Source of the DNA: Halobaculum saliterrae
Lineage (GTDB): Archaea; Halobacteriota; Halobacteria; Halobacteriales; Haloferacaceae
Length of the DNA: 64,000 nucleotides
Assembly (NCBI RefSeq): GCF_009831625.1
Contig: NZ_WUUS01000013.1
Location: 37,830-101,829 of the forward strand
Direction of reading: 5' to 3'
Within the stretch, counting starts at the first letter, position 1; each line of letters opens with the position of its first letter. A program made the position numbers and the translations under genes. The notes below the pieces were generated by a model that saw only the letters and a list, made by a program, of their open reading frames with translations, was not told the DNA's origin and did not search any database. Positions 1 to 64,000 of the stretch are shown one piece after another.

Positions 1-849
1 AATGGAAGCGCACGAGTGCGTGGCGTCTGGCGGTTCTACACCGCCCGGAACACCAACTGGGATACACTCGTCAGGTCAAACCGGACCGACAGCGCCACCG
101 TCGAGTCGGATGCGATCCCTGTGTACGTCCATGCATATCCATCACGGATCGGCCCGCGTGCCGAACCAGTTCGCGATGGCCCAGAAATCATCGACACCTG
201 GGGCACTGACCGACCGTCTCCGGACGGCACTCTCGGTGAGAACATCAACATCGACATCGTCAACCAGTCGTACACGACGACGTACGGCGTCGCAGTTCGC
301 GCGGAGACCGTCGACCGCGACGCGCTCCAGGTAGCGGGGATCGTGCGGGGTGTGAACGCCTCGATTGTGGCACCTGATGCTGGCTCAGAGCGGCAGCTCC
401 GGCGCAGTAATCTGACTGTTGAGGTGCTCCAGCAAAACGAAAGTCAGGCCACACTCCGCATCGAGCTCCGGGATAACGAGACCGGCGCACCAATCGTGCT
501 CAGCGATCCCGACCGACGATATCCGATCGGCGGGAACACTCGCAACGGCTACATCACCGTCGCGGAGCAACGTGTCGAGACCAACGCCTCCGGGGTGGCG
601 ATCGTGACGATCGACGAGCCGGGGATCTACACGGCACGGTACCATCCGGGTTCGTGGCTCGGGCACAACCCCGCGTATGTGAGTGCGACGGCTACTGCTC
701 GCTGGCATCCGCTTGGAACCATCGACGGTTGGTTCGCATTCATTTTCGAGGTCGGCTGGCAGCTCATCCCGTTTCTTGTGATGTTCTACGCAGGCAAGCG
801 GCTCCTCCGAATGCTCGGTCCAGAAGACATCTTCCAACGGAACCCATAG
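1..849 (+). CDS. Membrane-anchored extracytoplasmic protein of transfer operon (5' partial)
   Basis: The reading frame is open to the left edge, so the true start lies outside the window; a GTG at 16 is only an internal candidate. What is visible is a long soluble region rich in beta-type sequence and acidic residues, then one hydrophobic segment near the C-terminus (around GWQLIPFLVMFYAG) and a short basic tail. This suggests a large domain outside the cell anchored by one C-terminal helix. The stop lies 3 nt before the next gene, so it belongs to the transfer-apparatus operon running to 10434. I do not recognise a family. A structural or adhesin-like part of the conjugation apparatus is an inference from context. 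Confidence 0.7.
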   Translation, partial: NGSARVRGVWRFYTARNTNWDTLVRSNRTDSATVESDAIPVYVHAYPSRIGPRAEPVRDGPEIIDTWGTDRPSPDGTLGENINIDIVNQSYTTTYGVAVRAETVDRDALQVAGIVRGVNASIVAPDAGSERQLRRSNLTVEVLQQNESQATLRIELRDNETGAPIVLSDPDRRYPIGGNTRNGYITVAEQRVETNASGVAIVTIDEPGIYTARYHPGSWLGHNPAYVSATATARWHPLGTIDGWFAFIFEVGWQLIPFLVMFYAGKRLLRMLGPEDIFQRNP

Positions 850-852
850 TCC

Positions 853-1689
853 ATGACTAGAAACCACCCACACATCAGTCGGCGAACCGCCCTCCGAACA
901 GTCGCAGGTGCCGCCCTCGTGAGCGTCGCTGGCTGTCTGAACGACAATGGCGGTTCTGGGACGCCTGGTGACGGAACGACCTCTCCAGATGGCAACGGCC
1001 CACTCACGCGTATCGCTGTTGAGGGGACAACACTCGTCGTCGAACTCTCCGAAGAGGCCGATATCGACCAAGTCAACCTCATCCAGCCGAACGGCGAGCT
1101 ATTCGGGAAGCGTGACGTAGCCGCAGGTGCTCAGCAGGTCACGTTCGAGATTGGCACCGCGTATGCGCCCGGTGAGTACCGCGTACTCGCGTTGAAAGGC
1201 GAGGAGACAGTAGTTGAGACCACGACTGAACTCCGTCCCGAGATTCAGATACAGGATGTTGGACTCTATCGAAATAATCCAGATAAGCCGTGGGACGAAG
1301 TCTATGGTGAGAGCGAGACTGACCGGATCAAGAATGGCGAGGCATTCGTCACGGTAGAGAACACAGGAAGTGGTCCGGAAGCGATAACTGAACTAATCTT
1401 CTCGGAGGACGTTCCCAATCCAATTGAGAATCCCAGAGGCAGTGGGATGCACGAAACCGACCAGGTAGTGGTCTCCCCTGGCGAGACGGCCGACCTGTTC
1501 AGTAATTCGTTCCCGTTCGGTTCAGAGAGTGAGGACGGAATGGGGTGCTCCCCAGATGGTAACAGCGGCCAGTTCACGGTTATCGTCGAGACCCGAGTCA
1601 AAGGCAATCGAGTAACGAGTACCTACGATGTCCAGTATTCCGGGTCTGACGAGATGACTGACTGTGAGGTCACGATTACGGAGGCCTAA
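853..1689 (+). CDS. Tat-exported lipoprotein
   Basis: 278 aa. The N-terminus holds a twin-arginine signal (SRRTALRTVAGAALVSVAGC): an RR pair, a hydrophobic stretch and a lipobox-type VAGC with the Cys at about residue 31. The protein should therefore be folded in the cytoplasm, exported by Tat and lipid-anchored outside, as is usual for haloarchaeal lipoproteins. A Gly/Ser/Thr/Pro-rich linker follows, then two beta-rich segments. The gene sits 3 nt after the upstream stop and 2 nt before the next start, so it is translated as part of the transfer operon. Its position among membrane and ATPase genes suggests an outer component of the secretion or mating apparatus. No specific family is recognised. 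Confidence 0.8.
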   Translation: MTRNHPHISRRTALRTVAGAALVSVAGCLNDNGGSGTPGDGTTSPDGNGPLTRIAVEGTTLVVELSEEADIDQVNLIQPNGELFGKRDVAAGAQQVTFEIGTAYAPGEYRVLALKGEETVVETTTELRPEIQIQDVGLYRNNPDKPWDEVYGESETDRIKNGEAFVTVENTGSGPEAITELIFSEDVPNPIENPRGSGMHETDQVVVSPGETADLFSNSFPFGSESEDGMGCSPDGNSGQFTVIVETRVKGNRVTSTYDVQYSGSDEMTDCEVTITEA

Positions 1690-1691
1690 CG

Positions 1692-2807
1692 ATGGTTGAT
1701 CTCATTGACGTCGTCCTTGAGGGTATCAAAGGTGTCGTTGATTGGTTCATCGGGTTGTTCATGGACGGTCTCAGGTCGGGGTATGAGACTCTGACTGAGG
1801 GAATGTTCGGAACCCCGACCCCAGAGACGAACGGAGCATTTGTCTTCGGTGAGCCGACCAATGCACCCTGGCCAGCGATCCACGATGCCCTCATCGGCGG
1901 CGAAATCATGCTGGTCGCCCTTTTGCTTCTCGTGATGAGCGTCCAGGGGCGTCACACGGTTCGGATCTTCAATATTGGAAGTACCTACGAAGCCCGAAAA
2001 ACGAAGAAGACGGCCTGGGTTGGAGCCTTTCTGATTATCACATGGTACTGGGTTGGGACTCTCGCGCTCTACCTCGTCGACGGATTCACCATTGCACTGA
2101 TGCCGGAGCTTTCCTCCGTAGCCTCGGCAATGCTTCAATTCTTGGGTGCAGCCATCACAAACCCAGGGCTGGGACTATTGTTCGCCGTGATTGGTGGGTT
2201 CTCGATGTGGGCGCTGGAGGCGCTGTTCTACATCCGGATGATTCTGCTCTATGTCTACCTGTACGGAATGCCGATTGCATTTGCACTGGCCTACGGAAAT
2301 ATTCCGGTCGTATCCGATATCGCGATGGGATTTTGCAAACGGTTTGTCCCGTTGGCTGTCCTCCCGCTCCCCGCAGCGATGGTTCTCAAGGGCTATGATC
2401 TAATCTACAGCGGTAGGACACTGACGCCAGGAACTGCGTTCCTCAAGTACCTCGTGGCTGCGTCGCTCCCACTGGTCGCCCTCTATATCACGTGGAAGAC
2501 GTTCAAATACGCGACGCCGTTGACGGCCAAAGTCGTCGGTGGTGCGACGAAAGGCGCAGCACTCGTTGGCGGTGTCGCCGCTGGAGCCTACGTCGGTGGC
2601 GCCGGCGTCGCGACGACCGCCGCTCGGTGGGGGCCGAAAGCCGCCGCTGGCCACGCCGTCGCGCAAAAAGCAGCTGCTCGCGGTGGGCATGGAGGAAACG
2701 ATGGCGGAACGCCGTCGTACCGTCGAACAGAGAATGACCCTGGTGGAGCGACAGCGGAATCGGCGAGTGACGACCGTGGGATGGAGTTTGATCGAGGAAT
2801 CCACTAA
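1692..2807 (+). CDS. Polytopic membrane protein, TrbL/VirB6-like position
   Basis: 371 aa with about six hydrophobic segments, at roughly residues 68-84, 109-130, 155-175, 178-200, 217-232 and 250-265. A Gly/Ala-rich hydrophobic stretch (about 280-310) and a polar, disordered C-terminal tail follow. Number of membrane segments, tail and position just before a VirB3/VirB4-like pair match the inner-membrane channel proteins of type IV secretion systems (VirB6/TrbL). Sequence identity with that family cannot be judged by eye, so the role is inferred from topology and synteny. The start ATG is 2 nt after the lipoprotein stop and the stop is 2 nt before the next ATG. Confidence 0.7.
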   Translation: MVDLIDVVLEGIKGVVDWFIGLFMDGLRSGYETLTEGMFGTPTPETNGAFVFGEPTNAPWPAIHDALIGGEIMLVALLLLVMSVQGRHTVRIFNIGSTYEARKTKKTAWVGAFLIITWYWVGTLALYLVDGFTIALMPELSSVASAMLQFLGAAITNPGLGLLFAVIGGFSMWALEALFYIRMILLYVYLYGMPIAFALAYGNIPVVSDIAMGFCKRFVPLAVLPLPAAMVLKGYDLIYSGRTLTPGTAFLKYLVAASLPLVALYITWKTFKYATPLTAKVVGGATKGAALVGGVAAGAYVGGAGVATTAARWGPKAAAGHAVAQKAAARGGHGGNDGGTPSYRRTENDPGGATAESASDDRGMEFDRGIH

Positions 2808-2809
2808 CA

Positions 2810-3931
2810 ATGTCAGCAGATCAAGACGCGGCCGCACGGCGCATCATGGATCAGTTCGGCGAGGAGAGTCGCATCCCATATCTCAATATCGAGGAAGGAG
2901 ACGTCGGCATGCTCATCGCCTTCCCCATTATTGGGCTGTTTATCGCGGGCCTCACCGGGATTGAGTCGCTTGCCCTCCCGTTCGTCGCTGGCGGGCTTGG
3001 CTTTGGCGTCGCCGTCATCTACGTCTCACCAACCCACCTGAACGCCTGGACGTGGACCAAAGACGTCTATCGGTACCTCAAACGGCCGCAGGTCACGTTC
3101 AGTGCGCCCGCCGACGCCGACACGAGTACCAACGAATCAGAGCGCAACGAGGGCGGACTCGCGAACTACACGCCGTTCAAGCCGGACGAGCGAACGCAGG
3201 ATCTCACCAACATCAAGCGGGCGTGGCCGGGCGCTGGTGCCATCCAGCGTGAAGACGGCGCGATGGAGGCGTTCATCGAGATCGATCCGGCCAACATGGA
3301 CTTCGCGATGTCCGACGACTGGGCGCAGCTCCAGGACGCTGGCGAAGAGTTCGCCAACAAAGAGCTGGACTCGAAGCTCAAACTCCACGCCACAACCCGT
3401 TCCTTCCCCGTCGAGCAGATCACCGAGACCATCGAAGATCGACTCACTAACGAAGACGTCACAGAGAACCCGATCTTCCGGGAACTCCTCGAAGAATATC
3501 GGGAAGCACGGCCGAAGGAGATGCGTGACCGGGGTATTCAGCAGGTCCGGTACTACATCGGCGTTGAAGTCAGTCCGATAGAGGTCTACGACCGCTTCCG
3601 CGACGAGGGCACCCCCGCAGAGAAGCTGACGCAGTTCCCCGTCATCGGGTTCCTGTTCAACCCGTTCGTGACCCGCCGCGAGGACCTCACCGACGTCGAG
3701 CGCCGTGCCCAGATGTTCGAGAAACTCGACAGTCGCGTCAACGACGTTCGCTCCGAGTTCATCCAGCAGGCGTCGGGGTGGTCCGCACGCCGGCTCAGCA
3801 CGGTCGAGCTGTTCGTTCTGAATATGGACTTCTGGAACGGCCGCGAACATGACTACGACGAGGCGGAACGTGTCGTTCGCGACCAATCGATCATCGGCCA
3901 CTCGCGCCGGGAGGACCCACACGATGCGTAA
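2810..3931 (+). CDS. Two-TM transfer protein upstream of VirB4 (VirB3/PrgI-like N-terminus)
   Basis: 373 aa. After a short cytoplasmic start (IPYLNIEEGD) there are two adjacent transmembrane helices at about residues 30-72, then a soluble domain of about 280 aa with charged helices. A two-helix hairpin placed directly before the VirB4 ATPase is the layout of VirB3 or PrgI-family proteins. Here it is fused to a large cytoplasmic region resembling the N-terminal part of VirB4-type proteins. The 3' end overlaps the VirB4-like gene by 8 nt (ATG at 3924, stop at 3929-3931), implying translational coupling and probably a stoichiometric complex. The exact function is unproven. Confidence 0.7.
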   Translation: MSADQDAAARRIMDQFGEESRIPYLNIEEGDVGMLIAFPIIGLFIAGLTGIESLALPFVAGGLGFGVAVIYVSPTHLNAWTWTKDVYRYLKRPQVTFSAPADADTSTNESERNEGGLANYTPFKPDERTQDLTNIKRAWPGAGAIQREDGAMEAFIEIDPANMDFAMSDDWAQLQDAGEEFANKELDSKLKLHATTRSFPVEQITETIEDRLTNEDVTENPIFRELLEEYREARPKEMRDRGIQQVRYYIGVEVSPIEVYDRFRDEGTPAEKLTQFPVIGFLFNPFVTRREDLTDVERRAQMFEKLDSRVNDVRSEFIQQASGWSARRLSTVELFVLNMDFWNGREHDYDEAERVVRDQSIIGHSRREDPHDA

Positions 3932-6131
3932 TGTTATTCTCCAGACCGGTGGTGGTGCGCTTGGCTCCGTCGCCGGGTGGCTCCAGAATCTGACGCCAGC
4001 AGAGAGTGCAGTACTTGCCCTTGCAGTGGGTCTCGGCCTTGGCGTCGGTAGCAAGCACCTCTGGGACTGCTTCACTGCGGACGATGAACCAGACGTGGAC
4101 TTCACCGATGTCCTCGACGAGGAGACACTCAAAGAAGGCGAGGCCGAACGCAAGCTCCTCGACGACATCTCCGAGTCGCACAAGACCGTCACCGCGCCCG
4201 GAGCTGTCGAGTGGGAAACGCGAGCCGCACGGGTCGGCGAGCAGTGGACAACGACACTGTACATCGCTAACTATGCCGACTATCCCAACGACGGATATCT
4301 GAGCGACCTCTTCGAGATGACCGACGTCCAGTTCGATCTGACGGCCCACATCACGCCGAAAAATCAAGAGCGGGCCCGGAACGAACTGCAAGACATCGCG
4401 GACGACCTCCAGGTCGATGCTGACCTCGAACAGAGTATCCGGAGCGCGTATCTCCAAGAGCGCGCCAACGAGGCCGCAGCGACGTACAAGGCCGTCGAGA
4501 ACGGTGCGAACGTCTTCGACCAGGGGATGTTCATCACGGTCCGGGCCGACGAGAAGGACGAGCTCAGAGACGCCGTCCAGACCGTCAAGAGTGCGCTCCG
4601 CGACGACCCGGCGAACCTCACGCCGAAGACCGCAATTTGTCGGCAGGACCTCGCCCTCCAGTCCGCCGCGCCCATCGGCGACAACGAATTCGGGCGGACA
4701 TCAATCGCACTCGGCGGGGCCGTCGGCGCACTGCTGTCCTCGCCGCACAACGCGACGATCCTCGAGGAGGGCGGAGTGGAGTTCGGGATTCACAAGGACA
4801 ACCAGAGCCCCGTGGTCATCGACCCGTTCGCCCGGGACAACGGGTACGCGATGTTCACCGTGGGCGACACCGGCTCGGGGAAATCGTTCAGTTCAAAACA
4901 GAACTTCATCCGCTCCATCGAGCAGAGCAAGGACCGTATCGGCATCATCCTCGAGCCGTTGAACAACTGGGCGGGGGTCTCAGAGGCGCTCGACGCCAAG
5001 CGAATCACCGTCGGCGGGACGCTCGGGCTGAACCCCTTGGAGATCCGCGAGACGCCCGAACACGTCCAGCGGGCGATGGGCGAGGACGCAAGCCCATTCA
5101 ACGAGAAGCTCGACGACGCCATGAGCTTCCTCACGAACTTCTTCGCGCTCCGCGGCATCTCGTTGGGCGACCGCCGGACGACGCTCGAACTCGGGCTCAA
5201 GCGGGCCTACAAGCGTCAGGGCATCACCGACGACATCTCGACGCACGACAATCCGAGTCCGACCATCCGCGAGATGATGGACGTCTTCGAGGACATGGTT
5301 GACGACCCTGAGGAGTTCGTCGTTCGATCCGACGAAGAGGCAGGGAAGATCAAAGAGGACGCGACGTGGCTGCTCGATCAGCTCCGCCCCTTCGAGGACG
5401 ACGGTCGCCACGCCAACCTCGGCCAGGAGTCCGACTTCGACATTCGGGACGAGAAGGTCATCTACCTCGACCTCGCCCAGCAGGAGGGGAGCGTCGACAG
5501 CAGTACGGCGCTGACCATGCAACTGCTCATCTCGCTGGTGTACGAGCGCGCGAAAGTCTCGGAGAAGGAGGTCGTGTTCTACATCGACGAGGCGCGCTAC
5601 ATCATGCAGGACGCCGCGAGTCTGGCGTTCCTCGAAACAGTGTTCCGGCACCACCGCCACCACGACCTCTCGATCCGGCTGGTCACCCAGACCGTCGACG
5701 AGTTCTTCGAGCACGCCGAGAGTGAGGCCATTCTCGACCAGTGTGCGGTCAAGCAGTTCCACCGCCTCGACGGGATGGATGATGAGTGGGCCGACGAGTT
5801 CGGGCTGAACTACGCGCAGATGCGGTTCGTCCAGGACGCCGTGCCCGGCAACGAGGACGCCGGCTTCTCCGAGGCCCTCGTGGGCGTCGACGGCGAGTGG
5901 CGCGGCATCCAGGTCAAAGCGATGCCCAAAGAGAAGCAAGTCATCGACTTCGAGCCAACCGAGCAACGGCGATCCTCGCTCCCTGGTACTGGCGAGGATG
6001 CTGTAGACGCGGACGTGCAGGCGTTCCAAGACGATATTGAAAGCCGAGCGACCGACAACGGACAACGCCCACCAGAGCAGACGCCAGCAGAGACTGATGG
6101 TGGCGCAGCGGGAGGTGACGAGGATGCGTGA
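3924..6131 (+). CDS. VirB4/HerA-superfamily transfer ATPase
   Basis: 735 aa from the ATG at 3924, which is preferred over upstream in-frame starts because it gives the same 8-nt overlap seen at the 3' end. A hydrophobic segment lies at about residues 20-38. The ATPase core has a Walker A motif (GDTGSGKS, about residues 314-321) and a Walker B motif (VVFYIDEAR, about 549-557), followed by a conserved TQT arginine-finger-type region. VirB4 proteins are hexameric P-loop ATPases that energise assembly and substrate transport in type IV secretion. Length and N-terminal domain fit this family better than a chromosomal HerA repair helicase. It overlaps the next gene by 8 nt. Confidence 0.88.
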   Translation: MRNVILQTGGGALGSVAGWLQNLTPAESAVLALAVGLGLGVGSKHLWDCFTADDEPDVDFTDVLDEETLKEGEAERKLLDDISESHKTVTAPGAVEWETRAARVGEQWTTTLYIANYADYPNDGYLSDLFEMTDVQFDLTAHITPKNQERARNELQDIADDLQVDADLEQSIRSAYLQERANEAAATYKAVENGANVFDQGMFITVRADEKDELRDAVQTVKSALRDDPANLTPKTAICRQDLALQSAAPIGDNEFGRTSIALGGAVGALLSSPHNATILEEGGVEFGIHKDNQSPVVIDPFARDNGYAMFTVGDTGSGKSFSSKQNFIRSIEQSKDRIGIILEPLNNWAGVSEALDAKRITVGGTLGLNPLEIRETPEHVQRAMGEDASPFNEKLDDAMSFLTNFFALRGISLGDRRTTLELGLKRAYKRQGITDDISTHDNPSPTIREMMDVFEDMVDDPEEFVVRSDEEAGKIKEDATWLLDQLRPFEDDGRHANLGQESDFDIRDEKVIYLDLAQQEGSVDSSTALTMQLLISLVYERAKVSEKEVVFYIDEARYIMQDAASLAFLETVFRHHRHHDLSIRLVTQTVDEFFEHAESEAILDQCAVKQFHRLDGMDDEWADEFGLNYAQMRFVQDAVPGNEDAGFSEALVGVDGEWRGIQVKAMPKEKQVIDFEPTEQRRSSLPGTGEDAVDADVQAFQDDIESRATDNGQRPPEQTPAETDGGAAGGDEDA

Positions 6132-9100
6132 GTACCTTCGCGTGACGCCAACCTCCGAACGGCTCACTCCGGAGCGTCTGCCGCAGGCACTGGAGAGCCT
6201 CCACAAACTGACCTCAACGGACTCGGCAGGGCTAGCTGACAAACTCAACCCGCTACATAGCGACACACCGCTACGCTTCGAATTCCTCGCGCTCAGTGAG
6301 GGGAAAGATGACCCCGTCGAATTCTACTACGGTGCAGACGACCACTTGGATACCCTTGAGAAACGGCTCCGGTCGATCTATCCCGAGACATTCGATATCG
6401 AGCGCACCGAGGTCGACATCGCATCCCGACTCGTACAGCCTGTCGAATTCGACCGCGAGACATTCGTTGAGCACTATGAGTCAGGCGAGCTCACGTACGA
6501 ATTCGGCCCTGACGAGCAATACGAGAGTGGCACTGACGACAACAATCAAGCGGGGCCAGGGGATGCCGAATCAGTCGCGGATGGAGGAACGGTCGGCGAC
6601 CAGTTTCCCGACCACTTCATTGAGATTGGCGATACTGCCCTCGAACTCGCCCCACCAGATGCGATTCCCGAGGATGAGCCACTCACGACGCTTGCCAAAC
6701 CAACGGTAACATCGGAGGGGAGGATACTCGCCCGGCCAGCGACCGAATCTGTCTCCCCACTCGGCGTGCGGTGGCAGGGGTCGGCGACTCGGAAGCAGGA
6801 CTGGATGACCTCACTCTCGCCATTTACTGCCGACGACGAAGCAGAACTCCCCGCGGTCGATCAGCCAGGGGGTGCGCTCGCGTCGCTCGTCGACCACCTG
6901 ATGGAGGCGACAGCACCAGTAGCGTTCCAAGTCGTCTTCCAACGACGCGAGAGCTGGCAGTCCGATGCCGACCTTCGCAAAGAAGATGTCATCGACGGAC
7001 GGGACACACTCGCCCAGGAGATTATTGGCTCCCTTTTCGAACTCGACGATCGGTCGGAGAGTCGGGATAGAAACCAGCTGAGCGACGCGGTTGCAAAACG
7101 TGTCGCAGCAATCGAGGCGAAAAATCCGAAGCGCTCGTTCACCGCGAACATCCGAGCAATCGGGATTCCATCTGATAGTGACGGTCGCGATGATCTCGGT
7201 GAGCGAATGCAATCACTGGTCCCGGTATTCGACCCGCTTGACGGGCCGTACTACCAGGTTGCAGCCGAACGAATACGTGACAGCGGCTTGCGGGCAGCCA
7301 CAAAAGAACGGAACGCACGAGCGGCGCTGCAGCGGCTCTTGGATCGTGAGATCACGACCGGTCGTGGGACGACCCGACCGGAGTTCGTCCTGAGTGGTCG
7401 AGAACTCGCGCACTTCGTACTCGTCCCCTCCTCGGAGCAGCTTACTGTCGAGGGGGCACGTGGGACGCGTGCGGAACAGCAGAGTCGGAATCCGTTGCCC
7501 CGTCCGCACCAGGACCTTATGGGTGAGTTCCGAGACGGGATGGCAATCGGGTATGCCCTCGACGACACCGGCGAGGCCGAAGACGTGCCGACACACATTC
7601 CACCCGGACTGTTGCCCACTCATTACGGCCGGTTCGGAACAACCGGCTCTGGGAAATCGAAAGCCCTCATCAACGATATGCTGTCGCTGTACGACAACAC
7701 CGAGGGTCCGACGATCCTCATCATCCCGAAGAACGACGATATGGCCCAGAATTATATGCGGGCTCACGCGCGTCAGTTCGGAATGACCGACCTCGAAGAG
7801 AACGTCGTCCACTTCACAATCCCGGACGTGCTCCCCGGGTTCTCGTTTTTCGATCTCGAACCGTCGATGGAGAGCGGACGGCGCCGCGAAGACGCCGTCC
7901 AACGGAAGGCCGACCACTACGAAGAGATTTTGAAGCTCGTGATGGGAACCGACCGCTACGAGCGGGCGACTGTGGCCCCGACTCTCATCAAGACGCTCAT
8001 CAAGGCACTATTCGACGAGGAATACGGGCGTGAAAACGGGCTGTACCGAGCGTCGACGGACTACTTCGCCCACCGACAGCTCGAACACGTCGTCGACCAG
8101 CTCTGGGAGGCCGGGCCACCGAACGAGAACATCGGCGACGCCCCACGGTCGAGCGACGAGGAAGTCACGCGGACGATTCGACGGCAGCTCCAGTTAGATC
8201 CAAACACCTTCGCGAACGTGATGGGTGGTGTCGGAAACCGCCTTGCGTACATTTCACAGGATACGCACCTGCGGCAGATCTTCAACAATACCGAGAACCA
8301 GTTCGACTTTCGGGATGTCCTCGACGAGGATACGGTCATCCTCTTCGACCTCGGCGACCTCCGCGACGACGCCGCCCGGATCATGACCGGTGTGATCCTG
8401 ACCAATCTCGATGCAGCTCTCAAGGACCGCAAACAGGCCCTCTCCCAGCGCTCGGACGACTACGTCGTGAACTTGCTCGTCGACGAGGCAGCGTCGGTCG
8501 TGGTCTCCGACATCATGAATGATCTCCTCGAGAAAGGCCGGGGATTCCGGCTCTCTGTTGGCCTGTCGATGCAGTTCCCCGAACAGATGGAGGCTGAAGG
8601 TGGGCGGAAGATCTACCTGAATGCTCTGAACAACATCGGCAGTTCACTCATCGGGAAAATCAACGTCGACCGGGAACTGGCGCGAGCGATGGCCCACGAA
8701 GAGATGGACCCCGCAGATTTCGCCAATCGGATCCGTTCGTTGCCGCGCGGAGAGTGGATCGCCAGCTTACCAAGCCCGACGTTCGGTGAAACGGGGCCGT
8801 ATCCGTTCAGTCTCGAACCACTCCCGATTCCACCGGGCCACCCCGAGAGCGAATCCCCGCTCACTGAGCGTGAAGAGGCGCAGTTCACTGAGACCCTCTC
8901 CTCGATGCACGAGCACATCAGTGACGAACACGGCGTGCCGGCCGCAACAGACGCCTCAACAACGAGAACACCGACCGACGGACACGAGGTGCTCGATATC
9001 GGGAGCGACGACCTGGACGTTGCGATTGCGAAGGTGGTTCGGAGTCTTCAGCTCCAAGAGGGGTGCCGCGAGGAGAACGGCTGGGTGGCCGTTGAAGCAG

Positions 9101-10434
9101 TTGACGACGAACTCAGACGGCACTTCGACGACGTCGACGCCGAGCCGCCGTCGTATGATGCACTCGCGGACATCCGAGAACGATCACGATACCTCGATAC
9201 GACCGTCGATGTCGACGCCGACGAGCTCCGCATCCGGCTCACTGACGCCGGAGAAGAGGTCGCGACACCCGATACTGGTAGCGTGCAGGCCGCTGGTGGG
9301 AGTGTCCACGACGCAGCACTCCTCCAGATCGAAGAAGAACTCACTGCACTCGGTTTCACCGTCTCGATCCTCGCACAGGATGGCAGCGAGAAACCTGACG
9401 CGAAGGCGAGCCACCCCGACGTTGCCGACCGATTCGCCATCGAAGTCGAAACGACGACACCTGAGAATCCCGCAAAGGTGCTCACGAACCTCCGGAAAGC
9501 CCAAGAGGCAGGGGATATCCCGCTGTTTGTCGTTCGACCAGGAAACGACGGAACTGAGTGGGCCAAGCGTGTCGACGGTATTCTCACACCACCCGTCCGT
9601 ACCCTCCAGAATGGTGAGACGCGGTTCTACACCACTGACTCGAATCTCACGTTCAACGGCGGGGCAACCGAAGAAGGTGGAGTGACGGCCGTCCGCCCGG
9701 CGACCGACGACGAGAACGGGGCCCAGAACATCTGGCAGCGTGATGGCGACGAAATCGTCCTTTGTGATGCCAACGAGACGGAACATATCCGCCTCCCGTC
9801 GCTTGGAAAACTCTCGAAAGATCGTGTTCCAGCCATCTACAGCTACGACCACGCTGCCGACGAGTACGTCGTATACGAGCACGGTGAGCAACACATCTAC
9901 GAGACGAAATCGACGTTCGAGGACGACTGGGTGCGTGTCAAGAAGCCATTCGTCCCCGAAGCCGAACTCCCCGTACCAGACTACACACGTTCGACGTACG
10001 GCATCGTGATCCTCCACGATGAGGCGGAATTGGTCGTGTATGAAGACGGTGAGAAGCGGCCACTCTCGACAATCACTAACGGAACACTCCGTCCCGCATC
10101 GCCCGAATCAGCGGCCGCTGACGAGCCACTTAGTCAGACAGACCAGGCAGATGAGACAGTCGAGGAAGACCAATCGCCACCGTCGTTCGAATCGTTCGTC
10201 GACGAATATCTTGTCGAAGATGCGGATGAAGCCGTGCCGAAAGATGACGTATTCGGCCTCTACAACGACTGGGCAGAGGCACACGGCATCGACGATCCGC
10301 TGAATAAGAGCTGGTTCACACGGAAGCTCAACACCCATATCGAGGTAGACTCCACGAAGAAGCGAATCGACGAGGAACCCGTCCCGCATTACACTGGTGT
10401 CCGCATCCGGTCTGAAGAGGACTTTCAGCCATGA
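6124..10434 (+). CDS. Giant VirD4/TraG-like coupling ATPase with C-terminal primase-type wHTH
   Basis: 1436 aa from the ATG at 6124, which follows a good GGTGACGAGG ribosome site and overlaps the VirB4 stop by 8 nt. The central HerA/VirD4-type ATPase has Walker A (GTTGSGKS, about residues 505-512) and Walker B (LLVDEAAS, about 783-790). About residues 1060-1150 resemble a restriction-endonuclease-like fold (an ExE strand after a PD pair) without a clear catalytic Lys. The last 80 residues (VPKDDVFGLYNDWAE and onward) look like the winged helix found at the end of P4/D5-type primases. Coupling proteins carry the relaxase-DNA complex to the secretion channel. The added DNA-binding tail suggests recognition of element DNA, which is an inference. 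Confidence 0.82.
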   Translation: MREYLRVTPTSERLTPERLPQALESLHKLTSTDSAGLADKLNPLHSDTPLRFEFLALSEGKDDPVEFYYGADDHLDTLEKRLRSIYPETFDIERTEVDIASRLVQPVEFDRETFVEHYESGELTYEFGPDEQYESGTDDNNQAGPGDAESVADGGTVGDQFPDHFIEIGDTALELAPPDAIPEDEPLTTLAKPTVTSEGRILARPATESVSPLGVRWQGSATRKQDWMTSLSPFTADDEAELPAVDQPGGALASLVDHLMEATAPVAFQVVFQRRESWQSDADLRKEDVIDGRDTLAQEIIGSLFELDDRSESRDRNQLSDAVAKRVAAIEAKNPKRSFTANIRAIGIPSDSDGRDDLGERMQSLVPVFDPLDGPYYQVAAERIRDSGLRAATKERNARAALQRLLDREITTGRGTTRPEFVLSGRELAHFVLVPSSEQLTVEGARGTRAEQQSRNPLPRPHQDLMGEFRDGMAIGYALDDTGEAEDVPTHIPPGLLPTHYGRFGTTGSGKSKALINDMLSLYDNTEGPTILIIPKNDDMAQNYMRAHARQFGMTDLEENVVHFTIPDVLPGFSFFDLEPSMESGRRREDAVQRKADHYEEILKLVMGTDRYERATVAPTLIKTLIKALFDEEYGRENGLYRASTDYFAHRQLEHVVDQLWEAGPPNENIGDAPRSSDEEVTRTIRRQLQLDPNTFANVMGGVGNRLAYISQDTHLRQIFNNTENQFDFRDVLDEDTVILFDLGDLRDDAARIMTGVILTNLDAALKDRKQALSQRSDDYVVNLLVDEAASVVVSDIMNDLLEKGRGFRLSVGLSMQFPEQMEAEGGRKIYLNALNNIGSSLIGKINVDRELARAMAHEEMDPADFANRIRSLPRGEWIASLPSPTFGETGPYPFSLEPLPIPPGHPESESPLTEREEAQFTETLSSMHEHISDEHGVPAATDASTTRTPTDGHEVLDIGSDDLDVAIAKVVRSLQLQEGCREENGWVAVEAVDDELRRHFDDVDAEPPSYDALADIRERSRYLDTTVDVDADELRIRLTDAGEEVATPDTGSVQAAGGSVHDAALLQIEEELTALGFTVSILAQDGSEKPDAKASHPDVADRFAIEVETTTPENPAKVLTNLRKAQEAGDIPLFVVRPGNDGTEWAKRVDGILTPPVRTLQNGETRFYTTDSNLTFNGGATEEGGVTAVRPATDDENGAQNIWQRDGDEIVLCDANETEHIRLPSLGKLSKDRVPAIYSYDHAADEYVVYEHGEQHIYETKSTFEDDWVRVKKPFVPEAELPVPDYTRSTYGIVILHDEAELVVYEDGEKRPLSTITNGTLRPASPESAAADEPLSQTDQADETVEEDQSPPSFESFVDEYLVEDADEAVPKDDVFGLYNDWAEAHGIDDPLNKSWFTRKLNTHIEVDSTKKRIDEEPVPHYTGVRIRSEEDFQP

Positions 10435-10785
10435 AATGGACGTACACGGTCCAATTCCCGATATCATCGGGACTTCTTGAGACCTGTTCCACCCAAGCTG
10501 AATCATGACCTCATCCAATCAAACTCGAAGGTCGGAAATCACCCGATGGCGGCATGTTCCACCCAAATCCTCAATGGGTGGAACACTAACGAGCTTGGCG
10601 GAATGGGTGGAACACGCTCACGTCCAGCGGTTTGCAACCAGCCATAGTGAGTGTTCCACCCAACAACCAACTAGGATAGAACGGGGGGTCCCCGTTGGGA
10701 CCAAGGGATTGGATCGCGACCAACAGCAGCGTGAGTTCTGTGCTGGCTCAGAGCCAGTGAGAGCCATACGAGGTGCTACGTGAGG
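10435..10785. promoter_or_regulatory. Intergenic five-copy TGTTCCACCC site array
   Basis: This 351-nt gap between the coupling ATPase and the primase holds five copies of a 12-bp site. TGTTCCACCCAA occurs on + at 10485, 10555 and 10652; the reverse form ATGGGTGGAACA occurs at 10574 and 10603. Copies two and three face each other as an 11-bp inverted repeat with a 9-nt centre (10555-10585). No convincing gene is present; a possible 92-codon frame from 10505 runs through the repeats and looks fortuitous. The array is probably an operator for the primase operon or part of an origin or transfer site. Confidence 0.75.
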
Positions 10786-12048
10786 ATGAGTGAGCCTATG
10801 ATCGGCGAGCCGGAGGCGATTCCGGAGACGTTACGCGAACGCGACCAGTGGGTGTGCTGGCGAGAAGAGGAGCGAGACGGCAAACCGACAAAGATTCCGG
10901 TGACGCCAGGGGCTGGGGGGTTCGCATCAGCAACCGAGTCAGAGACCTGGGCGAGTTTCGGGGCGGCACTCGACTACACCGAGACGGAGTATGCCGACGG
11001 CGTCGGGTTCGTGTTTACTGACGACGATCCCATCGTCGGCGTCGATCTAGACGACTGCCGCGATCCCGAGACAGACGATGTCGACGACGCGGCGTTGGAC
11101 ATCATCAGGCGACTCGACTCCTATACGGAGGTGTCACCGTCCGGTACTGGCTATCATGTCCTGATCACCGGCGAACTCCCCGACGGGCGGAACCGTCGCG
11201 GGAGCGTCGAACTGTACGACACGGCACGCTTTTTTACCGTCACTGGCGATCACGTCGAGCGGACACCCACTCGCGTTGCACGCCGACAGGACGCGGTCAC
11301 AGCGATTCACCGCGAATACGTCCAGGACACCGAGCGTGACACAGCATCCGAGTCCGAACAGCGTGGTGGCGCTGACCCCCGGTCACCGACGACCGATGCA
11401 GCTGACGTTGACGTCGACCTCGAAGACGAGGACCTCCTCGAGAAAGCGCGAAACGCATCCAACAGCGAGAAGTTCGAGCGGCTCTGGAACGGGAATACGG
11501 TCGGCTACGACAGTCAGTCCGAGGCCGACATGGCGCTGTGCTGTTTGCTGGCGTTCTGGACCGGTGGCGACCAGACGCAGATGGAGCAGCTGTTCCGCCA
11601 GTCGGGATTGATACGAGAGAAGTGGGACGAGGTTCACTACGCTGACGGGTCGACGTACGGCGAGAAGACCATCGAGCGAGCGATTGCGACCACGTCGGAA
11701 TTCTACGACCCGGACGCCGGCGACGATACCGCAGATCCTCACGGCCCACCTGACAGGGTCACTGCTGGTAGTACGCCTGACGAGGCAGACAGGAGTCGTA
11801 CGTACCTGGCGGAGAAAAACCGCTTGTTGAGCGAGCGCGTCGACGAACTCGAGGCAACACTCGAACAGAAGACTGAGCGGATCGAGACCCTCGAAGCAGA
11901 GATCGAACGCCTCACCGACGAACTCGCAGCCCGTGACGGGGAAACTGAGCAGTCCCAAGAGGAAGACTCCGGTACTGCGAGCGAGACCGGTGATGACCCA
12001 GAGCCAGCCTCTATGTTGCGTCGATTCTTCGGTGGTCGGTCTGAGTAG
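10786..12048 (+). CDS. PrimPol-type (NrS-1/P4-like) primase-polymerase with coiled-coil tail
   Basis: About 420 aa. The N-terminal domain has the archaeo-eukaryotic primase signature of mobile-element primases: GVDLDDC (metal-binding Asp pair, about residue 85), SPSGTGYHV (about 117-125) and ELYDTARFFTVTG (about 141-153). A helical region resembling the middle of phage primases follows (about 220-310), then a heptad-rich coiled coil (about 345-395). There is no SF3 helicase domain, so it may work with a separate helicase. Starts at 10780 (GTG), 10786 and 10798 are all possible. Such enzymes prime replication of plasmids and phages, and it lies directly downstream of the TGTTCCACCC array. Confidence 0.8.
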   Translation: MSEPMIGEPEAIPETLRERDQWVCWREEERDGKPTKIPVTPGAGGFASATESETWASFGAALDYTETEYADGVGFVFTDDDPIVGVDLDDCRDPETDDVDDAALDIIRRLDSYTEVSPSGTGYHVLITGELPDGRNRRGSVELYDTARFFTVTGDHVERTPTRVARRQDAVTAIHREYVQDTERDTASESEQRGGADPRSPTTDAADVDVDLEDEDLLEKARNASNSEKFERLWNGNTVGYDSQSEADMALCCLLAFWTGGDQTQMEQLFRQSGLIREKWDEVHYADGSTYGEKTIERAIATTSEFYDPDAGDDTADPHGPPDRVTAGSTPDEADRSRTYLAEKNRLLSERVDELEATLEQKTERIETLEAEIERLTDELAARDGETEQSQEEDSGTASETGDDPEPASMLRRFFGGRSE

Positions 12049-12408
12049 CAGCGGGGACTGAAACGTCAGGACAATCATCCCTGTCTGAGGAAACTACTTC
12101 CAGAGCCCTGGTTCCGGGAACGGAGGCGGATTACCCAACGCGCTCGTTATATCGTGCTCCATCCCCCACCCACCGCCCCCGGCGCCCGGTGACGATGACT
12201 CCTGTCGGTTGACCATCGTGATGCCCTGCGACTCGGTCTCGACGAGGCCGAAGAGTAGATCGCAGAACTATGTACGAGTAGACAATTCCTCCGCAGTAGC
12301 GTTTATCGCGCCGACCAAGGGTGACGGCGCTCAGCGCGATGGGCACCACCACGAGAGCCGTCGTGGTGTCCAGTCTGGTGTCAGCTGAGTGCAGTCACAG
12401 GTGAGTCC
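12049..12408. other. Intergenic region with possible minus-strand gene remnant
   Basis: 360 nt without a clear gene. On the minus strand, 12094-12267 is open for 58 codons and ends in a Gly/Pro-rich, protein-like tail (MVNRQESSSPGAGGGG), but it is cut by a stop and has no good start. It may be the decayed 3' end of a former gene. I see no strong repeats. Confidence 0.3.
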
Positions 12409-12897
12409 ATGTCTACGTTCAGTAACTCAGAGGCAGCCAGTGCATCGCCGTCAGAAAACCACACGAGTCCATCGAGAGATACGGAGGATACAGATTCGCA
12501 GCCATCGTGGTCAGACGATGCAAGCAGCGAGGATGGAACGCCAACGCTCCGAATGAACCAATGTCCGGAGTGCGGAGCCCGTCGCTTCGTCTCAAAACTT
12601 CTCGTGTACGAGGTCACCGGCTACGATGAGGGCGGCGAGCAAGAGTTCCGCCGCCAGCACGTCCGGGCAGAGTTCGAATACACCTGCAGCGAGTGCCAGT
12701 CGATACTCCGGACGCTTCCCGCAGATCGCCGCGACTACTACGACGAAGTCGCGGTCCTCGAAACGGAACGGCGGGCAGCCCTCCGTGATCAACTCCGCCA
12801 ACTGGGGCAGCGGTGCTGGCGGCGTCTCGCAGCGCGAACGACGTGGCTGGCACTCGTACTCGTTACACTCGTGACCGGGCTCGTGATCGCACTCTAA
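12409..12897 (+). CDS. Zinc-ribbon protein with C-terminal membrane anchor
   Basis: 162 aa. The first 45 residues are Ser/Asp/Thr-rich and probably disordered. A zinc ribbon follows: CPEC at about residues 51-54 pairs with CSEC at about 87-90. The last 20 residues (WLALVLVTLVTGLVIAL) form one transmembrane helix at the very C-terminus, so the protein should be tail-anchored with the ribbon in the cytoplasm. It stands alone between two non-coding stretches. No named function is recognised; zinc ribbons of this kind often bind nucleic acid or protein partners. Confidence 0.7.
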   Translation: MSTFSNSEAASASPSENHTSPSRDTEDTDSQPSWSDDASSEDGTPTLRMNQCPECGARRFVSKLLVYEVTGYDEGGEQEFRRQHVRAEFEYTCSECQSILRTLPADRRDYYDEVAVLETERRAALRDQLRQLGQRCWRRLAARTTWLALVLVTLVTGLVIAL

Positions 12898-13129
12898 CAG
12901 CCCGAAGGAAGAGAGCTTCCTCGCTATCGACTCTTGCAATCCACCGGAATACGCAGGGGGTTATCGACGGTGGAGAGTTAGCCCATCAGCAGCAGGAGAG
13001 GTACGGTTCGGCGTACGTGCCCAAGAAGAGCAGGGCGCAAACGACCGGGCGAGCTGACTGCCCGTGATCGTCGTTCGCGCCCGCAAAGGAGCGAGGCGCG
13101 CTCGAAGCGCGTCCAGAGCGTGAGCGTCC

Positions 13130-13420
13130 ATGACTGGATCTGATATCCTCGACGACACGACAGACGACTACGAACGGCTCGAAACCGAACTCGTTGCCCA
13201 AGACCGGGATGCGGCCCGGGTCTCGACATCGGACATCAACGAGCGGAGTGCCCGTCATCTCGTTGATGAACTCATCGAGGACGATGTGGTGACACCGGTC
13301 CCAGACCAGCGAGTCCTCGTTCACGATCCCAGTGGTGAGGGCTTCGACTCAATCATCCAGCTCGCCGTCTTCCATCGCGGCTGGACGGCCGGCCGCGACG
13401 CCAACGCGGAGGACGACTGA
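13130..13420 (+). CDS. Small acidic protein, unknown
   Basis: 96 aa. It begins with acidic residues and contains a segment that could be a small helix-turn-helix (STSDINERSARHLVDELIED, about 32-51), followed by a strand-like VTPVPDQRVLVHD. This would suit a mini winged helix, but it has no recognised family. Its stop overlaps the next start by 1 nt (TGATG at 13418-13422), so the two are co-translated. A GC-rich inverted repeat (GCGCGC-TCGAA-GCGCG) lies just upstream, around 13090-13110. Confidence 0.6.
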   Translation: MTGSDILDDTTDDYERLETELVAQDRDAARVSTSDINERSARHLVDELIEDDVVTPVPDQRVLVHDPSGEGFDSIIQLAVFHRGWTAGRDANAEDD

Positions 13421-13743
13421 TGCAACAGACGCTCGCTGGGTGTGCCTTCTGCGATTCACCGCCCGGTGCAGAGATGGGCGAGGCGCATACCTGGGGAAAA
13501 GACGAACGGGTGACACACCCCATCTGTGTCGACTGTACGCTCCAGGAGCGGGCTGATCCCAAGAAGCGCGATCACCACGCCTGTGAGGGGTGTGGCCTCG
13601 TCGTCGACGCCCTCGCGGCACTCACTCGCTTTCGCGTCGAACTCGGCCATCTCGAGGGGACACTCCAGCTGTGTGCGCGATGTAGTCCTGACGGGCCCGC
13701 GACATACTGGACGCGAGATCTCGACTCACACGTTGTCGAGTAG
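13420..13743 (+). CDS. Small multi-zinc-ribbon protein
   Basis: 107 aa with three or four Cys pairs: CAFC near the N-terminus, CVDC (about 30-33), CEGC (about 47-50) and CARC (about 84-87). That is enough for two zinc sites. Such Cys-rich mini-proteins are very common in haloarchaeal plasmids and viruses and usually have no known function. Translational coupling to the 96-aa gene upstream suggests that the two products act together. Confidence 0.7.
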   Translation: MQQTLAGCAFCDSPPGAEMGEAHTWGKDERVTHPICVDCTLQERADPKKRDHHACEGCGLVVDALAALTRFRVELGHLEGTLQLCARCSPDGPATYWTRDLDSHVVE

Positions 13744-13849
13744 CCGTTCAATTCGGTGGAGCGTCTCTCGGCGTCCATTCACATAAGGCCAGTAGTGTAT
13801 CACTCGCCACACCGGTAGTGTGAAGTACACGGACTTCGAACTAATTGCT

Positions 13850-14557
13850 ATGACTCCTGATCGCGATCACATTCGTCCGGATGGTGGAATCGGCACGCTG
13901 AACCCGCCACCAATCGACGTACTAAACGAAGAAACGCTCGAACCGGAGACGCTGGCCGAGAACGCGCCCCGACTCGAAACAGTCGTGGAACTGCTCAACC
14001 GCCCAGCACTCGCTCGCGTTTACGTCTACATCTGCTACTGGGGCCCGGTCGCTCCTCCCGAAATCATGGAGGCGCTCGATCTCTCGAAATCGACTACTTA
14101 CGAGTACGTCGATCGGCTGGTCGACCTCGGCCTCGTCGACCGCGACGATTCGACGCGTCCCCAGCAGCTGACCGCCGACCCGATCATCATCGTCGAGCAG
14201 TACGTCCCGATCGTCATCACGCCAACCGTCCTCCACGCCCTCGCGCTCCAAGAGGTCGACGAGGATGTCGAGTACTTCGTGGACCGGTACGGCCTCGGGA
14301 AGCTCATCGCCGCGTTGCGCGGCGCCGGGCTCCACTTCGCGGGGACGACCACCCAGCGGATGGTCGCCAGCGACATCGACGTTCGCGAGACGGAAGCGAT
14401 GATGATCATCTACGCGCTCAAACCCGCGCTGGCCGTCGGCCGGGAGCACGATCCATTCTTCGAGTACCTGTTCCCGGATGTGCATGACGAGATGGACCTC
14501 CCCGATCTCGACGAGATGGCTGACGCCCCGCCGGACTCGTCGGACCCCGATAGGTGA
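13850..14557 (+). CDS. Winged-helix transcriptional regulator paired with a PIN protein
   Basis: 235 aa from the ATG at 13850; an in-frame GTG at 13820 is a less likely start. Residues about 50-115 form a winged helix of the MarR/TrmB kind, with a clear recognition-helix segment (MEALDLSKSTTYEYVDRLV). The C-terminal half is a conserved-looking alpha/beta region of unknown type. It is followed after 9 nt by a PIN-domain gene in the same direction. Regulator-PIN pairs are widespread in haloarchaea. The layout fits a toxin-antitoxin-like or autoregulated RNase module, but neither activity is shown by the sequence. Confidence 0.75.
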   Translation: MTPDRDHIRPDGGIGTLNPPPIDVLNEETLEPETLAENAPRLETVVELLNRPALARVYVYICYWGPVAPPEIMEALDLSKSTTYEYVDRLVDLGLVDRDDSTRPQQLTADPIIIVEQYVPIVITPTVLHALALQEVDEDVEYFVDRYGLGKLIAALRGAGLHFAGTTTQRMVASDIDVRETEAMMIIYALKPALAVGREHDPFFEYLFPDVHDEMDLPDLDEMADAPPDSSDPDR

Positions 14558-14566
14558 GTCCGTCGG

Positions 14567-15097
14567 ATGGGTCGAGACACGCCATTATCGGGTGACCAAG
14601 ATGTCCTGGTCGATGCGAATATCTTCTACGCGATCGGCCAGCCCTCGAATCCACAGTACCAACGATTCCGAACCGCAGTCCAACACGCCGGCGTCGTCTG
14701 CAAACTCCCAAGACGTGTGATCGGTGAACTCGGTGGCCCAGAGACGGACCGTGTCCGGACGGCACTCGACGAGGGCTGGGCTGAAATCATCGACACACCC
14801 TCACCGACTGATGGGGACGCTGTCGCAGCAAGCGATATCGCCAGACGAACCATCGCGAACGAAACCGACCAAGCCGAACACGAAGTCGAGAAGACGGACG
14901 CAATTCTTGCAGGGCTAGCCATCCAGTACGTCAGAGACCGCTCGACAACGGGTGTTGTTGTACTCACAGACGATCAGCCGGCCAGGAAGGGAATCGAGAA
15001 CGCCGTTCGAGCGCAGGGGTACACGGATGCGATCACGGTCTACGGATTGGCGGACATCATCGGCGACGATCCCGGCGACTCGATGCGGCTGATCTAG
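14567..15097 (+). CDS. PIN-domain putative ribonuclease
   Basis: 176 aa, a full-length PIN fold. All four expected acidic positions are visible: DVLVDAN near the start, the Glu in RRVIGELGG, the Asp in EKTDAILAGLA, and the Asp pair in VVVLTDDQPARKG. This implies an intact metal-dependent RNase active site. The N-terminal DANIFYAIG strand is typical of VapC-like toxins and of haloarchaeal stand-alone PIN proteins. It is coupled to the winged-helix gene upstream, which may be its antitoxin or repressor. The RNA target is unknown. Confidence 0.8.
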   Translation: MGRDTPLSGDQDVLVDANIFYAIGQPSNPQYQRFRTAVQHAGVVCKLPRRVIGELGGPETDRVRTALDEGWAEIIDTPSPTDGDAVAASDIARRTIANETDQAEHEVEKTDAILAGLAIQYVRDRSTTGVVVLTDDQPARKGIENAVRAQGYTDAITVYGLADIIGDDPGDSMRLI

Positions 15098-15620
15098 GTC
15101 GAGTGGTGGCCATCATTCCGAAAGCCCTCGGCCGCTCGGCATCCCGCGCCCCACGCTGCGCTCCTCGTTCCTGTGGTGCTAGCGGGGTCGGGGGACGGCC
15201 GAGACGGCCTCGCCCTTTCTAAGTCCGCCAGGATATCGGCTGTGTCATTGAGCGTCGGGCTCGGTTGACCAGTGGTTCTCTACGGCCCGCCCCGCGCGCC
15301 GCGTTCCGCCCTCCGCGTCGCTCGCGACCGACCATTCCGGGCGTGCGGGCGCTCTCCGCACCGCCCGCGCCCGTTCCGGGCTAAAATGCATGTGCCCTCG
15401 GCGCCAGCGGGTATCCCCGTCGGTTGCGCCCCTTGCGGGCTTTCGCGTTCCAGCGCTTTGTGCCGCCTGCGCTGTCGCGCGCCACACCGCGGCGCGCGTT
15501 CTCGGCGACAGTCGCCCTGGACACGGACCCGCACATCGGGCCGGACACGAGCGGGCATATCCCGCTGGCCGCTCGCTCCGGGCGGGTCGGCGCGCGGTGC
15601 TGGATGGTCGTCCGCCTCAG

Positions 15621-15675
15621 GCGCGCTCTCGCTCGCGCCCATAGGGCGCTCGCGAAGGCGCGAGCGAGAGCGCGC
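15621..15675. repeat. 19-bp perfect inverted repeat (hairpin)
   Basis: The arm GCGCGCTCTCGCTCGCGCC (15621-15639) is exactly complementary to 15657-15675, with a 17-nt loop. It is not followed by a T-run, so a simple terminator is unlikely. It sits about 100 nt before the RPA-like gene. Confidence 0.85.
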
Positions 15676-15709
15676 AGACGAGTCTGTCGGTTGTTGTCGT
15701 CGAGGAAAT

Positions 15710-15731
15710 CCGCGATGTTGTAGCATCGCGG
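15710..15731. repeat. 8-bp inverted repeat upstream of RPA-like gene
   Basis: CCGCGATG (15710-15717) and CATCGCGG (15724-15731) are perfect complements around TTGTAG. The repeat lies 40 nt upstream of the start at 15772 and may be an operator or part of a folded leader. Confidence 0.6.
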
Positions 15732-15771
15732 TGTCGGGCGCGTGAGCGCCTTCAGGAACCGGTGAGTTCCA

Positions 15772-16635
15772 ATGTCAAGTAAGAACGTCTCCAGTGAAGT
15801 AGTTTCGGTCGATGAACAGGCTTTCGAGAAACACGATGACGTCGAGGTCGACGAGGACGGATTCGAGGTCGTCGACGAGACCCCGGAGTTCCGGGCGACG
15901 GTCGACATGGAAGTGCAGGCGAAAGTCGATTCCAACCATCCAGACGCGCGGGTCGAGGAAGGCCCGGATCATCTGTTCGGGAAGACCCTCGAACAGGAAG
16001 AGCGCATCGAGGCCCGGGAAGCCGAGCTGGAGCACATCAGTGCCCAGGCGGAACTCAGTCAGCAGGAGGGACGCGCGAAGCGGACGCGAGAGGTCGTCGT
16101 CGAGCAGTGTGGCCGAGACGAGCCCGAACCGGTGGAGCGCACGGATCCCCGAGAGAAGCTGACGCAGGAAGAACTCGCGGCGGTGAACAAGCAGGCGATG
16201 CGGATCAGCGACGAGGTTCAGGGCGGCTGGTCGAGAGCGGTCGTCGCGAAGCAGTTGGCCGAGAAGGTGCAGCGCGGAGAGGACGTGACCAAGGCGGTGC
16301 TGGAGACGTTGGAGGAACTGAAGGCGGTGCCAGGTGCAATCGTGCCCATCGCGGATGTGCCGGACGTGCCCGTCGGGGAAGTGACGGTCCAGGGTGAAAT
16401 TACCGAACTCTGGACTCCAAGTGACAACTCGATTCAACAAGTCGGGCTCATCGAAGACGAGAGCGGGCGAACGAAATTCACGGTTTGGGAGAAGAGCGGG
16501 AAAACGGTGGTTCGAGAGGGGCAGACGGTCAGATTCAGAGCGGTCAAGAAGAACTGGTACCAGGGCCGGTGCAGTCTCGCGATCACGGGCTGGTCGAGGA
16601 TCGAATTCCCAGATCGCGGCCGCTGGTGGGAATAG
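15772..16635 (+). CDS. RPA/SSB-like single-stranded DNA-binding protein
   Basis: 287 aa. The N-terminal 150 residues are very acidic and helical. The C-terminal about 90 residues (from VTVQGEITELW to about residue 280) form an OB fold of the archaeal RPA type, with the familiar pattern 'GLIEDESGRTKFTVWEKSG' followed by 'GQTVRFRAV'. No zinc finger is present, unlike some RPA subunits. Plasmid-borne versions protect single-stranded DNA during replication or transfer, in keeping with the primase and conjugation genes nearby. A short T-run just after the stop may end the transcript. Confidence 0.78.
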   Translation: MSSKNVSSEVVSVDEQAFEKHDDVEVDEDGFEVVDETPEFRATVDMEVQAKVDSNHPDARVEEGPDHLFGKTLEQEERIEAREAELEHISAQAELSQQEGRAKRTREVVVEQCGRDEPEPVERTDPREKLTQEELAAVNKQAMRISDEVQGGWSRAVVAKQLAEKVQRGEDVTKAVLETLEELKAVPGAIVPIADVPDVPVGEVTVQGEITELWTPSDNSIQQVGLIEDESGRTKFTVWEKSGKTVVREGQTVRFRAVKKNWYQGRCSLAITGWSRIEFPDRGRWWE

Positions 16636-16651
16636 CCGAGGCGACGCGCCC

Positions 16652-16657
16652 TTTTTT
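16652..16657 (+). terminator. T6 transcription stop after RPA-like gene
   Basis: TTTTTT directly after a GC-rich stretch, 17 nt past the stop codon at 16635. Archaeal intrinsic termination needs little more than a T-run. There is no clear hairpin. Confidence 0.35.
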
Positions 16658-16858
16658 GCTGGTGTGTACGCGGTCACCGCCACCTCCCACCACCTCCACG
16701 GTCCGGGCTGCTCACGGCGCACAGCGCCGTTGCGCGGCCGGGCTTTCGCCACTGCAGTCATCGGTATCAGCGCCGTCCTCCGTGGTGTGTATTTGCCCCC
16801 TAATGGGTGAGGGGAATTCCGAGAGGCGCGATTTGCGTGTATCCCCTCGTGTGTATTC

Positions 16859-17785
16859 ATGGCAACCAGAGACGTCTACGAGACGGCGTTCGACGAAGAC
16901 GTCCAGACGGAATCGAGTGCGAACCAGTGTCCCGAGTGCGACGGCCGGGTCACCACCAATGCGATTGAAACCGTCTGCGAGGAGTGTGGGCTCGTCATCG
17001 ACGAGCAGCGGATCGACCACGGGCCTGAGTGGCGAGGGTTCGACGAAGACGAACGGGAGCGTACGGGCGCTCCGTTGACCGCGGCACGGCACGATCGAGG
17101 GTTGTCGACGGAGATCGGCCGCGGGACCGATGCGAACGGGAACGAACTCTCAGGACAGAAGCGACGGCGGCTCGCTCGGATGCGGCGTGAACAGACCCGC
17201 GGGCGATTTCAGTCGAAAGCTGAACGCAACCTCGCACACGGGCTTAGTGAAACCCGCCGGATCAGTAGTGCGCTCGAACTATCCGAGACGACCCGTGACC
17301 AGGCCTGCCAGCTCTTCCGCAGCGCTCAGAACGAGGACCTCCTGCAGGGCCGGTCGATCGAGGCGATGGCCGCCGCGAGTGTCTACGGGACGTGTCGGTG
17401 TAACGGGCGGCCGCGAACGCTCGACGACATCACCGAGTCGGCGCGCGTCGAGCAATCGCGGGTGACGAACGCATACACGACGCTGAATACGGAACTTGGC
17501 CTGCCAGCCCAGCCCGTGACGCCGAGTGCGTTCGTTCCGCGGTTGGCCTCGGAGCTCGACGTCTCAGATCAGATCCGGCAGCGGGCTCGGCAGCTGGCGG
17601 AAGCATCCGAATCGACCGGAGCAACCACGGGGGTTCGACCATCCGGGTTCGCCGCAGCCTGTCTGTACAAAGCCGGACGCGAAGACGGGCGGTGGCTCAC
17701 CCAGTCGGACATCGCTGAAGTAGCGAACGTCTCGGTGGTCACCGTGCGGACCCACCGCGACACACTGGACGACTTAGCTGTCTAA
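16859..17785 (+). CDS. tfb: Transcription initiation factor TFB
   Basis: 308 aa, the normal length of archaeal TFB. The N-terminal zinc ribbon (CPEC and CEEC, about residues 22-43) is followed by the B-finger/linker region (RIDHGPEWRGF) and two cyclin-like repeats covering about residues 110-205 and 210-300, with the terminal helix-turn-helix IAEVANVSVVTVRTHRD. TFB bridges TBP and RNA polymerase at the BRE/TATA promoter. Haloarchaeal plasmids often carry extra TFBs that redirect transcription. The upstream 220 nt are GC-rich and contain GTGTGTATT twice (near 16785 and 16850), which may be promoter-proximal sites. This copy may serve promoters of the element itself. Confidence 0.93.
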   Translation: MATRDVYETAFDEDVQTESSANQCPECDGRVTTNAIETVCEECGLVIDEQRIDHGPEWRGFDEDERERTGAPLTAARHDRGLSTEIGRGTDANGNELSGQKRRRLARMRREQTRGRFQSKAERNLAHGLSETRRISSALELSETTRDQACQLFRSAQNEDLLQGRSIEAMAAASVYGTCRCNGRPRTLDDITESARVEQSRVTNAYTTLNTELGLPAQPVTPSAFVPRLASELDVSDQIRQRARQLAEASESTGATTGVRPSGFAAACLYKAGREDGRWLTQSDIAEVANVSVVTVRTHRDTLDDLAV

Positions 17786-17885
17786 CGCCCACACTGCTGA
17801 TTTTCGGTTGTATATCTGTAGTCTAATTGGCGTGAGAGCCATTGTTTAAATCCGAAGACGAAGCATGATACGGCCAGATCGCTCT

Positions 17886-18773
17886 ATGACCGACCAGTAC
17901 GCCGACTACGAAGCCCTCCGACCGCTTGGCGAAGCGACCCACGTTCCCGACGACCAACTCGCCAGTAGTAGTGGCGAGCCCCGGCGGCAACGCTCTGGTG
18001 GCGTCGACACGGACTATCCAGACGGCCCGACAGCAGATGAGACCGAGTGCGCTTCCTGTGGAGCGTCAATCCCCGCTGGCCAGTCGAAGTGCCGGTTCTG
18101 TCTCACGAACCATCTCGAAGGAGCCGACGATCAGGACACATCGACTGCCGAAACGACTCTCCTCCACGTCATCCACATAATCGTTGAGGCGTCGACGTTC
18201 TACGGCGCCGTCGGGAAGGGATCTGCTGCGGCGACCCTCCTCGCGAAGGCAGATGATGACCCAGTCGTCGATGACTGCAAGCTAATCTATGATCTCGACG
18301 AGGAACCGGCCCCACAGCTTGTCGATCAGTGGCCCTCGCTCCCCTCGGCGACACGGGTCACGTCTGAATGTGGTACTCAGCTGCTCGCGTCCGCTCGCAA
18401 TAAGACACCGCCGACAGAGACGACGACGTCGTGTCATGACGGCGAACACGCGACGTTTCTCTACGACGAAACCGGGAGCGCGGTTCGCACCGAAGAGGGT
18501 CTTGCAAACCTTCGTGAGGACGCAGACAACGACCTCTGGCTGGTGCCAGCGATTGCGCTCCAGGAATCCGTTGACAAGACCGATACCGAACAGCCACGAC
18601 GCGAGCGCCCAAACAGGACTCACCTCGAGTGTCGGGAATGTGATCGGGAGACTAAGCATCGATTCCGCGAACTCAAGGCTGTCCCCGATGACGATTGGAC
18701 CGGGCAGCCCATGTGGGAGTGTCAGCGGTGCGGGACACCTCGCTATGGACCCGAACCAGAAGCCGATCAATAG
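17886..18773 (+). CDS. Haloarchaeal double zinc-ribbon protein (often named 'biosurfactant protein 1')
   Basis: 295 aa from the ATG at 17886. Zinc ribbons sit at both ends: CASC...CRFC at about residues 58-77, and a C-terminal set CRECD...CQRCGTPRYGP (about 250-288) like an RNA-polymerase-type or DksA-type ribbon. The middle is acidic and variable. From memory, homologues in haloarchaeal databases carry the name 'biosurfactant protein 1', which I regard as an unreliable inherited label. A nucleic-acid-associated role is more plausible from the ribbons but is unproven. The first TTAACCAACA inverted repeat starts 14 nt after its stop. Confidence 0.6.
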   Translation: MTDQYADYEALRPLGEATHVPDDQLASSSGEPRRQRSGGVDTDYPDGPTADETECASCGASIPAGQSKCRFCLTNHLEGADDQDTSTAETTLLHVIHIIVEASTFYGAVGKGSAAATLLAKADDDPVVDDCKLIYDLDEEPAPQLVDQWPSLPSATRVTSECGTQLLASARNKTPPTETTTSCHDGEHATFLYDETGSAVRTEEGLANLREDADNDLWLVPAIALQESVDKTDTEQPRRERPNRTHLECRECDRETKHRFRELKAVPDDDWTGQPMWECQRCGTPRYGPEPEADQ

Positions 18774-18786
18774 AGACGGAGTCAGT

Positions 18787-18827
18787 TTAACCAACGAACC
18801 CTGATATCGACTCGTTCTGTTGGTTAA
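18787..18827. repeat. TTAACCAACA inverted repeat, copy 1
   Basis: Left arm TTAACCAACG (18787-18796, last base variant), right arm TGTTGGTTAA (18818-18827), 21-bp spacer. It lies between the gene ending at 18773 and the leader of the 62-aa gene. Confidence 0.9.
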
Positions 18828-18881
18828 CTAGAGGTCAGTTCGTGATCACTCCCAGACTGCCCCGCTGACAGCTCGCCGGTG

Positions 18882-18910
18882 TTTTTCGCGCCGGAAATTG
18901 GCGGAGGCGC
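18882..18910 (+). promoter_or_regulatory. Structured 5' leader, copy 1
   Basis: A T5 tract (18882-18886) precedes stem GCGCC (18888-18892)/GGCGC (18906-18910) with loop GGAAATTGGCGGA. The gene starts 4 nt later. See copies 2-15 for the shared design. Confidence 0.65.
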
Positions 18911-18914
18911 ACAC

Positions 18915-19103
18915 ATGGACCCACGAGACACCCCCGGCTATCGACTCCACCGCGCGCTCAGCAGCCTCACCAGTATCGATATCGACCAATTGGAGCCCGC
19001 TGATCGAGAGCGAATTAGTACCGCGACGACGCTCCTCGAGCAGGTGGATGTTCTCACCCAACCGAATACGATGAGGGACGGTGACGTCCACGGAGAATCC
19101 TGA
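18915..19103 (+). CDS. Small helical protein, unknown
   Basis: 62 aa from the ATG at 18915. The sequence reads as two or three amphipathic helices (YRLHRALSSLTSIDIDQL, then RISTATTLLEQVDVL). No motif is recognised. It is the first gene of the accessory block whose members carry the shared hairpin leader, and its ATG lies only 4 nt from that hairpin. Confidence 0.65.
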   Translation: MDPRDTPGYRLHRALSSLTSIDIDQLEPADRERISTATTLLEQVDVLTQPNTMRDGDVHGES

Positions 19104-19151
19104 CAGCTCGACGCGTCGGCAGCGAAGCGTCCTGTGGCCGTCACAGCGTGA

Positions 19152-19208
19152 GCGGTTGTTCGCCCCCTGAAGGGGTGCGGGGGCGCGAGACCGCTCCCGA
19201 GAACAACC
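19152..19208 (+). promoter_or_regulatory. Structured 5' leader, copy 2
   Basis: Stem CGCCCCC (19161-19167)/GGGGGCG (19179-19185), loop TGAAGGGGTGC. Longer-range pairing is also possible: GGTTGTTC (19154-19161) with GAACAACC (19201-19208), ending one base before the ATG at 19210. The two pairings would compete at one base. Confidence 0.8.
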
Positions 19209-19209
19209 C

Positions 19210-19482
19210 ATGGCAACACTCCAAGCCGCAACGACATCGACCGGCGCGCTCGCGACGGTACGCTGGTACGACGGCGAGCCGGTCGGCGACGGCCACCTGC
19301 AGGGACAGTTCGCGGCCCTCAAAGACATCGTCGGCGATATGCTCGACAAAGGCGTTTTCACGCCGTCGAGGGCGAGACAGTACCTGAAACGGAAGCTCAG
19401 CGAGTGGGTCGGAGACCGACAGGAACTGCTCATTCCGACCGGGGAATCACCCTTCGAGAAGGCGGGTCTGAACCGTTCATAG
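19210..19482 (+). CDS. Small accessory protein, unknown
   Basis: 90 aa. It starts with strand-like residues (ALATVRWYDGEPVGDGHLQGQ), followed by helices (FAALKDIVGDMLDKGV, then SRARQYLKRKLSEWV). It is compact, with no cysteines and no signal peptide, so probably a cytoplasmic globular protein. I do not recognise the family. It has one of the best copies of the shared leader. Confidence 0.65.
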   Translation: MATLQAATTSTGALATVRWYDGEPVGDGHLQGQFAALKDIVGDMLDKGVFTPSRARQYLKRKLSEWVGDRQELLIPTGESPFEKAGLNRS

Positions 19483-19510
19483 ACCAGGACTGCGTCGAAC
19501 CAGTTGCTGT

Positions 19511-19539
19511 TTTTCAGGGGCGAAGAGAACCGAGCCCCT
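19511..19539 (+). promoter_or_regulatory. Structured 5' leader, copy 3 (divergent)
   Basis: T4 tract, then stem AGGGGC (19516-19521)/GCCCCT (19534-19539) with loop GAAGAGAACCGA. Strand composition is swapped relative to the other copies and the loop lacks GGGTG, so it may be an unrelated hairpin. A competing hairpin GAGCCC/GGGCTC reaches to 19549. Confidence 0.4.
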
Positions 19540-19557
19540 CTATGGGCTCGTGATTCG

Positions 19558-19980
19558 ATGACCCAAGAAGCAGCAGATGATCCATTCGACGATTGCGAGT
19601 TAGACCCCGACGCGATCCTCGGGACACACATCTTCAAAGACGTCCTGTTCACCGACGACACGGAAACTCCGGTGAACGTGTTGACCGGCGAGACACCGGC
19701 ACATTCGCAAGCGACCGTCGAGGAAGCGAAGGAGTTCGCTGCGAGTATTGACGCCGACACGCCACAAATCGCACTTCCGGCGTCAGTCGAAACACAGATC
19801 GAGACCCAGAGCAAGCCCTACACGGCGGCTGCGTTCTTCCACTTCAAGGCGACTGGCTCGCTCAAGCGTCACCGCGCCTACCACGCCGCATACGACTCGG
19901 ATGCGTTCACCGTCGACTTCGAAGCTGACTACGAGTCCGGGAATCTGACCATCACAGTCGACCGAGCGAACGAGTCCTAA
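19558..19980 (+). CDS. Accessory protein, unknown
   Basis: 140 aa from the ATG at 19558; upstream in-frame starts would run into the leader hairpin. It is acidic. The N-terminal half contains a helix (SQATVEEAKEFAASID) and the C-terminal half appears beta-rich (DAFTVDFEADYESGNLTITVDRA). No known motif. It belongs to the leader-linked accessory cluster. Confidence 0.65.
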   Translation: MTQEAADDPFDDCELDPDAILGTHIFKDVLFTDDTETPVNVLTGETPAHSQATVEEAKEFAASIDADTPQIALPASVETQIETQSKPYTAAAFFHFKATGSLKRHRAYHAAYDSDAFTVDFEADYESGNLTITVDRANES

Positions 19981-20000
19981 GAATCGACCGCTTGTCAGGG

Positions 20001-20031
20001 TTTTTCGAGCGCCGGCGATGGGTGCCGGCGC
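20001..20031 (+). promoter_or_regulatory. Structured 5' leader, copy 4
   Basis: T5 tract (20001-20005), then stem GCGCCGGC (20009-20016)/GCCGGCGC (20024-20031) closing GATGGGT. The loop keeps the GGGT core. It is about 56 nt before the likely ATG. Confidence 0.6.
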
Positions 20032-20086
20032 AGCAGGAGCGAGCGAGCAATCATTCCCGGTGCGTCGGCGCTTCGAGGTGTTCGAG

Positions 20087-20578
20087 ATGCACATGGTAAT
20101 TTACGCCCTGGTAAAAGAATCGACCCACGACGACGCACTGGCCACCGGAAAGACGGTGTTCGACCGCCTGGTCGGCGCGGACCCACACGCCGGCGCCGTC
20201 TTCGACTACTACGTCTGTTTTGATGAGGAGGACACGTCCGTTGCGGGGAAGGCACGATGGGGTGAGCTCCCGACGGCGGTTCCTGTCGACTCCGATGACG
20301 GCCAGGATCTCCTCGAGCGTGGCTGGGAAGCGACGAAAGAGGAGTTCGAGCGCAATCTCGAACGGGTGAGGGAGGCACTCGATGAACTCTCTGACGAGGA
20401 GATCATGCGCGACGAAGAACTCGCTCGGCACGCCTTCCACCAGGTCGGCGCCTACGATGGGCCAACGATCTTCCAGTACAACGAATATGCGAACGGTATC
20501 CGTCACCGTGAGCAGCTGGATCGAGTGCTGGAGGAGAGCGAGGAGCTTTGGATCGTGCCCGCCGACGTCCACTTCTAA
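20087..20578 (+). CDS. Accessory protein, alpha/beta, unknown
   Basis: 163 aa from the ATG at 20087 (a second ATG at 20093 is equally possible). It starts MVIYALVKEST and contains FDYYVCFDEED, a long acidic helix (about 70-115) and a conserved-looking end (YDGPTIFQYNEYANGIRHREQLDRVL). The N-terminal strand followed by helix and strand resembles a small ferredoxin-like or DUF-type fold. I do not recognise the family. It ends 3 nt before the next gene, so the pair is probably one transcript. Confidence 0.65.
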   Translation: MHMVIYALVKESTHDDALATGKTVFDRLVGADPHAGAVFDYYVCFDEEDTSVAGKARWGELPTAVPVDSDDGQDLLERGWEATKEEFERNLERVREALDELSDEEIMRDEELARHAFHQVGAYDGPTIFQYNEYANGIRHREQLDRVLEESEELWIVPADVHF

Positions 20579-20581
20579 CAG

Positions 20582-20947
20582 ATGGGTCGAATCACAAACT
20601 GGAAGCGCGAAAGTCGCACGCCCACACTCGCATACCGGAATACCGAGACCGGAGCTCGGGCTGTCCTACACCGAGCACCGGACTCGTACCGCTACAAGTG
20701 GCGTGGCGCAATCCTCGTCGACGGCTATCCAGTGTGGTCGCGGGGGTATGAGACGAAGGACGCGAAATCGTTCCGTGACGCGCTCCGGGAACGACCAGCG
20801 CCCGAACTGAGTTGTCCCGAATGTCCGAACAGCGATGTGGCAATCGGCGGAAAAACGGCTGACTGCGCGAAGGTTCAGCGTTGGTTCGAGTGTCGGAGCT
20901 GTGGGTACGAAGCATCCTCAAGAATCGTGTACGGCGCCGAGCGCTGA
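20582..20947 (+). CDS. Zinc-ribbon accessory protein
   Basis: 121 aa. The first 80 residues are basic with a repeated-strand look (RYKWRGAILVDGYPVWSRGYETKDAKSFRDAL). The C-terminus is a zinc ribbon: CPECPNSD (about 80) and CRSCGYEA (about 107). The basic half plus ribbon suits a nucleic-acid-binding protein. It has no leader hairpin of its own, since it follows the previous gene after 3 nt. Confidence 0.65.
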   Translation: MGRITNWKRESRTPTLAYRNTETGARAVLHRAPDSYRYKWRGAILVDGYPVWSRGYETKDAKSFRDALRERPAPELSCPECPNSDVAIGGKTADCAKVQRWFECRSCGYEASSRIVYGAER

Positions 20948-20957
20948 TTGATTGGTG

Positions 20958-21021
20958 TGGATCTACGGTGACGTTTATTTTGGGCCGGAATGGGTGGCCC
21001 GTCTCAATCGGGCCAGATCCA
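20958..21021 (+). promoter_or_regulatory. Structured 5' leader, copy 5
   Basis: Inner stem GGGCC (20982-20986)/GGCCC (20996-21000) with loop GGAATGGGT. Outer stem TGGATCT (20958-20964)/AGATCCA (21015-21021) closes 3 nt before the ATG at 21025. Confidence 0.7.
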
Positions 21022-21024
21022 TAG

Positions 21025-21420
21025 ATGAGTCTGGAAGTCATCGACCGCCACAGCGAAGCACTGTTCGAGTTCCTCTGGTGTCCCGTCTGCGGGCACGAGG
21101 TATTCAGTCACATTCCGTTCGAAGGTGTGTTCTGCAAGAACTGCAACACGCAGGTCGAACTCCAAGAATCCCGAGAGACACGCGGCTACGAGGAGGCCGT
21201 CCTCGCCTGCTTCGACACCTACTCGACGTGGAACCTCCACGTCGACGAAAAGCTCCGTCGCGACCTACCCGATGGGTCGGCACGGGTGAAGATCCTCGGC
21301 GCACCGGGTGCCTACGAGGTCGACTGGTGGAGTCCAGCACCGGGAGAAGACTGGCAGCCAGTCGAACGAGGCGAGTTCGACGATGTCGACGAGCCAGCCG
21401 AGGTCTCCCATCTCGCGTAG
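21025..21420 (+). CDS. Zinc-ribbon accessory protein
   Basis: 131 aa. A zinc ribbon near the N-terminus (CPVCGHE at about 19-25 and CKNCNTQ at about 37-43) is followed by an alpha/beta domain (YEEAVLACFDTYSTWNLHVDEKLRR, then ARVKILGAPGAYEVDWWSP). The N-terminal ribbon and the length match small haloarchaeal plasmid proteins of unknown function. It carries a leader with both inner and outer stems. Confidence 0.65.
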   Translation: MSLEVIDRHSEALFEFLWCPVCGHEVFSHIPFEGVFCKNCNTQVELQESRETRGYEEAVLACFDTYSTWNLHVDEKLRRDLPDGSARVKILGAPGAYEVDWWSPAPGEDWQPVERGEFDDVDEPAEVSHLA

Positions 21421-21439
21421 GGGAAAGTAGTTCCTGTGG

Positions 21440-21495
21440 CTGTTTTTCACCCCCTGAGGGGTGCGGGGGTGCTCGAACGAGTCGCTCCCGAACAG
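21440..21495 (+). promoter_or_regulatory. Structured 5' leader, copy 6
   Basis: Stem CACCCCC (21448-21454)/GGGGGTG (21465-21471), loop TGAGGGGTGC. Outer pairing CTGTT (21440-21444)/AACAG (21491-21495) ends 4 nt before the ATG at 21500. Confidence 0.8.
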
Positions 21496-21499
21496 ACCG

Positions 21500-21901
21500 A
21501 TGAGTAGATCTAGCGACACACACTCGATTGAACAGACACACCCAGCGAGCGACTGCGACATCGCCTACGTCGGGTATCGGCAGAGCGGGCAGGCTATCGT
21601 TGAGAAACGTCCCGGCCAAGAACTGCTCACGCCAGAGCGGAGTCTCGCACTGGTGAACCACAGTCCCTCGGGATTCGAATGGGGATATGGTGGTAGTGGT
21701 CCGGCACAACTCGCGCTCGCACTCCTCCTCGACTACACGGGAGACGAGGCGTTCGCCCTCAACCACTACCAGGAGTTCAAAACCGAGGTCGTGAGCCAAC
21801 TGGACTGCGCTGGGTTTGCTGGAAGCTGGCGACTCACCGGGGCCGAGATCGATGCAGTCCTTCACGAAACACCCGGCGAGCCGGCCGCACCGTCCATCTA
21901 A
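21500..21901 (+). CDS. DUF6166-type protein (paralogue 1)
   Basis: 133 aa from the ATG at 21500. The central block GYGGSGPAQLALALLLDYTG followed by HYQEFKTEVVSQL is the hallmark of the family I know as DUF6166, common on haloarchaeal and bacterial mobile elements and of unknown function. A second copy is in the window at 22983-23669 with the same block (GYVGSGPAQLACALLLDYT). The N-terminal strands (IAYVGYRQSGQAIVEKRP) are also shared. No catalytic residues are obvious. A role in element maintenance is inference only. Confidence 0.75.
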   Translation: MSRSSDTHSIEQTHPASDCDIAYVGYRQSGQAIVEKRPGQELLTPERSLALVNHSPSGFEWGYGGSGPAQLALALLLDYTGDEAFALNHYQEFKTEVVSQLDCAGFAGSWRLTGAEIDAVLHETPGEPAAPSI

Positions 21902-21923
21902 ATACCAATCACCGAAAGAATCC

Positions 21924-22202
21924 ATGTCAGAACACACCCAACCATCTCGTGCGGATGATGAATCGACCGAAGCCACTGAACAGGCGACACGAACGGAGTA
22001 CGTCGAACGCAGTGACGTCGGCGTCTCCCTCACAGTGAAGCTTACTCGCGGGACGGGCACCCGCGATCAGGACAAAATCGTGGCCAAAGCGAAAGGCAAG
22101 ACTCTCGAAGACGCTCGCGAGGACATGGAGATTCTTCGGGAGTACATCCATGATCTCGCTGAGGACGCCCGCCAGATCCAACCCGAGGAAGAAAACGGGT
22201 AA
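21924..22202 (+). CDS. Small acidic protein, unknown
   Basis: 92 aa. The acidic start looks disordered. Then come two beta strands (SLTVKLTRGTGTRDQDKIVAKAKG) and a long C-terminal helix (TLEDAREDMEILREYIHDLAEDAR). The strand-strand-helix layout is compact and resembles small haloarchaeal DUF proteins found beside DUF6166 genes. It is 22 nt downstream of the DUF6166 gene without a leader hairpin of its own, so the two are probably co-transcribed. Confidence 0.65.
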   Translation: MSEHTQPSRADDESTEATEQATRTEYVERSDVGVSLTVKLTRGTGTRDQDKIVAKAKGKTLEDAREDMEILREYIHDLAEDARQIQPEEENG

Positions 22203-22213
22203 CGGCGAGGGCT

Positions 22214-22246
22214 GTTTTTTGTCGCCTCAGCAGTAGTGGAGGCGAT
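22214..22246 (+). promoter_or_regulatory. Structured 5' leader, copy 7
   Basis: T6 tract, then stem TCGCC (22222-22226)/GGCGA (22241-22245), loop TCAGCAGTAGTGGA. A G-T pair may extend it. The GTG start is at 22252. Confidence 0.65.
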
Positions 22247-22251
22247 CATCA

Positions 22252-22473
22252 GTGAGCAATTCAGATGGTCAAACAACAGACGCAAGCGAGCTTTCGCCAG
22301 AACAACGGCTCGAACCCCCGAATACGCGGCTCATCAACGCTGGTATCGTGACGATCAACGATATGGAGACGCTGCGAGCCTGCGTCGCCTACGAGAACGC
22401 GAATCAGCAACGGATCCCGATTCTTCGCCAGCTCAAAGATCGGGCCAGCGAAATCCGCGCACAAGACGAGTGA
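22252..22473 (+). CDS. Small helical protein (paralogue of 25754-25981)
   Basis: 73 aa starting with GTG. The core 'INDMETLRACVAYENANQQ' followed by a C-terminal helix is nearly the same as that of the 75-aa protein at 25754 ('ITDMETLRECVAYENAHQN'). The core contains two helices and resembles a small HhH-like or three-helix domain (RLINAGIVTINDMETL). The two genes therefore arose by duplication, and each has a leader hairpin. Function unknown. Confidence 0.7.
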   Translation: MSNSDGQTTDASELSPEQRLEPPNTRLINAGIVTINDMETLRACVAYENANQQRIPILRQLKDRASEIRAQDE

Positions 22474-22481
22474 CGAAGCAC

Positions 22482-22519
22482 TGGGGGTTTTCTGTCGGAG
22501 CCTCAGTGGGTGGAGGCTC
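22482..22519 (+). promoter_or_regulatory. Structured 5' leader, copy 8
   Basis: G-rich and T-rich tract, then stem GAGCC (22498-22502)/GGCTC (22515-22519), loop TCAGTGGGTGGA. The ATG is at 22527. Confidence 0.7.
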
Positions 22520-22526
22520 GAATGAG

Positions 22527-22826
22527 ATGAGCGATCGACCAGAGATCGAGATTCAACGACAGACCGCGTTCGGTGACGATGGCCAACTCGAAGTGGTCGA
22601 AACGAGTGTCGAAACCTCACTCGAGGACTTCGGCGCTGACGTGAATCATCGCGACCGGGATTCGCGTCTTGATCGGCCCGAGGCGAGTGAGTTCGGTGTC
22701 GACGATCGACCCGCAGTTGAACAATCAACCGAAGGAGATCAGTCGACGCTCTTCGCTGATACGGACGAGGATCAGCAAACCCTCAACGGTGAGGATGCGG
22801 CTGCTCGCTGTCTCTTCGAAGAATAA
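22527..22826 (+). CDS. Small acidic protein, unknown
   Basis: 99 aa, very acidic and low in complexity (ETSVETSLEDFGADVNHRD), probably disordered for most of its length. The end (QSTLFADTDEDQQTLNGED, then AARCLFEE) has two QxTL-type repeats that look like short binding motifs rather than a fold. No family is recognised. It follows copy 8 of the leader. Confidence 0.55.
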   Translation: MSDRPEIEIQRQTAFGDDGQLEVVETSVETSLEDFGADVNHRDRDSRLDRPEASEFGVDDRPAVEQSTEGDQSTLFADTDEDQQTLNGEDAAARCLFEE

Positions 22827-22859
22827 ACTGCCCCTATTGATTAGTTATCCGTCGAAATG

Positions 22860-22877
22860 TTATAGTTTGAACTATAA
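22860..22877. promoter_or_regulatory. Palindrome TTATAGTT-TG-AACTATAA
   Basis: Perfect 8-bp arms in an AT-rich island, 105-122 nt before the gene at 22983. It could be an operator over a TATA-like promoter (ACTATAAT). Confidence 0.6.
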
Positions 22878-22930
22878 TAGTCTGAGTTCTAACTTTGAAG
22901 CGACGCTGAGGGCCTAATAGCCGGTGGTGG

Positions 22931-22958
22931 TTTTTCGACCCCTAGCAGGGGTGCGGGG
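22931..22958 (+). promoter_or_regulatory. Structured 5' leader, copy 9
   Basis: T5 tract, then stem CCCC (22939-22942)/GGGG (22955-22958), loop TAGCAGGGGTGC. The stem is short, but the loop core AGGGGTGC is identical to copies 2, 6 and 14. Confidence 0.6.
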
Positions 22959-22982
22959 AATCCGAACGCCCGCATTCAACCG

Positions 22983-23669
22983 ATGGAGACGAATTCGACT
23001 ACCGACCCACGAGCAGTCGTACAGGATACGGATGAGCGATGTCAGGCGAGTACAGACCGCGTCGAGTACGTCGGGATGCGTGTCGACGGAACGCCAGTTG
23101 TCCTGAACCTCACCGCACACGAACGCCTCTCCCCCAATCGAAGTCTCGGTCTCGTGCGGCATGGCCCGGCGGGACTCGACTGGGGCTACGTTGGGAGCGG
23201 ACCGGCACAGCTCGCCTGTGCGCTCCTCCTCGATTACACCGACAACGAAACCGTCGCCCAGCAACACTACATCCAGTTCCGCAACGACGTGGTCAGTCAA
23301 TTGGTGTGTGATGGCCCGGCCGACTGCTGGCACCTCACCGGGAAGGATATCGAAGCGGCACTCGCCGAATTCGAAGAGTACCGAGCACTCACGCCAGATG
23401 GTGGGACGCCGTCATCGTCACTGCCGGCAAACTGGAGTGCGGTGAGCCGGACAGATCAGACAGTCTTCCAACGTCGGGATATCGACCACTACGTCGTCCT
23501 CGCCGAAGGGAGCGAGGAGTGGTTGATCATACTTTGCGCTCAGGGCGACCGGGCGTATCCCGCCCCACTCGACCATCGAACACTTCCGGTCGAAAACGAC
23601 CCTGCCTCAGCCGTTCAGGATCTCGTCGCTGAGAGTAACGACCTCGTCGAACCAGAGGAGGACATCTGA
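22983..23669 (+). CDS. DUF6166-type protein with C-terminal extension (paralogue 2)
   Basis: 228 aa. Residues about 28-120 match the protein at 21500, including GPAQLACALLLDYT and the HYIQFRNDVVSQL helix. A further 95-residue domain follows (ALTPDGG onward) with strands around FQRRDIDHYVVLAEGSEEWLIILCAQ, reminiscent of the region shared by small haloarchaeal acidic proteins. The extension distinguishes it from the short paralogue. The stop overlaps the next ATG by 1 nt, followed by another overlap, so three genes form an operon. Confidence 0.72.
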   Translation: METNSTTDPRAVVQDTDERCQASTDRVEYVGMRVDGTPVVLNLTAHERLSPNRSLGLVRHGPAGLDWGYVGSGPAQLACALLLDYTDNETVAQQHYIQFRNDVVSQLVCDGPADCWHLTGKDIEAALAEFEEYRALTPDGGTPSSSLPANWSAVSRTDQTVFQRRDIDHYVVLAEGSEEWLIILCAQGDRAYPAPLDHRTLPVENDPASAVQDLVAESNDLVEPEEDI

Positions 23670-23824
23670 TGGAAAACATCCGACTATCGCGGGACACGTA
23701 CCAGCCCATCGAACGCGCCATCACAGCGCTGGAGTGCATCGGCCGAGAACTCGAGCGATACAACGACCGGCACGAGCGAACAGCTAGGAAAGACACAGAC
23801 GAGACGAATCCCAGCGAATCATGA
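23669..23824 (+). CDS. 51-aa mini-protein
   Basis: A 51-codon frame nested between two others: its ATG overlaps the upstream stop (TGATG) and its stop overlaps the next ATG (ATGA at 23821). The product starts MENIRLSRDTYQPIERAITAL and is a single charged amphipathic helix with a polar tail. The double overlap is the main evidence that it is translated. Its size would make it easy to miss. Confidence 0.6.
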   Translation: MENIRLSRDTYQPIERAITALECIGRELERYNDRHERTARKDTDETNPSES

Positions 23825-24357
23825 CTGACGAAGCGACGCTCGACGACTTCGAGACCGAGAATTCGGCCGGGGAGTCCCGCTCGCTCACGCTGGAAGAGCG
23901 ACTCCCCACCCCGATCTCGCCGTCAGTGGAACTTCGGCTGATTCCTGGTCGTGGTGATCCGCTCTATCTCCAGAACCGGGGCACTGAGCGGTATCTGTTC
24001 CGCGACGAGCACAACCGATGGTTCATTCTCCAACCGTCGGCGAAGGACTCAGAAGCAGCTTTCGTCCGCTGGGTGTATCTCCCAGCAGACCGGCCCGAAC
24101 GGCTGGCACAGTCGGCGCTTCGTCGACGAACAGTGATCGGCTATGATTACGTTCAGCGGTCGGCCGCACCAGATCCAGTCAGGTCGACGGTGACGGCGAT
24201 GTTCGTCACGGAATGCTGGCCCGAGACCGCCTACGAGTGTGGGTCGTGTGAGGCGCTGTTCGACACGGCACGAGAGCACGCCCTGCACTGCTGGGACGCA
24301 CATCCGTGGGTGCCGAATCCTGAACAGGTGCGCCGTCGACGCCACGCCGACGAATGA
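23821..24357 (+). CDS. Accessory protein with C-terminal C2H2-type finger
   Basis: 178 aa. It has an acidic N-terminus, a middle strand-rich region (VELRLIPGRGDPLYLQNRG, FRWYLP-like segments) and at the C-terminus CGSCEALFDTAREHALHCWDAH. That is a Cys-x2-Cys...His-x3-Cys-x3-His arrangement typical of haloarchaeal C2H2-like fingers. It is translationally coupled to the 51-aa gene by a 4-nt overlap. A nucleic-acid contact via the finger is plausible but unproven. Confidence 0.68.
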   Translation: MTDEATLDDFETENSAGESRSLTLEERLPTPISPSVELRLIPGRGDPLYLQNRGTERYLFRDEHNRWFILQPSAKDSEAAFVRWVYLPADRPERLAQSALRRRTVIGYDYVQRSAAPDPVRSTVTAMFVTECWPETAYECGSCEALFDTAREHALHCWDAHPWVPNPEQVRRRRHADE

Positions 24358-24397
24358 ATTCAAGAGCCGAAGCCAGGTGTCGGGACCGTCCAGATTA

Positions 24398-24438
24398 TTA
24401 ACCAACAACGCTGGATTTCTGGATAGAATGTTGGTTAA
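24398..24438. repeat. TTAACCAACA inverted repeat, copy 2
   Basis: Perfect arms at 24398-24407 and 24429-24438 with a 21-bp spacer. It lies between the stop at 24357 and leader copy 10. Confidence 0.95.
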
Positions 24439-24443
24439 GAAGT

Positions 24444-24476
24444 TGTTTTTGCGCCCGTGAGAGGGGCGCAGGGCGC
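24444..24476 (+). promoter_or_regulatory. Structured 5' leader, copy 10
   Basis: T5 tract, then stem GCGCCC (24451-24456)/GGGCGC (24471-24476), loop GTGAGAGGGGCGCA. It begins 13 nt after inverted repeat copy 2. Confidence 0.78.
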
Positions 24477-24526
24477 GTGATGAGAGCGCCGTCGCGAGTG
24501 ACGAATTCGATTTCGAGGTGACTGCA

Positions 24527-25688
24527 ATGAAAGATCCAGAATCCAGAACCGTGTTCGCTGGCGTCGACGGACGAACCGATACGGAACTACCCGACTGGTA
24601 CCGCCGGAAGAAAACGGTCGACAAACCGAAGTCTTTCGCCGAGACGATTCGTGACCTCCCGCAGGCCGTCGAGACGACAGTCGCATACCGGAATCCCTAC
24701 TCCGACGAGTGGGTCGAAACGGAGCGCTTCAACGCCCTGGCCGAGCCGACAAGAGCGCGCGACCACGCGACAGACGACGAGCCCGACGCAGACCCACTAT
24801 TTCACGTCCCCACAGACAGTTACGCGATCATCAACCCGGTGGATGTGTACAGGCCCTTGGAAGAGGTCCTTCGCGAGGAGACTATCGACGGGACACCGCT
24901 CGGCGACGTGATGTTCGGCGAGATCCGGCGCTACCGGGGCGGCGGCGAGGTCCATATGGACGTGATGTTCGACGGCCTCGAAGTCCGGCTGCCGAGGCGG
25001 TCGGACCCGATCACGATGGGCGTGACCTCCGGCTACGACTTCTTCGGTGAGCACGCCGTCTACGTCGAGGGCTTCGCTCAGGACGGGTACTGCTCGAATT
25101 CGATGCGCTCGCTCACCGACAAGGAGGTCATCAAGCACGTGGGGGGACGTTCGGGACTTCCGGACCTGGTGGGAGGAGATTCTCGCCCAGGTCGAACTCG
25201 TCGCCGACGACCTCTTCGAGTTCATCCGAGATGCGCAGGAGATCGATCTCGAGTTCTCCGAGCTCCCGTTCACCGTCACCGAGTTTTACAGCCTGCTGGG
25301 ATTCCCGGACTATCTCGCAGAGCGTGCTGCCGAGGATGCCGAGGCGAACGCAGCGTCGCCGTTCGCGATCGATATGTGGACACTACACTCCGGCGCGACA
25401 TACGCGCTCACCCACTTCTTCCAGGGGAAGGAGGGTACGTCGCTGGACGGCTACGTTCACACGGCCAACGACATCCTGTTCAACCCGGAGGGTACCATCG
25501 AGCGCGTCGAGCGAGCCTACGAGGAGCAGCTGGAGGCCGACGGCGACGACGGGTCGCAGGCGTCGCTCGCCGGCGAGCGGGCACTCGCGAGCATCGAGCG
25601 TGTCAGCGACGATCTACAGGAGAAGGTCGACCAGTTCGAGGAGCGGGAAGACGCCCTCCGTGAGCGGTTCCAGGACGCGATGAGCTGA
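24527..25688 (+). pseudogene. DUF932-like protein split by a 1-nt frameshift
   Basis: The frame from the ATG at 24527 encodes coherent protein (starting MKDPESRTVFAGVDG) up to about 25140. The sense then passes to the +1-shifted frame, which continues (DVRDFRTWWEEILAQ) to a stop at 25688. The switch lies in a run of six G at 25141-25146; with five G the two halves join as VIKHVGDVRDFRTW into one protein of about 386 aa. The segment YAIINPVDVYRPLEEVL recalls DUF932-type plasmid proteins, with low certainty. The cause is a real mutation, a phase-variable tract or a sequencing error. The C-terminal half is coiled-coil rich. Confidence 0.75.
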
Positions 25689-25714
25689 CGTCGCGACGGA
25701 GCTGTAGTCGGCGG

Positions 25715-25752
25715 TCTGTTTCTCTCGCCTTCAAAGGGTGGAGGCCAACAGA
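25715..25752 (+). promoter_or_regulatory. Structured 5' leader, copy 11
   Basis: Short stem GCC (25727-25729)/GGC (25743-25745), loop TTCAAAGGGTGGA, inside an outer stem TCTGTT (25715-25720)/AACAGA (25747-25752) that ends 1 nt before the ATG at 25754. Confidence 0.65.
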
Positions 25753-25753
25753 G

Positions 25754-25981
25754 ATGGCTCAGTCTACGGATACCGACGAAGGCGATGACAGGTTCCCGCC
25801 CGAGAAACGCCTCGAAGCGCCGAATCATCGCCTGATCGAGGCCGGGATCGCGACGATTACTGATATGGAGACGCTCCGGGAGTGCGTCGCGTACGAGAAC
25901 GCTCACCAGAACCGAACGCCGATCCTGAAGCGACTCGAGCGCAAGGCAGCGGAACTCCGGGAGACAGAGGAGGAGGAGTAA
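25754..25981 (+). CDS. Small helical protein (paralogue of 22252-22473)
   Basis: 75 aa. It shares the core MET-LR-CVAYENA and the pattern RLIEAGIATITDMETLREC with the 73-aa protein 3.5 kb upstream. An acidic N-terminus and a Glu-rich C-terminal helix flank the core. Two copies with matching leaders suggest that gene plus leader were duplicated as a unit. Inverted repeat copy 3 begins 6 nt after its stop. Function unknown. Confidence 0.7.
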   Translation: MAQSTDTDEGDDRFPPEKRLEAPNHRLIEAGIATITDMETLRECVAYENAHQNRTPILKRLERKAAELRETEEEE

Positions 25982-25986
25982 CCCGG

Positions 25987-26028
25987 TTAACCAACAGTAC
26001 CTCGCCGGTTCCCAGGTGTGTTGGTTAA
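25987..26028. repeat. TTAACCAACA inverted repeat, copy 3
   Basis: Perfect arms at 25987-25996 and 26019-26028 with a 22-bp spacer, between the stop at 25981 and leader copy 12. Confidence 0.95.
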
Positions 26029-26044
26029 TTAGAGATCTGTCAGT

Positions 26045-26067
26045 CACCCCTATAAGGGTGCGGGGTG
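26045..26067 (+). promoter_or_regulatory. Structured 5' leader, copy 12
   Basis: Stem CACCCC (26045-26050)/GGGGTG (26062-26067), loop TATAAGGGTGC, followed by a second hairpin GAGCCC-GC-GGGCTC (26070-26083) just before the ATG at 26090. Confidence 0.78.
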
Positions 26068-26089
26068 CCGAGCCCGCGGGCTCGCATTC

Positions 26090-27091
26090 ATGTCCATTCT
26101 CAAGAGCCACAGCAGTCCCACGGCCAGCCAAATCGCCGCTGCCCGTCAGGTAGAGTTCGTGGCCTTCCTTCATCGACTCCCATTCGCGCTCGACGCTTTC
26201 AGACTCGGGTATCTCCCTGGTTTCCGGGAGAACTGTGGGTATCAAGCAGACCAGTATCAGGACCTCACCCTCTCGGTTGGGATGTTGGACAACGATTTCC
26301 GGAACCCCGATCTGGAACGGTTCGTCGATCGCTTCTTCGAGTACGAGCCTCAGGTCGGAGTTATCGGGGACGTCTACGACCACGCCGCCGTCGACGACCA
26401 CGTTGCTGCCGCTCGCGAGATTCAGGGCAGCTTTCCCGATGCCGAGCTCATCATCGTCCCGAAATCCCAGGCAGTGATCGACGCGATTCCTGATGATATC
26501 GTCCTCGGCTATTCACGCGGGTATGCCGACCGCCTCGCCCACGAGTTCTCTGACCCGGCTGATTGGAGAGGGCGACGCGTCCATATCCTTGGTGGGAGTC
26601 CGCCCAAACAGCTCGACGCCATTCGACAGCTGACCCGGCCGACACTCACGGATGATCCACCAGCCGACATCGTCGGTGTCGACTGGAACGGACTGCATCG
26701 GGGCGCGCAGTTCGGTGAGTTCTGGACGGCCGACGGCTGGGACGACAGCGGTCGCGACGCCGACCACGTCACCGTCCGAAAGACCGTGCGCCACAGCCTC
26801 GCCCGCATCCGGGAGTTTTGGGAAGCCCACGGGGTCTGGCCTGAATCGTCACCCCAAGACGACGGGTTGGGCGTCGAGTACGAAGGGCCGCGGCCAGCCG
26901 ACCTCGATCAGGCGGCCTGTACCGAGTGCGAAACGAACGTCTGGCGAACCCGCCGCGGTCCCTATGTCGCCGAATACGATACCGGCGCAATCTATGGCTA
27001 CTGCAGCTACAAGTGTTACTTCAGCCACCGTCACCGGAACAACCTCGAGGAAATCGCCGGCGAGCAGAGTGTCTACTTGCCGCCGGCGTGA
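26090..27091 (+). CDS. DUF6610-type protein, possible TGT-like TIM barrel
   Basis: 333 aa. From memory it matches the haloarchaeal family called DUF6610. The middle (VVPKSQAVIDAIPDDIVLG, then YADRLAHEF and RRVHILGGSPPKQLDAI) looks like the strand-loop pattern of TIM-barrel tRNA-guanine transglycosylases and their phage DNA-modifying relatives. The likeness is structural by eye, not proven. The C-terminus holds a Cys cluster (CTECETNVW and CSYKCYFSH) that could bind zinc. If TGT-like, it might insert a modified base into RNA or DNA. No queuosine- or archaeosine-precursor genes are in the window. Confidence 0.6.
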   Translation: MSILKSHSSPTASQIAAARQVEFVAFLHRLPFALDAFRLGYLPGFRENCGYQADQYQDLTLSVGMLDNDFRNPDLERFVDRFFEYEPQVGVIGDVYDHAAVDDHVAAAREIQGSFPDAELIIVPKSQAVIDAIPDDIVLGYSRGYADRLAHEFSDPADWRGRRVHILGGSPPKQLDAIRQLTRPTLTDDPPADIVGVDWNGLHRGAQFGEFWTADGWDDSGRDADHVTVRKTVRHSLARIREFWEAHGVWPESSPQDDGLGVEYEGPRPADLDQAACTECETNVWRTRRGPYVAEYDTGAIYGYCSYKCYFSHRHRNNLEEIAGEQSVYLPPA

Positions 27092-27171
27092 GAGACACGA
27101 TCCACTACTTAGCGTGAAGCCGGGAGTCGGAGCGCAGAACCCATTTAGCGGGTGAGCGACTACACAGGCTA

Positions 27172-27936
27172 ATGGACGAGTCGCCTTCCGCACAGACCCA
27201 CTCTCGCATCTACACAGCGCCGCGAACGGATGTCTCACAGAACCAGGGCAAGTTTCGGATCCACTTCAATTTCCCTGGACGGGCCGTCCCCGACCATGAC
27301 GATCACGGCTACGGGCCGCTCGCGACGGTCGTGGAGTCGTTCATGGACCCCGGCACCCTGATTCGGATGTACCAGCACAAAAACGAGGAGATCATCTCGT
27401 GGGTGCCCGAGGGCGTGATGCGCCACGACGACCGCCAGGGCAACCAGTTGGTTACCGATTCCGACCATCTGATGGTGATGAACGCCGGCAGCGGCTTCTG
27501 GCACTCCGAGGAGACGCTCGCCGACGACCCGCCGCTGCGAATGCTCCAGATATTCGTCCGCCCGCACAGCCTCAACCTAGAACCGGGCATCCAGCACGAG
27601 CCGATTCCCGATCCGGTCGCCGGCGAGTGGCGTCACCTGTTCGGCCCCGAAGGCACCGACGCCCCGCTGTCCGTGCGGAACGACGTCGACTTCTACGACT
27701 GCCGCCTCGCCGCCGGGGCCACGACCACGCTCCCGTCGCGGCCGGGCTGGCATACCTACCTGTACGTCTTCGACGGGGCCGTCGAGGTCGGTGACGAGTC
27801 GGTCGGGTACACCGAGAGCGCACTCGTGACCGGCGACGACGATGTGGCGGTCACGGCAACCGAGGACGCCACCATCGTCGCGTTCAGCATCAACCCGGAC
27901 GCACCGGTCACGCGCCAGGGCACCATCGGCCGCTGA
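27172..27936 (+). CDS. Pirin-family cupin protein
   Basis: 254 aa. The N-terminal cupin has the pirin pattern (FNFPGRAVPDHDDHGYGPL, then HKNEEIISWVPEGVMRHDD) and the metal-ligand block with GSGFWHSEE. The C-terminal cupin half follows from about residue 130. Pirins are bicupin iron proteins of varied roles such as quercetinase activity or redox-dependent regulation. It lacks the leader hairpin and looks like a chromosomal-type cargo gene carried among element genes. The substrate is not predictable. Confidence 0.85.
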   Translation: MDESPSAQTHSRIYTAPRTDVSQNQGKFRIHFNFPGRAVPDHDDHGYGPLATVVESFMDPGTLIRMYQHKNEEIISWVPEGVMRHDDRQGNQLVTDSDHLMVMNAGSGFWHSEETLADDPPLRMLQIFVRPHSLNLEPGIQHEPIPDPVAGEWRHLFGPEGTDAPLSVRNDVDFYDCRLAAGATTTLPSRPGWHTYLYVFDGAVEVGDESVGYTESALVTGDDDVAVTATEDATIVAFSINPDAPVTRQGTIGR

Positions 27937-27961
27937 AACACCGGCGGACCGACTGTGGATT

Positions 27962-27990
27962 GTTTTTCTGCCCCCTGAGAGGGTGAGGGC
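27962..27990 (+). promoter_or_regulatory. Structured 5' leader, copy 13
   Basis: T5 tract, then stem GCCC (27970-27973)/GGGC (27987-27990), loop CCTGAGAGGGTGA. GAGGGC (27985-27990) can instead pair with GCCCTC (28001-28006), so two exclusive hairpins are possible. Confidence 0.65.
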
Positions 27991-28023
27991 TTCAGCGAAC
28001 GCCCTCGCAGTCAGGTGATTTTC

Positions 28024-28371
28024 GTGAGTCAGCAACAGTCACCGAGCGATGTCTCGATCGATGAGATACCTGTCGATATCGCGAATACGCAGTCCGGGGA
28101 CGTCGACGCAAGCGACGTTCCGGAGGAGATCCAGTCGCTGACCCGTGCGCTGGCGAGTACGGAGCCCCCGACGAACCCGCTCGTCGTGCTGAAAGCGGCG
28201 CGCTGGTGGTACATCCATGGCAAGGGTGGAGCTGATCCTGCGTTTCAGTGGGCAGTCGAGTGGGCCCGTCACCTCGCGACCGACACGCCCAGCGACGTGG
28301 ATCAGTTCGACGCGTTCCTCGAGTATCTCGTCGCGGTCGGCTTCGCGGATGAAAAGGCAGCACTTCGCTAA
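28024..28371 (+). CDS. Small accessory protein, unknown
   Basis: 115 aa starting with GTG at 28024 (another GTG at 28015). An acidic disordered start precedes a helical domain (LTRALASTEPPTNPLVVLKAARWWYIHGKG, then FQWAVEWARHLATDTPSD and FDAFLEYLVAVGF). The helical, aromatic-rich core resembles no family I know. It has leader copy 13 and ends head-to-tail against the minus-strand zinc-ribbon gene at 28372. Confidence 0.65.
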   Translation: MSQQQSPSDVSIDEIPVDIANTQSGDVDASDVPEEIQSLTRALASTEPPTNPLVVLKAARWWYIHGKGGADPAFQWAVEWARHLATDTPSDVDQFDAFLEYLVAVGFADEKAALR

Positions 28372-28518
28372 TCAGAACTCGTAACAAGCGACATCCTCAG
28401 CACCGCAGACCGGACACTCATCAACATCTTCCGAGAGTGTCTCGCCACAGTTTCGGCATTCCCACAGGGTTGATGTGTCACCCTCGACGGCCCTGCGGAG
28501 CGCATTCAAGAGTCCCAT
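28372..28518 (-). CDS. 48-aa zinc-ribbon mini-protein
   Basis: 48 aa from the ATG at 28518; an upstream in-frame ATG at 28578 would add 20 poor-quality residues. It has one rubredoxin-like zinc ribbon: CRNCGETL...CPVCGAED. Proteins of this size and type (MGLL start, then ribbon) are common on haloarchaeal chromosomes and plasmids. It is the only minus-strand gene in the accessory block and its stop abuts the + strand gene at 28371. Function unknown. Confidence 0.7.
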   Translation of the reverse strand: MGLLNALRRAVEGDTSTLWECRNCGETLSEDVDECPVCGAEDVACYEF

Positions 28519-28599
28519 CCTGGCTTTGCTGAGGGACGCTTCGGTGTTAACAGCATCCCCTGAGAGCCGTCCCATCTTAAATCGCAGTCGTTGGGTCGA

Positions 28600-28628
28600 T
28601 TTTTTGGTCGCCTGTGAGGGGTGCGGCG
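28600..28628 (+). promoter_or_regulatory. Structured 5' leader, copy 14
   Basis: T6 tract, then stem CGCC (28609-28612)/GGCG (28625-28628), loop TGTGAGGGGTGC. It is 45 nt before the ATG at 28674. Confidence 0.65.
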
Positions 28629-28673
28629 CGTTCTGAACTGGCGAAATCGCGTTCAACCGATTTAGTGACCACC

Positions 28674-29606
28674 ATGTCCACGACCAGAGACTCGTCGGTC
28701 TCCTTCGACCAGACCGACACGCGATCCGACGAGATGAACAGTACCATCGAACAGTGGATCGACGACCTCGTCGCCGGCGTCGACGACGCACAGGCCAGCG
28801 CCGAGTTCCAAGAGTGGCTGGACGTTCAGAGCCGGTTCCACGACTACTCCTACCGGAACACGCTGCTGATCAAGCGGCAGTACCCCGACGCGACAAAGGT
28901 CGCCGGCTACCGAACGTGGCAGGAGGAGTTCGATCGGCACGTCCAGGAAGGGGAGTCGGCCATCTGGATCTGGGCGCCGATCATCACCAAGCAGTGTCCG
29001 GAGTGCGAGAACTCGCCGAGCTACCACGAGGACTCCGACTGTGAGTACGACGAAACACCGCCCGAAGACTGGTCCGAGGGCCTCGTCGGATTCAAGCCGG
29101 CACCGGTGTTCGACATCTCCCAGACCGAAGGGGAACCACTTCCCGACCTCGACACGGAAGCGACCGGGGACGCCGGCGACCTCGTTGCTCGGCTGACCGG
29201 TGCCGCCGACGAACTCGGCGTCACGGTTCGAATCGTTCCGGAAGCGGAGTGGACCCACGGCGAGGCGAAGGGCATCTGTGAGCAGCTGAGCCTCGTCGAC
29301 GTCCAGCCGCTCGTCGAGGTTTGCGACCGGGAGAACGATGCCGATCTCGCCCGGACGGTGATCCACGAGTACGCCCACGCCCTGCTCCACTTCGACGTCG
29401 AGGACGACACCGAACGGTCGAAACGCGAGGTCGAGGCCGAGGCGGTCGCCTACGTCGTCGGCCGGTACTACGGGCTCGACACGAGCGGGTCAGCGTTCTA
29501 CCTGGCCGCGTGGGAGTCGGAGGATCCCGAGATCGTTCGAGAGCGCCTCGCCCGGATCAGCACCACGGCTGAAGAGATCATCGACGCTCTCGACAGCGTG
29601 GCTTAA
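28674..29606 (+). CDS. ArdC-like ssDNA-binding protein with HExxH metallopeptidase domain
   Basis: 310 aa from the ATG at 28674. The N-terminal part (FQEWLDVQSRFHDYSYRN, NTLLIKRQYPDATKVAGYRT) is the ArdC-like single-stranded DNA-binding domain. A small Cys motif (QCPECENSP) is inserted after it. The C-terminal half has the zinc-peptidase signature VIHEYAHALLH (His-Glu-x2-His) as in IrrE/ImmA-type peptidases. ArdC proteins protect incoming plasmid DNA from host restriction during conjugation. Its presence fits an early-entry anti-defence role beside the transfer genes. Inverted repeat copy 4 overlaps its stop codon. Confidence 0.85.
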   Translation: MSTTRDSSVSFDQTDTRSDEMNSTIEQWIDDLVAGVDDAQASAEFQEWLDVQSRFHDYSYRNTLLIKRQYPDATKVAGYRTWQEEFDRHVQEGESAIWIWAPIITKQCPECENSPSYHEDSDCEYDETPPEDWSEGLVGFKPAPVFDISQTEGEPLPDLDTEATGDAGDLVARLTGAADELGVTVRIVPEAEWTHGEAKGICEQLSLVDVQPLVEVCDRENDADLARTVIHEYAHALLHFDVEDDTERSKREVEAEAVAYVVGRYYGLDTSGSAFYLAAWESEDPEIVRERLARISTTAEEIIDALDSVA

Positions 29607-29643
29607 CCAACATAGAGGGTTGTCCGCCTACTTTGTTGGTTAA
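29603..29643. repeat. TTAACCAACA inverted repeat, copy 4
   Basis: Perfect arms at 29603-29612 and 29634-29643 with a 21-bp spacer. The left arm contains the TAA stop of the ArdC-like gene. Confidence 0.95.
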
Positions 29644-29675
29644 GTTTTCAGTGCCCGCAGAGGGGCGGAGGCACT
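29644..29675 (+). promoter_or_regulatory. Structured 5' leader, copy 15
   Basis: T4 tract, then stem AGTGCC (29650-29655)/GGCACT (29670-29675), loop CGCAGAGGGGCGGA. It follows directly on inverted repeat copy 4. Confidence 0.78.
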
Positions 29676-29693
29676 CACCGGAGACCACGACCG

Positions 29694-30521
29694 ATGACCG
29701 AGAGATACCTCTCCGCCGTTCTCGAGGAAGCAGAACAGATCGCAACCCACCACGAACAGGTCGCCCACTCGACTGAGAACGCAGCCCACGAGTATCTGCG
29801 GTACGCGGTGCTGAAACTGCTCGAAGAGGGGCCATCCAATCCGGACAGTACACTCCCGCGAATCGACGATGTGACCGTCGGATACGGGCAGGATACGGCG
29901 ATGTTCGAGAGCTGGCACACCGACGTCGAGTGGTGGATGACAGTCCCCCCGCAGGAGGAGTGTACGCGCTTTCGGATCTTCTACCCCACCGAGCACGAGT
30001 CAGTTCCGCGCCTCATCGTCGACGTGATGAGTGCGCTTGGGGCGTGGCGGGTCTGGACCGGGAACGCTGTCGACTGCGGGTCGTACGACCATCACGAGCG
30101 GCGTGAAGTCCACTTCCTGTGGCCACAGGGCCACCCGGTCGAGGACCTCCTTCAGGAGCGAGTCCACGGGCCTGACGCCGTCGCCCCGGATGGTGGCTGT
30201 ACAGGAGACGTTCGCGATCGGATGGTCGCTTCAGCGAACGGTGGGCAGGTCGACGATCTCGAACCTCGCACCCGTCGCGCGGTCACCGAGGAGATGTCGG
30301 TTTCGTTGCTGGAGAAGGGCGGTCGGTACGAGGTACAGTCGGCGTCCGGGAACCGCTACGAAGTCGACGTCGTCGGCGAATCCTGTACCTGTCCAGACTG
30401 GCAGCAGCGCTCCCCCGCCGGCGGATGTAAGCACCTCCGTCGCGTCGATCACGAAATCAAGCGTGGCCGAGTCCCGCGACCGGATGGTAGACTCCCGGCC
30501 GATGCGGCTGATTCTGGTTAA
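29694..30521 (+). CDS. SWIM zinc-finger protein
   Basis: 275 aa. The N-terminal 180 residues are an alpha/beta domain of unknown type. The C-terminus has a SWIM finger: CTCPDWQQRSPAGGCKHLRRV, that is C-x-C...C-x-H (about residues 231-250). SWIM domains bind DNA or proteins and accompany recombination and transposition factors. Here the finger is followed by only about 25 residues. The gene plus its leader is bounded by inverted repeat copies 4 and 5, each overlapping a stop codon, so it looks like a discrete cassette. Confidence 0.78.
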   Translation: MTERYLSAVLEEAEQIATHHEQVAHSTENAAHEYLRYAVLKLLEEGPSNPDSTLPRIDDVTVGYGQDTAMFESWHTDVEWWMTVPPQEECTRFRIFYPTEHESVPRLIVDVMSALGAWRVWTGNAVDCGSYDHHERREVHFLWPQGHPVEDLLQERVHGPDAVAPDGGCTGDVRDRMVASANGGQVDDLEPRTRRAVTEEMSVSLLEKGGRYEVQSASGNRYEVDVVGESCTCPDWQQRSPAGGCKHLRRVDHEIKRGRVPRPDGRLPADAADSG

Positions 30522-30558
30522 CCAACAGACCACCCTGTTCATCCCGCACGTTGGTTAA
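30518..30558. repeat. TTAACCAACA inverted repeat, copy 5
   Basis: Arms at 30518-30527 and 30549-30558 (the right arm begins CGTTGG, one mismatch), 21-bp spacer. It covers the stop of the SWIM gene and lies between convergent genes. Confidence 0.92.
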
Positions 30559-30584
30559 CGCAGACAGTTACGGTTCCACTGCCG

Positions 30585-31133
30585 TCACGGGAGCTCTTCT
30601 GTGACGTCGACGAGCTCCTCCTCGGTCTGCCAGCGGTACAGCCGTCCCTCTTGCTCGAACAGCTCGAAGACGCCGTCTTGCATCCAGCCGAAGGGGTGTT
30701 CTTCGTCCTCATACACCCGCTTGAGGACGTGGCTTTTCGCAAAGAACTCCGTCGTGCCGACGAGGAGGCCCTGTTCGACGAGAAAGTCACTCGGTTCCTT
30801 CTCGGCGACGCCAACGAGGTAGGTCACGATATCGGCGATCAGGCAGAACTTCTGGATGCTGTTGTCCCACTCCCCGCGGATGTCGACCATCCGGAAGGCG
30901 TAGGCGTCCTGTCGCCGGTTGAGCCGGTCAACAACGAGGTTCAGCCGCCGAATCGGCTCCCGGTCGTAGTTGCCCAGCACGAAGTACGAGCGTTCATTCT
31001 CGTAGACGGGGGTCAGTTCGCTCAGGGCGTGGAGGATCTCCTCGTTGTCTGCCAGCGAGATCTCTTCGTCGTCGAGTTGGTCCTTCGCACTGGTGAGGAC
31101 TTCTTCAGGGACGGGCGGCTCCTCGTCGGACAT
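30585..31133 (-). CDS. Unknown protein divergent from wHTH regulator
   Basis: 182 aa, acidic. The middle contains YFVLGNYDREPIRRLNLVVDRLNRRQ and DIRGEWDNSIQKFCLIADIVTYLVGV, a mixed alpha/beta pattern with no known catalytic motif. It is transcribed away from a winged-helix gene, with shared TGATTTAC sites between them. That layout suggests a regulator-target pair or a toxin-antitoxin-like unit. From memory similar pairs occur in other haloarchaea. No function can be stated. Confidence 0.68.
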   Translation of the reverse strand: MSDEEPPVPEEVLTSAKDQLDDEEISLADNEEILHALSELTPVYENERSYFVLGNYDREPIRRLNLVVDRLNRRQDAYAFRMVDIRGEWDNSIQKFCLIADIVTYLVGVAEKEPSDFLVEQGLLVGTTEFFAKSHVLKRVYEDEEHPFGWMQDGVFELFEQEGRLYRWQTEEELVDVTEELP

Positions 31134-31161
31134 ATATGGCCCCTCTCATCGTCGTGCGATA

Positions 31162-31231
31162 TGATTTACGGAGTAAATCACCAGCTTAGTCAGATGTGGT
31201 TTAGTCCAGAGTGATTTACTCAAGGGTAAAC
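31162..31231. promoter_or_regulatory. TGATTTAC operator sites between divergent genes
   Basis: Perfect palindrome TGATTTAC-GGA-GTAAATCA (31162-31180), plus a second, imperfect copy TGATTTAC-TCAAGG-GTAAACTA (31212-31231). Both lie between the divergent starts at 31133 and 31262. Confidence 0.75.
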
Positions 31232-31261
31232 TACTTGTCGCCAGGCCGTGTATCGTGTCGT

Positions 31262-31675
31262 ATGAGCACCGACCTGGGGACAGCTGATGGGATGGAATCC
31301 CGCGAACTCGTCCACTTCGTCACCCAACAGACGCGGTTCGCGCTGATCAACAACATCCTCCAGCACCCCGACCAGCTGCCCTCAATGTACGAGCTCGAGG
31401 AGCTCAACCCCAGCGTGAGCGATGCCACCGTCTACAAGCACATCCAGAAACTCATCGACGCCGGCATCGTCAAGGAGGTCGCCCTGGACGACGACCAGCG
31501 CCGGCAGGGCTACCCCTGGAAGTTCTACGGCCTCACGGAGGAAGGTCGGGAGTTCCTGCAGGAGCACAACCTACTCGCTGCTGAGGAGACGCTCCAGCAG
31601 ATCTACGAGACGATTTCCGACAAGCCCGAGAAGATGGTCAAGTACGAGAACGCCCCTCGTCCGGACGGCGTCTAA
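31262..31675 (+). CDS. PadR/ArsR-like winged-helix regulator
   Basis: 137 aa from the ATG at 31262. It starts with a helix typical of haloarchaeal regulators (ELVHFVTQQTRFALINNILQ), followed by the recognition helix (SDATVYKHIQKLIDAGIV) and a wing (YPWKFYGLTEEGREFL). The C-terminal helix may mediate dimerisation. The palindromic TGATTTAC sites just upstream, shared with the divergent 182-aa gene, are the obvious targets for autoregulation. The identity of the ligand, if any, is unknown. Confidence 0.8.
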   Translation: MSTDLGTADGMESRELVHFVTQQTRFALINNILQHPDQLPSMYELEELNPSVSDATVYKHIQKLIDAGIVKEVALDDDQRRQGYPWKFYGLTEEGREFLQEHNLLAAEETLQQIYETISDKPEKMVKYENAPRPDGV

Positions 31676-31741
31676 CGGCACGGTCTATTCCTGAATAGTT
31701 TGCTATTCGTACTCTTCAGACCGTGATGAGACGATATTTGA

Positions 31742-31782
31742 TTAACCAACAAATCTATGCCGATACGCGCTTTGTTGGTTAA
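31742..31782. repeat. TTAACCAACA inverted repeat, copy 6
   Basis: Perfect arms at 31742-31751 and 31773-31782 with a 21-bp spacer, 16 nt before the ATG at 31799. Confidence 0.95.
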
Positions 31783-31798
31783 CACGAGGCGACCGCTG

Positions 31799-32122
31799 AT
31801 GTCCTACGAGCCACCGACGCCGCCGGCGGAACTCCCGACAGATATCGTCAACACACTCAACGGCTACTCGCCGGACCAGCTCCAGCACGTCGCGCGCTAC
31901 GCCGAAGAGCTGGCGGAGCACAAAGCTCGCGAAGCCCGTCTCGAAGAGGAGTCGGAGGATGACGAGATCGACGAGCGGCCGGACGACCTTCCAGACGACG
32001 TCCCGTCGAAGGCCACGATCACGATCAAGGAGATCAACGACAACCGCTACTACTACTGGCAGTGGCGGGAAGGTGACAAAGTGAAGTCGAAGTACAAGAG
32101 TCCGGTTAACCCAGACGAGTAG
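31799..32122 (+). CDS. DUF6788-type small protein
   Basis: 107 aa from the ATG at 31799. A helix (YSPDQLQHVARYAEELAEHKAREARLEEE) is followed by an acidic linker and a basic, aromatic C-terminus NRYYYWQWREGDKVKSKYKSPVNP. That YYYWQWREG-K-K-KY pattern is the one I associate with the DUF6788 family, common in haloarchaea and bacteria on mobile elements, possibly DNA-binding. It sits between inverted repeat copy 6 and the convergent orc1 gene. Confidence 0.7.
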   Translation: MSYEPPTPPAELPTDIVNTLNGYSPDQLQHVARYAEELAEHKAREARLEEESEDDEIDERPDDLPDDVPSKATITIKEINDNRYYYWQWREGDKVKSKYKSPVNPDE

Positions 32123-32209
32123 TCGAAGCAGATCACACCCACCCCACGTGCCCGACGTGTCGAGAGATACACTCGTGACCAGGGGTGTGGTCAGCGACCG
32201 AAACGGGAG

Positions 32210-33490
32210 CTAGGCCAAGTCCTCCAACCGGCTGTCCCGAAGGACAGATTTCAACACGATACCCGTGTCCTGAACCAACCGATGTTCGAGGTAACTGCCT
32301 TCACCCCGGCCACCTCCGGTCCGGGTTGATTCAACGACGCCGAGGAATGCCTGCTCTTTCAACAGCTCGTAGACACGGTGCTCGCTGAGAGTCTTCGCGT
32401 CAGCCTTCTCTGTCGTCGCCTGATACCGTTCGTAAATCCGGTTGGTCGAAAACCCGTCCTCGTTCGGATTCTCTTCGGTGAGCAGCGCGAGCGAATAGAG
32501 GATGAATTTGACCTGTGTCGTCGATCCACGGAGAAGCTCCTCGAACCGATCGATTTCAGCCCACTCCTGGGCATCGCGAACGTGTTCCTCGACGACTGTA
32601 TCGACGTTTTCTCGCTCGGCTAGTTCGCCGGCGTGACGAAGAATTTCGATTGCTTTTCTGGCGTCACCGTGTTCCTGAGCGGCTAGAGCCGCCGTCAGCG
32701 GAATCACATCATCGGAGAGAACGCCATCGTGGAACGCGTCCCGTCGGTGCTTCATAATCTCGCGCAGTTGATTCGCGTCGTAGGGTTGGAAGACGAACTC
32801 CTCTTCGCGAAGACTGGACTTGACGCGTTCGTTCAGCTGGTCGCGATACTCGATTTTGTTGCTGACTGCGATGACGCCTAGGTGGCAATCCGCTTTCCCC
32901 GATTCGCGAGCCCGCGAGAGCTGCATAAGAATATCATCGTCATCGAGTCGGTCCACCTCGTCGAGAATGATGATGACTGACTCGTAGGCAGTATCCAAAA
33001 TCTCCCAGAGATAGTCGTAGTATTCACCGCTGCCAATCCCTGCGCGTGGAATATCGAAGTCAGTCTCGTCCGTCTCGTTGAGTGAACGAGTCACCGTCCT
33101 CGCGACGCGTGTCTGTGTGTTGTGCTGCGCGCAGTCGACGTAAACCGTGCCGACGGACACACCGTTCGACTCCGCGGCTCGGCGGGCTCGTTCGGTGACG
33201 TGACGGGCAACGAGCGACTTCCCGGTTCCCGTTTTGCCGTAAATAATCACGTTGTTGGGCGGATCGCCACGAACGATCGGTCGGAGTTCAGCAGCAACGG
33301 CCTTGATCTCGCCATCCCGGCCGACGATACGGCCGCTTTCAGGGACGTGGCCAACCTTCAGCAGCTCCTTGCGAGCGAAAATGTTGGCGCGGTCGGGATC
33401 GTCTTCATCAAAGTCAAAGAGGGGATCGTCAGCGGGATCCTCGTAGCGGCCGTCGAAGTCAGAGAGTTGGGACGGTTCCTCAGCCATCAA
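32210..33490 (-). CDS. orc1: Orc1/Cdc6 replication initiator (origin-linked)
   Basis: 426 aa, typical length. The AAA+ core has Walker A (YGKTGTGKS, about residues 83-92) and Walker B (IIILDEVDRLDDDD, about 168-181). The C-terminal winged helix is at about 330-415 and would bind the origin boxes. The N-terminus FARKELLKVGHVPESGRIVGRD is characteristic of haloarchaeal Orc proteins. The gene reads away from an array of at least six matching 24-bp boxes, so this is a self-contained origin-initiator unit able to drive replication of the element. Confidence 0.95.
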   Translation of the reverse strand: MMAEEPSQLSDFDGRYEDPADDPLFDFDEDDPDRANIFARKELLKVGHVPESGRIVGRDGEIKAVAAELRPIVRGDPPNNVIIYGKTGTGKSLVARHVTERARRAAESNGVSVGTVYVDCAQHNTQTRVARTVTRSLNETDETDFDIPRAGIGSGEYYDYLWEILDTAYESVIIILDEVDRLDDDDILMQLSRARESGKADCHLGVIAVSNKIEYRDQLNERVKSSLREEEFVFQPYDANQLREIMKHRRDAFHDGVLSDDVIPLTAALAAQEHGDARKAIEILRHAGELAERENVDTVVEEHVRDAQEWAEIDRFEELLRGSTTQVKFILYSLALLTEENPNEDGFSTNRIYERYQATTEKADAKTLSEHRVYELLKEQAFLGVVESTRTGGGRGEGSYLEHRLVQDTGIVLKSVLRDSRLEDLA

Positions 33491-34632
33491 TATCAGACAT
33501 CGCGGATGGGACCTACTTAATGATTTGGCTACCTCGACCAGAGTGTAAATCGGGCTATGGTCGTCTTCTGATGTTTTGTCGCTGGCGTATCATCCTCACA
33601 AAGGGTCGAGTCGGTCCCGAGTGAAATCGGATTTGGAGCGAGAGTTACCGACGCAGACCGGCACCCCCAATCCAGAGTGAAAACGCCAGACTGGAGCGGG
33701 TTTGACACACCCCTGGTCAAGAGTGAATAGCCCTCCATCCGGGAGTAGCGTACTTGGTTGAGACGACACCCCCCGTCCAGAGTGTATCTCCCGAACCGGG
33801 GAATCAATCATTTCTATGAGAGGACACATCGGCCCTGGACGTCTGACGCACGGCAGACACCCCTCGTCCAGAGTGAAAGCGCTGGTGTGACGAGCTGGAG
33901 TGGAGTGTGAACCTCGAGTGATGCTGACGAGCGTTCGTCGGCACCCCCAATCAAGAGCGAAGACGCAGGTCAGATCTCCAGCCGAAGTAAAGCAGGGTAC
34001 AATCGGAACTGTCGGAATCGGGTGTCTTGATTACGGTTGACGAGGAAGATCAGGAGATATCAATCCCGATTTCGGCTTTGATGCCGCTTAGCTGGTTAAC
34101 GAATAGTCAGAATGACGACAGTTCCCTCAACGTCTCATAAATCACGGACGATGGAATCGAACCCCCACACCCCTCGTCCAGAGTGAAACAGTGCGAGAGT
34201 CCCTCGGTTGACCCGGCAGTAACCACACGACGAGTCGGTGGGAAGTGCCGAAATCACAAGACGTGAGACGAGTATCCCTCGAACAGCAGTCGTCACACAG
34301 TCGAAGTTCCTCTAAACATGCCAATCTTCATAGTATTACCTAGAGGTTTTATTACTACCTACCTCTTACCGTTCTCCAAGTGCATTCAGCTCAAGGAAGA
34401 GGACGAAGGCGGCATTCGTCGGGGTGGTTTCGAACCGCTGCTCGTGTATGTTGTTCCATTTCTTCCGTGTTCTCCCGTCTCAGGCAGTCTTTCCGTGATT
34501 CTTGCTAATCTTCTCCCACGAGAACCCCCGTTTCCCGTGGACCTTACCGCACTCTCTTGATTGGTTTTCACTCTGGACGAGGGGTGTGTGGGCGAGGTAT
34601 TCTCTCCACTCCTTTCCGTGTCTCCACTCAGA
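33491..34632. other. Replication origin region with ORB-like boxes
   Basis: About 1.1 kb without a real gene between orc1 and polB. Boxes with the core (CACCCC)NCGTCCAGAGTGAAA occur on + at 33661, 33706, 33767, 33857, 33941 and 34167, with degenerate ones near 33530 and 33614; one inverted copy is at 34565-34590. Between the last forward box and the inverted one is a pyrimidine/AT-rich stretch (34325-34375) that could be the unwinding element. This is the classic archaeal arrangement of ORBs beside orc1/cdc6. Confidence 0.9.
33661..34590. repeat. ORB-like origin recognition boxes
   Basis: Individual boxes: 33661-33685, 33706-33730, 33767-33790, 33857-33880, 33941-33965, 34167-34190 (+) and 34565-34590 (-). 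The shared part is CCAGAGTGAAA preceded by CACCCC(T/C/A)C(G/A). Spacing is irregular (45-230 bp), unlike CRISPR or iterons. Confidence 0.88.
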
Positions 34633-34673
34633 TTAACCAACAACTCTCCCGATATCTCGATAGTGTTGGTTAA
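34633..34673. repeat. TTAACCAACA inverted repeat, copy 7
   Basis: Arms at 34633-34642 and 34664-34673, 21-bp spacer, extended by AGA/TCT at the flanks. It ends 2 nt from the polB stop, between polB and the origin. Confidence 0.95.
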
Positions 34674-34675
34674 TC

Positions 34676-36835
34676 TCACTCAATCTCGGTGAAGGCGGCC
34701 AGGTCTGTTTCCCGAGTTTCCGCGATCTCGTGTCGAATCTCCGTCCGATCCCAACCAAGCGGTGCCAGCACACTCTCGACAGCTCTGACGAGTTGCGTCT
34801 CGTAGTACGACGCATCGTACGACTCTATCTCTTCGTGTGCTAACGCGACCCGCGCTCGCGAGCTTTTCTCGTCGTCGACAACTACGTACTCGATGTCCTG
34901 TCCCGGGTGGATGGCGAGGTCCTGGTCCCGAGCCCGCTTCAGCGCCGCCACGTTCTGTGTGTTCTGCGTGTATCTCTCTAGCGGCTTGGAGACACGATTC
35001 CGTTCGACGAGCTGCTTGACCGGCACCGTCCCAGCGTGGAGGCGACTAATCGCGTCCTGGAGACAGTCGAGTACGGCCTCCGGAGATCGAGTCGCGTCGA
35101 GCCGTTCGAGACAGTCCCGCTGGACGTCCTCGATGAACGGTGGGGTCGAACGCTGCCGGGCTTCGATACCGCGTATCTTGAACTCGTCGTCGCCGGCGAC
35201 CTTCCCGAAGTATTTCGTCAACGCACCAGCGTCGCTCTCGCGCTGCGGCACGAATGCGACCCAGTCGTAGTGGGCTTCGTATTCGAGCCGAATCTCGACG
35301 CGTTCCGTGATCTCCGTCGCGAGCGTCTCGAGGTCCTCGCGGTCATCGTCGTCGACGTCGGGGTCCGGCGTCACCCAGATGGAGTCGACGATACCGTGAA
35401 CGACCCGCCAGCCGCCGGCTTCCAATCGCTGTTTCGCCGTCAGCAGAATCTCGCGAGCAAACGCGTTGATCGCTTCGTGGCACTCGATGCGGCCGAATTT
35501 CGCGTTGCTGAACCCCTGGTAGCCGAAGCAGGCGACGAGGATCCACTTCAGCGCACCCGACCGTCCCTCGAGTTCCGCCAGTCGGTCCTCGTCGGGGTCG
35601 TCCCGTTCCTTCTCGCGACGGATGGCCGCCTTGATCTCGTCGCGAGCCTCGATGATCGGCTGTAGGACGTCGACGAGGTAGCCCCGGTCGTCGCAGATCG
35701 AGTATCCGAGCCCAGGCACGTCCTCGCGGTCGCTGTGGCAGTCACACCGGATGACATCCGGTGAGACGTTTCGCGTGCAGATGATGTTCGGGTACAATGA
35801 GGAGAAGTCGAGTTCATGGACGTTCTCGTGGAGGCCAACCTCGGGAGCGAAGATGAAGCCGCCGCGGTCGGCGTCGTGGAGCGTCCCCATCGGTTTGAAA
35901 AACTCGTGGCGCCAGGAGTTCCACGGGACGAGGACGCCGCGGTCGTGGGCCTCGCAGATCTGGATCGCCGTGAGCACGTTCCCAATCGACGCCCACGCGA
36001 GCTCCTGGACGGGCTTCTTCGAGCGCGACACGAGATCGAGGACGCCGTCGAGGTTCGTCTCCCCGTAGAAGAACGTGTTCGACTCGTCGATGATCGCCCG
36101 CCCGGGGACGTTGTACCGCGCCTGCGAGTGACCGACGCGACCGTAGCTCGAGTACGATGACCGACTCGCGAGCTGCTGGTATTCGACGTCCGGCCACCGA
36201 CTCAGCGAGAAGTCGTCGACGCCGGGGTCCGTCGCCATCTCGTACAGGGTCGGGACAATCTCGCTGGTTGAGCAGACCAGGACGTCCGGATCGTGTGCGT
36301 TGAGCGCCCCTTTGACGGCGGTCAGGATGTCCGTCGGCGAGCCGGTGACGGTGTCGCCGGCGACGGACAGCTCCCCATAGACGTCGTTGCTCGTTTCGGT
36401 CACCGGGACGCTAAGCCGGAGCGTCGACAGTTCACTCGCCGGTGTCGGATCGACGCCGGTCTTTAGACAGTACCGGAACTCCCGCGAGAAGTCGATGTTG
36501 AAGCAGGCGAGATCCCCGACTGGATAGTCCAACAGCTGGCGCGCTTGCCGGGCGAGTGGGGTGACGCGGTCGATGTGGGCGACGTCGACGGCGAGGACGG
36601 TCTCCTCGTCCCGTCGAAAGCCCGGTCGTCGCGCATCCATTTCGGTCGCGACGACGTCCGGGTGCTGATCGTACACCGACTGGAGTGTCGTGAGGTCGAG
36701 GTCGGACGCTGGGTCGCGAGCGGCGACGTAGAAGCGTGGCGTGTATTCATCGCGCTCGGTCGCGACGGCGCCGTCGGCGGTTGCCTCCCACTCTAGAACG
36801 CGGCCGTCATTCAGGAAATCGATGGTAAATGGCAC
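34676..36835 (-). CDS. polB: Family-B DNA polymerase with altered motif C
   Basis: 719 aa, shorter than chromosomal PolB. Motif A is intact (ELDFSSLYPNII, about residues 341-352). Motif B is KWILVACFGYQGF (about 427-439) with Cys where Asn is usual. Motif C reads HGIVDSIWV (about 478-486): the first Asp of the usual DTDS is replaced but the second is kept. I see no clear exonuclease DxE motif in the N-terminal 250 residues. It may be a translesion or specialised replicative enzyme of the element, or partly degenerate. Its promoter element matches that of the RadA-like gene. It reads towards the origin. Confidence 0.88.
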   Translation of the reverse strand: MPFTIDFLNDGRVLEWEATADGAVATERDEYTPRFYVAARDPASDLDLTTLQSVYDQHPDVVATEMDARRPGFRRDEETVLAVDVAHIDRVTPLARQARQLLDYPVGDLACFNIDFSREFRYCLKTGVDPTPASELSTLRLSVPVTETSNDVYGELSVAGDTVTGSPTDILTAVKGALNAHDPDVLVCSTSEIVPTLYEMATDPGVDDFSLSRWPDVEYQQLASRSSYSSYGRVGHSQARYNVPGRAIIDESNTFFYGETNLDGVLDLVSRSKKPVQELAWASIGNVLTAIQICEAHDRGVLVPWNSWRHEFFKPMGTLHDADRGGFIFAPEVGLHENVHELDFSSLYPNIICTRNVSPDVIRCDCHSDREDVPGLGYSICDDRGYLVDVLQPIIEARDEIKAAIRREKERDDPDEDRLAELEGRSGALKWILVACFGYQGFSNAKFGRIECHEAINAFAREILLTAKQRLEAGGWRVVHGIVDSIWVTPDPDVDDDDREDLETLATEITERVEIRLEYEAHYDWVAFVPQRESDAGALTKYFGKVAGDDEFKIRGIEARQRSTPPFIEDVQRDCLERLDATRSPEAVLDCLQDAISRLHAGTVPVKQLVERNRVSKPLERYTQNTQNVAALKRARDQDLAIHPGQDIEYVVVDDEKSSRARVALAHEEIESYDASYYETQLVRAVESVLAPLGWDRTEIRHEIAETRETDLAAFTEIE

Positions 36836-36862
36836 TATGTCGCCAAGATATTGGCCTTAACA

Positions 36863-36886
36863 ATAAGCCGCGGCGTGTCGCTTCCG
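36863..36886 (-). promoter_or_regulatory. polB promoter: conserved GACACGCCGCGGCTTAT element
   Basis: Read on the minus strand, CGGAAGCGACACGCC is followed by GCGGCTTAT. The TTAT lies about 28 nt before the ATG, as expected for the TATA box of a leaderless transcript. The same 24 bp with one change precedes the gene at 43946. Confidence 0.8.
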
Positions 36887-36974
36887 AATTTCCGGAACAG
36901 ACGCGAAGCACCTTCTAAAGTACATATTTGGACGCTTTGTACATTCTCGCATCTTTCCGGGATTCGTAATTCGA

Positions 36975-37017
36975 TTAACCAACAAACTCCGAATCCACCG
37001 TCCCAGTTGTTGGTTAA
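36975..37017. repeat. TTAACCAACA inverted repeat, copy 8
   Basis: Perfect arms at 36975-36984 and 37008-37017 with a 23-bp spacer, between the divergent polB and wHTH operon. Confidence 0.95.
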
Positions 37018-37158
37018 CCTAGTGGGGATACTCAACCACACCAGCAATCGAGTAACAACCCTGTAATCGTACTTGCCAAGATCTTCTCTCCCCGATGGAA
37101 CCACCAAGCTATTCTCTGAACAGCCGATTCTTTTATTATATAGTCTCGGAAAAGTTCG

Positions 37159-37276
37159 CTTGGCAACTTGGCAATATCGAGAGCCGGGAACAATATCGGA
37201 ACTACTTATATAACGTGGGTGTTTCCGAAGAGAGGTCACCACGAAAAAGATTCCAAGATTGCCAAAGTACTATATA
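37159..37276 (+). promoter_or_regulatory. Promoter and TTGGCAA sites of the wHTH operon
   Basis: Two abutting CTTGGCAA repeats (37159-37166, 37167-37174) and an inverted TTGCCAAAG (37259-37267) flank the region. A TATA box (TATATA, 37271-37276) is 28-33 nt before the ATG at 37304, fitting a leaderless transcript. The rest of 36887-37303 shows no gene. Confidence 0.6.
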
Positions 37277-37303
37277 GATGGAGATATGAAGGGTAAAGTG
37301 TCG

Positions 37304-37705
37304 ATGTCCGAGAACCAGAAAACCCTCGAAAATTTGCTCGTTGATGAGCAAGAGATGCACGAAGAGATCCTTCATGATCTCCTGGAAGAGTACATTCGAA
37401 TTGGCAAGCAGAGTGGGGACCTTATCCCACAATACCTCTTCCGGGATCTGACGGCAAAGAAAAAGACGCTGATAGTACTGCTGGCACAGAAGGCTCGTGC
37501 GGAACTGGATATGGTCGACACCAAGTGGATGACTCCAGGTGAGATTAGCACACAAAGTGGGGTCAATCAGAACACGGTGTACCCCACAGTAAGGGAATTA
37601 GATAACGAGGGTTTAGTTGAGAGCGACGACGGTGCCTATCGCATTCCCTCGTATAGTATCGACCAAGTCCGTGACTATATTAACGAAGGTGATACCGATG
37701 AGTGA
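37304..37705 (+). CDS. Small winged-helix protein 1 of tandem set
   Basis: 133 aa from the ATG at 37304, chosen for its distance to the TATA box; ATGs at 37278 and 37286 are alternatives. Residues 1-45 are helical and charged. Residues about 60-125 form a winged helix (MTPGEISTQSGVNQNTVYPTVRELDNEGLVE, wing DDGAYRI). It is the first of three consecutive proteins of 133-134 aa that overlap one another (8 nt, 14 nt). This suggests a set of small paralogous or co-acting DNA-binding proteins that assemble together. Function unknown. Confidence 0.75.
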   Translation: MSENQKTLENLLVDEQEMHEEILHDLLEEYIRIGKQSGDLIPQYLFRDLTAKKKTLIVLLAQKARAELDMVDTKWMTPGEISTQSGVNQNTVYPTVRELDNEGLVESDDGAYRIPSYSIDQVRDYINEGDTDE

Positions 37706-38102
37706 CAGCGCTGAAAATCTTGAGGAACAAGTTGAGGAGCTGAAGCAGCGAGTCACGGAGATCGAAAATCGACTCGACGGGACAGAACAGCCAACCGCTG
37801 GAGCGAATCTCAGGGAGTTTGTTGAGGAAAACGATCCCTCGAGTCACACTGAGCGGTCCCTCTATATTGCGTACTACCTCGAAACCCAACGTGGGATTGA
37901 CGAGTTCACGGTTGGTGATATCGAGGATGCTTATCGTGAGTGTCGAGTCCAACCTGCCGGTAATATGAGCGACGTACTGGGTCGGATGGAAGATCGTGAT
38001 TGGGTCCTTCGGGCAGGTACTGACGGCCGTGCACAGCTGTGGAAATTGACCGCAACCGCCCTGAAAACCGTCGAGGAGGGTTCGAACAATGGATCTGAAT
38101 GA
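37698..38102 (+). CDS. Small coiled-coil/winged-helix protein 2 of tandem set
   Basis: 134 aa. Its ATG overlaps the previous stop by 8 nt (ATGAGTGA). The first 30 residues are a coiled coil (AENLEEQVEELKQRVTEIEN), likely for dimerisation. The remaining part is a winged-helix-like domain (YIAYYLETQRGIDEFTVGDI, VLGRMEDRDWVLRAG). It overlaps the next gene by 14 nt. The coiled coil makes it a good candidate for the oligomerising member of the three-protein set. Confidence 0.72.
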   Translation: MSDSAENLEEQVEELKQRVTEIENRLDGTEQPTAGANLREFVEENDPSSHTERSLYIAYYLETQRGIDEFTVGDIEDAYRECRVQPAGNMSDVLGRMEDRDWVLRAGTDGRAQLWKLTATALKTVEEGSNNGSE

Positions 38103-38490
38103 ACGAATCAACGAGGAGATGGTCGTCGACGATGCGACGATCTTAGAATCGGAGTTCGACCGTGTTAAGAAGCTATTCGACCTACATAGTGACGGAACTA
38201 TCAATCTGGACAGTCGAACTCGGTCGCTCGATGCTGAACTCCAAATTCTGGTGTACTTCATCGGGCAGCGGTTCGCGTCTGAGGCCGACCTAGTGGATGA
38301 CCCAGAACTGGAGTCGTCATTCTTCTACAGTCGCATCGATAAGAGCGACCGTACTGTTCGGAACTACCTTCAGAAACTCCGCGAAGCGGGGTATCTTTCG
38401 AAAGAGGGGCAAAGTCATCACGAACTCCTCGTTGAGAACCTGCCCGAGGCTCTTGATGAAATTGAGGATGCGATGGGGGGTGGTGAGTGA
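38089..38490 (+). CDS. Small winged-helix protein 3 of tandem set
   Basis: 133 aa. The N-terminal helix (ATILESEFDRVKKLFDLHSD) is followed by a helical domain and a winged helix (SFFYSRIDKSDRTVRNYLQKLREAGYLSKEG). Layout, length and position match the two preceding genes. The stop overlaps the next ATG by 1 nt (TGATG). All four genes of this operon are therefore translationally coupled. Confidence 0.72.
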   Translation: MDLNERINEEMVVDDATILESEFDRVKKLFDLHSDGTINLDSRTRSLDAELQILVYFIGQRFASEADLVDDPELESSFFYSRIDKSDRTVRNYLQKLREAGYLSKEGQSHHELLVENLPEALDEIEDAMGGGE

Positions 38491-39476
38491 TGACCACAAA
38501 ACGACTCTTTAGACGTCCGAAGCACACGGAAGATGTTCTCGGAGAAATCACTAGTGGGGCATCTACTACTGAAGAAGTCGCTGAAGGGCTCGGCAATTCG
38601 CGCAAGACAGCGATGAATAAAATCCATGATGGTGTCATCCTCGGCTTGATCAACCGAGAAGATGGTCAGCTTTCAGTGACCGAGGACGCAAGACGGGTCG
38701 TCCAACTGCAGGATCTAACCCCTCTACGCGAGGCCTTTGAGAAACTTCCGGGTGTCTCAAAGCTTCTCAATCAGATCCAGGACGACTCTGTGACATTTGA
38801 AGAAGCTGGTCGTCTTATCAGCTTCGAGACTAAATCTGGTGCTGCAGCTGAAGATACTTTTCGAGCATATGGCTCTGTCTATGCTCATTGGATTAGCTAT
38901 CTTGATCTCGGTACTAGATCTGACGGCGTTCTCGCTTCGAGCCCAGAACAAGTTTCGGTCGAAACGGAGCCCTTAGAAAACCCGCGGGGAGCAAACTGTC
39001 CCCGCGTTGCTCCGGAGAAAGTCTTTGAGTTACTTCCTCGCATCTCGAAGGCAGACTCCCGTGAGGATTTGGAGGCGAGTACGGAGATGTCTACAAAAAC
39101 GGTCGAAAAGACCCTATCGACCTGTTATGCCCTTGGGATTGCTGACTATACACGTACTGGTCCGGTTGTAACTGACCGAGGAAGAGAGCTGCAACAATCC
39201 AGCATTGGCAACCGAAAAAAGATTCTCGCTGAAGAATTGCTCAAGATCCCGTTGGTTCGAGCGTTCTGTGAGGAAGCCCCTGATGAGGAATTCAGTGCTG
39301 AAACTGTGATGAATCGGGTTTCAGAAGACCATCTTAAAGGTTGGAGTGAAGTCACCGTTCAGACTCGTGCCAACCGACTCATCCCTTGGCTCACCTACAC
39401 TGAGATTGCGGATGACGAGACCCACGGAGAATTAGTTCTATCAGCAGAGCCCGATGAACAAGCTGTAACGCCGTAG
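38490..39476 (+). CDS. Double winged-helix protein
   Basis: 328 aa from the ATG at 38490. Two winged-helix segments are visible, at about residues 10-65 (STTEEVAEGLGNSRKTAMNKIHDGVILGLI) and about 185-240 (EDLEASTEMSTKTVEKTLSTCYALGIADY). Each is followed by a helical block (for example LREAFEKLPGVSKLLNQI). The arrangement parallels the 313-aa protein at 41297 in the opposite operon. Its stop directly abuts the stop of the HerA-like gene (39476/39477), so the operons converge with no spacer. Confidence 0.7.
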   Translation: MTTKRLFRRPKHTEDVLGEITSGASTTEEVAEGLGNSRKTAMNKIHDGVILGLINREDGQLSVTEDARRVVQLQDLTPLREAFEKLPGVSKLLNQIQDDSVTFEEAGRLISFETKSGAAAEDTFRAYGSVYAHWISYLDLGTRSDGVLASSPEQVSVETEPLENPRGANCPRVAPEKVFELLPRISKADSREDLEASTEMSTKTVEKTLSTCYALGIADYTRTGPVVTDRGRELQQSSIGNRKKILAEELLKIPLVRAFCEEAPDEEFSAETVMNRVSEDHLKGWSEVTVQTRANRLIPWLTYTEIADDETHGELVLSAEPDEQAVTP

Positions 39477-41219
39477 TTAGATACTGCTCATGAGTTCTTC
39501 TGAGGCAGCTCGCCGTGCAGCAGCGGCGCGAATCTCTCCCAGATCGTCAATATTCAGGTCGACTTCCGTGACTCGACCATTCTTTGATTTCGTTACGACA
39601 TCCCGACTGTGAAGAGCATTAACTGCAGAGGCCACATGGCCTGTCGAACTAATATTGAGCTCATCGGCGATTTGTTCGTAGGTAACCGGCTCATTATGCG
39701 CCATTATCGCTGTGATGACTCCTTCAACGTACCGAGGTGATGTCGCTTCATCCTTCGCAGACGTAATCTTGTCTTGAATGGCTTCGTCACTCAGGAATTC
39801 CTGATAGGTATGAACACTCCCCTCGGCCGTTTCGCTGGGCTGCTCGGTTGGAGTGTTCGATTGTGCTGATAGTTCTTTTTGAAGCGTCTCTACGCGCTCC
39901 CGGAGCTGTTCTATCTCGTTCTCTTGCGGGTCCAGACCGAGTGCCTCTCCCAATCGAAGATACGCCTCTGATACTTCTTCGATATTCTCGTTGAGAGCCT
40001 CGACACTCTCGACGTGATCGGCTGTCTGCTCCAGCTCCTGAACTCGGTTACGCAGCTCTTGGTTCTCCTGACGGAGTTCCTGATTCTCTTCCTGTAGCGA
40101 ACGTATCTGCTCGTTTTTCTCCTCCCGGATCTCTTCAACAGTGTCCTCGATCGTCTCCGACGTTGCTCCTTGCCCATCAGCCTCAACGAGAGCTTCAGTA
40201 AACCTCTCTGCGAGGTCACTAACATCACGAGACCTCTCTAATTCTTCTTGAAGTTCACTAATGCGCTCCTCACGTGCTTCCAGCTCAGATCGGAGGCGCT
40301 CTATTTCACTCTGTTCGGCCTGTTTTCTTTCAGATATCGTTTCCAGCTCAGAGAGGATATCGTTGCTAACAGACTTCAAATCCGGCCGCTCGATTTCCTC
40401 CAGCCCCGGTGTCGCCCCTGCGTCAAACGTGTACTTTCGTCGAAATTGAACTCGCCTGATTTGGTCATTCCAGTCCGTATGGAGGATTGCTTCACCATCA
40501 TCGAGATCTTTGACCATCTCCGCATATTCCGATCCCAAGACTCTTCGTACGACCTTCGTGTCATTTTCCCAGGTCAGGCGATGCCAAACGTGCCAGTCGC
40601 ACTGGGTGATGAAATCTTTCTTGACATCTGCGGGGCGTTGGGAGATGCCACAGAGGCCGAGACCGTGTTTACGCCCTCGTTTCGCGATCTTGATGAGCAT
40701 CTGCCCAGCATCATCGAGCCCCGACTCTGGGATATACTCATGAATCTCTTCAATAAGGAATAAGAATGGCTTTTTCAGCTTCTTTTCTTTCGCGAAGAGA
40801 TGCCGTCCGACTTCTTTGATCAGTTCTTTTTGATCTTCTTCATGGAGATATCCGGACACATCGAGAATGACGGGAATATTTTCTTCAAGGGTGAGCTCCG
40901 CGATCTTTTCTGCATGTTCAGCCCCAACCTGCAGGTCACACTCTTCGTCCGCTCCCAGATGTAGAAGTTCGTATTCCTCTTTGAGCCCGAAGTACTCCCC
41001 ATCGACATCGACGATCAGTACTGGATAGCCGTCTTCGAGCAGTTCCTCTACCACGACACTTGCCGTGTTACTCTTCCCACTGCCTGACTTCCCTAAAATC
41101 ACTCCTCGTCCAGTAAGAACTTCGACGACGGGAAGAGTGTCTCCCGATTCGTTGATCTGGATTGCATCTTGGGAGCTCGCTTCTGAAGCTTCACTCCCGG
41201 AATCGGCCTGATTAGACAT
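39477..41219 (-). CDS. HerA-like ATPase with coiled coil and C-terminal wHTH
   Basis: 580 aa. The N-terminal HerA/FtsK-type ATPase has Walker A (LGKSGSGKSNTA, about residues 42-53), Walker B (FLFLIEEIHEY, about 150-160) and a conserved GISQRP block. A long coiled coil fills about residues 285-435 (QEENQELRQENQELRNRVQEL). A winged helix is at about 495-560 (TYEQIADELNISSTGHVASAVNAL). HerA proteins are hexameric DNA translocases that usually work with a nuclease (NurA, Sir2, DUF-type). No nuclease partner is adjacent. It may move DNA for partition, or serve a defence role. Confidence 0.85.
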   Translation of the reverse strand: MSNQADSGSEASEASSQDAIQINESGDTLPVVEVLTGRGVILGKSGSGKSNTASVVVEELLEDGYPVLIVDVDGEYFGLKEEYELLHLGADEECDLQVGAEHAEKIAELTLEENIPVILDVSGYLHEEDQKELIKEVGRHLFAKEKKLKKPFLFLIEEIHEYIPESGLDDAGQMLIKIAKRGRKHGLGLCGISQRPADVKKDFITQCDWHVWHRLTWENDTKVVRRVLGSEYAEMVKDLDDGEAILHTDWNDQIRRVQFRRKYTFDAGATPGLEEIERPDLKSVSNDILSELETISERKQAEQSEIERLRSELEAREERISELQEELERSRDVSDLAERFTEALVEADGQGATSETIEDTVEEIREEKNEQIRSLQEENQELRQENQELRNRVQELEQTADHVESVEALNENIEEVSEAYLRLGEALGLDPQENEIEQLRERVETLQKELSAQSNTPTEQPSETAEGSVHTYQEFLSDEAIQDKITSAKDEATSPRYVEGVITAIMAHNEPVTYEQIADELNISSTGHVASAVNALHSRDVVTKSKNGRVTEVDLNIDDLGEIRAAAARRAASEELMSSI

Positions 41220-41296
41220 AGGCCACTCTTAGGAGAAGCCACGGGCTGTTAACGTAAAAACTATACGATTTCTGTCATATTTTGGACCTATCCTCG

Positions 41297-42238
41297 CTAC
41301 CTACCTCCACTTTCCCCATTCGCCGTATCCTGACTCATGAAAGAATCTAGTGATTGGTCGGTAGAGTCTGAATCCTCCTCGGACTCTTGTTTGTCTACAG
41401 AATCAGGCTCTTCACCCCCCGTGTTCGTTAACTCGTTACTAATGTCCTTCTTGAACCCGCGACGTATTGCGAGAATGAGTTGCTCAACATTCTCGGGTTC
41501 CTCATCACCGCTCAATTCCAGGCTGACAGTGAACGAGTCTGATTGGGTTTGATTCAGTGGCGTGTGTTGTCCTTTCTCGTCCTGTGCCGGACTTCGTTGA
41601 GATGAGGTATCTCCCTCGGAAGTGTCTGGTCCAGCTTTGGGATTAGCACTAGATTCAGGAGAAGCGTTTCGGTCGCCCTGTCCTGTTCCAGTATCTACGT
41701 TTGTTATCCTCTCTACAATATTTTCGAAGTCTTCCGTAACTTCTACCCGAGATTCTTTCCCGCGACGACCGACGATATACTCTCCACACCCACCAGCATC
41801 GAGTGTTTGCAGGAACGTTATTGCAGCATCTCCTAACGTGCTTTCACTCCCACTCAGTCCCATCTCGGTCCGGAAGGTCCGGAGGACGTCTTTCTTTGTA
41901 ATTACCCCGCTGTCTTGTGCTTCTGGAGCCAGAGTTTCGAGTACACTCCTATAGAGATCATACTCGCTTAGCCCCTCTATGATGTGTTCTTCAAGATCGC
42001 TGTCTCCCTCGTTGTAATAGCTTGCACCAATCCCCCGTTCAGTGGCTTTAATCTCCCCTTCCGAGTCTGATAGGAATCCCAGTCGCGTTCCGTATTCTAT
42101 TGTATCGCTGACTAAACTTCGTCCAATGTCTGCTTCCTCATATATTTCCTCGCGAGGGAGGGGGCCCTCTCGAAGGATTTCACACAGAGAGAGTAGATTT
42201 TCTACGGAGGCGTCCTTCCGGGGTGTCGCGTAACTCAT
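41297..42238 (-). CDS. Winged-helix protein of HerA operon
   Basis: 313 aa from the ATG at 42238. An N-terminal winged helix (LPREEIYEEADIGRSLVSDTIEYGTRLGFL) and a second helical domain (about 75-165) are followed by a long disordered, Ser/Asp/Gln-rich stretch (about 185-240) and an acidic C-terminus. It overlaps the end of the 137-aa gene (TGATG) and precedes the HerA-like gene by 77 nt. It probably supplies DNA recognition to the HerA complex. The layout parallels the 328-aa protein of the facing operon. Confidence 0.7.
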   Translation of the reverse strand: MSYATPRKDASVENLLSLCEILREGPLPREEIYEEADIGRSLVSDTIEYGTRLGFLSDSEGEIKATERGIGASYYNEGDSDLEEHIIEGLSEYDLYRSVLETLAPEAQDSGVITKKDVLRTFRTEMGLSGSESTLGDAAITFLQTLDAGGCGEYIVGRRGKESRVEVTEDFENIVERITNVDTGTGQGDRNASPESSANPKAGPDTSEGDTSSQRSPAQDEKGQHTPLNQTQSDSFTVSLELSGDEEPENVEQLILAIRRGFKKDISNELTNTGGEEPDSVDKQESEEDSDSTDQSLDSFMSQDTANGESGGR

Positions 42239-42651
42239 CAATCTTCCTCGCCTGAATTAAGCCATTTCGTAGCCTGGTGCGTTTTATGAGGCGGAACGAG
42301 ATATCCTCCTTGTTCGTCGTCATTAACGACAAAATCCAGATCGGTCGCTGCGTGCCGGATGGTACTGTCGTCAACACCAATCAGGTCCGCAAAATAGGTT
42401 GAGTCTTGACCAACTGTCTCATCTTCTTCAAGCTCATCGAGGCTTAGTAAGGCCCGACGATACAGTAGAAGCGCTGTAAACTGTTTCTTCGATGTTAAGG
42501 CACTGAACTTCTCGCGCAGGACTGGCTTTGCGGTTTCGGTGTCAATTCCAATTAAGCCGGAGATTGCGTCCCGTATTCGTTCCCGATCCTCCTCACTGGC
42601 ATCGACATACAGATCCGCTAAGGGATTTTCTTCTTGCTCTTTGTTTGCCAT
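42238..42651 (-). CDS. Small winged-helix protein of HerA operon
   Basis: 137 aa. A helical N-terminal half (EEDRERIRDAISGLIGIDTETAK) leads to a winged-helix-like segment (TYFADLIGVDDSTIRHAATDLDFVVNDDEQGGYLV). Length and plan resemble the 133-134-aa proteins of the facing operon, so the two operons may be rearranged relatives. It is coupled to the 313-aa gene. The composition is more AT-rich than the flanking replication genes. Confidence 0.7.
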   Translation of the reverse strand: MANKEQEENPLADLYVDASEEDRERIRDAISGLIGIDTETAKPVLREKFSALTSKKQFTALLLYRRALLSLDELEEDETVGQDSTYFADLIGVDDSTIRHAATDLDFVVNDDEQGGYLVPPHKTHQATKWLNSGEED

Positions 42652-42678
42652 ATCTGTCCTATTTGTATACTCCCGTAA

Positions 42679-42999
42679 TCAAACCTCCCGGTCATTGGGG
42701 TCGTGACCAGGCTGTCTCTCGGTACTTCCTCCCTCGCTTTTGATTGTGGTCTCAAGTTCCTCGAGGCGTTCCTCGTAGTCGTCGAGTCGGGCCTCCTGTT
42801 CGAGATGGATACTGAGCAGCGCCGGCAGCAGCGGATTCTGGTGGTTCAACAGTCCGCTCGCGTCGGCGTGCTCGCGGGCGTACTCGAACAGCCGGTCGAA
42901 GCGCGGCTGGTCGCGACGTCGCAGTGCCCGGCGGAACTCCGTCCAGCGCTCTTCGATGGCCCGTAGCGCATCCCGGTACGTTGGGTTCGTCCGCCCCAT
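42679..42999 (-). CDS. Small helical protein downstream of RadA-like gene
   Basis: 106 aa from the ATG at 42999 (MGRTNPTYRDALRAIEER). An upstream in-frame start at 43032 would overlap the previous gene by 31 nt and is less likely. It is fully helical, with a coiled-coil end (LDDYEERLEELETTI). The start is 2 nt from the RadA-like stop, so the pair is one operon. Pairs of this type recur in haloarchaea as far as I recall. A helper of the RecA-fold partner is an inference. Confidence 0.7.
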   Translation of the reverse strand: MGRTNPTYRDALRAIEERWTEFRRALRRRDQPRFDRLFEYAREHADASGLLNHQNPLLPALLSIHLEQEARLDDYEERLEELETTIKSEGGSTERQPGHDPNDREV

Positions 43000-43001
43000 C
43001 G

Positions 43002-43946
43002 CTATCGGCCTCCTGTCCCGGTCGCTGTCCATGCATCGAGTAAGGGGTCCGCGGTGGCCGCCACCGTCTCACCGTCAGCTGTGAGGCCCGTCCCGACACC
43101 CTCCGGGGTCGGCGTCGACAGCGCTGGCGTCGTCGGTTCCACGCCGACCCGCGTAGCGCGTGCCGCGAGCAGCTGCCGCCAGTACGCGAACGTCGTCTGG
43201 TAGTACGCACCGTCATCGACGGGATAGACGAGTGTCTCGAAGTCCTCGCCGACGACCCGCGGCCCCATCTGGGTCTGCTCGCATTCTAGGTGGTGGTCGG
43301 CGGCCGTCGCGACCGGCGCCGTGAAGCCATCGCGCTGCGCCCGGGTGACGAGCACCGGGATGTCGTATCCGTCGGCGTAGGTCGCCAACCGGGCAAGGGT
43401 GCGGGCTTGGAGGGTTTTCGCGTGGGTTTCGCCGAGGGTATCGTCGGCGCGGTACTGGGCGTCGACGGCCGGCGCGACGATGAGGGAGGGGGTGTGGGGC
43501 GACGTGTCCTCGTCACGACTTGGTTCCCCTCGACCGGCTGCCCGGGCATCGGTGGTGGATATCTGGATCGACTTGTTCACCGCTGCCGGGAGATCACAGA
43601 CGACGCCGTAGTGCTGGTAGGCGGTAAATCCGCGGGCAACGTGAATTCGGTTGAGCAACCGTTGACTGGGCGCGATCTGAGCGAGTGTCGTCGTTGTCGC
43701 GTGCCCGTTTGCGTCGACCCAGAAGGCGGCCCCGTCGTGCAGGAGGAGATGGTCGAGCACCAGCGACTGCAGGATTGGGACGCCGCGGCCTCCCTCAATG
43801 TCGAGCAGCGTGATGCCGTCGTCGAGCTGTGGCAGCAGCATTTCGTCCGTAGCTGGATCGGCTTGGTCAGCAAGGGATCGATTGCGGTCAGCGCCCCGTG
43901 TCGGCTGGTCCACAACCAATCGGTTCGACGTTGAGTGTTTTTCCAT
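43002..43946 (-). CDS. RadA-like protein lacking Walker A
   Basis: 314 aa. The sequence follows the RecA/RadA core in outline: the strand LLDIEGGRGVPILQSLVLDHLLL stands where the P-loop should be but has no GxxxxGK[ST], then HVARGFTAYQHYGVV, a Walker B-like region LIVAPAVDAQYR, and IPVLVTRAQRDGF resembling the 'LVTNQV' strand. ATP hydrolysis is therefore doubtful. Such degenerate RadA paralogues may load or regulate recombinase. Its promoter element is shared with polB, suggesting joint control of replication and recombination. Confidence 0.68.
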   Translation of the reverse strand: MEKHSTSNRLVVDQPTRGADRNRSLADQADPATDEMLLPQLDDGITLLDIEGGRGVPILQSLVLDHLLLHDGAAFWVDANGHATTTTLAQIAPSQRLLNRIHVARGFTAYQHYGVVCDLPAAVNKSIQISTTDARAAGRGEPSRDEDTSPHTPSLIVAPAVDAQYRADDTLGETHAKTLQARTLARLATYADGYDIPVLVTRAQRDGFTAPVATAADHHLECEQTQMGPRVVGEDFETLVYPVDDGAYYQTTFAYWRQLLAARATRVGVEPTTPALSTPTPEGVGTGLTADGETVAATADPLLDAWTATGTGGR

Positions 43947-43971
43947 ACTCGACTAGTTGCCTACATTCCGG

Positions 43972-43995
43972 ATAAGCCGCGGCGTGTCACTTCCG
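43972..43995 (-). promoter_or_regulatory. Promoter of RadA-like operon, matches polB promoter
   Basis: On the minus strand, CGGAAGTGACACGCC then GCGGCTTAT; 23 of 24 bp match the polB element. The TTAT is 26-29 nt from the ATG at 43946, fitting a leaderless start. Confidence 0.8.
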
Positions 43996-44102
43996 CGTTT
44001 CAGGGAACCGACCTGAATACAACGAGGGTCGTCGCTGTTTGCGTGTCTTAGTATTTGGATAGACACTTCCGAGAACATTTCCGATATGAGTCGCCTTCCC
44101 TG

Positions 44103-44145
44103 TTAACCAACAATCGAGAGCGCCTACACCCGGCTTGTTGGTTAA
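44103..44145. repeat. TTAACCAACA inverted repeat, copy 9
   Basis: Perfect arms at 44103-44112 and 44136-44145 with a 23-bp spacer, between the RadA-like promoter and the 3' end of the DUF262 gene. Confidence 0.95.
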
Positions 44146-44227
44146 TATGTGAGGGGAACAGTACCTCGTGACTCAGCTCGATTCTTTCAAAATTCCACAG
44201 TAAACTGTGACGTACCGCTTCTTTTCT

Positions 44228-46141
44228 TCACTTCACGTAATTGTCAATTAGATAGTCAGTAATCCGCTTTTCGCGAGCCTGAATAAATGCCTGTGCGTTC
44301 TCCGGGATGGGTTCGATATCGGGGTACTGATTCACACGTTGGATACGCTCAGCCTCGGCGTCCCCGAGGTCGTCCAACCAGTTGTGGGGCCACTGGTCGC
44401 TTTTGATCTCTTCATTCATCTCGTGTGGCAACAGCTGTAGATTCCCGATGCGATCGAGATCAACAGTCTCTCCAACGGATTCGGATACCGTTTCTTCCCT
44501 GCTTTTCGGGTATATATGGTCAACCGAGTAGTCGCCAATACTGGTGGACGCCGATTGCGTATACGATTCCTCAATGAGTCCGAGTACTGCCGTGACATCT
44601 GTGTCGGTAAATACGGGTTCTCCTGGGCTGCTCTCGTAACGAGCGTTGGCCACGACCCGACGGATGTCTTCAGCAGATGGGCTGATGTTCTCCGATTCAA
44701 ATAGCTCGTCTCCAGGGAAAACAATTGGTTCGCTGGGGTCTGGTTCCCATTCACGAAGGTATCGCATCCAGTTGCGGCACTTCCCGTAGGTCAGAACCTG
44801 GTAGTACTTGTTCAGCAAGAGGGCTCTTGCGACGAACTGGAAAACACTCTCGCGGTTCGCGTCGGAGACCTCAGCGTCCGGATTCTGGTAATAGAACACG
44901 CCAATCAGCGCGAAGATGGGCATCGTGTTCATAACCGAGCTCCGAATCCCGCTCTCGATTACTGTCTGGAAAGCCTTCTCGAGCGATGTCCGAAACCACT
45001 CGAATCGCCGTCCGGCGACGACGGGCTCATTATACAGCCACCGCTCGCGCATCTCGTCCATTCTTTCTTCATCGATACTGCTAAGATTGCTACGGAGGAG
45101 GTCTGTTCCGACTAAGTATGCTGTATATCGGAGGAACAGCTTCCGGTCGATTTCTTGCTCATACTCAGGGAACTTCTGTTTAAACTCGTCAATCCAATCT
45201 TGGATGACCTCTCGAGGATTGATTCGCTCGTCCTCCTCTTCGGCGTATGGCCAATAACTCATGAGCTTTGAGAGGAGGAGCTGGTAGGGCTTCGGATCAG
45301 AGCCCTCCATGTTCAGCCTCGTGAATATCTCGGGGATTTCGGATCTATCCTTATTCGTACTGTCAGTTTCGAGATCGTCCTGTAGAACGTTGCTCGTAAT
45401 GTCTCGGGCGACGGCCATCGAAATACTGCGCAGTTGGTAGCGGGTTTCGTTGTCCGCCCTCAGTTCGGCGGTGTCCACGTATTCATCGACGGCTTCGCTA
45501 AGTGCTCTTCCTTCAAGTACCGTGGAATTCCCAGAGCTTCCTCCATCGTCGCCGTTCCATAACTCTCCGACCGGCATCCACAGGTGTCGCGTGTCGCCGG
45601 TTATGGAATAGCCGGTCTCGTCCGTCCCGCCAAACTTCCCTGTCGATTTGAATTCAAACTCGTAGTCGCCTGCTGTATCATCGCGATCGTACTCTGGGTG
45701 GCCGAATAGGTCAACACACAGCCGCTGGCCTTCCCAGTACTGGAGCTCATCACTGGGCTTCCCCCGCCCGCCATTGTAAACTGTAATGCCTCCTTCGACA
45801 CCGATATAGAGTGAGTTCAATCGCTGCTGGCCGTCTATGATCAGAATCTCCGGTTCTTTGTCTTCAACCTCCTGATTGTAGAGGTCGTATTCCGCCAAAA
45901 CTGGATCCGGTGGTCGATAATCATCGGCAACGTACATCCGCAGGAAATTATACGAGTTGTAGTCGCTGATATTGGCCGCTCGAACTCTCCATTCCGTTAT
46001 GGCTCCGATTGGATAGTCTCGAATCAATGAATCGAACAGTTCCTCAATCTGCCTGGGATTCCAGACAAACTCACGCTGGAGGCCGGGAAGAAAGATATGG
46101 TCATTTATTTCAGACAAATAATCCGAGACCTGTCTGGACAT
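44228..46141 (-). CDS. DUF262/HNH (GmrSD-like) restriction or defence enzyme
   Basis: 637 aa from the ATG at 46141; in-frame sequence upstream to 46345 looks non-coding and would overlap inverted repeat copy 10. The N-terminal DUF262 domain has FLPGLQREFVWNPRQIEELFDSL and the ParB-like nucleotide motif ILIIDGQQRLNSLY (about 96-110). The C-terminal DUF1524/HNH nuclease shows YSVDHIYPKS (about 538-547) and RIGNLQLLP. This is the layout of GmrSD Type IV enzymes, which cut modified foreign DNA. A stand-alone single-chain version is usual. The target modification cannot be told. Confidence 0.88.
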   Translation of the reverse strand: MSRQVSDYLSEINDHIFLPGLQREFVWNPRQIEELFDSLIRDYPIGAITEWRVRAANISDYNSYNFLRMYVADDYRPPDPVLAEYDLYNQEVEDKEPEILIIDGQQRLNSLYIGVEGGITVYNGGRGKPSDELQYWEGQRLCVDLFGHPEYDRDDTAGDYEFEFKSTGKFGGTDETGYSITGDTRHLWMPVGELWNGDDGGSSGNSTVLEGRALSEAVDEYVDTAELRADNETRYQLRSISMAVARDITSNVLQDDLETDSTNKDRSEIPEIFTRLNMEGSDPKPYQLLLSKLMSYWPYAEEEDERINPREVIQDWIDEFKQKFPEYEQEIDRKLFLRYTAYLVGTDLLRSNLSSIDEERMDEMRERWLYNEPVVAGRRFEWFRTSLEKAFQTVIESGIRSSVMNTMPIFALIGVFYYQNPDAEVSDANRESVFQFVARALLLNKYYQVLTYGKCRNWMRYLREWEPDPSEPIVFPGDELFESENISPSAEDIRRVVANARYESSPGEPVFTDTDVTAVLGLIEESYTQSASTSIGDYSVDHIYPKSREETVSESVGETVDLDRIGNLQLLPHEMNEEIKSDQWPHNWLDDLGDAEAERIQRVNQYPDIEPIPENAQAFIQAREKRITDYLIDNYVK

Positions 46142-46334
46142 AGTCACCAGAACGGAAGAAGAGTATAAATACTCTGTCGTCGCCCATCGAATTCGGGGTG
46201 TATACTGTACAGGACTATCTCGAGGGCCTGGCTGAACTGCTGGATACGGTGTGGGTGCATTAGTCGCCGAACTTTCCAATTGTGTGCCTGTTTCCGAGGG
46301 GTTTCTAGAATCAGGCTTGTCAAGTACTGCCCGG

Positions 46335-46376
46335 TTAACCAACACTCTGTCCGCCTCGGGGGCATATGTTGGTTAA
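46335..46376. repeat. TTAACCAACA inverted repeat, copy 10
   Basis: Perfect arms at 46335-46344 and 46367-46376 with a 22-bp spacer, between the divergent DUF262 and SRAP genes. The rest of 46142-46440 holds no gene. This is the last copy to the right. Confidence 0.95.
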
Positions 46377-46440
46377 GTACGTCGGTGCCGCGAAGGTCCT
46401 GTGCGACTCGTTGAAGATGCCTCCCTCCAAACTCCTGGGT

Positions 46441-47130
46441 ATGTGTGGCCGAAACTCGCTCTTCATCGACCAGGCTGACCTCGAGGCTCGTTTCGATGCT
46501 GAGGTCGTCACGGACGGCGGGTACACACCGCGATACAACATTGCACCCGGCGACGACCTACACATCATCACGAACGAGGCACCAGACGAGATCAACGCCT
46601 TCCATTGGGGGCTGATTCCGTTCTGGGCGGACGAGCCCGAAGAAGGCATTATCAACGCTCGTTCCGAGACGGCCGACGAGAAACGCGTCTTCAAGCAGGC
46701 GTGGGAATCCCGCCCCTGCCTCGTCCCCTCGTCGGGCTTCTACGAGTGGAAATCGCCGAACGGCGGGTCGAAACAGCCCTACCGGATTTACCGTGAAGAC
46801 GACCCCGCGTTCGCGATGGCCGGCCTCTGGGACGTCTGGGAGGGGGCCGACGAGACGATCTCGTGCGTCACGATTCTCACGACGGAGCCGAACAACCTGA
46901 TGAATTCCATATACGACCGGATGCCGGTCGTCCTCCCAAAGGACGCTGAGTCCGATTGGCTCGCCGCAGACCCGGACACCCGCAAGGCCCTGTGCCAGCC
47001 GTATCCGAACGACGATCTGGACGCCTACGAGATCTCGACGCGGGTCAACAACCCCGACAACGATGTTCCCCGGGTTATCGAGCCGCTGGATCACGAGCAA
47101 TCGGGCCTCGGCGAGTTCAGTTCGGGATAG
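46441..47130 (+). CDS. SRAP (HMCES/YedK-type) abasic-site protein
   Basis: 229 aa from the ATG at 46441, which makes Cys2 the residue after the initiator as required for the family (MCGR). The Asn in INARSE and Glu in GFYEWK are in place. The usual HDRMP motif reads YDRMPVVLP, so the expected catalytic His is Tyr. SRAP proteins form a covalent DNA-protein link at abasic sites in single-stranded DNA; the His normally helps reverse or process it. Plasmid copies may protect ssDNA during transfer or replication. Confidence 0.92.
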   Translation: MCGRNSLFIDQADLEARFDAEVVTDGGYTPRYNIAPGDDLHIITNEAPDEINAFHWGLIPFWADEPEEGIINARSETADEKRVFKQAWESRPCLVPSSGFYEWKSPNGGSKQPYRIYREDDPAFAMAGLWDVWEGADETISCVTILTTEPNNLMNSIYDRMPVVLPKDAESDWLAADPDTRKALCQPYPNDDLDAYEISTRVNNPDNDVPRVIEPLDHEQSGLGEFSSG

Positions 47131-47145
47131 TTGACGGGGTCATGG

Positions 47146-48174
47146 TCACTGCATCGGCGACGCCGCTGCTGAATCGACGAGCGAGTACTCTCGATCCCGA
47201 CTGGTCCCCTCCGCCTCGAGGAGATTGTATTGTGCCATCTTCGAGAGGTACGTTCGGACGGTGCGTTTCGTCCGGGGGTCGTCGACCTCCTCGGCATACT
47301 GCTCGTGGATTTCGCTTGGTCCGATCGGGCCGTGGTCGCGGACGATATCGTAGACGACCCGCTGATGGGGGGTGAGTGAATCGAGGCTCTTCTGCTTGAT
47401 TTGGGCCCGGGCATCCTCGGCGGCGTCTAGGAGAATGTCGTCGGTGATCCGCTCGTGGTTCTCGCGGTCGGCCTTGCTGGCCGCTGTTCGAAGGATACCG
47501 ATTGCGAGACGGGCGTCGCCGGCGGCTGCATCGGCGATTCGGTAGAGTTGGTCGTCGGTGATGACGTCCTCGTCGAGCCCCCACTTCGCCCGCGCACTCA
47601 GAATATCGTATAGCTGCTCGTCGTGGTACTTGTCCATCCGGACGTGCTCGCTGGAGCGCAGCCGACTCACGAGGCGATCGTCGACGCGGCCGAACAGCTC
47701 CTCTTCCTTGTTCGCGATGCAGATGATCGCGAACTGTGGGAGGCTGTGGAGGTCGTAGATGACGCTAGGGTCCTCCAGTTGGTCGACCTCGTCGAGGATG
47801 ACGACGGTTCGCGGGCCGTCATGTTGCTGAAGGCGGTCGACGAGTTCGTCGTGCGGTGTCGACTGCCGGTGGATGTCGATGGTGGCGCCGAGGTCGTCAA
47901 GAATCTGGTAGAGCGTCCGGAATCGGGTGTAGTTACGCCAGCAATTGACGTAGGTGGTCTGGACGTCGAGGACCTCTTCCCGGAGTCGTTCGGTGACGAA
48001 CTTCGAGATGCAGGTCTTGCCAGCGCCGCTGGGTCCGGTGACGATGGCTGTATCAGCGGGTTCGCCGTTCGTGATGGGCTCGAGGACGCTAGAGAGGTGG
48101 TTGACTTCGGCGTCGCGATGCTCAACTTCCCGAGGGACGAACCCGGCGCGGAGAACGCGAGCATCGCGAATCAT
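47146..48174 (-). CDS. orc1: Second Orc1/Cdc6 protein
   Basis: 342 aa, shorter at the N-terminus than the origin-linked copy. Walker A is GPSGAGKTC (about residues 46-54) and Walker B VVILDEVDQLED (about 120-131). The C-terminal winged helix is at about 255-325. It is only distantly similar to the protein at 32210. The start codon lies inside a perfect inverted repeat (48171-48191), and two TTTCCGGAAA palindromes stand upstream, so it may repress itself or serve a second origin. No array of ORB boxes like that at 33.7 kb is seen here. Confidence 0.92.
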   Translation of the reverse strand: MIRDARVLRAGFVPREVEHRDAEVNHLSSVLEPITNGEPADTAIVTGPSGAGKTCISKFVTERLREEVLDVQTTYVNCWRNYTRFRTLYQILDDLGATIDIHRQSTPHDELVDRLQQHDGPRTVVILDEVDQLEDPSVIYDLHSLPQFAIICIANKEEELFGRVDDRLVSRLRSSEHVRMDKYHDEQLYDILSARAKWGLDEDVITDDQLYRIADAAAGDARLAIGILRTAASKADRENHERITDDILLDAAEDARAQIKQKSLDSLTPHQRVVYDIVRDHGPIGPSEIHEQYAEEVDDPRTKRTVRTYLSKMAQYNLLEAEGTSRDREYSLVDSAAASPMQ

Positions 48175-48191
48175 CTATATCTGTTAGATGA
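48171..48191. promoter_or_regulatory. Inverted repeat across the orc start codon
   Basis: TCATCTA (48171-48177) and TAGATGA (48185-48191) around TATCTGT. The ATG of the minus-strand orc gene is within the left arm, so binding would block initiation. Confidence 0.7.
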
Positions 48192-48223
48192 CTTCTTCAG
48201 CTAATATTAAAAACTTGACCGGG

Positions 48224-48306
48224 TCGTTTCCGGAAACGAACGGTGATAATGTCTTGATCCCCCTCTGTCGTGTGGTTATTGTGTTAGCTACCTCTTTTCC
48301 GGAAAA
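48224..48306. promoter_or_regulatory. Two TTTCCGGAAA palindromes upstream of the second orc
   Basis: TCGTTTCCGGAAACGA (48224-48239, perfect 16 bp) and TTTTCCGGAAAA (48295-48306, perfect 12 bp). They may be Orc-binding or regulator sites. TTTCCGGAA also occurs at 36889 upstream of polB. Confidence 0.65.
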
Positions 48307-48353
48307 ATGACTGAACTCATTCCCGGCAGTCTTTCGTCATCGTCAGGGGGGCT

Positions 48354-48362
48354 TTTTTTAAT
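48354..48362 (+). promoter_or_regulatory. TATA-like box of SF1 helicase gene
   Basis: TTTTTTTAA, 24-32 nt before the ATG at 48386, suits a leaderless archaeal promoter. Confidence 0.5.
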
Positions 48363-48385
48363 CAGGAGTTTGTACCCGATTTCTA

Positions 48386-50722
48386 ATGGAGACGTATCTG
48401 GAGCATAAAAAGTCTCAATTTGAATCGGATCCTAGTGGGCAGGTACGTTTATCGGACGCAGAAGTGCAGGAAGAGGAAAGGTGGGATCCAGATGCTCCTG
48501 CGGTAGCTTTAGACCACTTAATTGCTGTATTTCGGCGACGTGGTCTGGTTAGAAGGGATGCTGTGCTGCTACCAGTTCATGAACCCGGGTCAGCATCACT
48601 AACTGGCGAATACATATTATACACTGAAGACGAATACGGTCACTCGCTTCAATATTATAATACAGATAATGGAGCTCCAGACTTCATTGAATATGACAAC
48701 GCCTCACGTTCGGGCTTACTGTATCGGCTCCGTTTCTGGGATCGACGATTTTCAAACCCGGATGATCTCTTATCTGAAGTTCTAGACGATCGTCCTCCGT
48801 ATCGACCGAATCCTATCAGTGCTGAGTCCCCGGTGAGTGCTGACGAGTACTCTACTTTCGTTGATGAAACGCTCGAATTTGTCCGAACTGAGCTTTTATC
48901 CCAACATCAAGGAGACTTAGATACCATAGTTGGGCACGGTGTAGATGTTGACCGTTCTGGAGGGGGAGTGGTAAGATCCACTGATATCCACAGAGGGCCT
49001 TCTACGATAACTTGTAACGTTGATCTCCCGCCGTCAGACTCGCTCGGACGTATGTACGAACCTGTGCAGGATGTATATGACATCTATGAAGGTAATACAG
49101 TCGCTCTTCTATGGGAGGATGATTATGATGATACCGCAGCTTTAGATGGGATTATCACTCGAATCGCCGAAAGATCTATCGTAATTGATGATGGGTTTGG
49201 AACCTATGACCGGGAGGACGTAGATCTTAGCGAAATTGGGGAAGTCACGCTCCGTGTTGTGCAAAAAGGAGTGGCAGAGCGTCGAGAGTACGAAGCGTTC
49301 AAACAATTGAGCGAGACATCCGAATCACTCCTTCGTGGGGACTCGAATATCGATTTCAGTTCCCCTCTTAATCTGGATTTCACTCCCGATCTGGAATTGA
49401 ATACCTATCAAGAGCGAGCAGCCGTCGATGCGCTTTGTACAGACGACGTATTCTGTATTCACGGACCTCCCGGTACTGGGAAAACCCGGACGCTGGTCAC
49501 GATTATCGAGCACGCGGTCGAAACCGGAGATAGAGTTCTCGTCTGTGCACACTCGAACCAAGCTGTTGACAACATCGTAGCCGGTGAAAGTACCTCTGAG
49601 ACCCCTGACGAAGCCTCTCTTCATCGAATTGTTCAGCGGTTTAGTGCCGAAGATGAACTCTCTGACATTTCGATGGTTCGTATAGGCAGTTCCCGGCAAG
49701 ACGTCGATTCATTTGTCGCCTCCCGGTACTATACCTCTACCAACCGACTAGATTCGAATATCGAGGGTACCGATATTATCGCGTCAACGACTAATACGGC
49801 GGCAGTTCTTGAAGATCGAGACGATGTTAACCTCGATCTCGTGGTAATTGATGAAGCGACGCAGGCATCCGGACCTGCAACGGCTGTCCCATTCGGATGG
49901 GGGAACCGTGTGGAAGAAACCGATCGTGGTCGTCTTCGTCCATACGGGTACCGGACTATCCTCGCTGGCGACCATAGACAGCTACCTCCATTCGTATCGG
50001 ATCCGGAAATGCGCGACCGGGGCCTACACACATCTCTATTTGAGCGACTCCTCGATGTCTATGGAGAGGATCTTGCCCAGACCCTTTACCGTCAGTACCG
50101 AATGCATGAGTCGATTGCCGAATTCGCGAGCCAAGAATTCTATGATGGGAATCTAGAACACGGTGAAGACAACCGGACAGCAACGATTGATGGCCTTACA
50201 CCCCTCCTCGCAATTGATGACAACAGTGGCGAAGCTCAAAATTCCGGTTCAAATTCTTACCACAATCCAACCGAAGCACAGTATGTTGTGGCACAGGCTC
50301 AGCGGGCGCTGAATCACGATGTTGATGCGAGCGATATTGGTGTTATTACTGGATATAGTGATCAACGAGAAACAATTCGCTCTGAACTCGTTAGCAGTAT
50401 CGAGGAGCTCGAATACAATAGCGTCGACGTGGAGACTATTGATAAATTCCAAGGGGGGCAACGAGAAGTCATAATCGTCTCTTTCACCCGGTCGAATCCC
50501 GAGAACGATTCTGGCTTTCTTGAGTCCCCGCCTCAGACGGCACGGAAGCGACTAAATGTAGCTATAACTCGGGCAAAGAAACGTCTCGTGTTAATTGGAG
50601 ATTGGGAGACGCTTTCGACTCCCGCCACTTTCCGTGATTCCTCAGAAAGTTGTGCTGACACCTTTGCCCGTCTCCGAGATTATCTTCAAGATCGAGACTG
50701 TATGGTTTCTAACCGAGGCTAG
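48386..50722 (+). CDS. SF1 (UPF1/DNA2/NAM7-like) helicase of defence island
   Basis: 778 aa. Residues 1-340 form an N-terminal part of unknown fold that includes a possible SH3/OB-like segment (about 235-290). The helicase core follows: Walker A GPPGTGKTRTL (about 360-370), Walker B VIDEATQASG (about 486), motif III GDHRQLPPF (about 528), QYRMHESI, TIDKFQGGQREV (about 683) and RLNVAITRAKKRLVLIGD (about 720-737). UPF1-like helicases of this size are frequent in prokaryotic defence systems. The gene is clearly more AT-rich than the transfer region, a sign of separate origin. It is followed after 16 nt by a small SH3-like gene. Confidence 0.85.
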   Translation: METYLEHKKSQFESDPSGQVRLSDAEVQEEERWDPDAPAVALDHLIAVFRRRGLVRRDAVLLPVHEPGSASLTGEYILYTEDEYGHSLQYYNTDNGAPDFIEYDNASRSGLLYRLRFWDRRFSNPDDLLSEVLDDRPPYRPNPISAESPVSADEYSTFVDETLEFVRTELLSQHQGDLDTIVGHGVDVDRSGGGVVRSTDIHRGPSTITCNVDLPPSDSLGRMYEPVQDVYDIYEGNTVALLWEDDYDDTAALDGIITRIAERSIVIDDGFGTYDREDVDLSEIGEVTLRVVQKGVAERREYEAFKQLSETSESLLRGDSNIDFSSPLNLDFTPDLELNTYQERAAVDALCTDDVFCIHGPPGTGKTRTLVTIIEHAVETGDRVLVCAHSNQAVDNIVAGESTSETPDEASLHRIVQRFSAEDELSDISMVRIGSSRQDVDSFVASRYYTSTNRLDSNIEGTDIIASTTNTAAVLEDRDDVNLDLVVIDEATQASGPATAVPFGWGNRVEETDRGRLRPYGYRTILAGDHRQLPPFVSDPEMRDRGLHTSLFERLLDVYGEDLAQTLYRQYRMHESIAEFASQEFYDGNLEHGEDNRTATIDGLTPLLAIDDNSGEAQNSGSNSYHNPTEAQYVVAQAQRALNHDVDASDIGVITGYSDQRETIRSELVSSIEELEYNSVDVETIDKFQGGQREVIIVSFTRSNPENDSGFLESPPQTARKRLNVAITRAKKRLVLIGDWETLSTPATFRDSSESCADTFARLRDYLQDRDCMVSNRG

Positions 50723-50738
50723 CTCAACCACTTTAGCT

Positions 50739-50960
50739 ATGAAACGATTTGACACCGGAGATCGTGTTCGCATAGATATTCCAGATGAGACGGATCCGGA
50801 CCATGAGCGGCTTCATAGTCGTCAAGGAATGGTTACTGAGATCATTCCTGATGAGGCAGGGACAGTAACTGGTGATGAACGGGAGAGCTATCTTTTCAAA
50901 GTGGAACTAGATAATGGCGAAACTGTCGACGTTCGCTGGCGAGATCTACGGCCAATATGA
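50739..50960 (+). CDS. Small SH3/KOW-like protein
   Basis: 73 aa from the ATG at 50739. Beta-rich sequence with the pattern RFDTGDRVRIDIPDE, HSRQGMVTEIIPDEAG and YLFKVELDNGETVDVRWRDLRPI. This resembles the SH3-like barrel of KOW or nitrile-hydratase-beta-type domains. It is 16 nt downstream of the SF1 helicase and probably co-expressed, perhaps as an accessory subunit. No catalytic residues are expected. Confidence 0.65.
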   Translation: MKRFDTGDRVRIDIPDETDPDHERLHSRQGMVTEIIPDEAGTVTGDERESYLFKVELDNGETVDVRWRDLRPI

Positions 50961-51045
50961 CTGGTTCGGACGTAATTGACTTGGTAGCCCTATTCCGTGG
51001 TCACTAAACACTAAGTTTGCGTACTGAATACATCTCGACATTACG

Positions 51046-54000
51046 ATGATCTCACTTCCTCCGCTTGTCGATAACGCCAACAGAACACTAGAAGACGCTT
51101 ACAAACGGATTATTCCCCAGATCGAGGAAGGCCGTATCGCAACTGGCTACTTTTATCTCTCAGGATTCGACCTCTACCGGGAAGATCTTGAAAACCTGGC
51201 TGACACCGATGAGCTCGGTCACGCTCCGCTTCGGATTTTGATGGGTCGTCAGACGAATAGGGGAACTGCTGACGAAATCGGTGAGGGGCAGAATCTCAAA
51301 GAGGAACTCAAAAGAGAGGTGAGAGAAAGCATCTCGGAGCTGAATAACGCCCAGATCGGGCGACTAGACCGGCTACGAGACTTTATCGCCGAAGGCGAGG
51401 TGAGCGTCCGTGTGCGAAATCCTGAAAATGGTTACTTCCACGCAAAGGGTGCGTCATTTCGAGCACCACTCGAAGACGACGAAGATTGGGGGCAAGAGGA
51501 GGATGAAGACACGCGGCCTTGCGCTACTGTCGTCGGTTCTTCGAACTTCACTAGAAGCGGCCACCAGAACAATATCGAGCTGAACCTCACGAGTCAGGAT
51601 CGACACAAGGCCGAAGCGTTCGAGGAGTGGTACGATAACCAGTGGGCCAACGCCGAGGAGTTCAGTAAGGAGATCATCCGAATTATCGAGAACAGCAAGG
51701 AGTACCAGGACTGGAAGGAACAGCAGGAGGACGAGTCCGACAAGGAGACGTCATCCGAGAAGCTGGGCACGTATCTCGAACCGTTCGAGCTCTACAAGCT
51801 GCTCGCTTACGATGAACTGAGTGGGAACGTCAACATCCGCGACAGTCCACTGTACTACTTCCAGAAGCTCGGGTACGAGAGTGCAAAGGAGAAGCTCTCC
51901 CAGTTCAACGGGTGCATAGTCTCCGACTCGGTCGGCCTGGGAAAATCATTTATTGGCGGTGAGCTCCTCCACGACTACCGCCAACGTGGCGACCACTGTC
52001 TCCTCATTGTCCCGGCCAACCTGACTGATCAGTGGGAAGACCTACTCCAGAACGACACTGACGAAGACGGCAATCCGTACTTCGGGTTAGAGGTAGACGG
52101 CACACACCTTGACGTGATGAGTATCAGCAAGTTCCAGAGTCTCTCCTACGACGTGGTGCAGGACCTCAAAGACAGGTTCGACGTCCTGCTTATCGACGAG
52201 GCTCATCGGTTCCGGAACTACGGGAAGTGGCGACCGAATCCGAACCACGATGATGACTACAAGGGGACGCGACGACACGCGAATCTCAGGCAGCTCCGCG
52301 GAAAGACGATGATTATGCTGACCGCGACCCCGATCAATAACAGCGCTACCGACCTAAAGAACCTCATCAGCCTGTTCACCAGCCCGGAGGAACTTCGGAA
52401 CAAGGCGTCACTCGACTTTGATGCGTTCGACGAATATATCGAACTCTCGGAGACGCGAAAACGCATTGTATCCGGGAAAGAGGAGGTCGACGACGACGAA
52501 CAGCAAGAAATCACCGAGCAGCTACAGCGACACTCCTCTGAGATTTCGAATATCTTGAACGAAGTGATGGTTCTCCGGACGCGTAAGCACGTCAAAGATC
52601 AGATTCAGGACAGCGAAGACTTCGAGATGAGCTTCAAGCCGCCGAAACTCAACAAGCAACAGTACTCCCTGCCGGCGGCCTACCAGCCAATATATCGGAT
52701 GCTTCCCGACGTGATGGACGCCCTCCACCTTCCCCACATCACAGTCAAAAACCCGAAAGCGGGGAGCACGCTGAAAGCTCTCTACAAGCTGAACCTCCTC
52801 AAACGGCTCGAGTCCTCAACGTACGCGTTCGTCCAGTCGATCGAGACGCTGCATCAGAGCGAACGCCAGCTTCTCGGTCTTCTTGGTGAACTCCCCGAAG
52901 ACGAAGACATCGATATGCTCCGAACTGTTCGGGAGGGGGATGACTCTGAACTCGGTGACTTTGTCGAAGGAGCCGACGCTGCTGAAGATCTCGAACAAAC
53001 ACTCGAAGAATTCGGCTTCGATACCACCGCTATTCAATCGGAAGAAGGAGCTGATACCGAGGGAGATGAACTGGCAGACGCCACCATCGGCGAGGTGAAG
53101 ACGTACATTAGGGAGGACCTCACCCTTCTATCGTATTTCCTCTCGCAGTTCATCGGTGATGTCGCCCGTGATGCGGGTGATGTGAGTGATTATGCGGTTT
53201 CCACGCGGCAATGGCTCGCTGACCACGACGCTGGTGTCCTCCCAGATATTCCTGAAGAAGAGATGAATCCGATTCTCTACCCGAATAGTGATCTGAGCGA
53301 AGTCGACCCCGCCACACGCGACTTTTACGAGGCCGTCTTTTCACTCCGCGAGTTCCGCGATCCGAAGATCGACCGACTTGCAGATGTCCTCACTAATCAC
53401 GATCAGAAGGTGCTCATCTTCACGCAGTATCGGGCAACTGCAGACTATGTCTATCGAACCCTCTGTGACAACGAGGATTCACCACTCACAGAGGCGAACA
53501 GTGCCGTCGTCAAGGGCGGTGACGAGAATAAGCAGGACATCATTCAACGCTTTGCACCCGAAGCGTCAGGCTACCAGCAAACGCTCGCCGAGTCGGGGGA
53601 CTCAGAGCTACAGTACGTAGTGGCCACTGATACGCTGAGTGAAGGGGTTAATCTTCAGGACGTTCATGTGGTGGTCAATTACGACCTGCCGTGGAACCCG
53701 ATGCGGATTGTCCAGCGTGTCGGGCGAGTCGACCGGATCGGGAGTACCGCCGAGAAACACGTCCACAACTTCTACCCGGACGGCGACATCGAGGCGGCGA
53801 TCAAGCTCCTGCAACGCCTACAGGCAAAGATCAACGATATCGCGCTCATCGTCGGAAAGGAGAACAACATCCTCGATCCGAACGAAGACCAGGTTCTTGA
53901 AAAGACAGGTGTAGATACGGAGAAGACTATCGGGGAATTACAGGTGGACGAGATCGAGGACTCTCTCCAGAAGTCTCGTGAAATTGACGACGTGAATGAA

Positions 54001-54852
54001 CTCGACGACACGAGCAAGAATCCGCTCCTCCGCAATGCGGGGAGTAATGAACACGCTGCGTTCGAGCGGTACCTTCTGAAGCGAGAACTGAACGAGGATT
54101 ACGACCTGACTGCGGAAGACTTCGAGTACGCTGAGGACTTCTTCGGTGACCCGCCGGAAGAACGGGAATTCCTCTACACGAATGTAACTGACCACGATGC
54201 CGGTCCTCGTCCGGGCGTATTCGCCCTTGCCCACCTCTGGTTCGACGATGATGACCACGAGTCCCCGCTTGGTCGCGTCCGTCGTGCTTTCTACTACAAG
54301 CCCTTCGCCGACGAGGTCAAAGAGCGGCCCGTGAGCACGCTCAACATTGACCCTTCAGTTGACGGCGAACCGATTACCGGAAATCCAGAGACGGTATTAT
54401 CGAATCGCGGTGAGATTCAAGCAGTACTTGACGAGCGTCTGGAGGTGATTCGAGAAGGCCAAGTTGAGGGTGCTTTCAAACAGGGAGAGGCCTTCTCGAA
54501 GGAACAGGAGACGATCCTCGATTTCATCAGTCACTACGTTCAGCCGAACCACGGCGATGAGCCAGCTCCTGTCGAAGAGTTCGAAACAATGGGAGAATGG
54601 GCTACCGACATCGAAGAGCGGCTGCAGGAGGTAAAGCTCGCGAACACGGATGAAGACCGAATTCTACGGGAAATCTTTCGACAGAATGAGCAGTACGACT
54701 CCTTCCCAGAGTGGCCGACCGGGGAGTTCCTCAGTCAGCTTGAGGAGTTCTTGGAAGAGAACGTCGAAGCCTCAACTGAATACCAGACGAAACTGATGGG
54801 AGAGAGTGATGTACAAGCGAAGCTCGTATGCTGGGGGGTTGTCGGACAGTGA
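51046..54852 (+). CDS. PLD-nuclease/SNF2 helicase, probable restriction effector
   Basis: 1268 aa. The N-terminal phospholipase-D-type nuclease has FHAKG (about residue 130) and VVGSSNFTRSG (about 161-171), the HxK...GSxxN signature. The SNF2-type SF2 core follows: SDSVGLGKSF (Walker A, about 294-303), LLIDEAHRF (about 381), MLTATPINN (about 424) and RVGRVDRIG (about 890). A long C-terminal region is unassigned. DISARM DrmD and other restriction effectors share the SNF2 part. Beside an Eco57I-type methyltransferase it most likely cuts or degrades unmodified DNA. It converges on the silent methyltransferase cassette 8 nt away. Confidence 0.88.
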   Translation: MISLPPLVDNANRTLEDAYKRIIPQIEEGRIATGYFYLSGFDLYREDLENLADTDELGHAPLRILMGRQTNRGTADEIGEGQNLKEELKREVRESISELNNAQIGRLDRLRDFIAEGEVSVRVRNPENGYFHAKGASFRAPLEDDEDWGQEEDEDTRPCATVVGSSNFTRSGHQNNIELNLTSQDRHKAEAFEEWYDNQWANAEEFSKEIIRIIENSKEYQDWKEQQEDESDKETSSEKLGTYLEPFELYKLLAYDELSGNVNIRDSPLYYFQKLGYESAKEKLSQFNGCIVSDSVGLGKSFIGGELLHDYRQRGDHCLLIVPANLTDQWEDLLQNDTDEDGNPYFGLEVDGTHLDVMSISKFQSLSYDVVQDLKDRFDVLLIDEAHRFRNYGKWRPNPNHDDDYKGTRRHANLRQLRGKTMIMLTATPINNSATDLKNLISLFTSPEELRNKASLDFDAFDEYIELSETRKRIVSGKEEVDDDEQQEITEQLQRHSSEISNILNEVMVLRTRKHVKDQIQDSEDFEMSFKPPKLNKQQYSLPAAYQPIYRMLPDVMDALHLPHITVKNPKAGSTLKALYKLNLLKRLESSTYAFVQSIETLHQSERQLLGLLGELPEDEDIDMLRTVREGDDSELGDFVEGADAAEDLEQTLEEFGFDTTAIQSEEGADTEGDELADATIGEVKTYIREDLTLLSYFLSQFIGDVARDAGDVSDYAVSTRQWLADHDAGVLPDIPEEEMNPILYPNSDLSEVDPATRDFYEAVFSLREFRDPKIDRLADVLTNHDQKVLIFTQYRATADYVYRTLCDNEDSPLTEANSAVVKGGDENKQDIIQRFAPEASGYQQTLAESGDSELQYVVATDTLSEGVNLQDVHVVVNYDLPWNPMRIVQRVGRVDRIGSTAEKHVHNFYPDGDIEAAIKLLQRLQAKINDIALIVGKENNILDPNEDQVLEKTGVDTEKTIGELQVDEIEDSLQKSREIDDVNELDDTSKNPLLRNAGSNEHAAFERYLLKRELNEDYDLTAEDFEYAEDFFGDPPEEREFLYTNVTDHDAGPRPGVFALAHLWFDDDDHESPLGRVRRAFYYKPFADEVKERPVSTLNIDPSVDGEPITGNPETVLSNRGEIQAVLDERLEVIREGQVEGAFKQGEAFSKEQETILDFISHYVQPNHGDEPAPVEEFETMGEWATDIEERLQEVKLANTDEDRILREIFRQNEQYDSFPEWPTGEFLSQLEEFLEENVEASTEYQTKLMGESDVQAKLVCWGVVGQ

Positions 54853-54860
54853 TTCGGGAG

Positions 54861-57167
54861 CTACGGTAGGGGCCCCTTCTGATCCAGTAAATCATATTTC
54901 TCCAAGACCAGATCGAAGTACATCTCGCCCATCAGCTTCGGATTCTCAACGCGATGGAAGTCGTCGAGGACAAACTTCACATCACGACGTTCCAGGCCAT
55001 ACGCGTGGAATGCAGCCGCGTCGATTTCAGCCTGTAATTCTCTACGTTCTTGATCTTCTACTGCTGCCGCGATTCCGCCGAGTCGCTCACGCATTTCTTT
55101 GAATTCTTCCCCGTAACAGTTCAATCGGGCAGCTCGTTCAGCGATATAATGGAACCAATCATCTCCGTCGGTGAGGCGTGGTAGCTGAGATTCCAGTAGC
55201 TCGCGCTTGACGATGTGCGTCTCGACTTTGGTCCGCATCAGGAAATCGAACGCAATGCTGTTCAGGAGCCCCGTTGCCACGAAGAGTTCTTGATCCGTAA
55301 ATCGCCGGACGTAGGGTGACCGAAGTGGGGACTCTGTGAGGTGTTCCTCTTCCGGCTCAATGGCGAACGGCTTGAACGTGTTAATGGTGTGGAGACAGAT
55401 GACATCCTTCGGAAGTACCGTCGCTATTATCGTCCGCTCGTCTCGGGATCGAGAAACGTCTCGAATGCCGATTCGGTATTCAGTACAATCAAGCAAGACA
55501 TCTTCTTCCTCAAGTCCGTGACCACGGTGTTCTTCGAGTAATTTATCTACGAATTGAACTTGAGACTTGCTCGTCTCTGAACCTCCAAAGGCGTCGTAGA
55601 TTGCTCGCTTGAGGTTCCCCCGATTGAATTTCTTCTCTCGAACACGGTACTGGGCACTATTCGGTGGATCATACATCCCCTGACTCCAATACCGAGGGTT
55701 GTCCAAACTCTCTGTGTGGGTATTATCGTGTTCGAATTGGTGGATATTCGCTCCCCCATATACAGGATAATCAGCATTATCAGGGGAATCTTGCAATCGA
55801 TCTTTATCGGTGGACTCGACGAACTCCTTCGTCAACATATCCACTGACCAAGCACCTTCGATATTCTCATCTAGAGGCGGTTGAGTGACTACCTTGCTGA
55901 GGACATCGGCTTCGACTTGTGATGTGATCGAGGGGAAAATTCTACCCTCGGGAGAATAATTGAGAAGCACTTGTCGTGGGATTTCTGCGGCCACGTCCTC
56001 GATATTATAGACCACGTCCATACTCCGTTGATTGAAAATACCTCGGAGTCGACTGGTCTTCCCTCCATACTCAAATGTCAGAATTGCAAATCGGTACTGC
56101 CGGTGTATCTGCTCAAAGATTCCCTTATTTTCGAACCCGATGAGGTTCTCTATGTCTGTATGGTCCAGTAGATGCGTTCGGAGGTCTTTCCCCATCACCC
56201 CACCGAAGATAGTCCCTGGGAGGAGTAGACTCACCTTCACGCCATCTCTGGAGAGTCTGAAGACCCGCTCAAGAAAAAGAGCCGAGAGTTCGTTCTTTGT
56301 CGGCATCGTTCGACCACCCACCACCGGAGATTGGAGCTTATAGACATCTCCCTGCGTGAAGAAGTCTGCCTGAGTTTCCATCGATTCCTTGTAGTCCTCC
56401 CATTCCCACGCAACTTCTGGGTTTGTGAGGAGGTCTTCCATCACCCCGTCTTTTTCCTCCGACGGATAGGTACGGAACTGCTCATCGTAGCGGATGAAGA
56501 AGTCGTCGCGATTCGCGTAGAGCATGTCCCATGGAGGGTTCCCAATGAACACATCGAATCCGCCTTTCTCGAAAACGTCGGCGAACTCCAACGGCCAGTG
56601 AAAGGGGGACCACTCCCGAATTTCCTCGATCGTTATGTCGTCAAAACCAGCGTCTTGGAATTCTCGCCGAAGGATCTTGTCAAATTTGTCCCGGTGTTCC
56701 TCTATTCTGTCTTCTGCCTCTCTCCGCCATTCTTGGGCTTCAACACTGGTCTCCGCTTTCTTGTGCTTCTCGATGGCCTCTTTCACGTCCTCAAAACGAG
56801 TTTTCACCTCCCAAGAATCGAGATCGCTGTCTCCGTCTTCGTTACTCTCGATGTCCGTATCGAGTTGACCGATTAGGCTGTTGCCCTGTCGTACGTTGAA
56901 ATCGATGTTGGGGAGCGGCTCCACCTCGCTCGGTTCATCCTCGATATCAGCGACCATCGACAACCAGAGCCTGAGCTTGCAAATCTCAACAGCACCTTCG
57001 TCGATATCGACTCCGTACAAATTGTTGAGGATGGCCGTTCGCTTTGCGTACAGTGATGAGGAGCCTTTTCCAGACTCGATTTCCTCTATCTCTTCTCGCG
57101 TTCTGGATTCTAGCTCCCAGCCTTGCCCCTCAGCTTCGAGCCGCTGGAAATACTCAATACATTGCAT
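54861..57167 (-). pseudogene. Silent methyltransferase C-terminal cassette (no promoter, no N-terminus)
   Basis: 768 codons open from ATG 57167, starting MQCIEYFQRLEAEGQ, identical to residues 436 onward of the intact enzyme at 57330. It has the NPPWDML catalytic motif but lacks the SAM-binding motif I and the first about 435 residues. It contains no frameshift or stop, so it is kept by selection. Its C-terminal recognition region (about 500-680) differs from that of the active copy. It begins exactly at the 54-bp inverted repeat. Inversion would fuse it in frame to the promoter and N-terminal half, giving a protein of about 1203 aa. I call it a silent cassette rather than a decayed gene. Confidence 0.88.
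57114..57167 (-). repeat. 54-bp inverted repeat, left copy
   Basis: Exactly complementary in orientation to 58635-58688 over all 54 positions, starting at ATGCAATGTATTGAG. Identity falls sharply on both sides. It is coding in both copies and in the same frame. Confidence 0.95.
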
Positions 57168-57329
57168 CAACTGAGCGTTTCGCTGTTGGCCGTTTTCGAG
57201 TAAATCTGCGAATGCTGGTGAAATAGGAGGTACTTCTCACACTCTGCTCAACAAGTATATTGACCAGTTCAGTCGAAAGTCACCCACATATCCACCATTT
57301 TGATATGAGTAAAGCAACTTTCAGGTGGT

Positions 57330-60300
57330 ATGACTCTCCAGCAGATCACCGCATCCGATATCGCGGGCTGGGACTCTCTACAGGATATAGCGACCTCCTT
57401 CGAAAAACGCGGGCTCAAACCCCGCCCGAAACTAGGGGGCGATAACGAACTCGTAGTTCAGCTTGATGATGACGAATTCATCGTCATCGTCAATGCTGGT
57501 CCCGGCGAGACCGCCACGGATTTCAAACCGGAAAATCGCTCACGGCACACCAACCTCGTTGCTACCAACGACTTCGAGAATTTCACCTTCATCACACGAG
57601 TTCGGAGCTGGGAAGGCCAGCAGCACGGCCGAATTAAGCATCAAAAGATTTCGTTCTCGAAGGAGCAGTTCACGCGGGACAGCGGAGAGAAGAATACTAT
57701 TCTCCAGAAACTGAACTCGATTGAGTATGGTTCCTCTGCTGCGATTTATGATACGCTCTACGACACGCAGCAGGTCGTCAAGGAGTTCTATGAACAGTTC
57801 GAGGATCTCCGGACAGATCTCATTCAAGAGGTCACAGGTATCCCTGATGATCGTGGTGATGCGAAGCAACGATATGTGCAGGTCATTCTTGACCGGATGA
57901 TCTTCCTATACTTCATCCAAGAAAAGCGCCTCCTTGATCGGAACCCGAATTACCTTCACGAACAGCCGAATGAAGTCGTTGACGAGGGTGGTGACCACTA
58001 CGAAGAGTTCTACGAGCCGCTCTTCTTCGAATACCTCGCAGAAGACAAACAGAACCCTGACTTCGGTAGTCTTCCGTACCTGAACGGTGGCTTGTTCGCA
58101 AGGAATCCTGTCGAAGAGGAGTTTGAGGACGCGAAATTAGGTGGCTCTGCCGAGGAAACGAACGGGCTCTTCGACGATATCCTCGACTTCCTCTCCGACT
58201 GGAATTGGAACGTAGACGAACGACTCGACATTGTCGATCCCAAGAACCTCTCCCCGGCGATCTTGGGCCACATCTTCGAGCAAACGGTCAATCAGAAGGA
58301 AATGGGGGCGTACTACACACCGGAAGAGATAACGGGGTTCATGGCCCGGCGGACGATCCATCCGTATCTGCTCGATCAACTCAACGAGGCTGTGGACGCA
58401 GACTACGACGAGATTGACAATGTGTTCGGATTCCCCGTGCCCGAGGCAGATAGTAGCGCAGAAGCTGTTGCCGATGGCGGAAACATAACTCAGCAAGTTC
58501 CAACGGAAAATGTCCAGACCAGCCATGTGGAGACTCTCTACCACGACATTCTGAAGGAAGCACACATTCTCGATCCCGCCGTAGGAAGTGGCGCCTTCCT
58601 GCTCGCCGCACAGGAGGTGCTGATGGACCTATACATGCAATGTATTGAGTATTTCCAGCGGCTCGAAGCTGAGGGGCAAGGCTGGGAGTTGGAGAGTCGT
58701 AGCCGTGAAGAATTGGAGAGAATAGAAGAGGGACATGGAGGGGTCTCACTTTTCGCAAAGCGTTCTATTATCCTTCACAATCTCTATGGGGTCGATATCG
58801 AGGACGGGGCAGTCGAGATCTGCAAACTACGCTTGTGGCTGTCGATGGTCGCTGATATCGAGGACGAACCGAACGAGGTCGAACCACTCCCGAATATTGA
58901 TTTCAACATCCGTCAGGGAAACTCGCTGATCGGGTTCACTGAGCTCCAAGAAGTCGCACGGGAGGATGCTGGCGACGCGTCACTCTCGAATTGGGGTGTC
59001 GGAACTGCAGTCAAAGATCTCTATGAGGATGTCATCCGGGAACAGGACCGCCATCGAGCTGCGGATTCAGCGCGTGAAGCGCAGAACGCTCGTAAAATGG
59101 CTGAGCGAAAAATCGACACTCACAGCGAGGAGCTTAATGAGAAAATCCGCGATCAGTTCAACGAACTTGTCGACGAGGATGTTTCTCTTGAGGAATTAGA
59201 GGAGTTCTCACCGTTTCATTGGGTGCTCGAGTTCGCGACAGTCTATCGCGAAGGCGGCTTTGATGTCATCATTGGAAATCCACCGTGGGATGAGCTGAAG
59301 CCGTACCGGACGGACTTCTTCCCAAAGTACGATACTGAGTTTCGTAGCCGCCCGCCAAGTGAGAAGGACAAGAAGGTAGAGGAACTCTTAGAGAACCCTG
59401 AGATCGGTGCCGAATGGGAGAAGTTCCAGCGTGACAAGGAACGGCAAGCGACCTATATCAACCAGAGTGGAGAATACGAGTACCAGACGCCAAGCGTAGA
59501 AGGGCAACAGGTTGCACGGACGAACGACCTGTCCTTACTGTTCTTCGAGCGAGTTTATGATATCGTCAGAGACGGTGGTTATGTTTCACAGCTGCTTCCT
59601 GGTCCGTTCTTCAATGCCGCCGCGGGGAAGGATTTGCGAGTACATGCCTTGGAAGAGTCTGAAATTCAGAGTATCATCGGATTTGAAAACCGAGGCATCT
59701 TCTCCGACATAGATACTAGATACAACTTCGGTATCGTTACGCTTCGAACAGAGGGAAGCACTGACACTGTCCACGGAATCTTTCATCAGACTTCCGTTGA
59801 CGCTCTTCGGTCAATTGACGATGTAGCTCTAGAAATTCCAGCGCGCATCCTCAAAGAGTATTCCCCCGGAGCTCGAATTTTCCCCAACATCGAGGAACAA
59901 CAGGAGGTCTCAGTGCTGGATAAAATCCTCCAGACACCTCCATTGGCGACTGAAATTGAAGGTGCTTGGCGTACGGTCCTGTACAAGGAATTGGATCGGG
60001 GACGAGACCGGGATAGATTCATCGAAGACGAATCCAAAGGGGATTATCCGGTCTATCAGGGAAAGAACATCCACCAATTCTGTTATGAGTCGACCTACGT
60101 CGACGACCTCGAACCCATCTCTTTGTGGAGTGTTGATGAGGACAACGAGGAACTGAGCGCGAAGCGTCGCGTTCGAGAGAAGAACTTCCGTGCCCGGGAC
60201 GACGCGATCAGCCTCAAGAAGGCAATCTACAGCAAGTTCGCTGATGACCCTGAGTTCAGCCATCTCCCGTCAAGTTCCCAGAAGCGTTTCGTCAACCGAC

Positions 60301-60983
60301 TGCTAACGGAGGAATTCGACCGCCCCGAACTTTCTTTGGAAGACGTCCGTCTCCATAGTTCTGAGTACCGACTTGTGCTCCGTGAGGTCGCTCGTGCAAC
60401 TGACGAACGGACGCTCATTGCGGCTGTAATCCCACCAGGTGGAGTCGTCGTCCATACGCTGTACACGGTCCGGCCATTCGAGGCGAATCCTACCAAGGGC
60501 GATCTTTCGGAGTTTCCGATGCACAGTGCTTACGACCGTGTTTTCACCGATAAGGAGCTTTTCGTCGCGCTTGGGCTGATCAACAGTATCCCCTTCGATT
60601 TCTTGATGCGAACAAAGGTTGATTCCCACGCCTCGAAGTACAAGTTTGAGGAGTCACAGGCCCCCCGACTCACCGAGGGCGACGACTGGTTCCACTACAT
60701 CGCTGATCGAGCGGCGAAGCTCAGCTGCTACGGTGAAGAGTTTGCTGAAATGCGTGAGCGACTCGGTGAGATTGAGCTGGCGACGGATATGGAGACTCGG
60801 CGTGAACTACAAGCCGAAGTCGACGCGGCCGTGTTTCACGCATATGGGCTGGATGAGGAGGAAATGCAGTTCGTCCTTGATGACTTCCATCGGGTGTCGA
60901 ATCCTCGAATCATGACAGAAGCGTACTTCGAGAAGGTTGCTGAGAAATACACTCATCTTGGAGACGTAGGGCCGATGGAATAA
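57330..60983 (+). CDS. Eco57I-type adenine DNA methyltransferase (active orientation)
   Basis: 1217 aa. An N-terminal domain of about 300 residues has no recognised nuclease motif. Motif I is DPAVGSGAFLLAA (about 415-427) and motif IV is IGNPPWDEL (about 648-656), the pair expected for N6-adenine methylation. The C-terminal about 350 residues form a TaqI/Eco57I-type specificity region. Size and plan match methylases of Type IIG, BREX (PglX) and DISARM class 1, but partner genes of BREX (PglZ, BrxC) are absent. The start has a good AGGTGG site. Codons 436-453 lie in the inverted repeat, where the protein can be switched. It likely protects self DNA from the PLD/SNF2 effector. Confidence 0.92.
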   Translation: MTLQQITASDIAGWDSLQDIATSFEKRGLKPRPKLGGDNELVVQLDDDEFIVIVNAGPGETATDFKPENRSRHTNLVATNDFENFTFITRVRSWEGQQHGRIKHQKISFSKEQFTRDSGEKNTILQKLNSIEYGSSAAIYDTLYDTQQVVKEFYEQFEDLRTDLIQEVTGIPDDRGDAKQRYVQVILDRMIFLYFIQEKRLLDRNPNYLHEQPNEVVDEGGDHYEEFYEPLFFEYLAEDKQNPDFGSLPYLNGGLFARNPVEEEFEDAKLGGSAEETNGLFDDILDFLSDWNWNVDERLDIVDPKNLSPAILGHIFEQTVNQKEMGAYYTPEEITGFMARRTIHPYLLDQLNEAVDADYDEIDNVFGFPVPEADSSAEAVADGGNITQQVPTENVQTSHVETLYHDILKEAHILDPAVGSGAFLLAAQEVLMDLYMQCIEYFQRLEAEGQGWELESRSREELERIEEGHGGVSLFAKRSIILHNLYGVDIEDGAVEICKLRLWLSMVADIEDEPNEVEPLPNIDFNIRQGNSLIGFTELQEVAREDAGDASLSNWGVGTAVKDLYEDVIREQDRHRAADSAREAQNARKMAERKIDTHSEELNEKIRDQFNELVDEDVSLEELEEFSPFHWVLEFATVYREGGFDVIIGNPPWDELKPYRTDFFPKYDTEFRSRPPSEKDKKVEELLENPEIGAEWEKFQRDKERQATYINQSGEYEYQTPSVEGQQVARTNDLSLLFFERVYDIVRDGGYVSQLLPGPFFNAAAGKDLRVHALEESEIQSIIGFENRGIFSDIDTRYNFGIVTLRTEGSTDTVHGIFHQTSVDALRSIDDVALEIPARILKEYSPGARIFPNIEEQQEVSVLDKILQTPPLATEIEGAWRTVLYKELDRGRDRDRFIEDESKGDYPVYQGKNIHQFCYESTYVDDLEPISLWSVDEDNEELSAKRRVREKNFRARDDAISLKKAIYSKFADDPEFSHLPSSSQKRFVNRLLTEEFDRPELSLEDVRLHSSEYRLVLREVARATDERTLIAAVIPPGGVVVHTLYTVRPFEANPTKGDLSEFPMHSAYDRVFTDKELFVALGLINSIPFDFLMRTKVDSHASKYKFEESQAPRLTEGDDWFHYIADRAAKLSCYGEEFAEMRERLGEIELATDMETRRELQAEVDAAVFHAYGLDEEEMQFVLDDFHRVSNPRIMTEAYFEKVAEKYTHLGDVGPME
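58635..58688 (+). repeat. 54-bp inverted repeat, right copy
   Basis: Inside the active methyltransferase, codons 436-453, in inverse orientation to 57114-57167. Surrounding homologous sequence is only roughly 75-80% alike by eye. Confidence 0.95.
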
Positions 60984-61032
60984 CTATTGAATTAGCGCCA
61001 CGCCTCGTTTCCGAACATCAATGGGTTCAGCT

Positions 61033-61704
61033 TCACTGATGAATACTGTCCAGCGCTCGCCGGGTCATTGCTCCATCGACATTCAGATATTGACGTGCAG
61101 TCGTGATGTCCTCCCAACCGAACATTGCTCGGAGAGCGGGAAGATCCAAGCCTCTTCCTGCATGGTACGATGCTGCTGTGGCACGTAGTCCGTGTAACGA
61201 GGTTGCGTCATTGGACAGTTCTGGAGACAGTTTCAGGGCCGTTTCCAGACGCCGCTGTAAGGTCGAGAACGAATACGGCCAGCCACCATGTTCGTCGAGT
61301 AACAATTCAACCGCGACTCGAACTCGATACGAAAAGTGGTACGGAACTGTTCGAGATGCGGCTTCTGTTTTCGGGAGCCAATAACGCTCAGCAAAGCTCT
61401 GGAAATCCGTATTGGGATTGTGATCCAGCCGTTGTTTCACCGCCTGTCGACAGTATCCACAGATGCCACCATCCCGTCCCTTCGTACAGTTTTGCTGTGT
61501 GGGAATCTGGATCATCTGCCGCTCTCGATCAACCCACGATGTCGACAAGTGCGTTGTTTCTCCAGGTCTAAGTCCAAGACGCCCTCCAAGAAGAATGGCC
61601 GCTCGTGTTTCGAGCCTCCGTTGCGTATCTCCTATTCGCCCAGCTCCTTCTAACAGTAGTTCGAACTCGCGTTCGCTAAGTGCCCTCTCTCGTGTTGCTA
61701 CCAT
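61033..61704 (-). CDS. Tyrosine recombinase, catalytic domain only (candidate invertase)
   Basis: 223 aa from the ATG at 61704 (TTG at 61728 possible). All catalytic features are visible: Arg in GLRPGE, a Lys region near NCTKGRDGG, HGLRA (His-x2-Arg), a Trp in FGWEDI and the nucleophile Tyr in TARQYL. A Cys pair set (CTKGRDGGICGYC) inserted between suggests a zinc site. The N-terminal core-binding domain is absent; the frame is closed upstream by a stop. Haloarchaeal virus phiCh1 encodes a lambda-type integrase that inverts tail-fibre genes, a precedent for this role. It reads towards the methyltransferase. Confidence 0.85.
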   Translation of the reverse strand: MVATRERALSEREFELLLEGAGRIGDTQRRLETRAAILLGGRLGLRPGETTHLSTSWVDRERQMIQIPTQQNCTKGRDGGICGYCRQAVKQRLDHNPNTDFQSFAERYWLPKTEAASRTVPYHFSYRVRVAVELLLDEHGGWPYSFSTLQRRLETALKLSPELSNDATSLHGLRATAASYHAGRGLDLPALRAMFGWEDITTARQYLNVDGAMTRRALDSIHQ

Positions 61705-61835
61705 ATCTATCGCTGTCTGTCGATACAAAGATAACCCGCATCTTCTTCGAGTGTCATGATGAATCGGCTCACAGCCGCCAGAATTGCCGTCTGATATGAC
61801 AGGAAGTACTTATGGGTGCCGTCCGGACGAAGCGT

Positions 61836-62402
61836 ATGGGACTCTTTGAGACCTTATTTAGCTCATCCACCGGGGATACTGTCCCTCAGGCACAGCAACC
61901 GAGTCAGCACGAAATATTTCCCGAGGACAAGTACAATGTCGCATACGCTGTAACCGCTCGGCGTGAAGAAATTCGGGCGTTAGAACACCTTCTAGAAGCG
62001 GATCAGACCTCACCTACCGCCTTGGAGGCCGAGCCTTTCCTTCAGGATATAATCGAAGATATGGAGCGGGATCGGGAATACTCCCTCCGCCTTCGCACCT
62101 CTGGGGAGGAGCTCGTCGACGATATCCGTGAACTCATAGAGCATTGGGACAATCAGGTAGATGAGCAGATAGGGACGATTTGGTGGCCTATCGGAGCAGA
62201 TACGACGTTCAGGTTGTACCTCCATTATCTGGAACTCCGTGCTGACGCGGAGGATGACCAATTTTCGTTCCCGGAGTCTGCTGGACAGGTTCACACTCTC
62301 GTCCAGCGTGGTCTCAGTGCAATAGAAGATGATGACGACTCGAAGCTCGCTGTAGTCCACAAGCGAGACATTCCTTGGGAAGAACCAGCTGAGGACAGCT
62401 GA
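61836..62402 (+). CDS. Unknown helical protein
   Basis: 188 aa from the ATG at 61836, which suits a leaderless start behind a TTAT box near 61810; an ATG at 61812 is an alternative. It is mostly helical (TARREEIRALEHLLEADQT, EDMERDREYSLRLRTSGEELVDDI) and contains TIWWPIGADTTFRLYLHYLELRADAEDD. No cysteines, signals or catalytic motifs are seen. It starts a small + strand group after the recombinase. Function unknown. Confidence 0.65.
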   Translation: MGLFETLFSSSTGDTVPQAQQPSQHEIFPEDKYNVAYAVTARREEIRALEHLLEADQTSPTALEAEPFLQDIIEDMERDREYSLRLRTSGEELVDDIRELIEHWDNQVDEQIGTIWWPIGADTTFRLYLHYLELRADAEDDQFSFPESAGQVHTLVQRGLSAIEDDDDSKLAVVHKRDIPWEEPAEDS

Positions 62403-62460
62403 TCCAGTTTGCTCCTTCTCAAAAGAGACCGATTAATTGTATCCAGTATCAAACCCAGCT

Positions 62461-62892
62461 ATGGTAGAAATCTCAGACTCCCTGTGTTCGCTGTTCACTG
62501 CGAAAATTAAGGAGGATGGTACATTCGTCATCGAGATTCCTTCGAGTGAGATCAGGCATGGGGCGCTGACAGTTGATAAAACGTACCGCATCGCTCTTCT
62601 TGATTCATCCTCCGAAGCTGAATCAACATCTCCACAGGGCCCACGGCAACTCGCCTCTCAGGGGAACACGAGCCATGATTCATCTGGTCCTCCTGTTGAT
62701 GAGGGAGAAGTGCGCGACGTGACAATCGAAACCGTCGGTGATCAAGGGGACGGTATTGCGAAAGTCGAACGGGGGTACGTCGTGATCGTTCCCGGCGCTC
62801 AGCCCGGCGACGAGCCAACAGTCGAAATCGAACAAGTTCAGGAGAACGTCGCGTTTGCGAGCATCGTCGATAGCGATCCGCGAGCACTCTAA
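62461..62892 (+). CDS. TRAM-domain protein
   Basis: 143 aa from the ATG at 62461. The C-terminal 55 residues are a TRAM domain: EVRDVTIETVGDQGDGIAKVERGYVVIVPGAQPGDE and the closing strand. TRAM folds bind RNA (tRNA modification and other RNA-chaperone roles); short TRAM proteins are abundant in haloarchaea. The N-terminal half has a strand pair (DGTFVIEIPSSEIRHGAL) and a disordered Ser/Gln-rich linker, which is an unusual addition. Confidence 0.8.
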   Translation: MVEISDSLCSLFTAKIKEDGTFVIEIPSSEIRHGALTVDKTYRIALLDSSSEAESTSPQGPRQLASQGNTSHDSSGPPVDEGEVRDVTIETVGDQGDGIAKVERGYVVIVPGAQPGDEPTVEIEQVQENVAFASIVDSDPRAL

Positions 62893-63016
62893 CCCATTGT
62901 CCCTTCTGTGGATCGGTCTTCTTCTCGGTAAACCATCGATGTGAGAAGGCTCCGTTCGAGTTTGTCTGAAGGAGGTGGTTCTGAAAGTCACGTCACGTTT
63001 TCTTCACGCGTTCGCG

Positions 63017-63322
63017 ATGGCACAACCTTCGAGGGCCGATATTCAATCTATGACAAAGGAACCGATTGAGGTACTCGACGACCTGGCCGACCAGGTCGCC
63101 GATGAGTTCGAGGCGTATAGACAGCCGGACGAATTCAAGGATGTCTCGCTCGTGATCGAGAACAGCGACGAGGAACATCCGACGCTGATCGTCCACGTTG
63201 ATAGAGAGGACGCGGAGGCCCTTGCCGACCGTATTGATGCGTTCCTCCGCGAGCACGGTGCTCGTACTGAATGGGAACGACACTCAGCTATGGATGTCCG
63301 TGTGTTAGCGACGGTCGACTGA
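63017..63322 (+). CDS. Small unknown protein (alpha/beta)
   Basis: 101 aa from the ATG at 63017 or 90 aa from 63050. It reads helix (PIEVLDDLADQVADEFEAY), strand (VSLVIENSDEEHPTLIVHVD), helix (DAEALADRIDAFLREHGA), strand (MDVRVLATVD), a small two-layer alpha/beta unit. No known family by eye. It stands alone with about 120 nt upstream. Confidence 0.62.
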   Translation: MAQPSRADIQSMTKEPIEVLDDLADQVADEFEAYRQPDEFKDVSLVIENSDEEHPTLIVHVDREDAEALADRIDAFLREHGARTEWERHSAMDVRVLATVD

Positions 63323-63406
63323 CACCGCCTCTCCAATTTTTTGACTGACTCCAAGCACCGCTGAAGGGCCCTATCTTCATTTCCGATCAAGGGAGTCCCG
63401 ACCGCT

Positions 63407-64000
63407 TCAGCTTAGGTGGTCAATCTGTGCAGACAGATACTCTTGGAGAGCGGTGACCGTTTCTTCTGAGACAGCTGAGGCCCCGAAGTCACTCCGATAC
63501 CCGTGCTTGAGTTCATCACTCTCTATGATCTCCAGTCCACGCTCAAGCTGCTCCCGTAGCGCATCGTCGTCTCCTCGCCGAAGGTGAGGCGTGACAGCGT
63601 CGAGATCGATTTCTTCTGCTACTGCCAGGACGTCCCGGAGGTCTGTTTCACGGCCGCTATGGAGCTTTGCCGCGACGAGGACTGCTCCATCGATGACTCT
63701 GCCTGTGGTCGTCACTGTACCTCCGCTCACCTCCTGTTGGTGGCTGTGGTCGTACAGGTAGTCGAACGACCACTGTGCCTCCGTCTGGCGACACCCGAGT
63801 CCGTTTACCAGGAGATCGAAGCCGATCGGCTGCTGCGGCGTGAGCCGCTTCTCGTACTCGATTACTTCGGTGTCGTAGAACCATTTCTTGGCGTGACTGT
63901 CCGTTTCCTCGAATCCCTGCTGTTCGAGGAACTCGACGAAGTCAGCCTTGGAGTCCGGCGCGACGACGATATCGAGGTCCGTGGAGAAGCGAGCATTGAA
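63407..64000 (-). CDS. Nucleotidyltransferase-type protein (5' partial)
   Basis: The frame is open to the right edge of the window (198 codons visible, stop at 63407). The edge reads RFSTDLDIVVAPDS, the DxD metal motif of the nucleotidyltransferase fold as seen in AbiEii, MNT and DUF6036-like proteins. A segment LTPQQPIGFDLLVNG and a helical C-terminal part (DLRDVLAVAEEIDLDAV) follow. It could be a toxin or antitoxin of a nucleotidyltransferase module whose partner would lie further right. A GTG at 63730 is internal, not the start. Confidence 0.72.
   Translation of the reverse strand, partial: FNARFSTDLDIVVAPDSKADFVEFLEQQGFEETDSHAKKWFYDTEVIEYEKRLTPQQPIGFDLLVNGLGCRQTEAQWSFDYLYDHSHQQEVSGGTVTTTGRVIDGAVLVAAKLHSGRETDLRDVLAVAEEIDLDAVTPHLRRGDDDALREQLERGLEIIESDELKHGYRSDFGASAVSEETVTALQEYLSAQIDHLS

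What the first reader, a model, noticed from the sequence alone, without database searches (positions are those of the whole stretch)
54861..60983. Invertible methyltransferase: one N-terminus switched between two C-terminal bodies
A 54-bp perfect inverted repeat (57114-57167 and 58635-58688) sits at the same codons of an intact Eco57I-type methyltransferase (+) and a promoterless, N-terminally truncated partner (-). Both bodies are free of stops, keep the NPPW motif and differ in the recognition region. The 1467-bp interval carries the promoter and codons 1-435, and inversion keeps the reading frame on either side. Perfect identity over 54 bp, synonymous sites included, against roughly 75-80% next to it suggests that recombination maintains the site. 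Phase-variable hsdS and pglX switches are known in bacteria. A single-promoter switch of a haloarchaeal methyltransferase with a PLD/SNF2 effector is, to my knowledge, not a standard described system.
Basis: partly seen in the sequence, partly recalled or inferred. Interest (0 to 1): 0.93.

Follow-up and report, generated by a model that had tools for sequence, protein, structure and literature searches.

The report
Flip-switch for an archaeal DNA methylase
In this salt-loving archaeon, a 1,467-base DNA segment holding the front part of a predicted DNA-methylating enzyme's gene lies between two identical inverted repeats next to a predicted recombinase gene, and the genome's own second copy and several relatives carry the same segment flipped, so the enzyme is likely switched between two different back ends and would then mark different DNA sites.

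Summary
A 54-bp perfect inverted repeat (57114-57167 / 58635-58688) bounds a 1,467-bp segment; flipping it in silico gives an intact 1,203-aa methyltransferase from the same N-terminus and the other body. The flip exists in nature: a second copy of the block in the same genome (contig C12) is inverted between the repeats, two Halorubrum species differ by it, and a Halorussus vallis plasmid record holds the locus twice with the segment 100% identical in both orientations, inside what looks like an untrimmed end overlap. It accompanies the paired loci and was found near none of the single-body ones, and it is related to Int1 of phiCh1 and phiH, annotated in tail-fibre inversion segments. Intact bodies show strong purifying selection, silent or active. 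Arms evolve in concert. Some loci use another crossover site about 150 bp downstream. The kind is known in bacteria (hsdS, pglX); ten literature searches found no archaeal cellular case. Change of methylation is untested.

The parts
51046..54852 (+). PLD(HKD)-SNF2 helicase protein, 1,268 aa, conserved neighbour of the methyltransferase and likely the nuclease/helicase effector
   Evidence: Pfam SNF2-rel_dom, Helicase_C, PLDc_2; PADLOC C3a139 HKD+Snf2 7.8e-81; within 12 kb in 46 of 52 N-terminus rows
54861..57167 (-). silent C-terminal body B (methyltransferase motif IV NPPW and recognition region), N-terminally truncated; ORF runs to 57170 from TTG, ATG at 57167
   Evidence: Pfam Eco57I 5e-25; dN/dS 0.11-0.12 against the same body in 5 relatives, silent or active there
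57114..57167 (.). left crossover arm (54-bp inverted repeat)
   Evidence: 54 of 54 identical to the reverse complement of 58635-58688; breakpoint of the natural flips
57168..58634 (+). invertible segment, 1,467 bp
   Evidence: present in opposite orientation in L005, L091, L093, L095
57168..57329 (+). spacer with the predicted promoter of the methyltransferase; AT-rich TTGATATG about 30 nt before the ATG
   Evidence: position; TTCATATGAG/TTGATATGAG present in the 12 site-1 rows of 15 spacers aligned, not in the 3 site-2 rows; promoter role inferred
57330..60983 (+). active Eco57I-type adenine methyltransferase, 1,217 aa
   Evidence: Pfam Eco57I 6.5e-26, N6_Mtase, MmeI_Mtase; PADLOC REase_MTase_IIG 1.3e-71
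57330..58634 (+). shared N-terminus, codons 1-435, includes SAM motif DPAVGSGAFL
   Evidence: conserved in 25 aligned homologues; motif name recalled
58635..58688 (.). right crossover arm (54-bp inverted repeat, codons 436-453)
58689..60983 (+). active C-terminal body A
   Evidence: 54% protein identity to body B from codon 436 on (413 of 767); dN/dS 0.04-0.05 against the same body in 6 relatives, active or silent there
61033..61704 (-). tyrosine recombinase, 223 aa, likely the invertase
   Evidence: Pfam Phage_integrase 9.5e-11; R, HxxR, W, Y conserved; fold matches tyrosine recombinases; 40% identical to phiCh1 Int1

Best explanation
The 1,467-bp segment 57168-58634, which holds the N-terminal part of a predicted DNA adenine methyltransferase gene, lies flipped between the same 54-bp repeats in the genome's own second copy and in relatives; the flipping is likely done by the adjacent tyrosine recombinase and would join one N-terminus to either of two C-terminal bodies that likely recognise different DNA sites. 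Shown by sequence: the repeats, both orientations in nature with breakpoints at the repeats, in-frame products in both states, selection on both bodies, and the linkage of the recombinase to paired loci. Inferred: that this recombinase is the catalyst, that the promoter lies in the 162-bp spacer inside the segment so that only one body is expressed at a time, that the bodies differ in target site, and that the PLD-SNF2 protein reads the methylation state as a restriction-like effector. The predicted result is a subpopulation switch of methylome and of protection against viruses and plasmids.
For: In the same genome, window 50737-57167 and 58635-64000 match contig C12 in reverse while 56880-58922 matches it forward; the segment aligns only in the flipped direction, 93.6% over 1,468 bp. 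Halorussus vallis NZ_CP100003.1: segment 1467 of 1467 identical and inverted, left flank 8,494 bp at 100%, right flank 8,757 bp with 0 mismatches and 2 gap bases. Halorubrum salinarum vs salipaludis: segment flipped at 99.5%, flanks 98.1% and 99.6%. Of 52 N-terminus rows from 391 genomes, 13 have second body and recombinase, 36 have neither. The 3 exceptions are one contig whose recombinase lies at its other end, and the two pieces of one IS-split gene. Second body and perfect repeat of at least 27 bp: 14 of 14 rows; no second body: 0 of 38. Arms: 0 mismatches in 10 of 15 loci, 7 of 11 between-locus variable columns agree in both arms in all 15. dN/dS 0.03-0.15 over 36 pairs of unbroken bodies. 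Relatives of the recombinase include Int1 of phiH and phiCh1, lying in annotated invertible segments.
Against: No long reads, methylome or expression data were available. The loci are related by descent and by plasmid transfer, so the co-occurrence is not 50 independent events. Five of 15 site-1 loci have 1-2 mismatches between their arms. No likeness beyond shuffles was found between the phage repeats and these crossover sites in gapless comparison. The recombinase's closest viral match by E-value is an HCTV-5 integrase with no annotated invertible segment, and more distant relatives in haloarchaea lie elsewhere. Some copies are decayed: IS in Halobaculum roseum and Natrinema DC36, broken N-termini in Halorussus aquaticus. 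The two orientations in H. vallis could be a real 46-kb tandem duplication instead of an assembly overlap.
Confidence: 0.83

Rival explanations
1. The inversion is real but is driven by general homologous recombination (RadA-type) between the repeats, and the recombinase next door is a passenger.
For: The arms are identical over 54 bp, and arm sequences are homogenised within loci, which general strand exchange can do.
Against: A perfect 25-bp repeat and 188 nt at 77% identity lie just outside, yet in L090/L091 the stretch between the 25-bp repeat and the arm stayed in place, so the exchange lies in the 54-bp arms. The recombinase accompanies the paired loci and was found near none of the single-body ones. 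Loci with a more distant version of the recombinase (75-78% identical) have a different crossover site.
Confidence: 0.1
2. Orientation differences are rare evolutionary events; within a culture the locus is fixed, and the silent body is a reservoir for gene conversion, not a phase-variable state.
For: All records but one show one orientation per locus; no reads could be examined.
Against: H. vallis holds both orientations with zero other difference in the 1,467 bp. Silent and active bodies show similarly low dN/dS. Four draft contigs end inside or at the edge of the 54-bp stretch, as expected where an assembler meets two paths; in two of them (L100, L106) the second arm is not on the contig, so that it is a repeat there is inferred.
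Confidence: 0.07
3. The switch changes dosage or on/off state rather than target specificity, because the two bodies recognise the same site.
For: Both bodies belong to one family and share the end regions (62-78% identity in the first two and last two 60-column stretches).
Against: The stretches between fall to 30-60% identity, and the Int-side body itself varies between loci (96-97% vs 56-58% to the window's body A), which fits diversified recognition.
Confidence: 0.12

Closest known systems
BREX pglX switch of Lactobacillus rhamnosus (PMC7513527, passages seen)
   Same: [quoted passage not shown] the paper links PglX heterogeneity to phase variation. Nearly the same protein sizes as here.
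   Different: Bacterial, inside a BREX operon. Here no PglZ was found in the genome, the partner gene is a PLD-SNF2 protein, and the recombinase is related to haloviral Int1.
phiCh1 / phiH tail-fibre inversion with Int1 (records MK450543.1, MK002701.1; PMC3950731 passage seen)
   Same: Homologous recombinase of the same length (40% identical), halophilic archaeal setting, annotated invertible segment that switches tail-fibre proteins.
   Different: A viral tail fibre is switched, the recombinase sits inside the invertible segment, and the repeats are unrelated in sequence.
Type I hsdS inversion, pneumococcal SpnIII/PsrA (PMC4948785, PMC7096588; abstract starts in search listings only; locus name recalled)
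   Same: Tyrosine recombinase and inverted repeats change a methyltransferase's recognition part.
   Different: There the hsdS specificity genes are switched; here a single-chain methyltransferase is recombined between its SAM motif and NPPW motif.
Type-2 BREX-related (BR) systems (PMC12839542, passages seen)
   Same: N6-methyltransferase with a Swi2/Snf2 helicase carrying an N-terminal HKD nuclease.
   Different: The defining DUF499 ATPase was not found at this locus. The terms inversion, recombinase and integrase have 0 occurrences in that paper's main text.

Membership tests
Phase-variable DNA inversion switch | inverted repeats bounding a segment that swaps an expressed part | tested here: met
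   54-bp perfect arms, in-frame product in both states
Phase-variable DNA inversion switch | both orientations occur | tested here: met
   same-genome second copy, H. vallis, H. salinarum vs H. salipaludis
Phase-variable DNA inversion switch | both orientations within one culture | tested here: inconclusive
   H. vallis record ends overlap by 46 kb with the segment in both orientations; reads not available
Phase-variable DNA inversion switch | dedicated recombinase beside the switch | tested here: met
   linked to the paired loci; catalysis itself not testable here
Phase-variable methyltransferase (phasevarion) | methylation motif changes with orientation | not testable with these tools
   needs 6mA calling in locked strains
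Int1-type tyrosine recombinase | catalytic R, HxxR, H/W, Y and catalytic-domain fold | tested here: met
   invariant in an alignment of 50; model pLDDT 85.8 matches Tn1549 Int and XerA at E below 1e-4 and Cre at about 1e-3
Int1-type tyrosine recombinase | relative of phiCh1/phiH Int1 | tested here: met
   40-44% identity over 96-97%
BREX | PglZ and BrxC with PglX | tested here: not met
   no PglZ (PF08665) in the genome, control positive in 2 of 14 genomes
DISARM | drmA, drmB, drmC at the locus | tested here: not met
   no MZB/DUF1998 among the 9 ORFs scanned between 47146 and 64000; MZB only on contig C3. PADLOC DrmD and DrmMI profiles do match the SNF2 and methyltransferase genes, as lower-ranked hits
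Type-2 BR system | DUF499 ATPase at the locus | tested here: not met
   only a weak partial hit on contig C2, none among the 9 ORFs scanned
Type-2 BR system | standalone DUF3780 | not tested
   no own search; no DUF3780 hit among the 9 ORFs scanned
Type I RM with invertible hsdS | separate HsdS/HsdM/HsdR | tested here: not met
   single-chain Eco57I-type enzyme, no Hsd domains among the 9 ORFs scanned
Type IIG RM enzyme | nuclease and methyltransferase in one chain | tested here: inconclusive
   PADLOC REase_MTase_IIG profile matches, but no nuclease domain found by Pfam

The most novel reading that the evidence does not exclude
Haloarchaea have taken an invertase of the kind their viruses use to vary the tail fibre and use it to vary DNA methylation: a plasmid-borne archaeal phasevarion that flips a restriction-like methyltransferase between two specificities. 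Its recombinase family serves as a general switch module for DNA methyltransferases, with at least two independent crossover sites in this gene and further copies beside other methyltransferase types.
Probability: 0.55. Interest if true: 0.87.

Novelty: new variant of a known kind. Interest (0 to 1): 0.77.

Why it matters
Invertible methyltransferases are a well-known way for bacteria to diversify methylomes. My ten literature searches found no cellular archaeal case, and one survey reports no inversions in its 6 archaeal datasets (PMC5903667, passage seen). If confirmed, archaeal populations would carry heritable, reversible epigenetic subtypes. Many of the loci lie on plasmids of cultured haloarchaea, so the question can be tested with ordinary long-read sequencing. 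The link to Int1 suggests that viruses and hosts share one switching tool.

Tried and rejected
Static duplication or pseudogene: rejected, since the flip exists in relatives and the unbroken bodies are under purifying selection. BREX, DISARM, Type-2 BR and Type I RM membership: rejected on gene content. A shared core between phage repeats and the two crossover sites: not found. PDB sequence search with the recombinase: no hit. A first fold with 6 sequences was useless (pLDDT 43) and was replaced by one with 50 sequences. The IMG/VR scan with the site-1 pattern gave one contig; its piece L122 matches only 24 bp and encodes none of the nine query proteins, so it is a chance match. The MTase itself was not folded (1,217 aa is over the limit). 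Integrase relatives in L113-L117 sat beside no recognised methyltransferase in the neighbours scanned (not all neighbours were scanned).
Full report
Observation. The window carries two 54-bp arms, 57114-57167 and 58635-58688, that are exact reverse complements and the longest perfect inverted repeat in 64 kb. They sit at the same codons (436-453) of an intact + strand Eco57I-type methyltransferase (57330-60983, 1,217 aa) and of an N-terminally truncated - strand partner (54861-57170, 769 aa). Inverting 57168-58634 in silico gives a 1,203-aa open frame with the same first 435 residues and the other body. The arm is not explained by protein constraint: 16 of 16 informative codons are identical, against 162 of 380 elsewhere.

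The flip exists. Searching the window's own genome with the methyltransferase gave four places: the two in the window, and two on contig C12, one full-length and one truncated. The first 16 kb of C12 hold a second copy of most of the block. The flanks match in one direction and the middle in the other, with the change at 57167 and 58635. The segment aligns only flipped, 93.6% over 1,468 bp. The two copies differ at 4 of 54 arm positions, yet in each copy both arms are identical, so the arms evolve together.

Both orientations in one record. Halorussus vallis plasmid NZ_CP100003.1 is 167,465 bp. Bases 1-46183 match 121286-167465, from the first base to the last, at 99.95-99.99% apart from the flipped piece, and the annotated genes repeat in largely the same order. 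This looks like an untrimmed overlap of a circular contig; a 46-kb tandem duplication is the alternative. The locus therefore appears twice. The left 8,494 bp are 100% identical, the right 8,757 bp have no mismatch and 2 gap bases, and the 1,467-bp segment is identical at every base but inverted. In that pair the stretch between the outer 25-bp repeat and the arm stayed in place, so the exchange lies in the 54-bp arms. Halorubrum salinarum and H. salipaludis also differ by this inversion.

How common each state is. I had 15 site-1 loci (H. vallis counted twice). The N-terminus points to the recombinase-side body in 10 (one of these, Natrialba SSL1, by inference across contig ends) and to the SNF2-side body in 5 (one, Halosimplex carlsbadense, inferred because its contig ends in the arm). 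Left out: Natrinema DC36, where an IS splits the N-terminus, and three contigs with a body and the recombinase but no N-terminus (L100, L101, L106). Four more loci use a different site about 150 bp downstream, at the codons for GVDIDxGAVEICKL, with perfect repeats of 27 to 80 bp. Two face each way; one of them (L105) is truncated and has no SNF2 gene nearby.

The recombinase. A tyrosine recombinase gene, 61033-61704(-), 223 aa from its first ATG, lies 49 bp past the active body. In a scan of 391 genomes of the class, 52 N-terminus places were found in 43 genomes. Of these, 13 had a second body and the recombinase (at least 40% identical, within 9 kb), and 36 had neither. One had the second body without it; its recombinase is at the other end of the same contig. 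Two had the recombinase only; both are pieces of the IS-split Natrinema gene. Among the 36, one (L152) has no sequence upstream, so its state is unknown. Fisher p is 2e-9, but the loci are related, so this overstates independence. In 25 named loci found separately (some of the same genomes), 6 have both, 18 have neither (L030 without upstream sequence), and 1 ends at the repeat. The recombinase family is wider than this locus: 57 of 391 genomes have a relative at E 1e-40 or better. Relatives at 75% or more that I fetched sit beside this methyltransferase family; below that the picture is mixed. The protein has the catalytic R, HxxR, W and Y and, by its length, no core-binding domain. A 50-sequence model (pLDDT 85.8) matches solved tyrosine recombinases. 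In the phage collection 20 records match. The best is HCTV-5 integrase (44.3%); then Int1 of phiH and ChaoS9, CGphi46, and Int1 of phiCh1 (40-44%), with two Halorubrum virus records at 31%. The phiCh1 and phiH records mark int1 as part of an invertible tail-fibre segment; HCTV-5 has no such mark. The phage repeats show no sequence likeness to these sites.

Selection. Codon comparisons of bodies A (7 loci, 21 pairs) and B (6 loci, 15 pairs) give dN/dS of 0.03-0.15, whether a body is silent or active in the locus. A body that is never expressed would not show this. I chose these loci because their bodies are unbroken; decayed copies also occur: an IS1595 in the silent body of Halobaculum roseum, and broken N-termini in Halorussus aquaticus.

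Arms. Ten of 15 loci have no mismatch between arms (one of these with 47 of 54 bases available), two have one, and three have two, at the same two columns. Eleven columns vary between loci, and seven of them agree between both arms in all 15. In the pattern scan 14 of 391 genomes matched. Nine carry the AT-rich arm sequence, all with paired bodies (Natrinema's is IS-split). The other five carry other synonymous codons and a single match; four of them have site-2 loci and one is single-body. Four draft contigs end inside or at the edge of the 54-bp stretch (L016, L027/L098, L100, L106); in L100 and L106 the other arm is not on the contig.

Mechanism and system. The segment carries the 162-bp spacer and the N-terminus with the SAM motif; the bodies carry NPPW and the recognition part (motif roles recalled). 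The promoter is inferred from position and a conserved AT-rich stretch about 30 nt before the ATG. The neighbour 51046-54852 is a PLD-SNF2 protein found near 46 of 52 N-terminus rows, paired or not. It is likely the effector of a restriction-like system. The genome has no PglZ hit, and DUF499 and MZB were found only on other contigs, so this is not BREX, Type-2 BR or DISARM by content.

Comparison with what is known. The closest design is the L. rhamnosus BREX locus with a full PglX, a partial PglX and an integrase (PMC7513527, passages). The closest enzyme with known inversion is phiCh1 Int1; that phase variation is summarised in PMC3950731 (passage). The review of archaeal tyrosine recombinases has 0 occurrences of methyltransferase (PMC8371274, passages). 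A survey of restriction genes in Halobacteria has 0 occurrences of 'phase' or 'inversion' (PMC6471742, passages). A 209-dataset scan found no inversion in its 6 archaeal samples (PMC5903667, passages). Many subscription papers are outside the library, so a description elsewhere is possible.

Source. The contigs of G088 and G296, given as the same genus, have the lengths of Halobaculum plasmids NZ_CP090373.1 and NZ_CP082287.1, so the window is likely from a Halobaculum.

Noticed in passing
L108 (G051:C30:9000-28000) 4896-11470: The same recombinase family (65% identical) sits between two same-strand DUF1156 methyltransferase genes that share stretches at 72-74% DNA identity; possibly another recombining methyltransferase pair.
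   Followed up: partly
L107, L109, L110, L111: Relatives of the recombinase (64-66%) lie directly beside other Eco57I-type methyltransferases (about 1,276-1,437 aa) with no inverted repeat of 20 bp or more found; a wider link between this recombinase family and methyltransferases.
   Followed up: partly
window 61033-61704: Three cysteines (C73, C82, C85 of the recombinase) are invariant in an alignment of 50; a possible metal site inside the catalytic domain.
   Followed up: no
NZ_CP100003.1, 1-46183 and 121286-167465: The 'complete circular' Halorussus vallis plasmid record has a 46-kb direct terminal redundancy; its true length is likely about 121.3 kb.
   Followed up: yes
L097 (Natrinema sp. 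DC36), 8346-10891: The shared N-terminus is split by an insertion (IS6 family transposase annotated), giving a 1,115-bp inverted repeat.
   Followed up: no
window 48386-50722: An IGHMBP2/UPF1-like helicase (778 aa) precedes the PLD-SNF2 gene in the window and in two Halorubrum relatives but was not found in the other loci searched.
   Followed up: no
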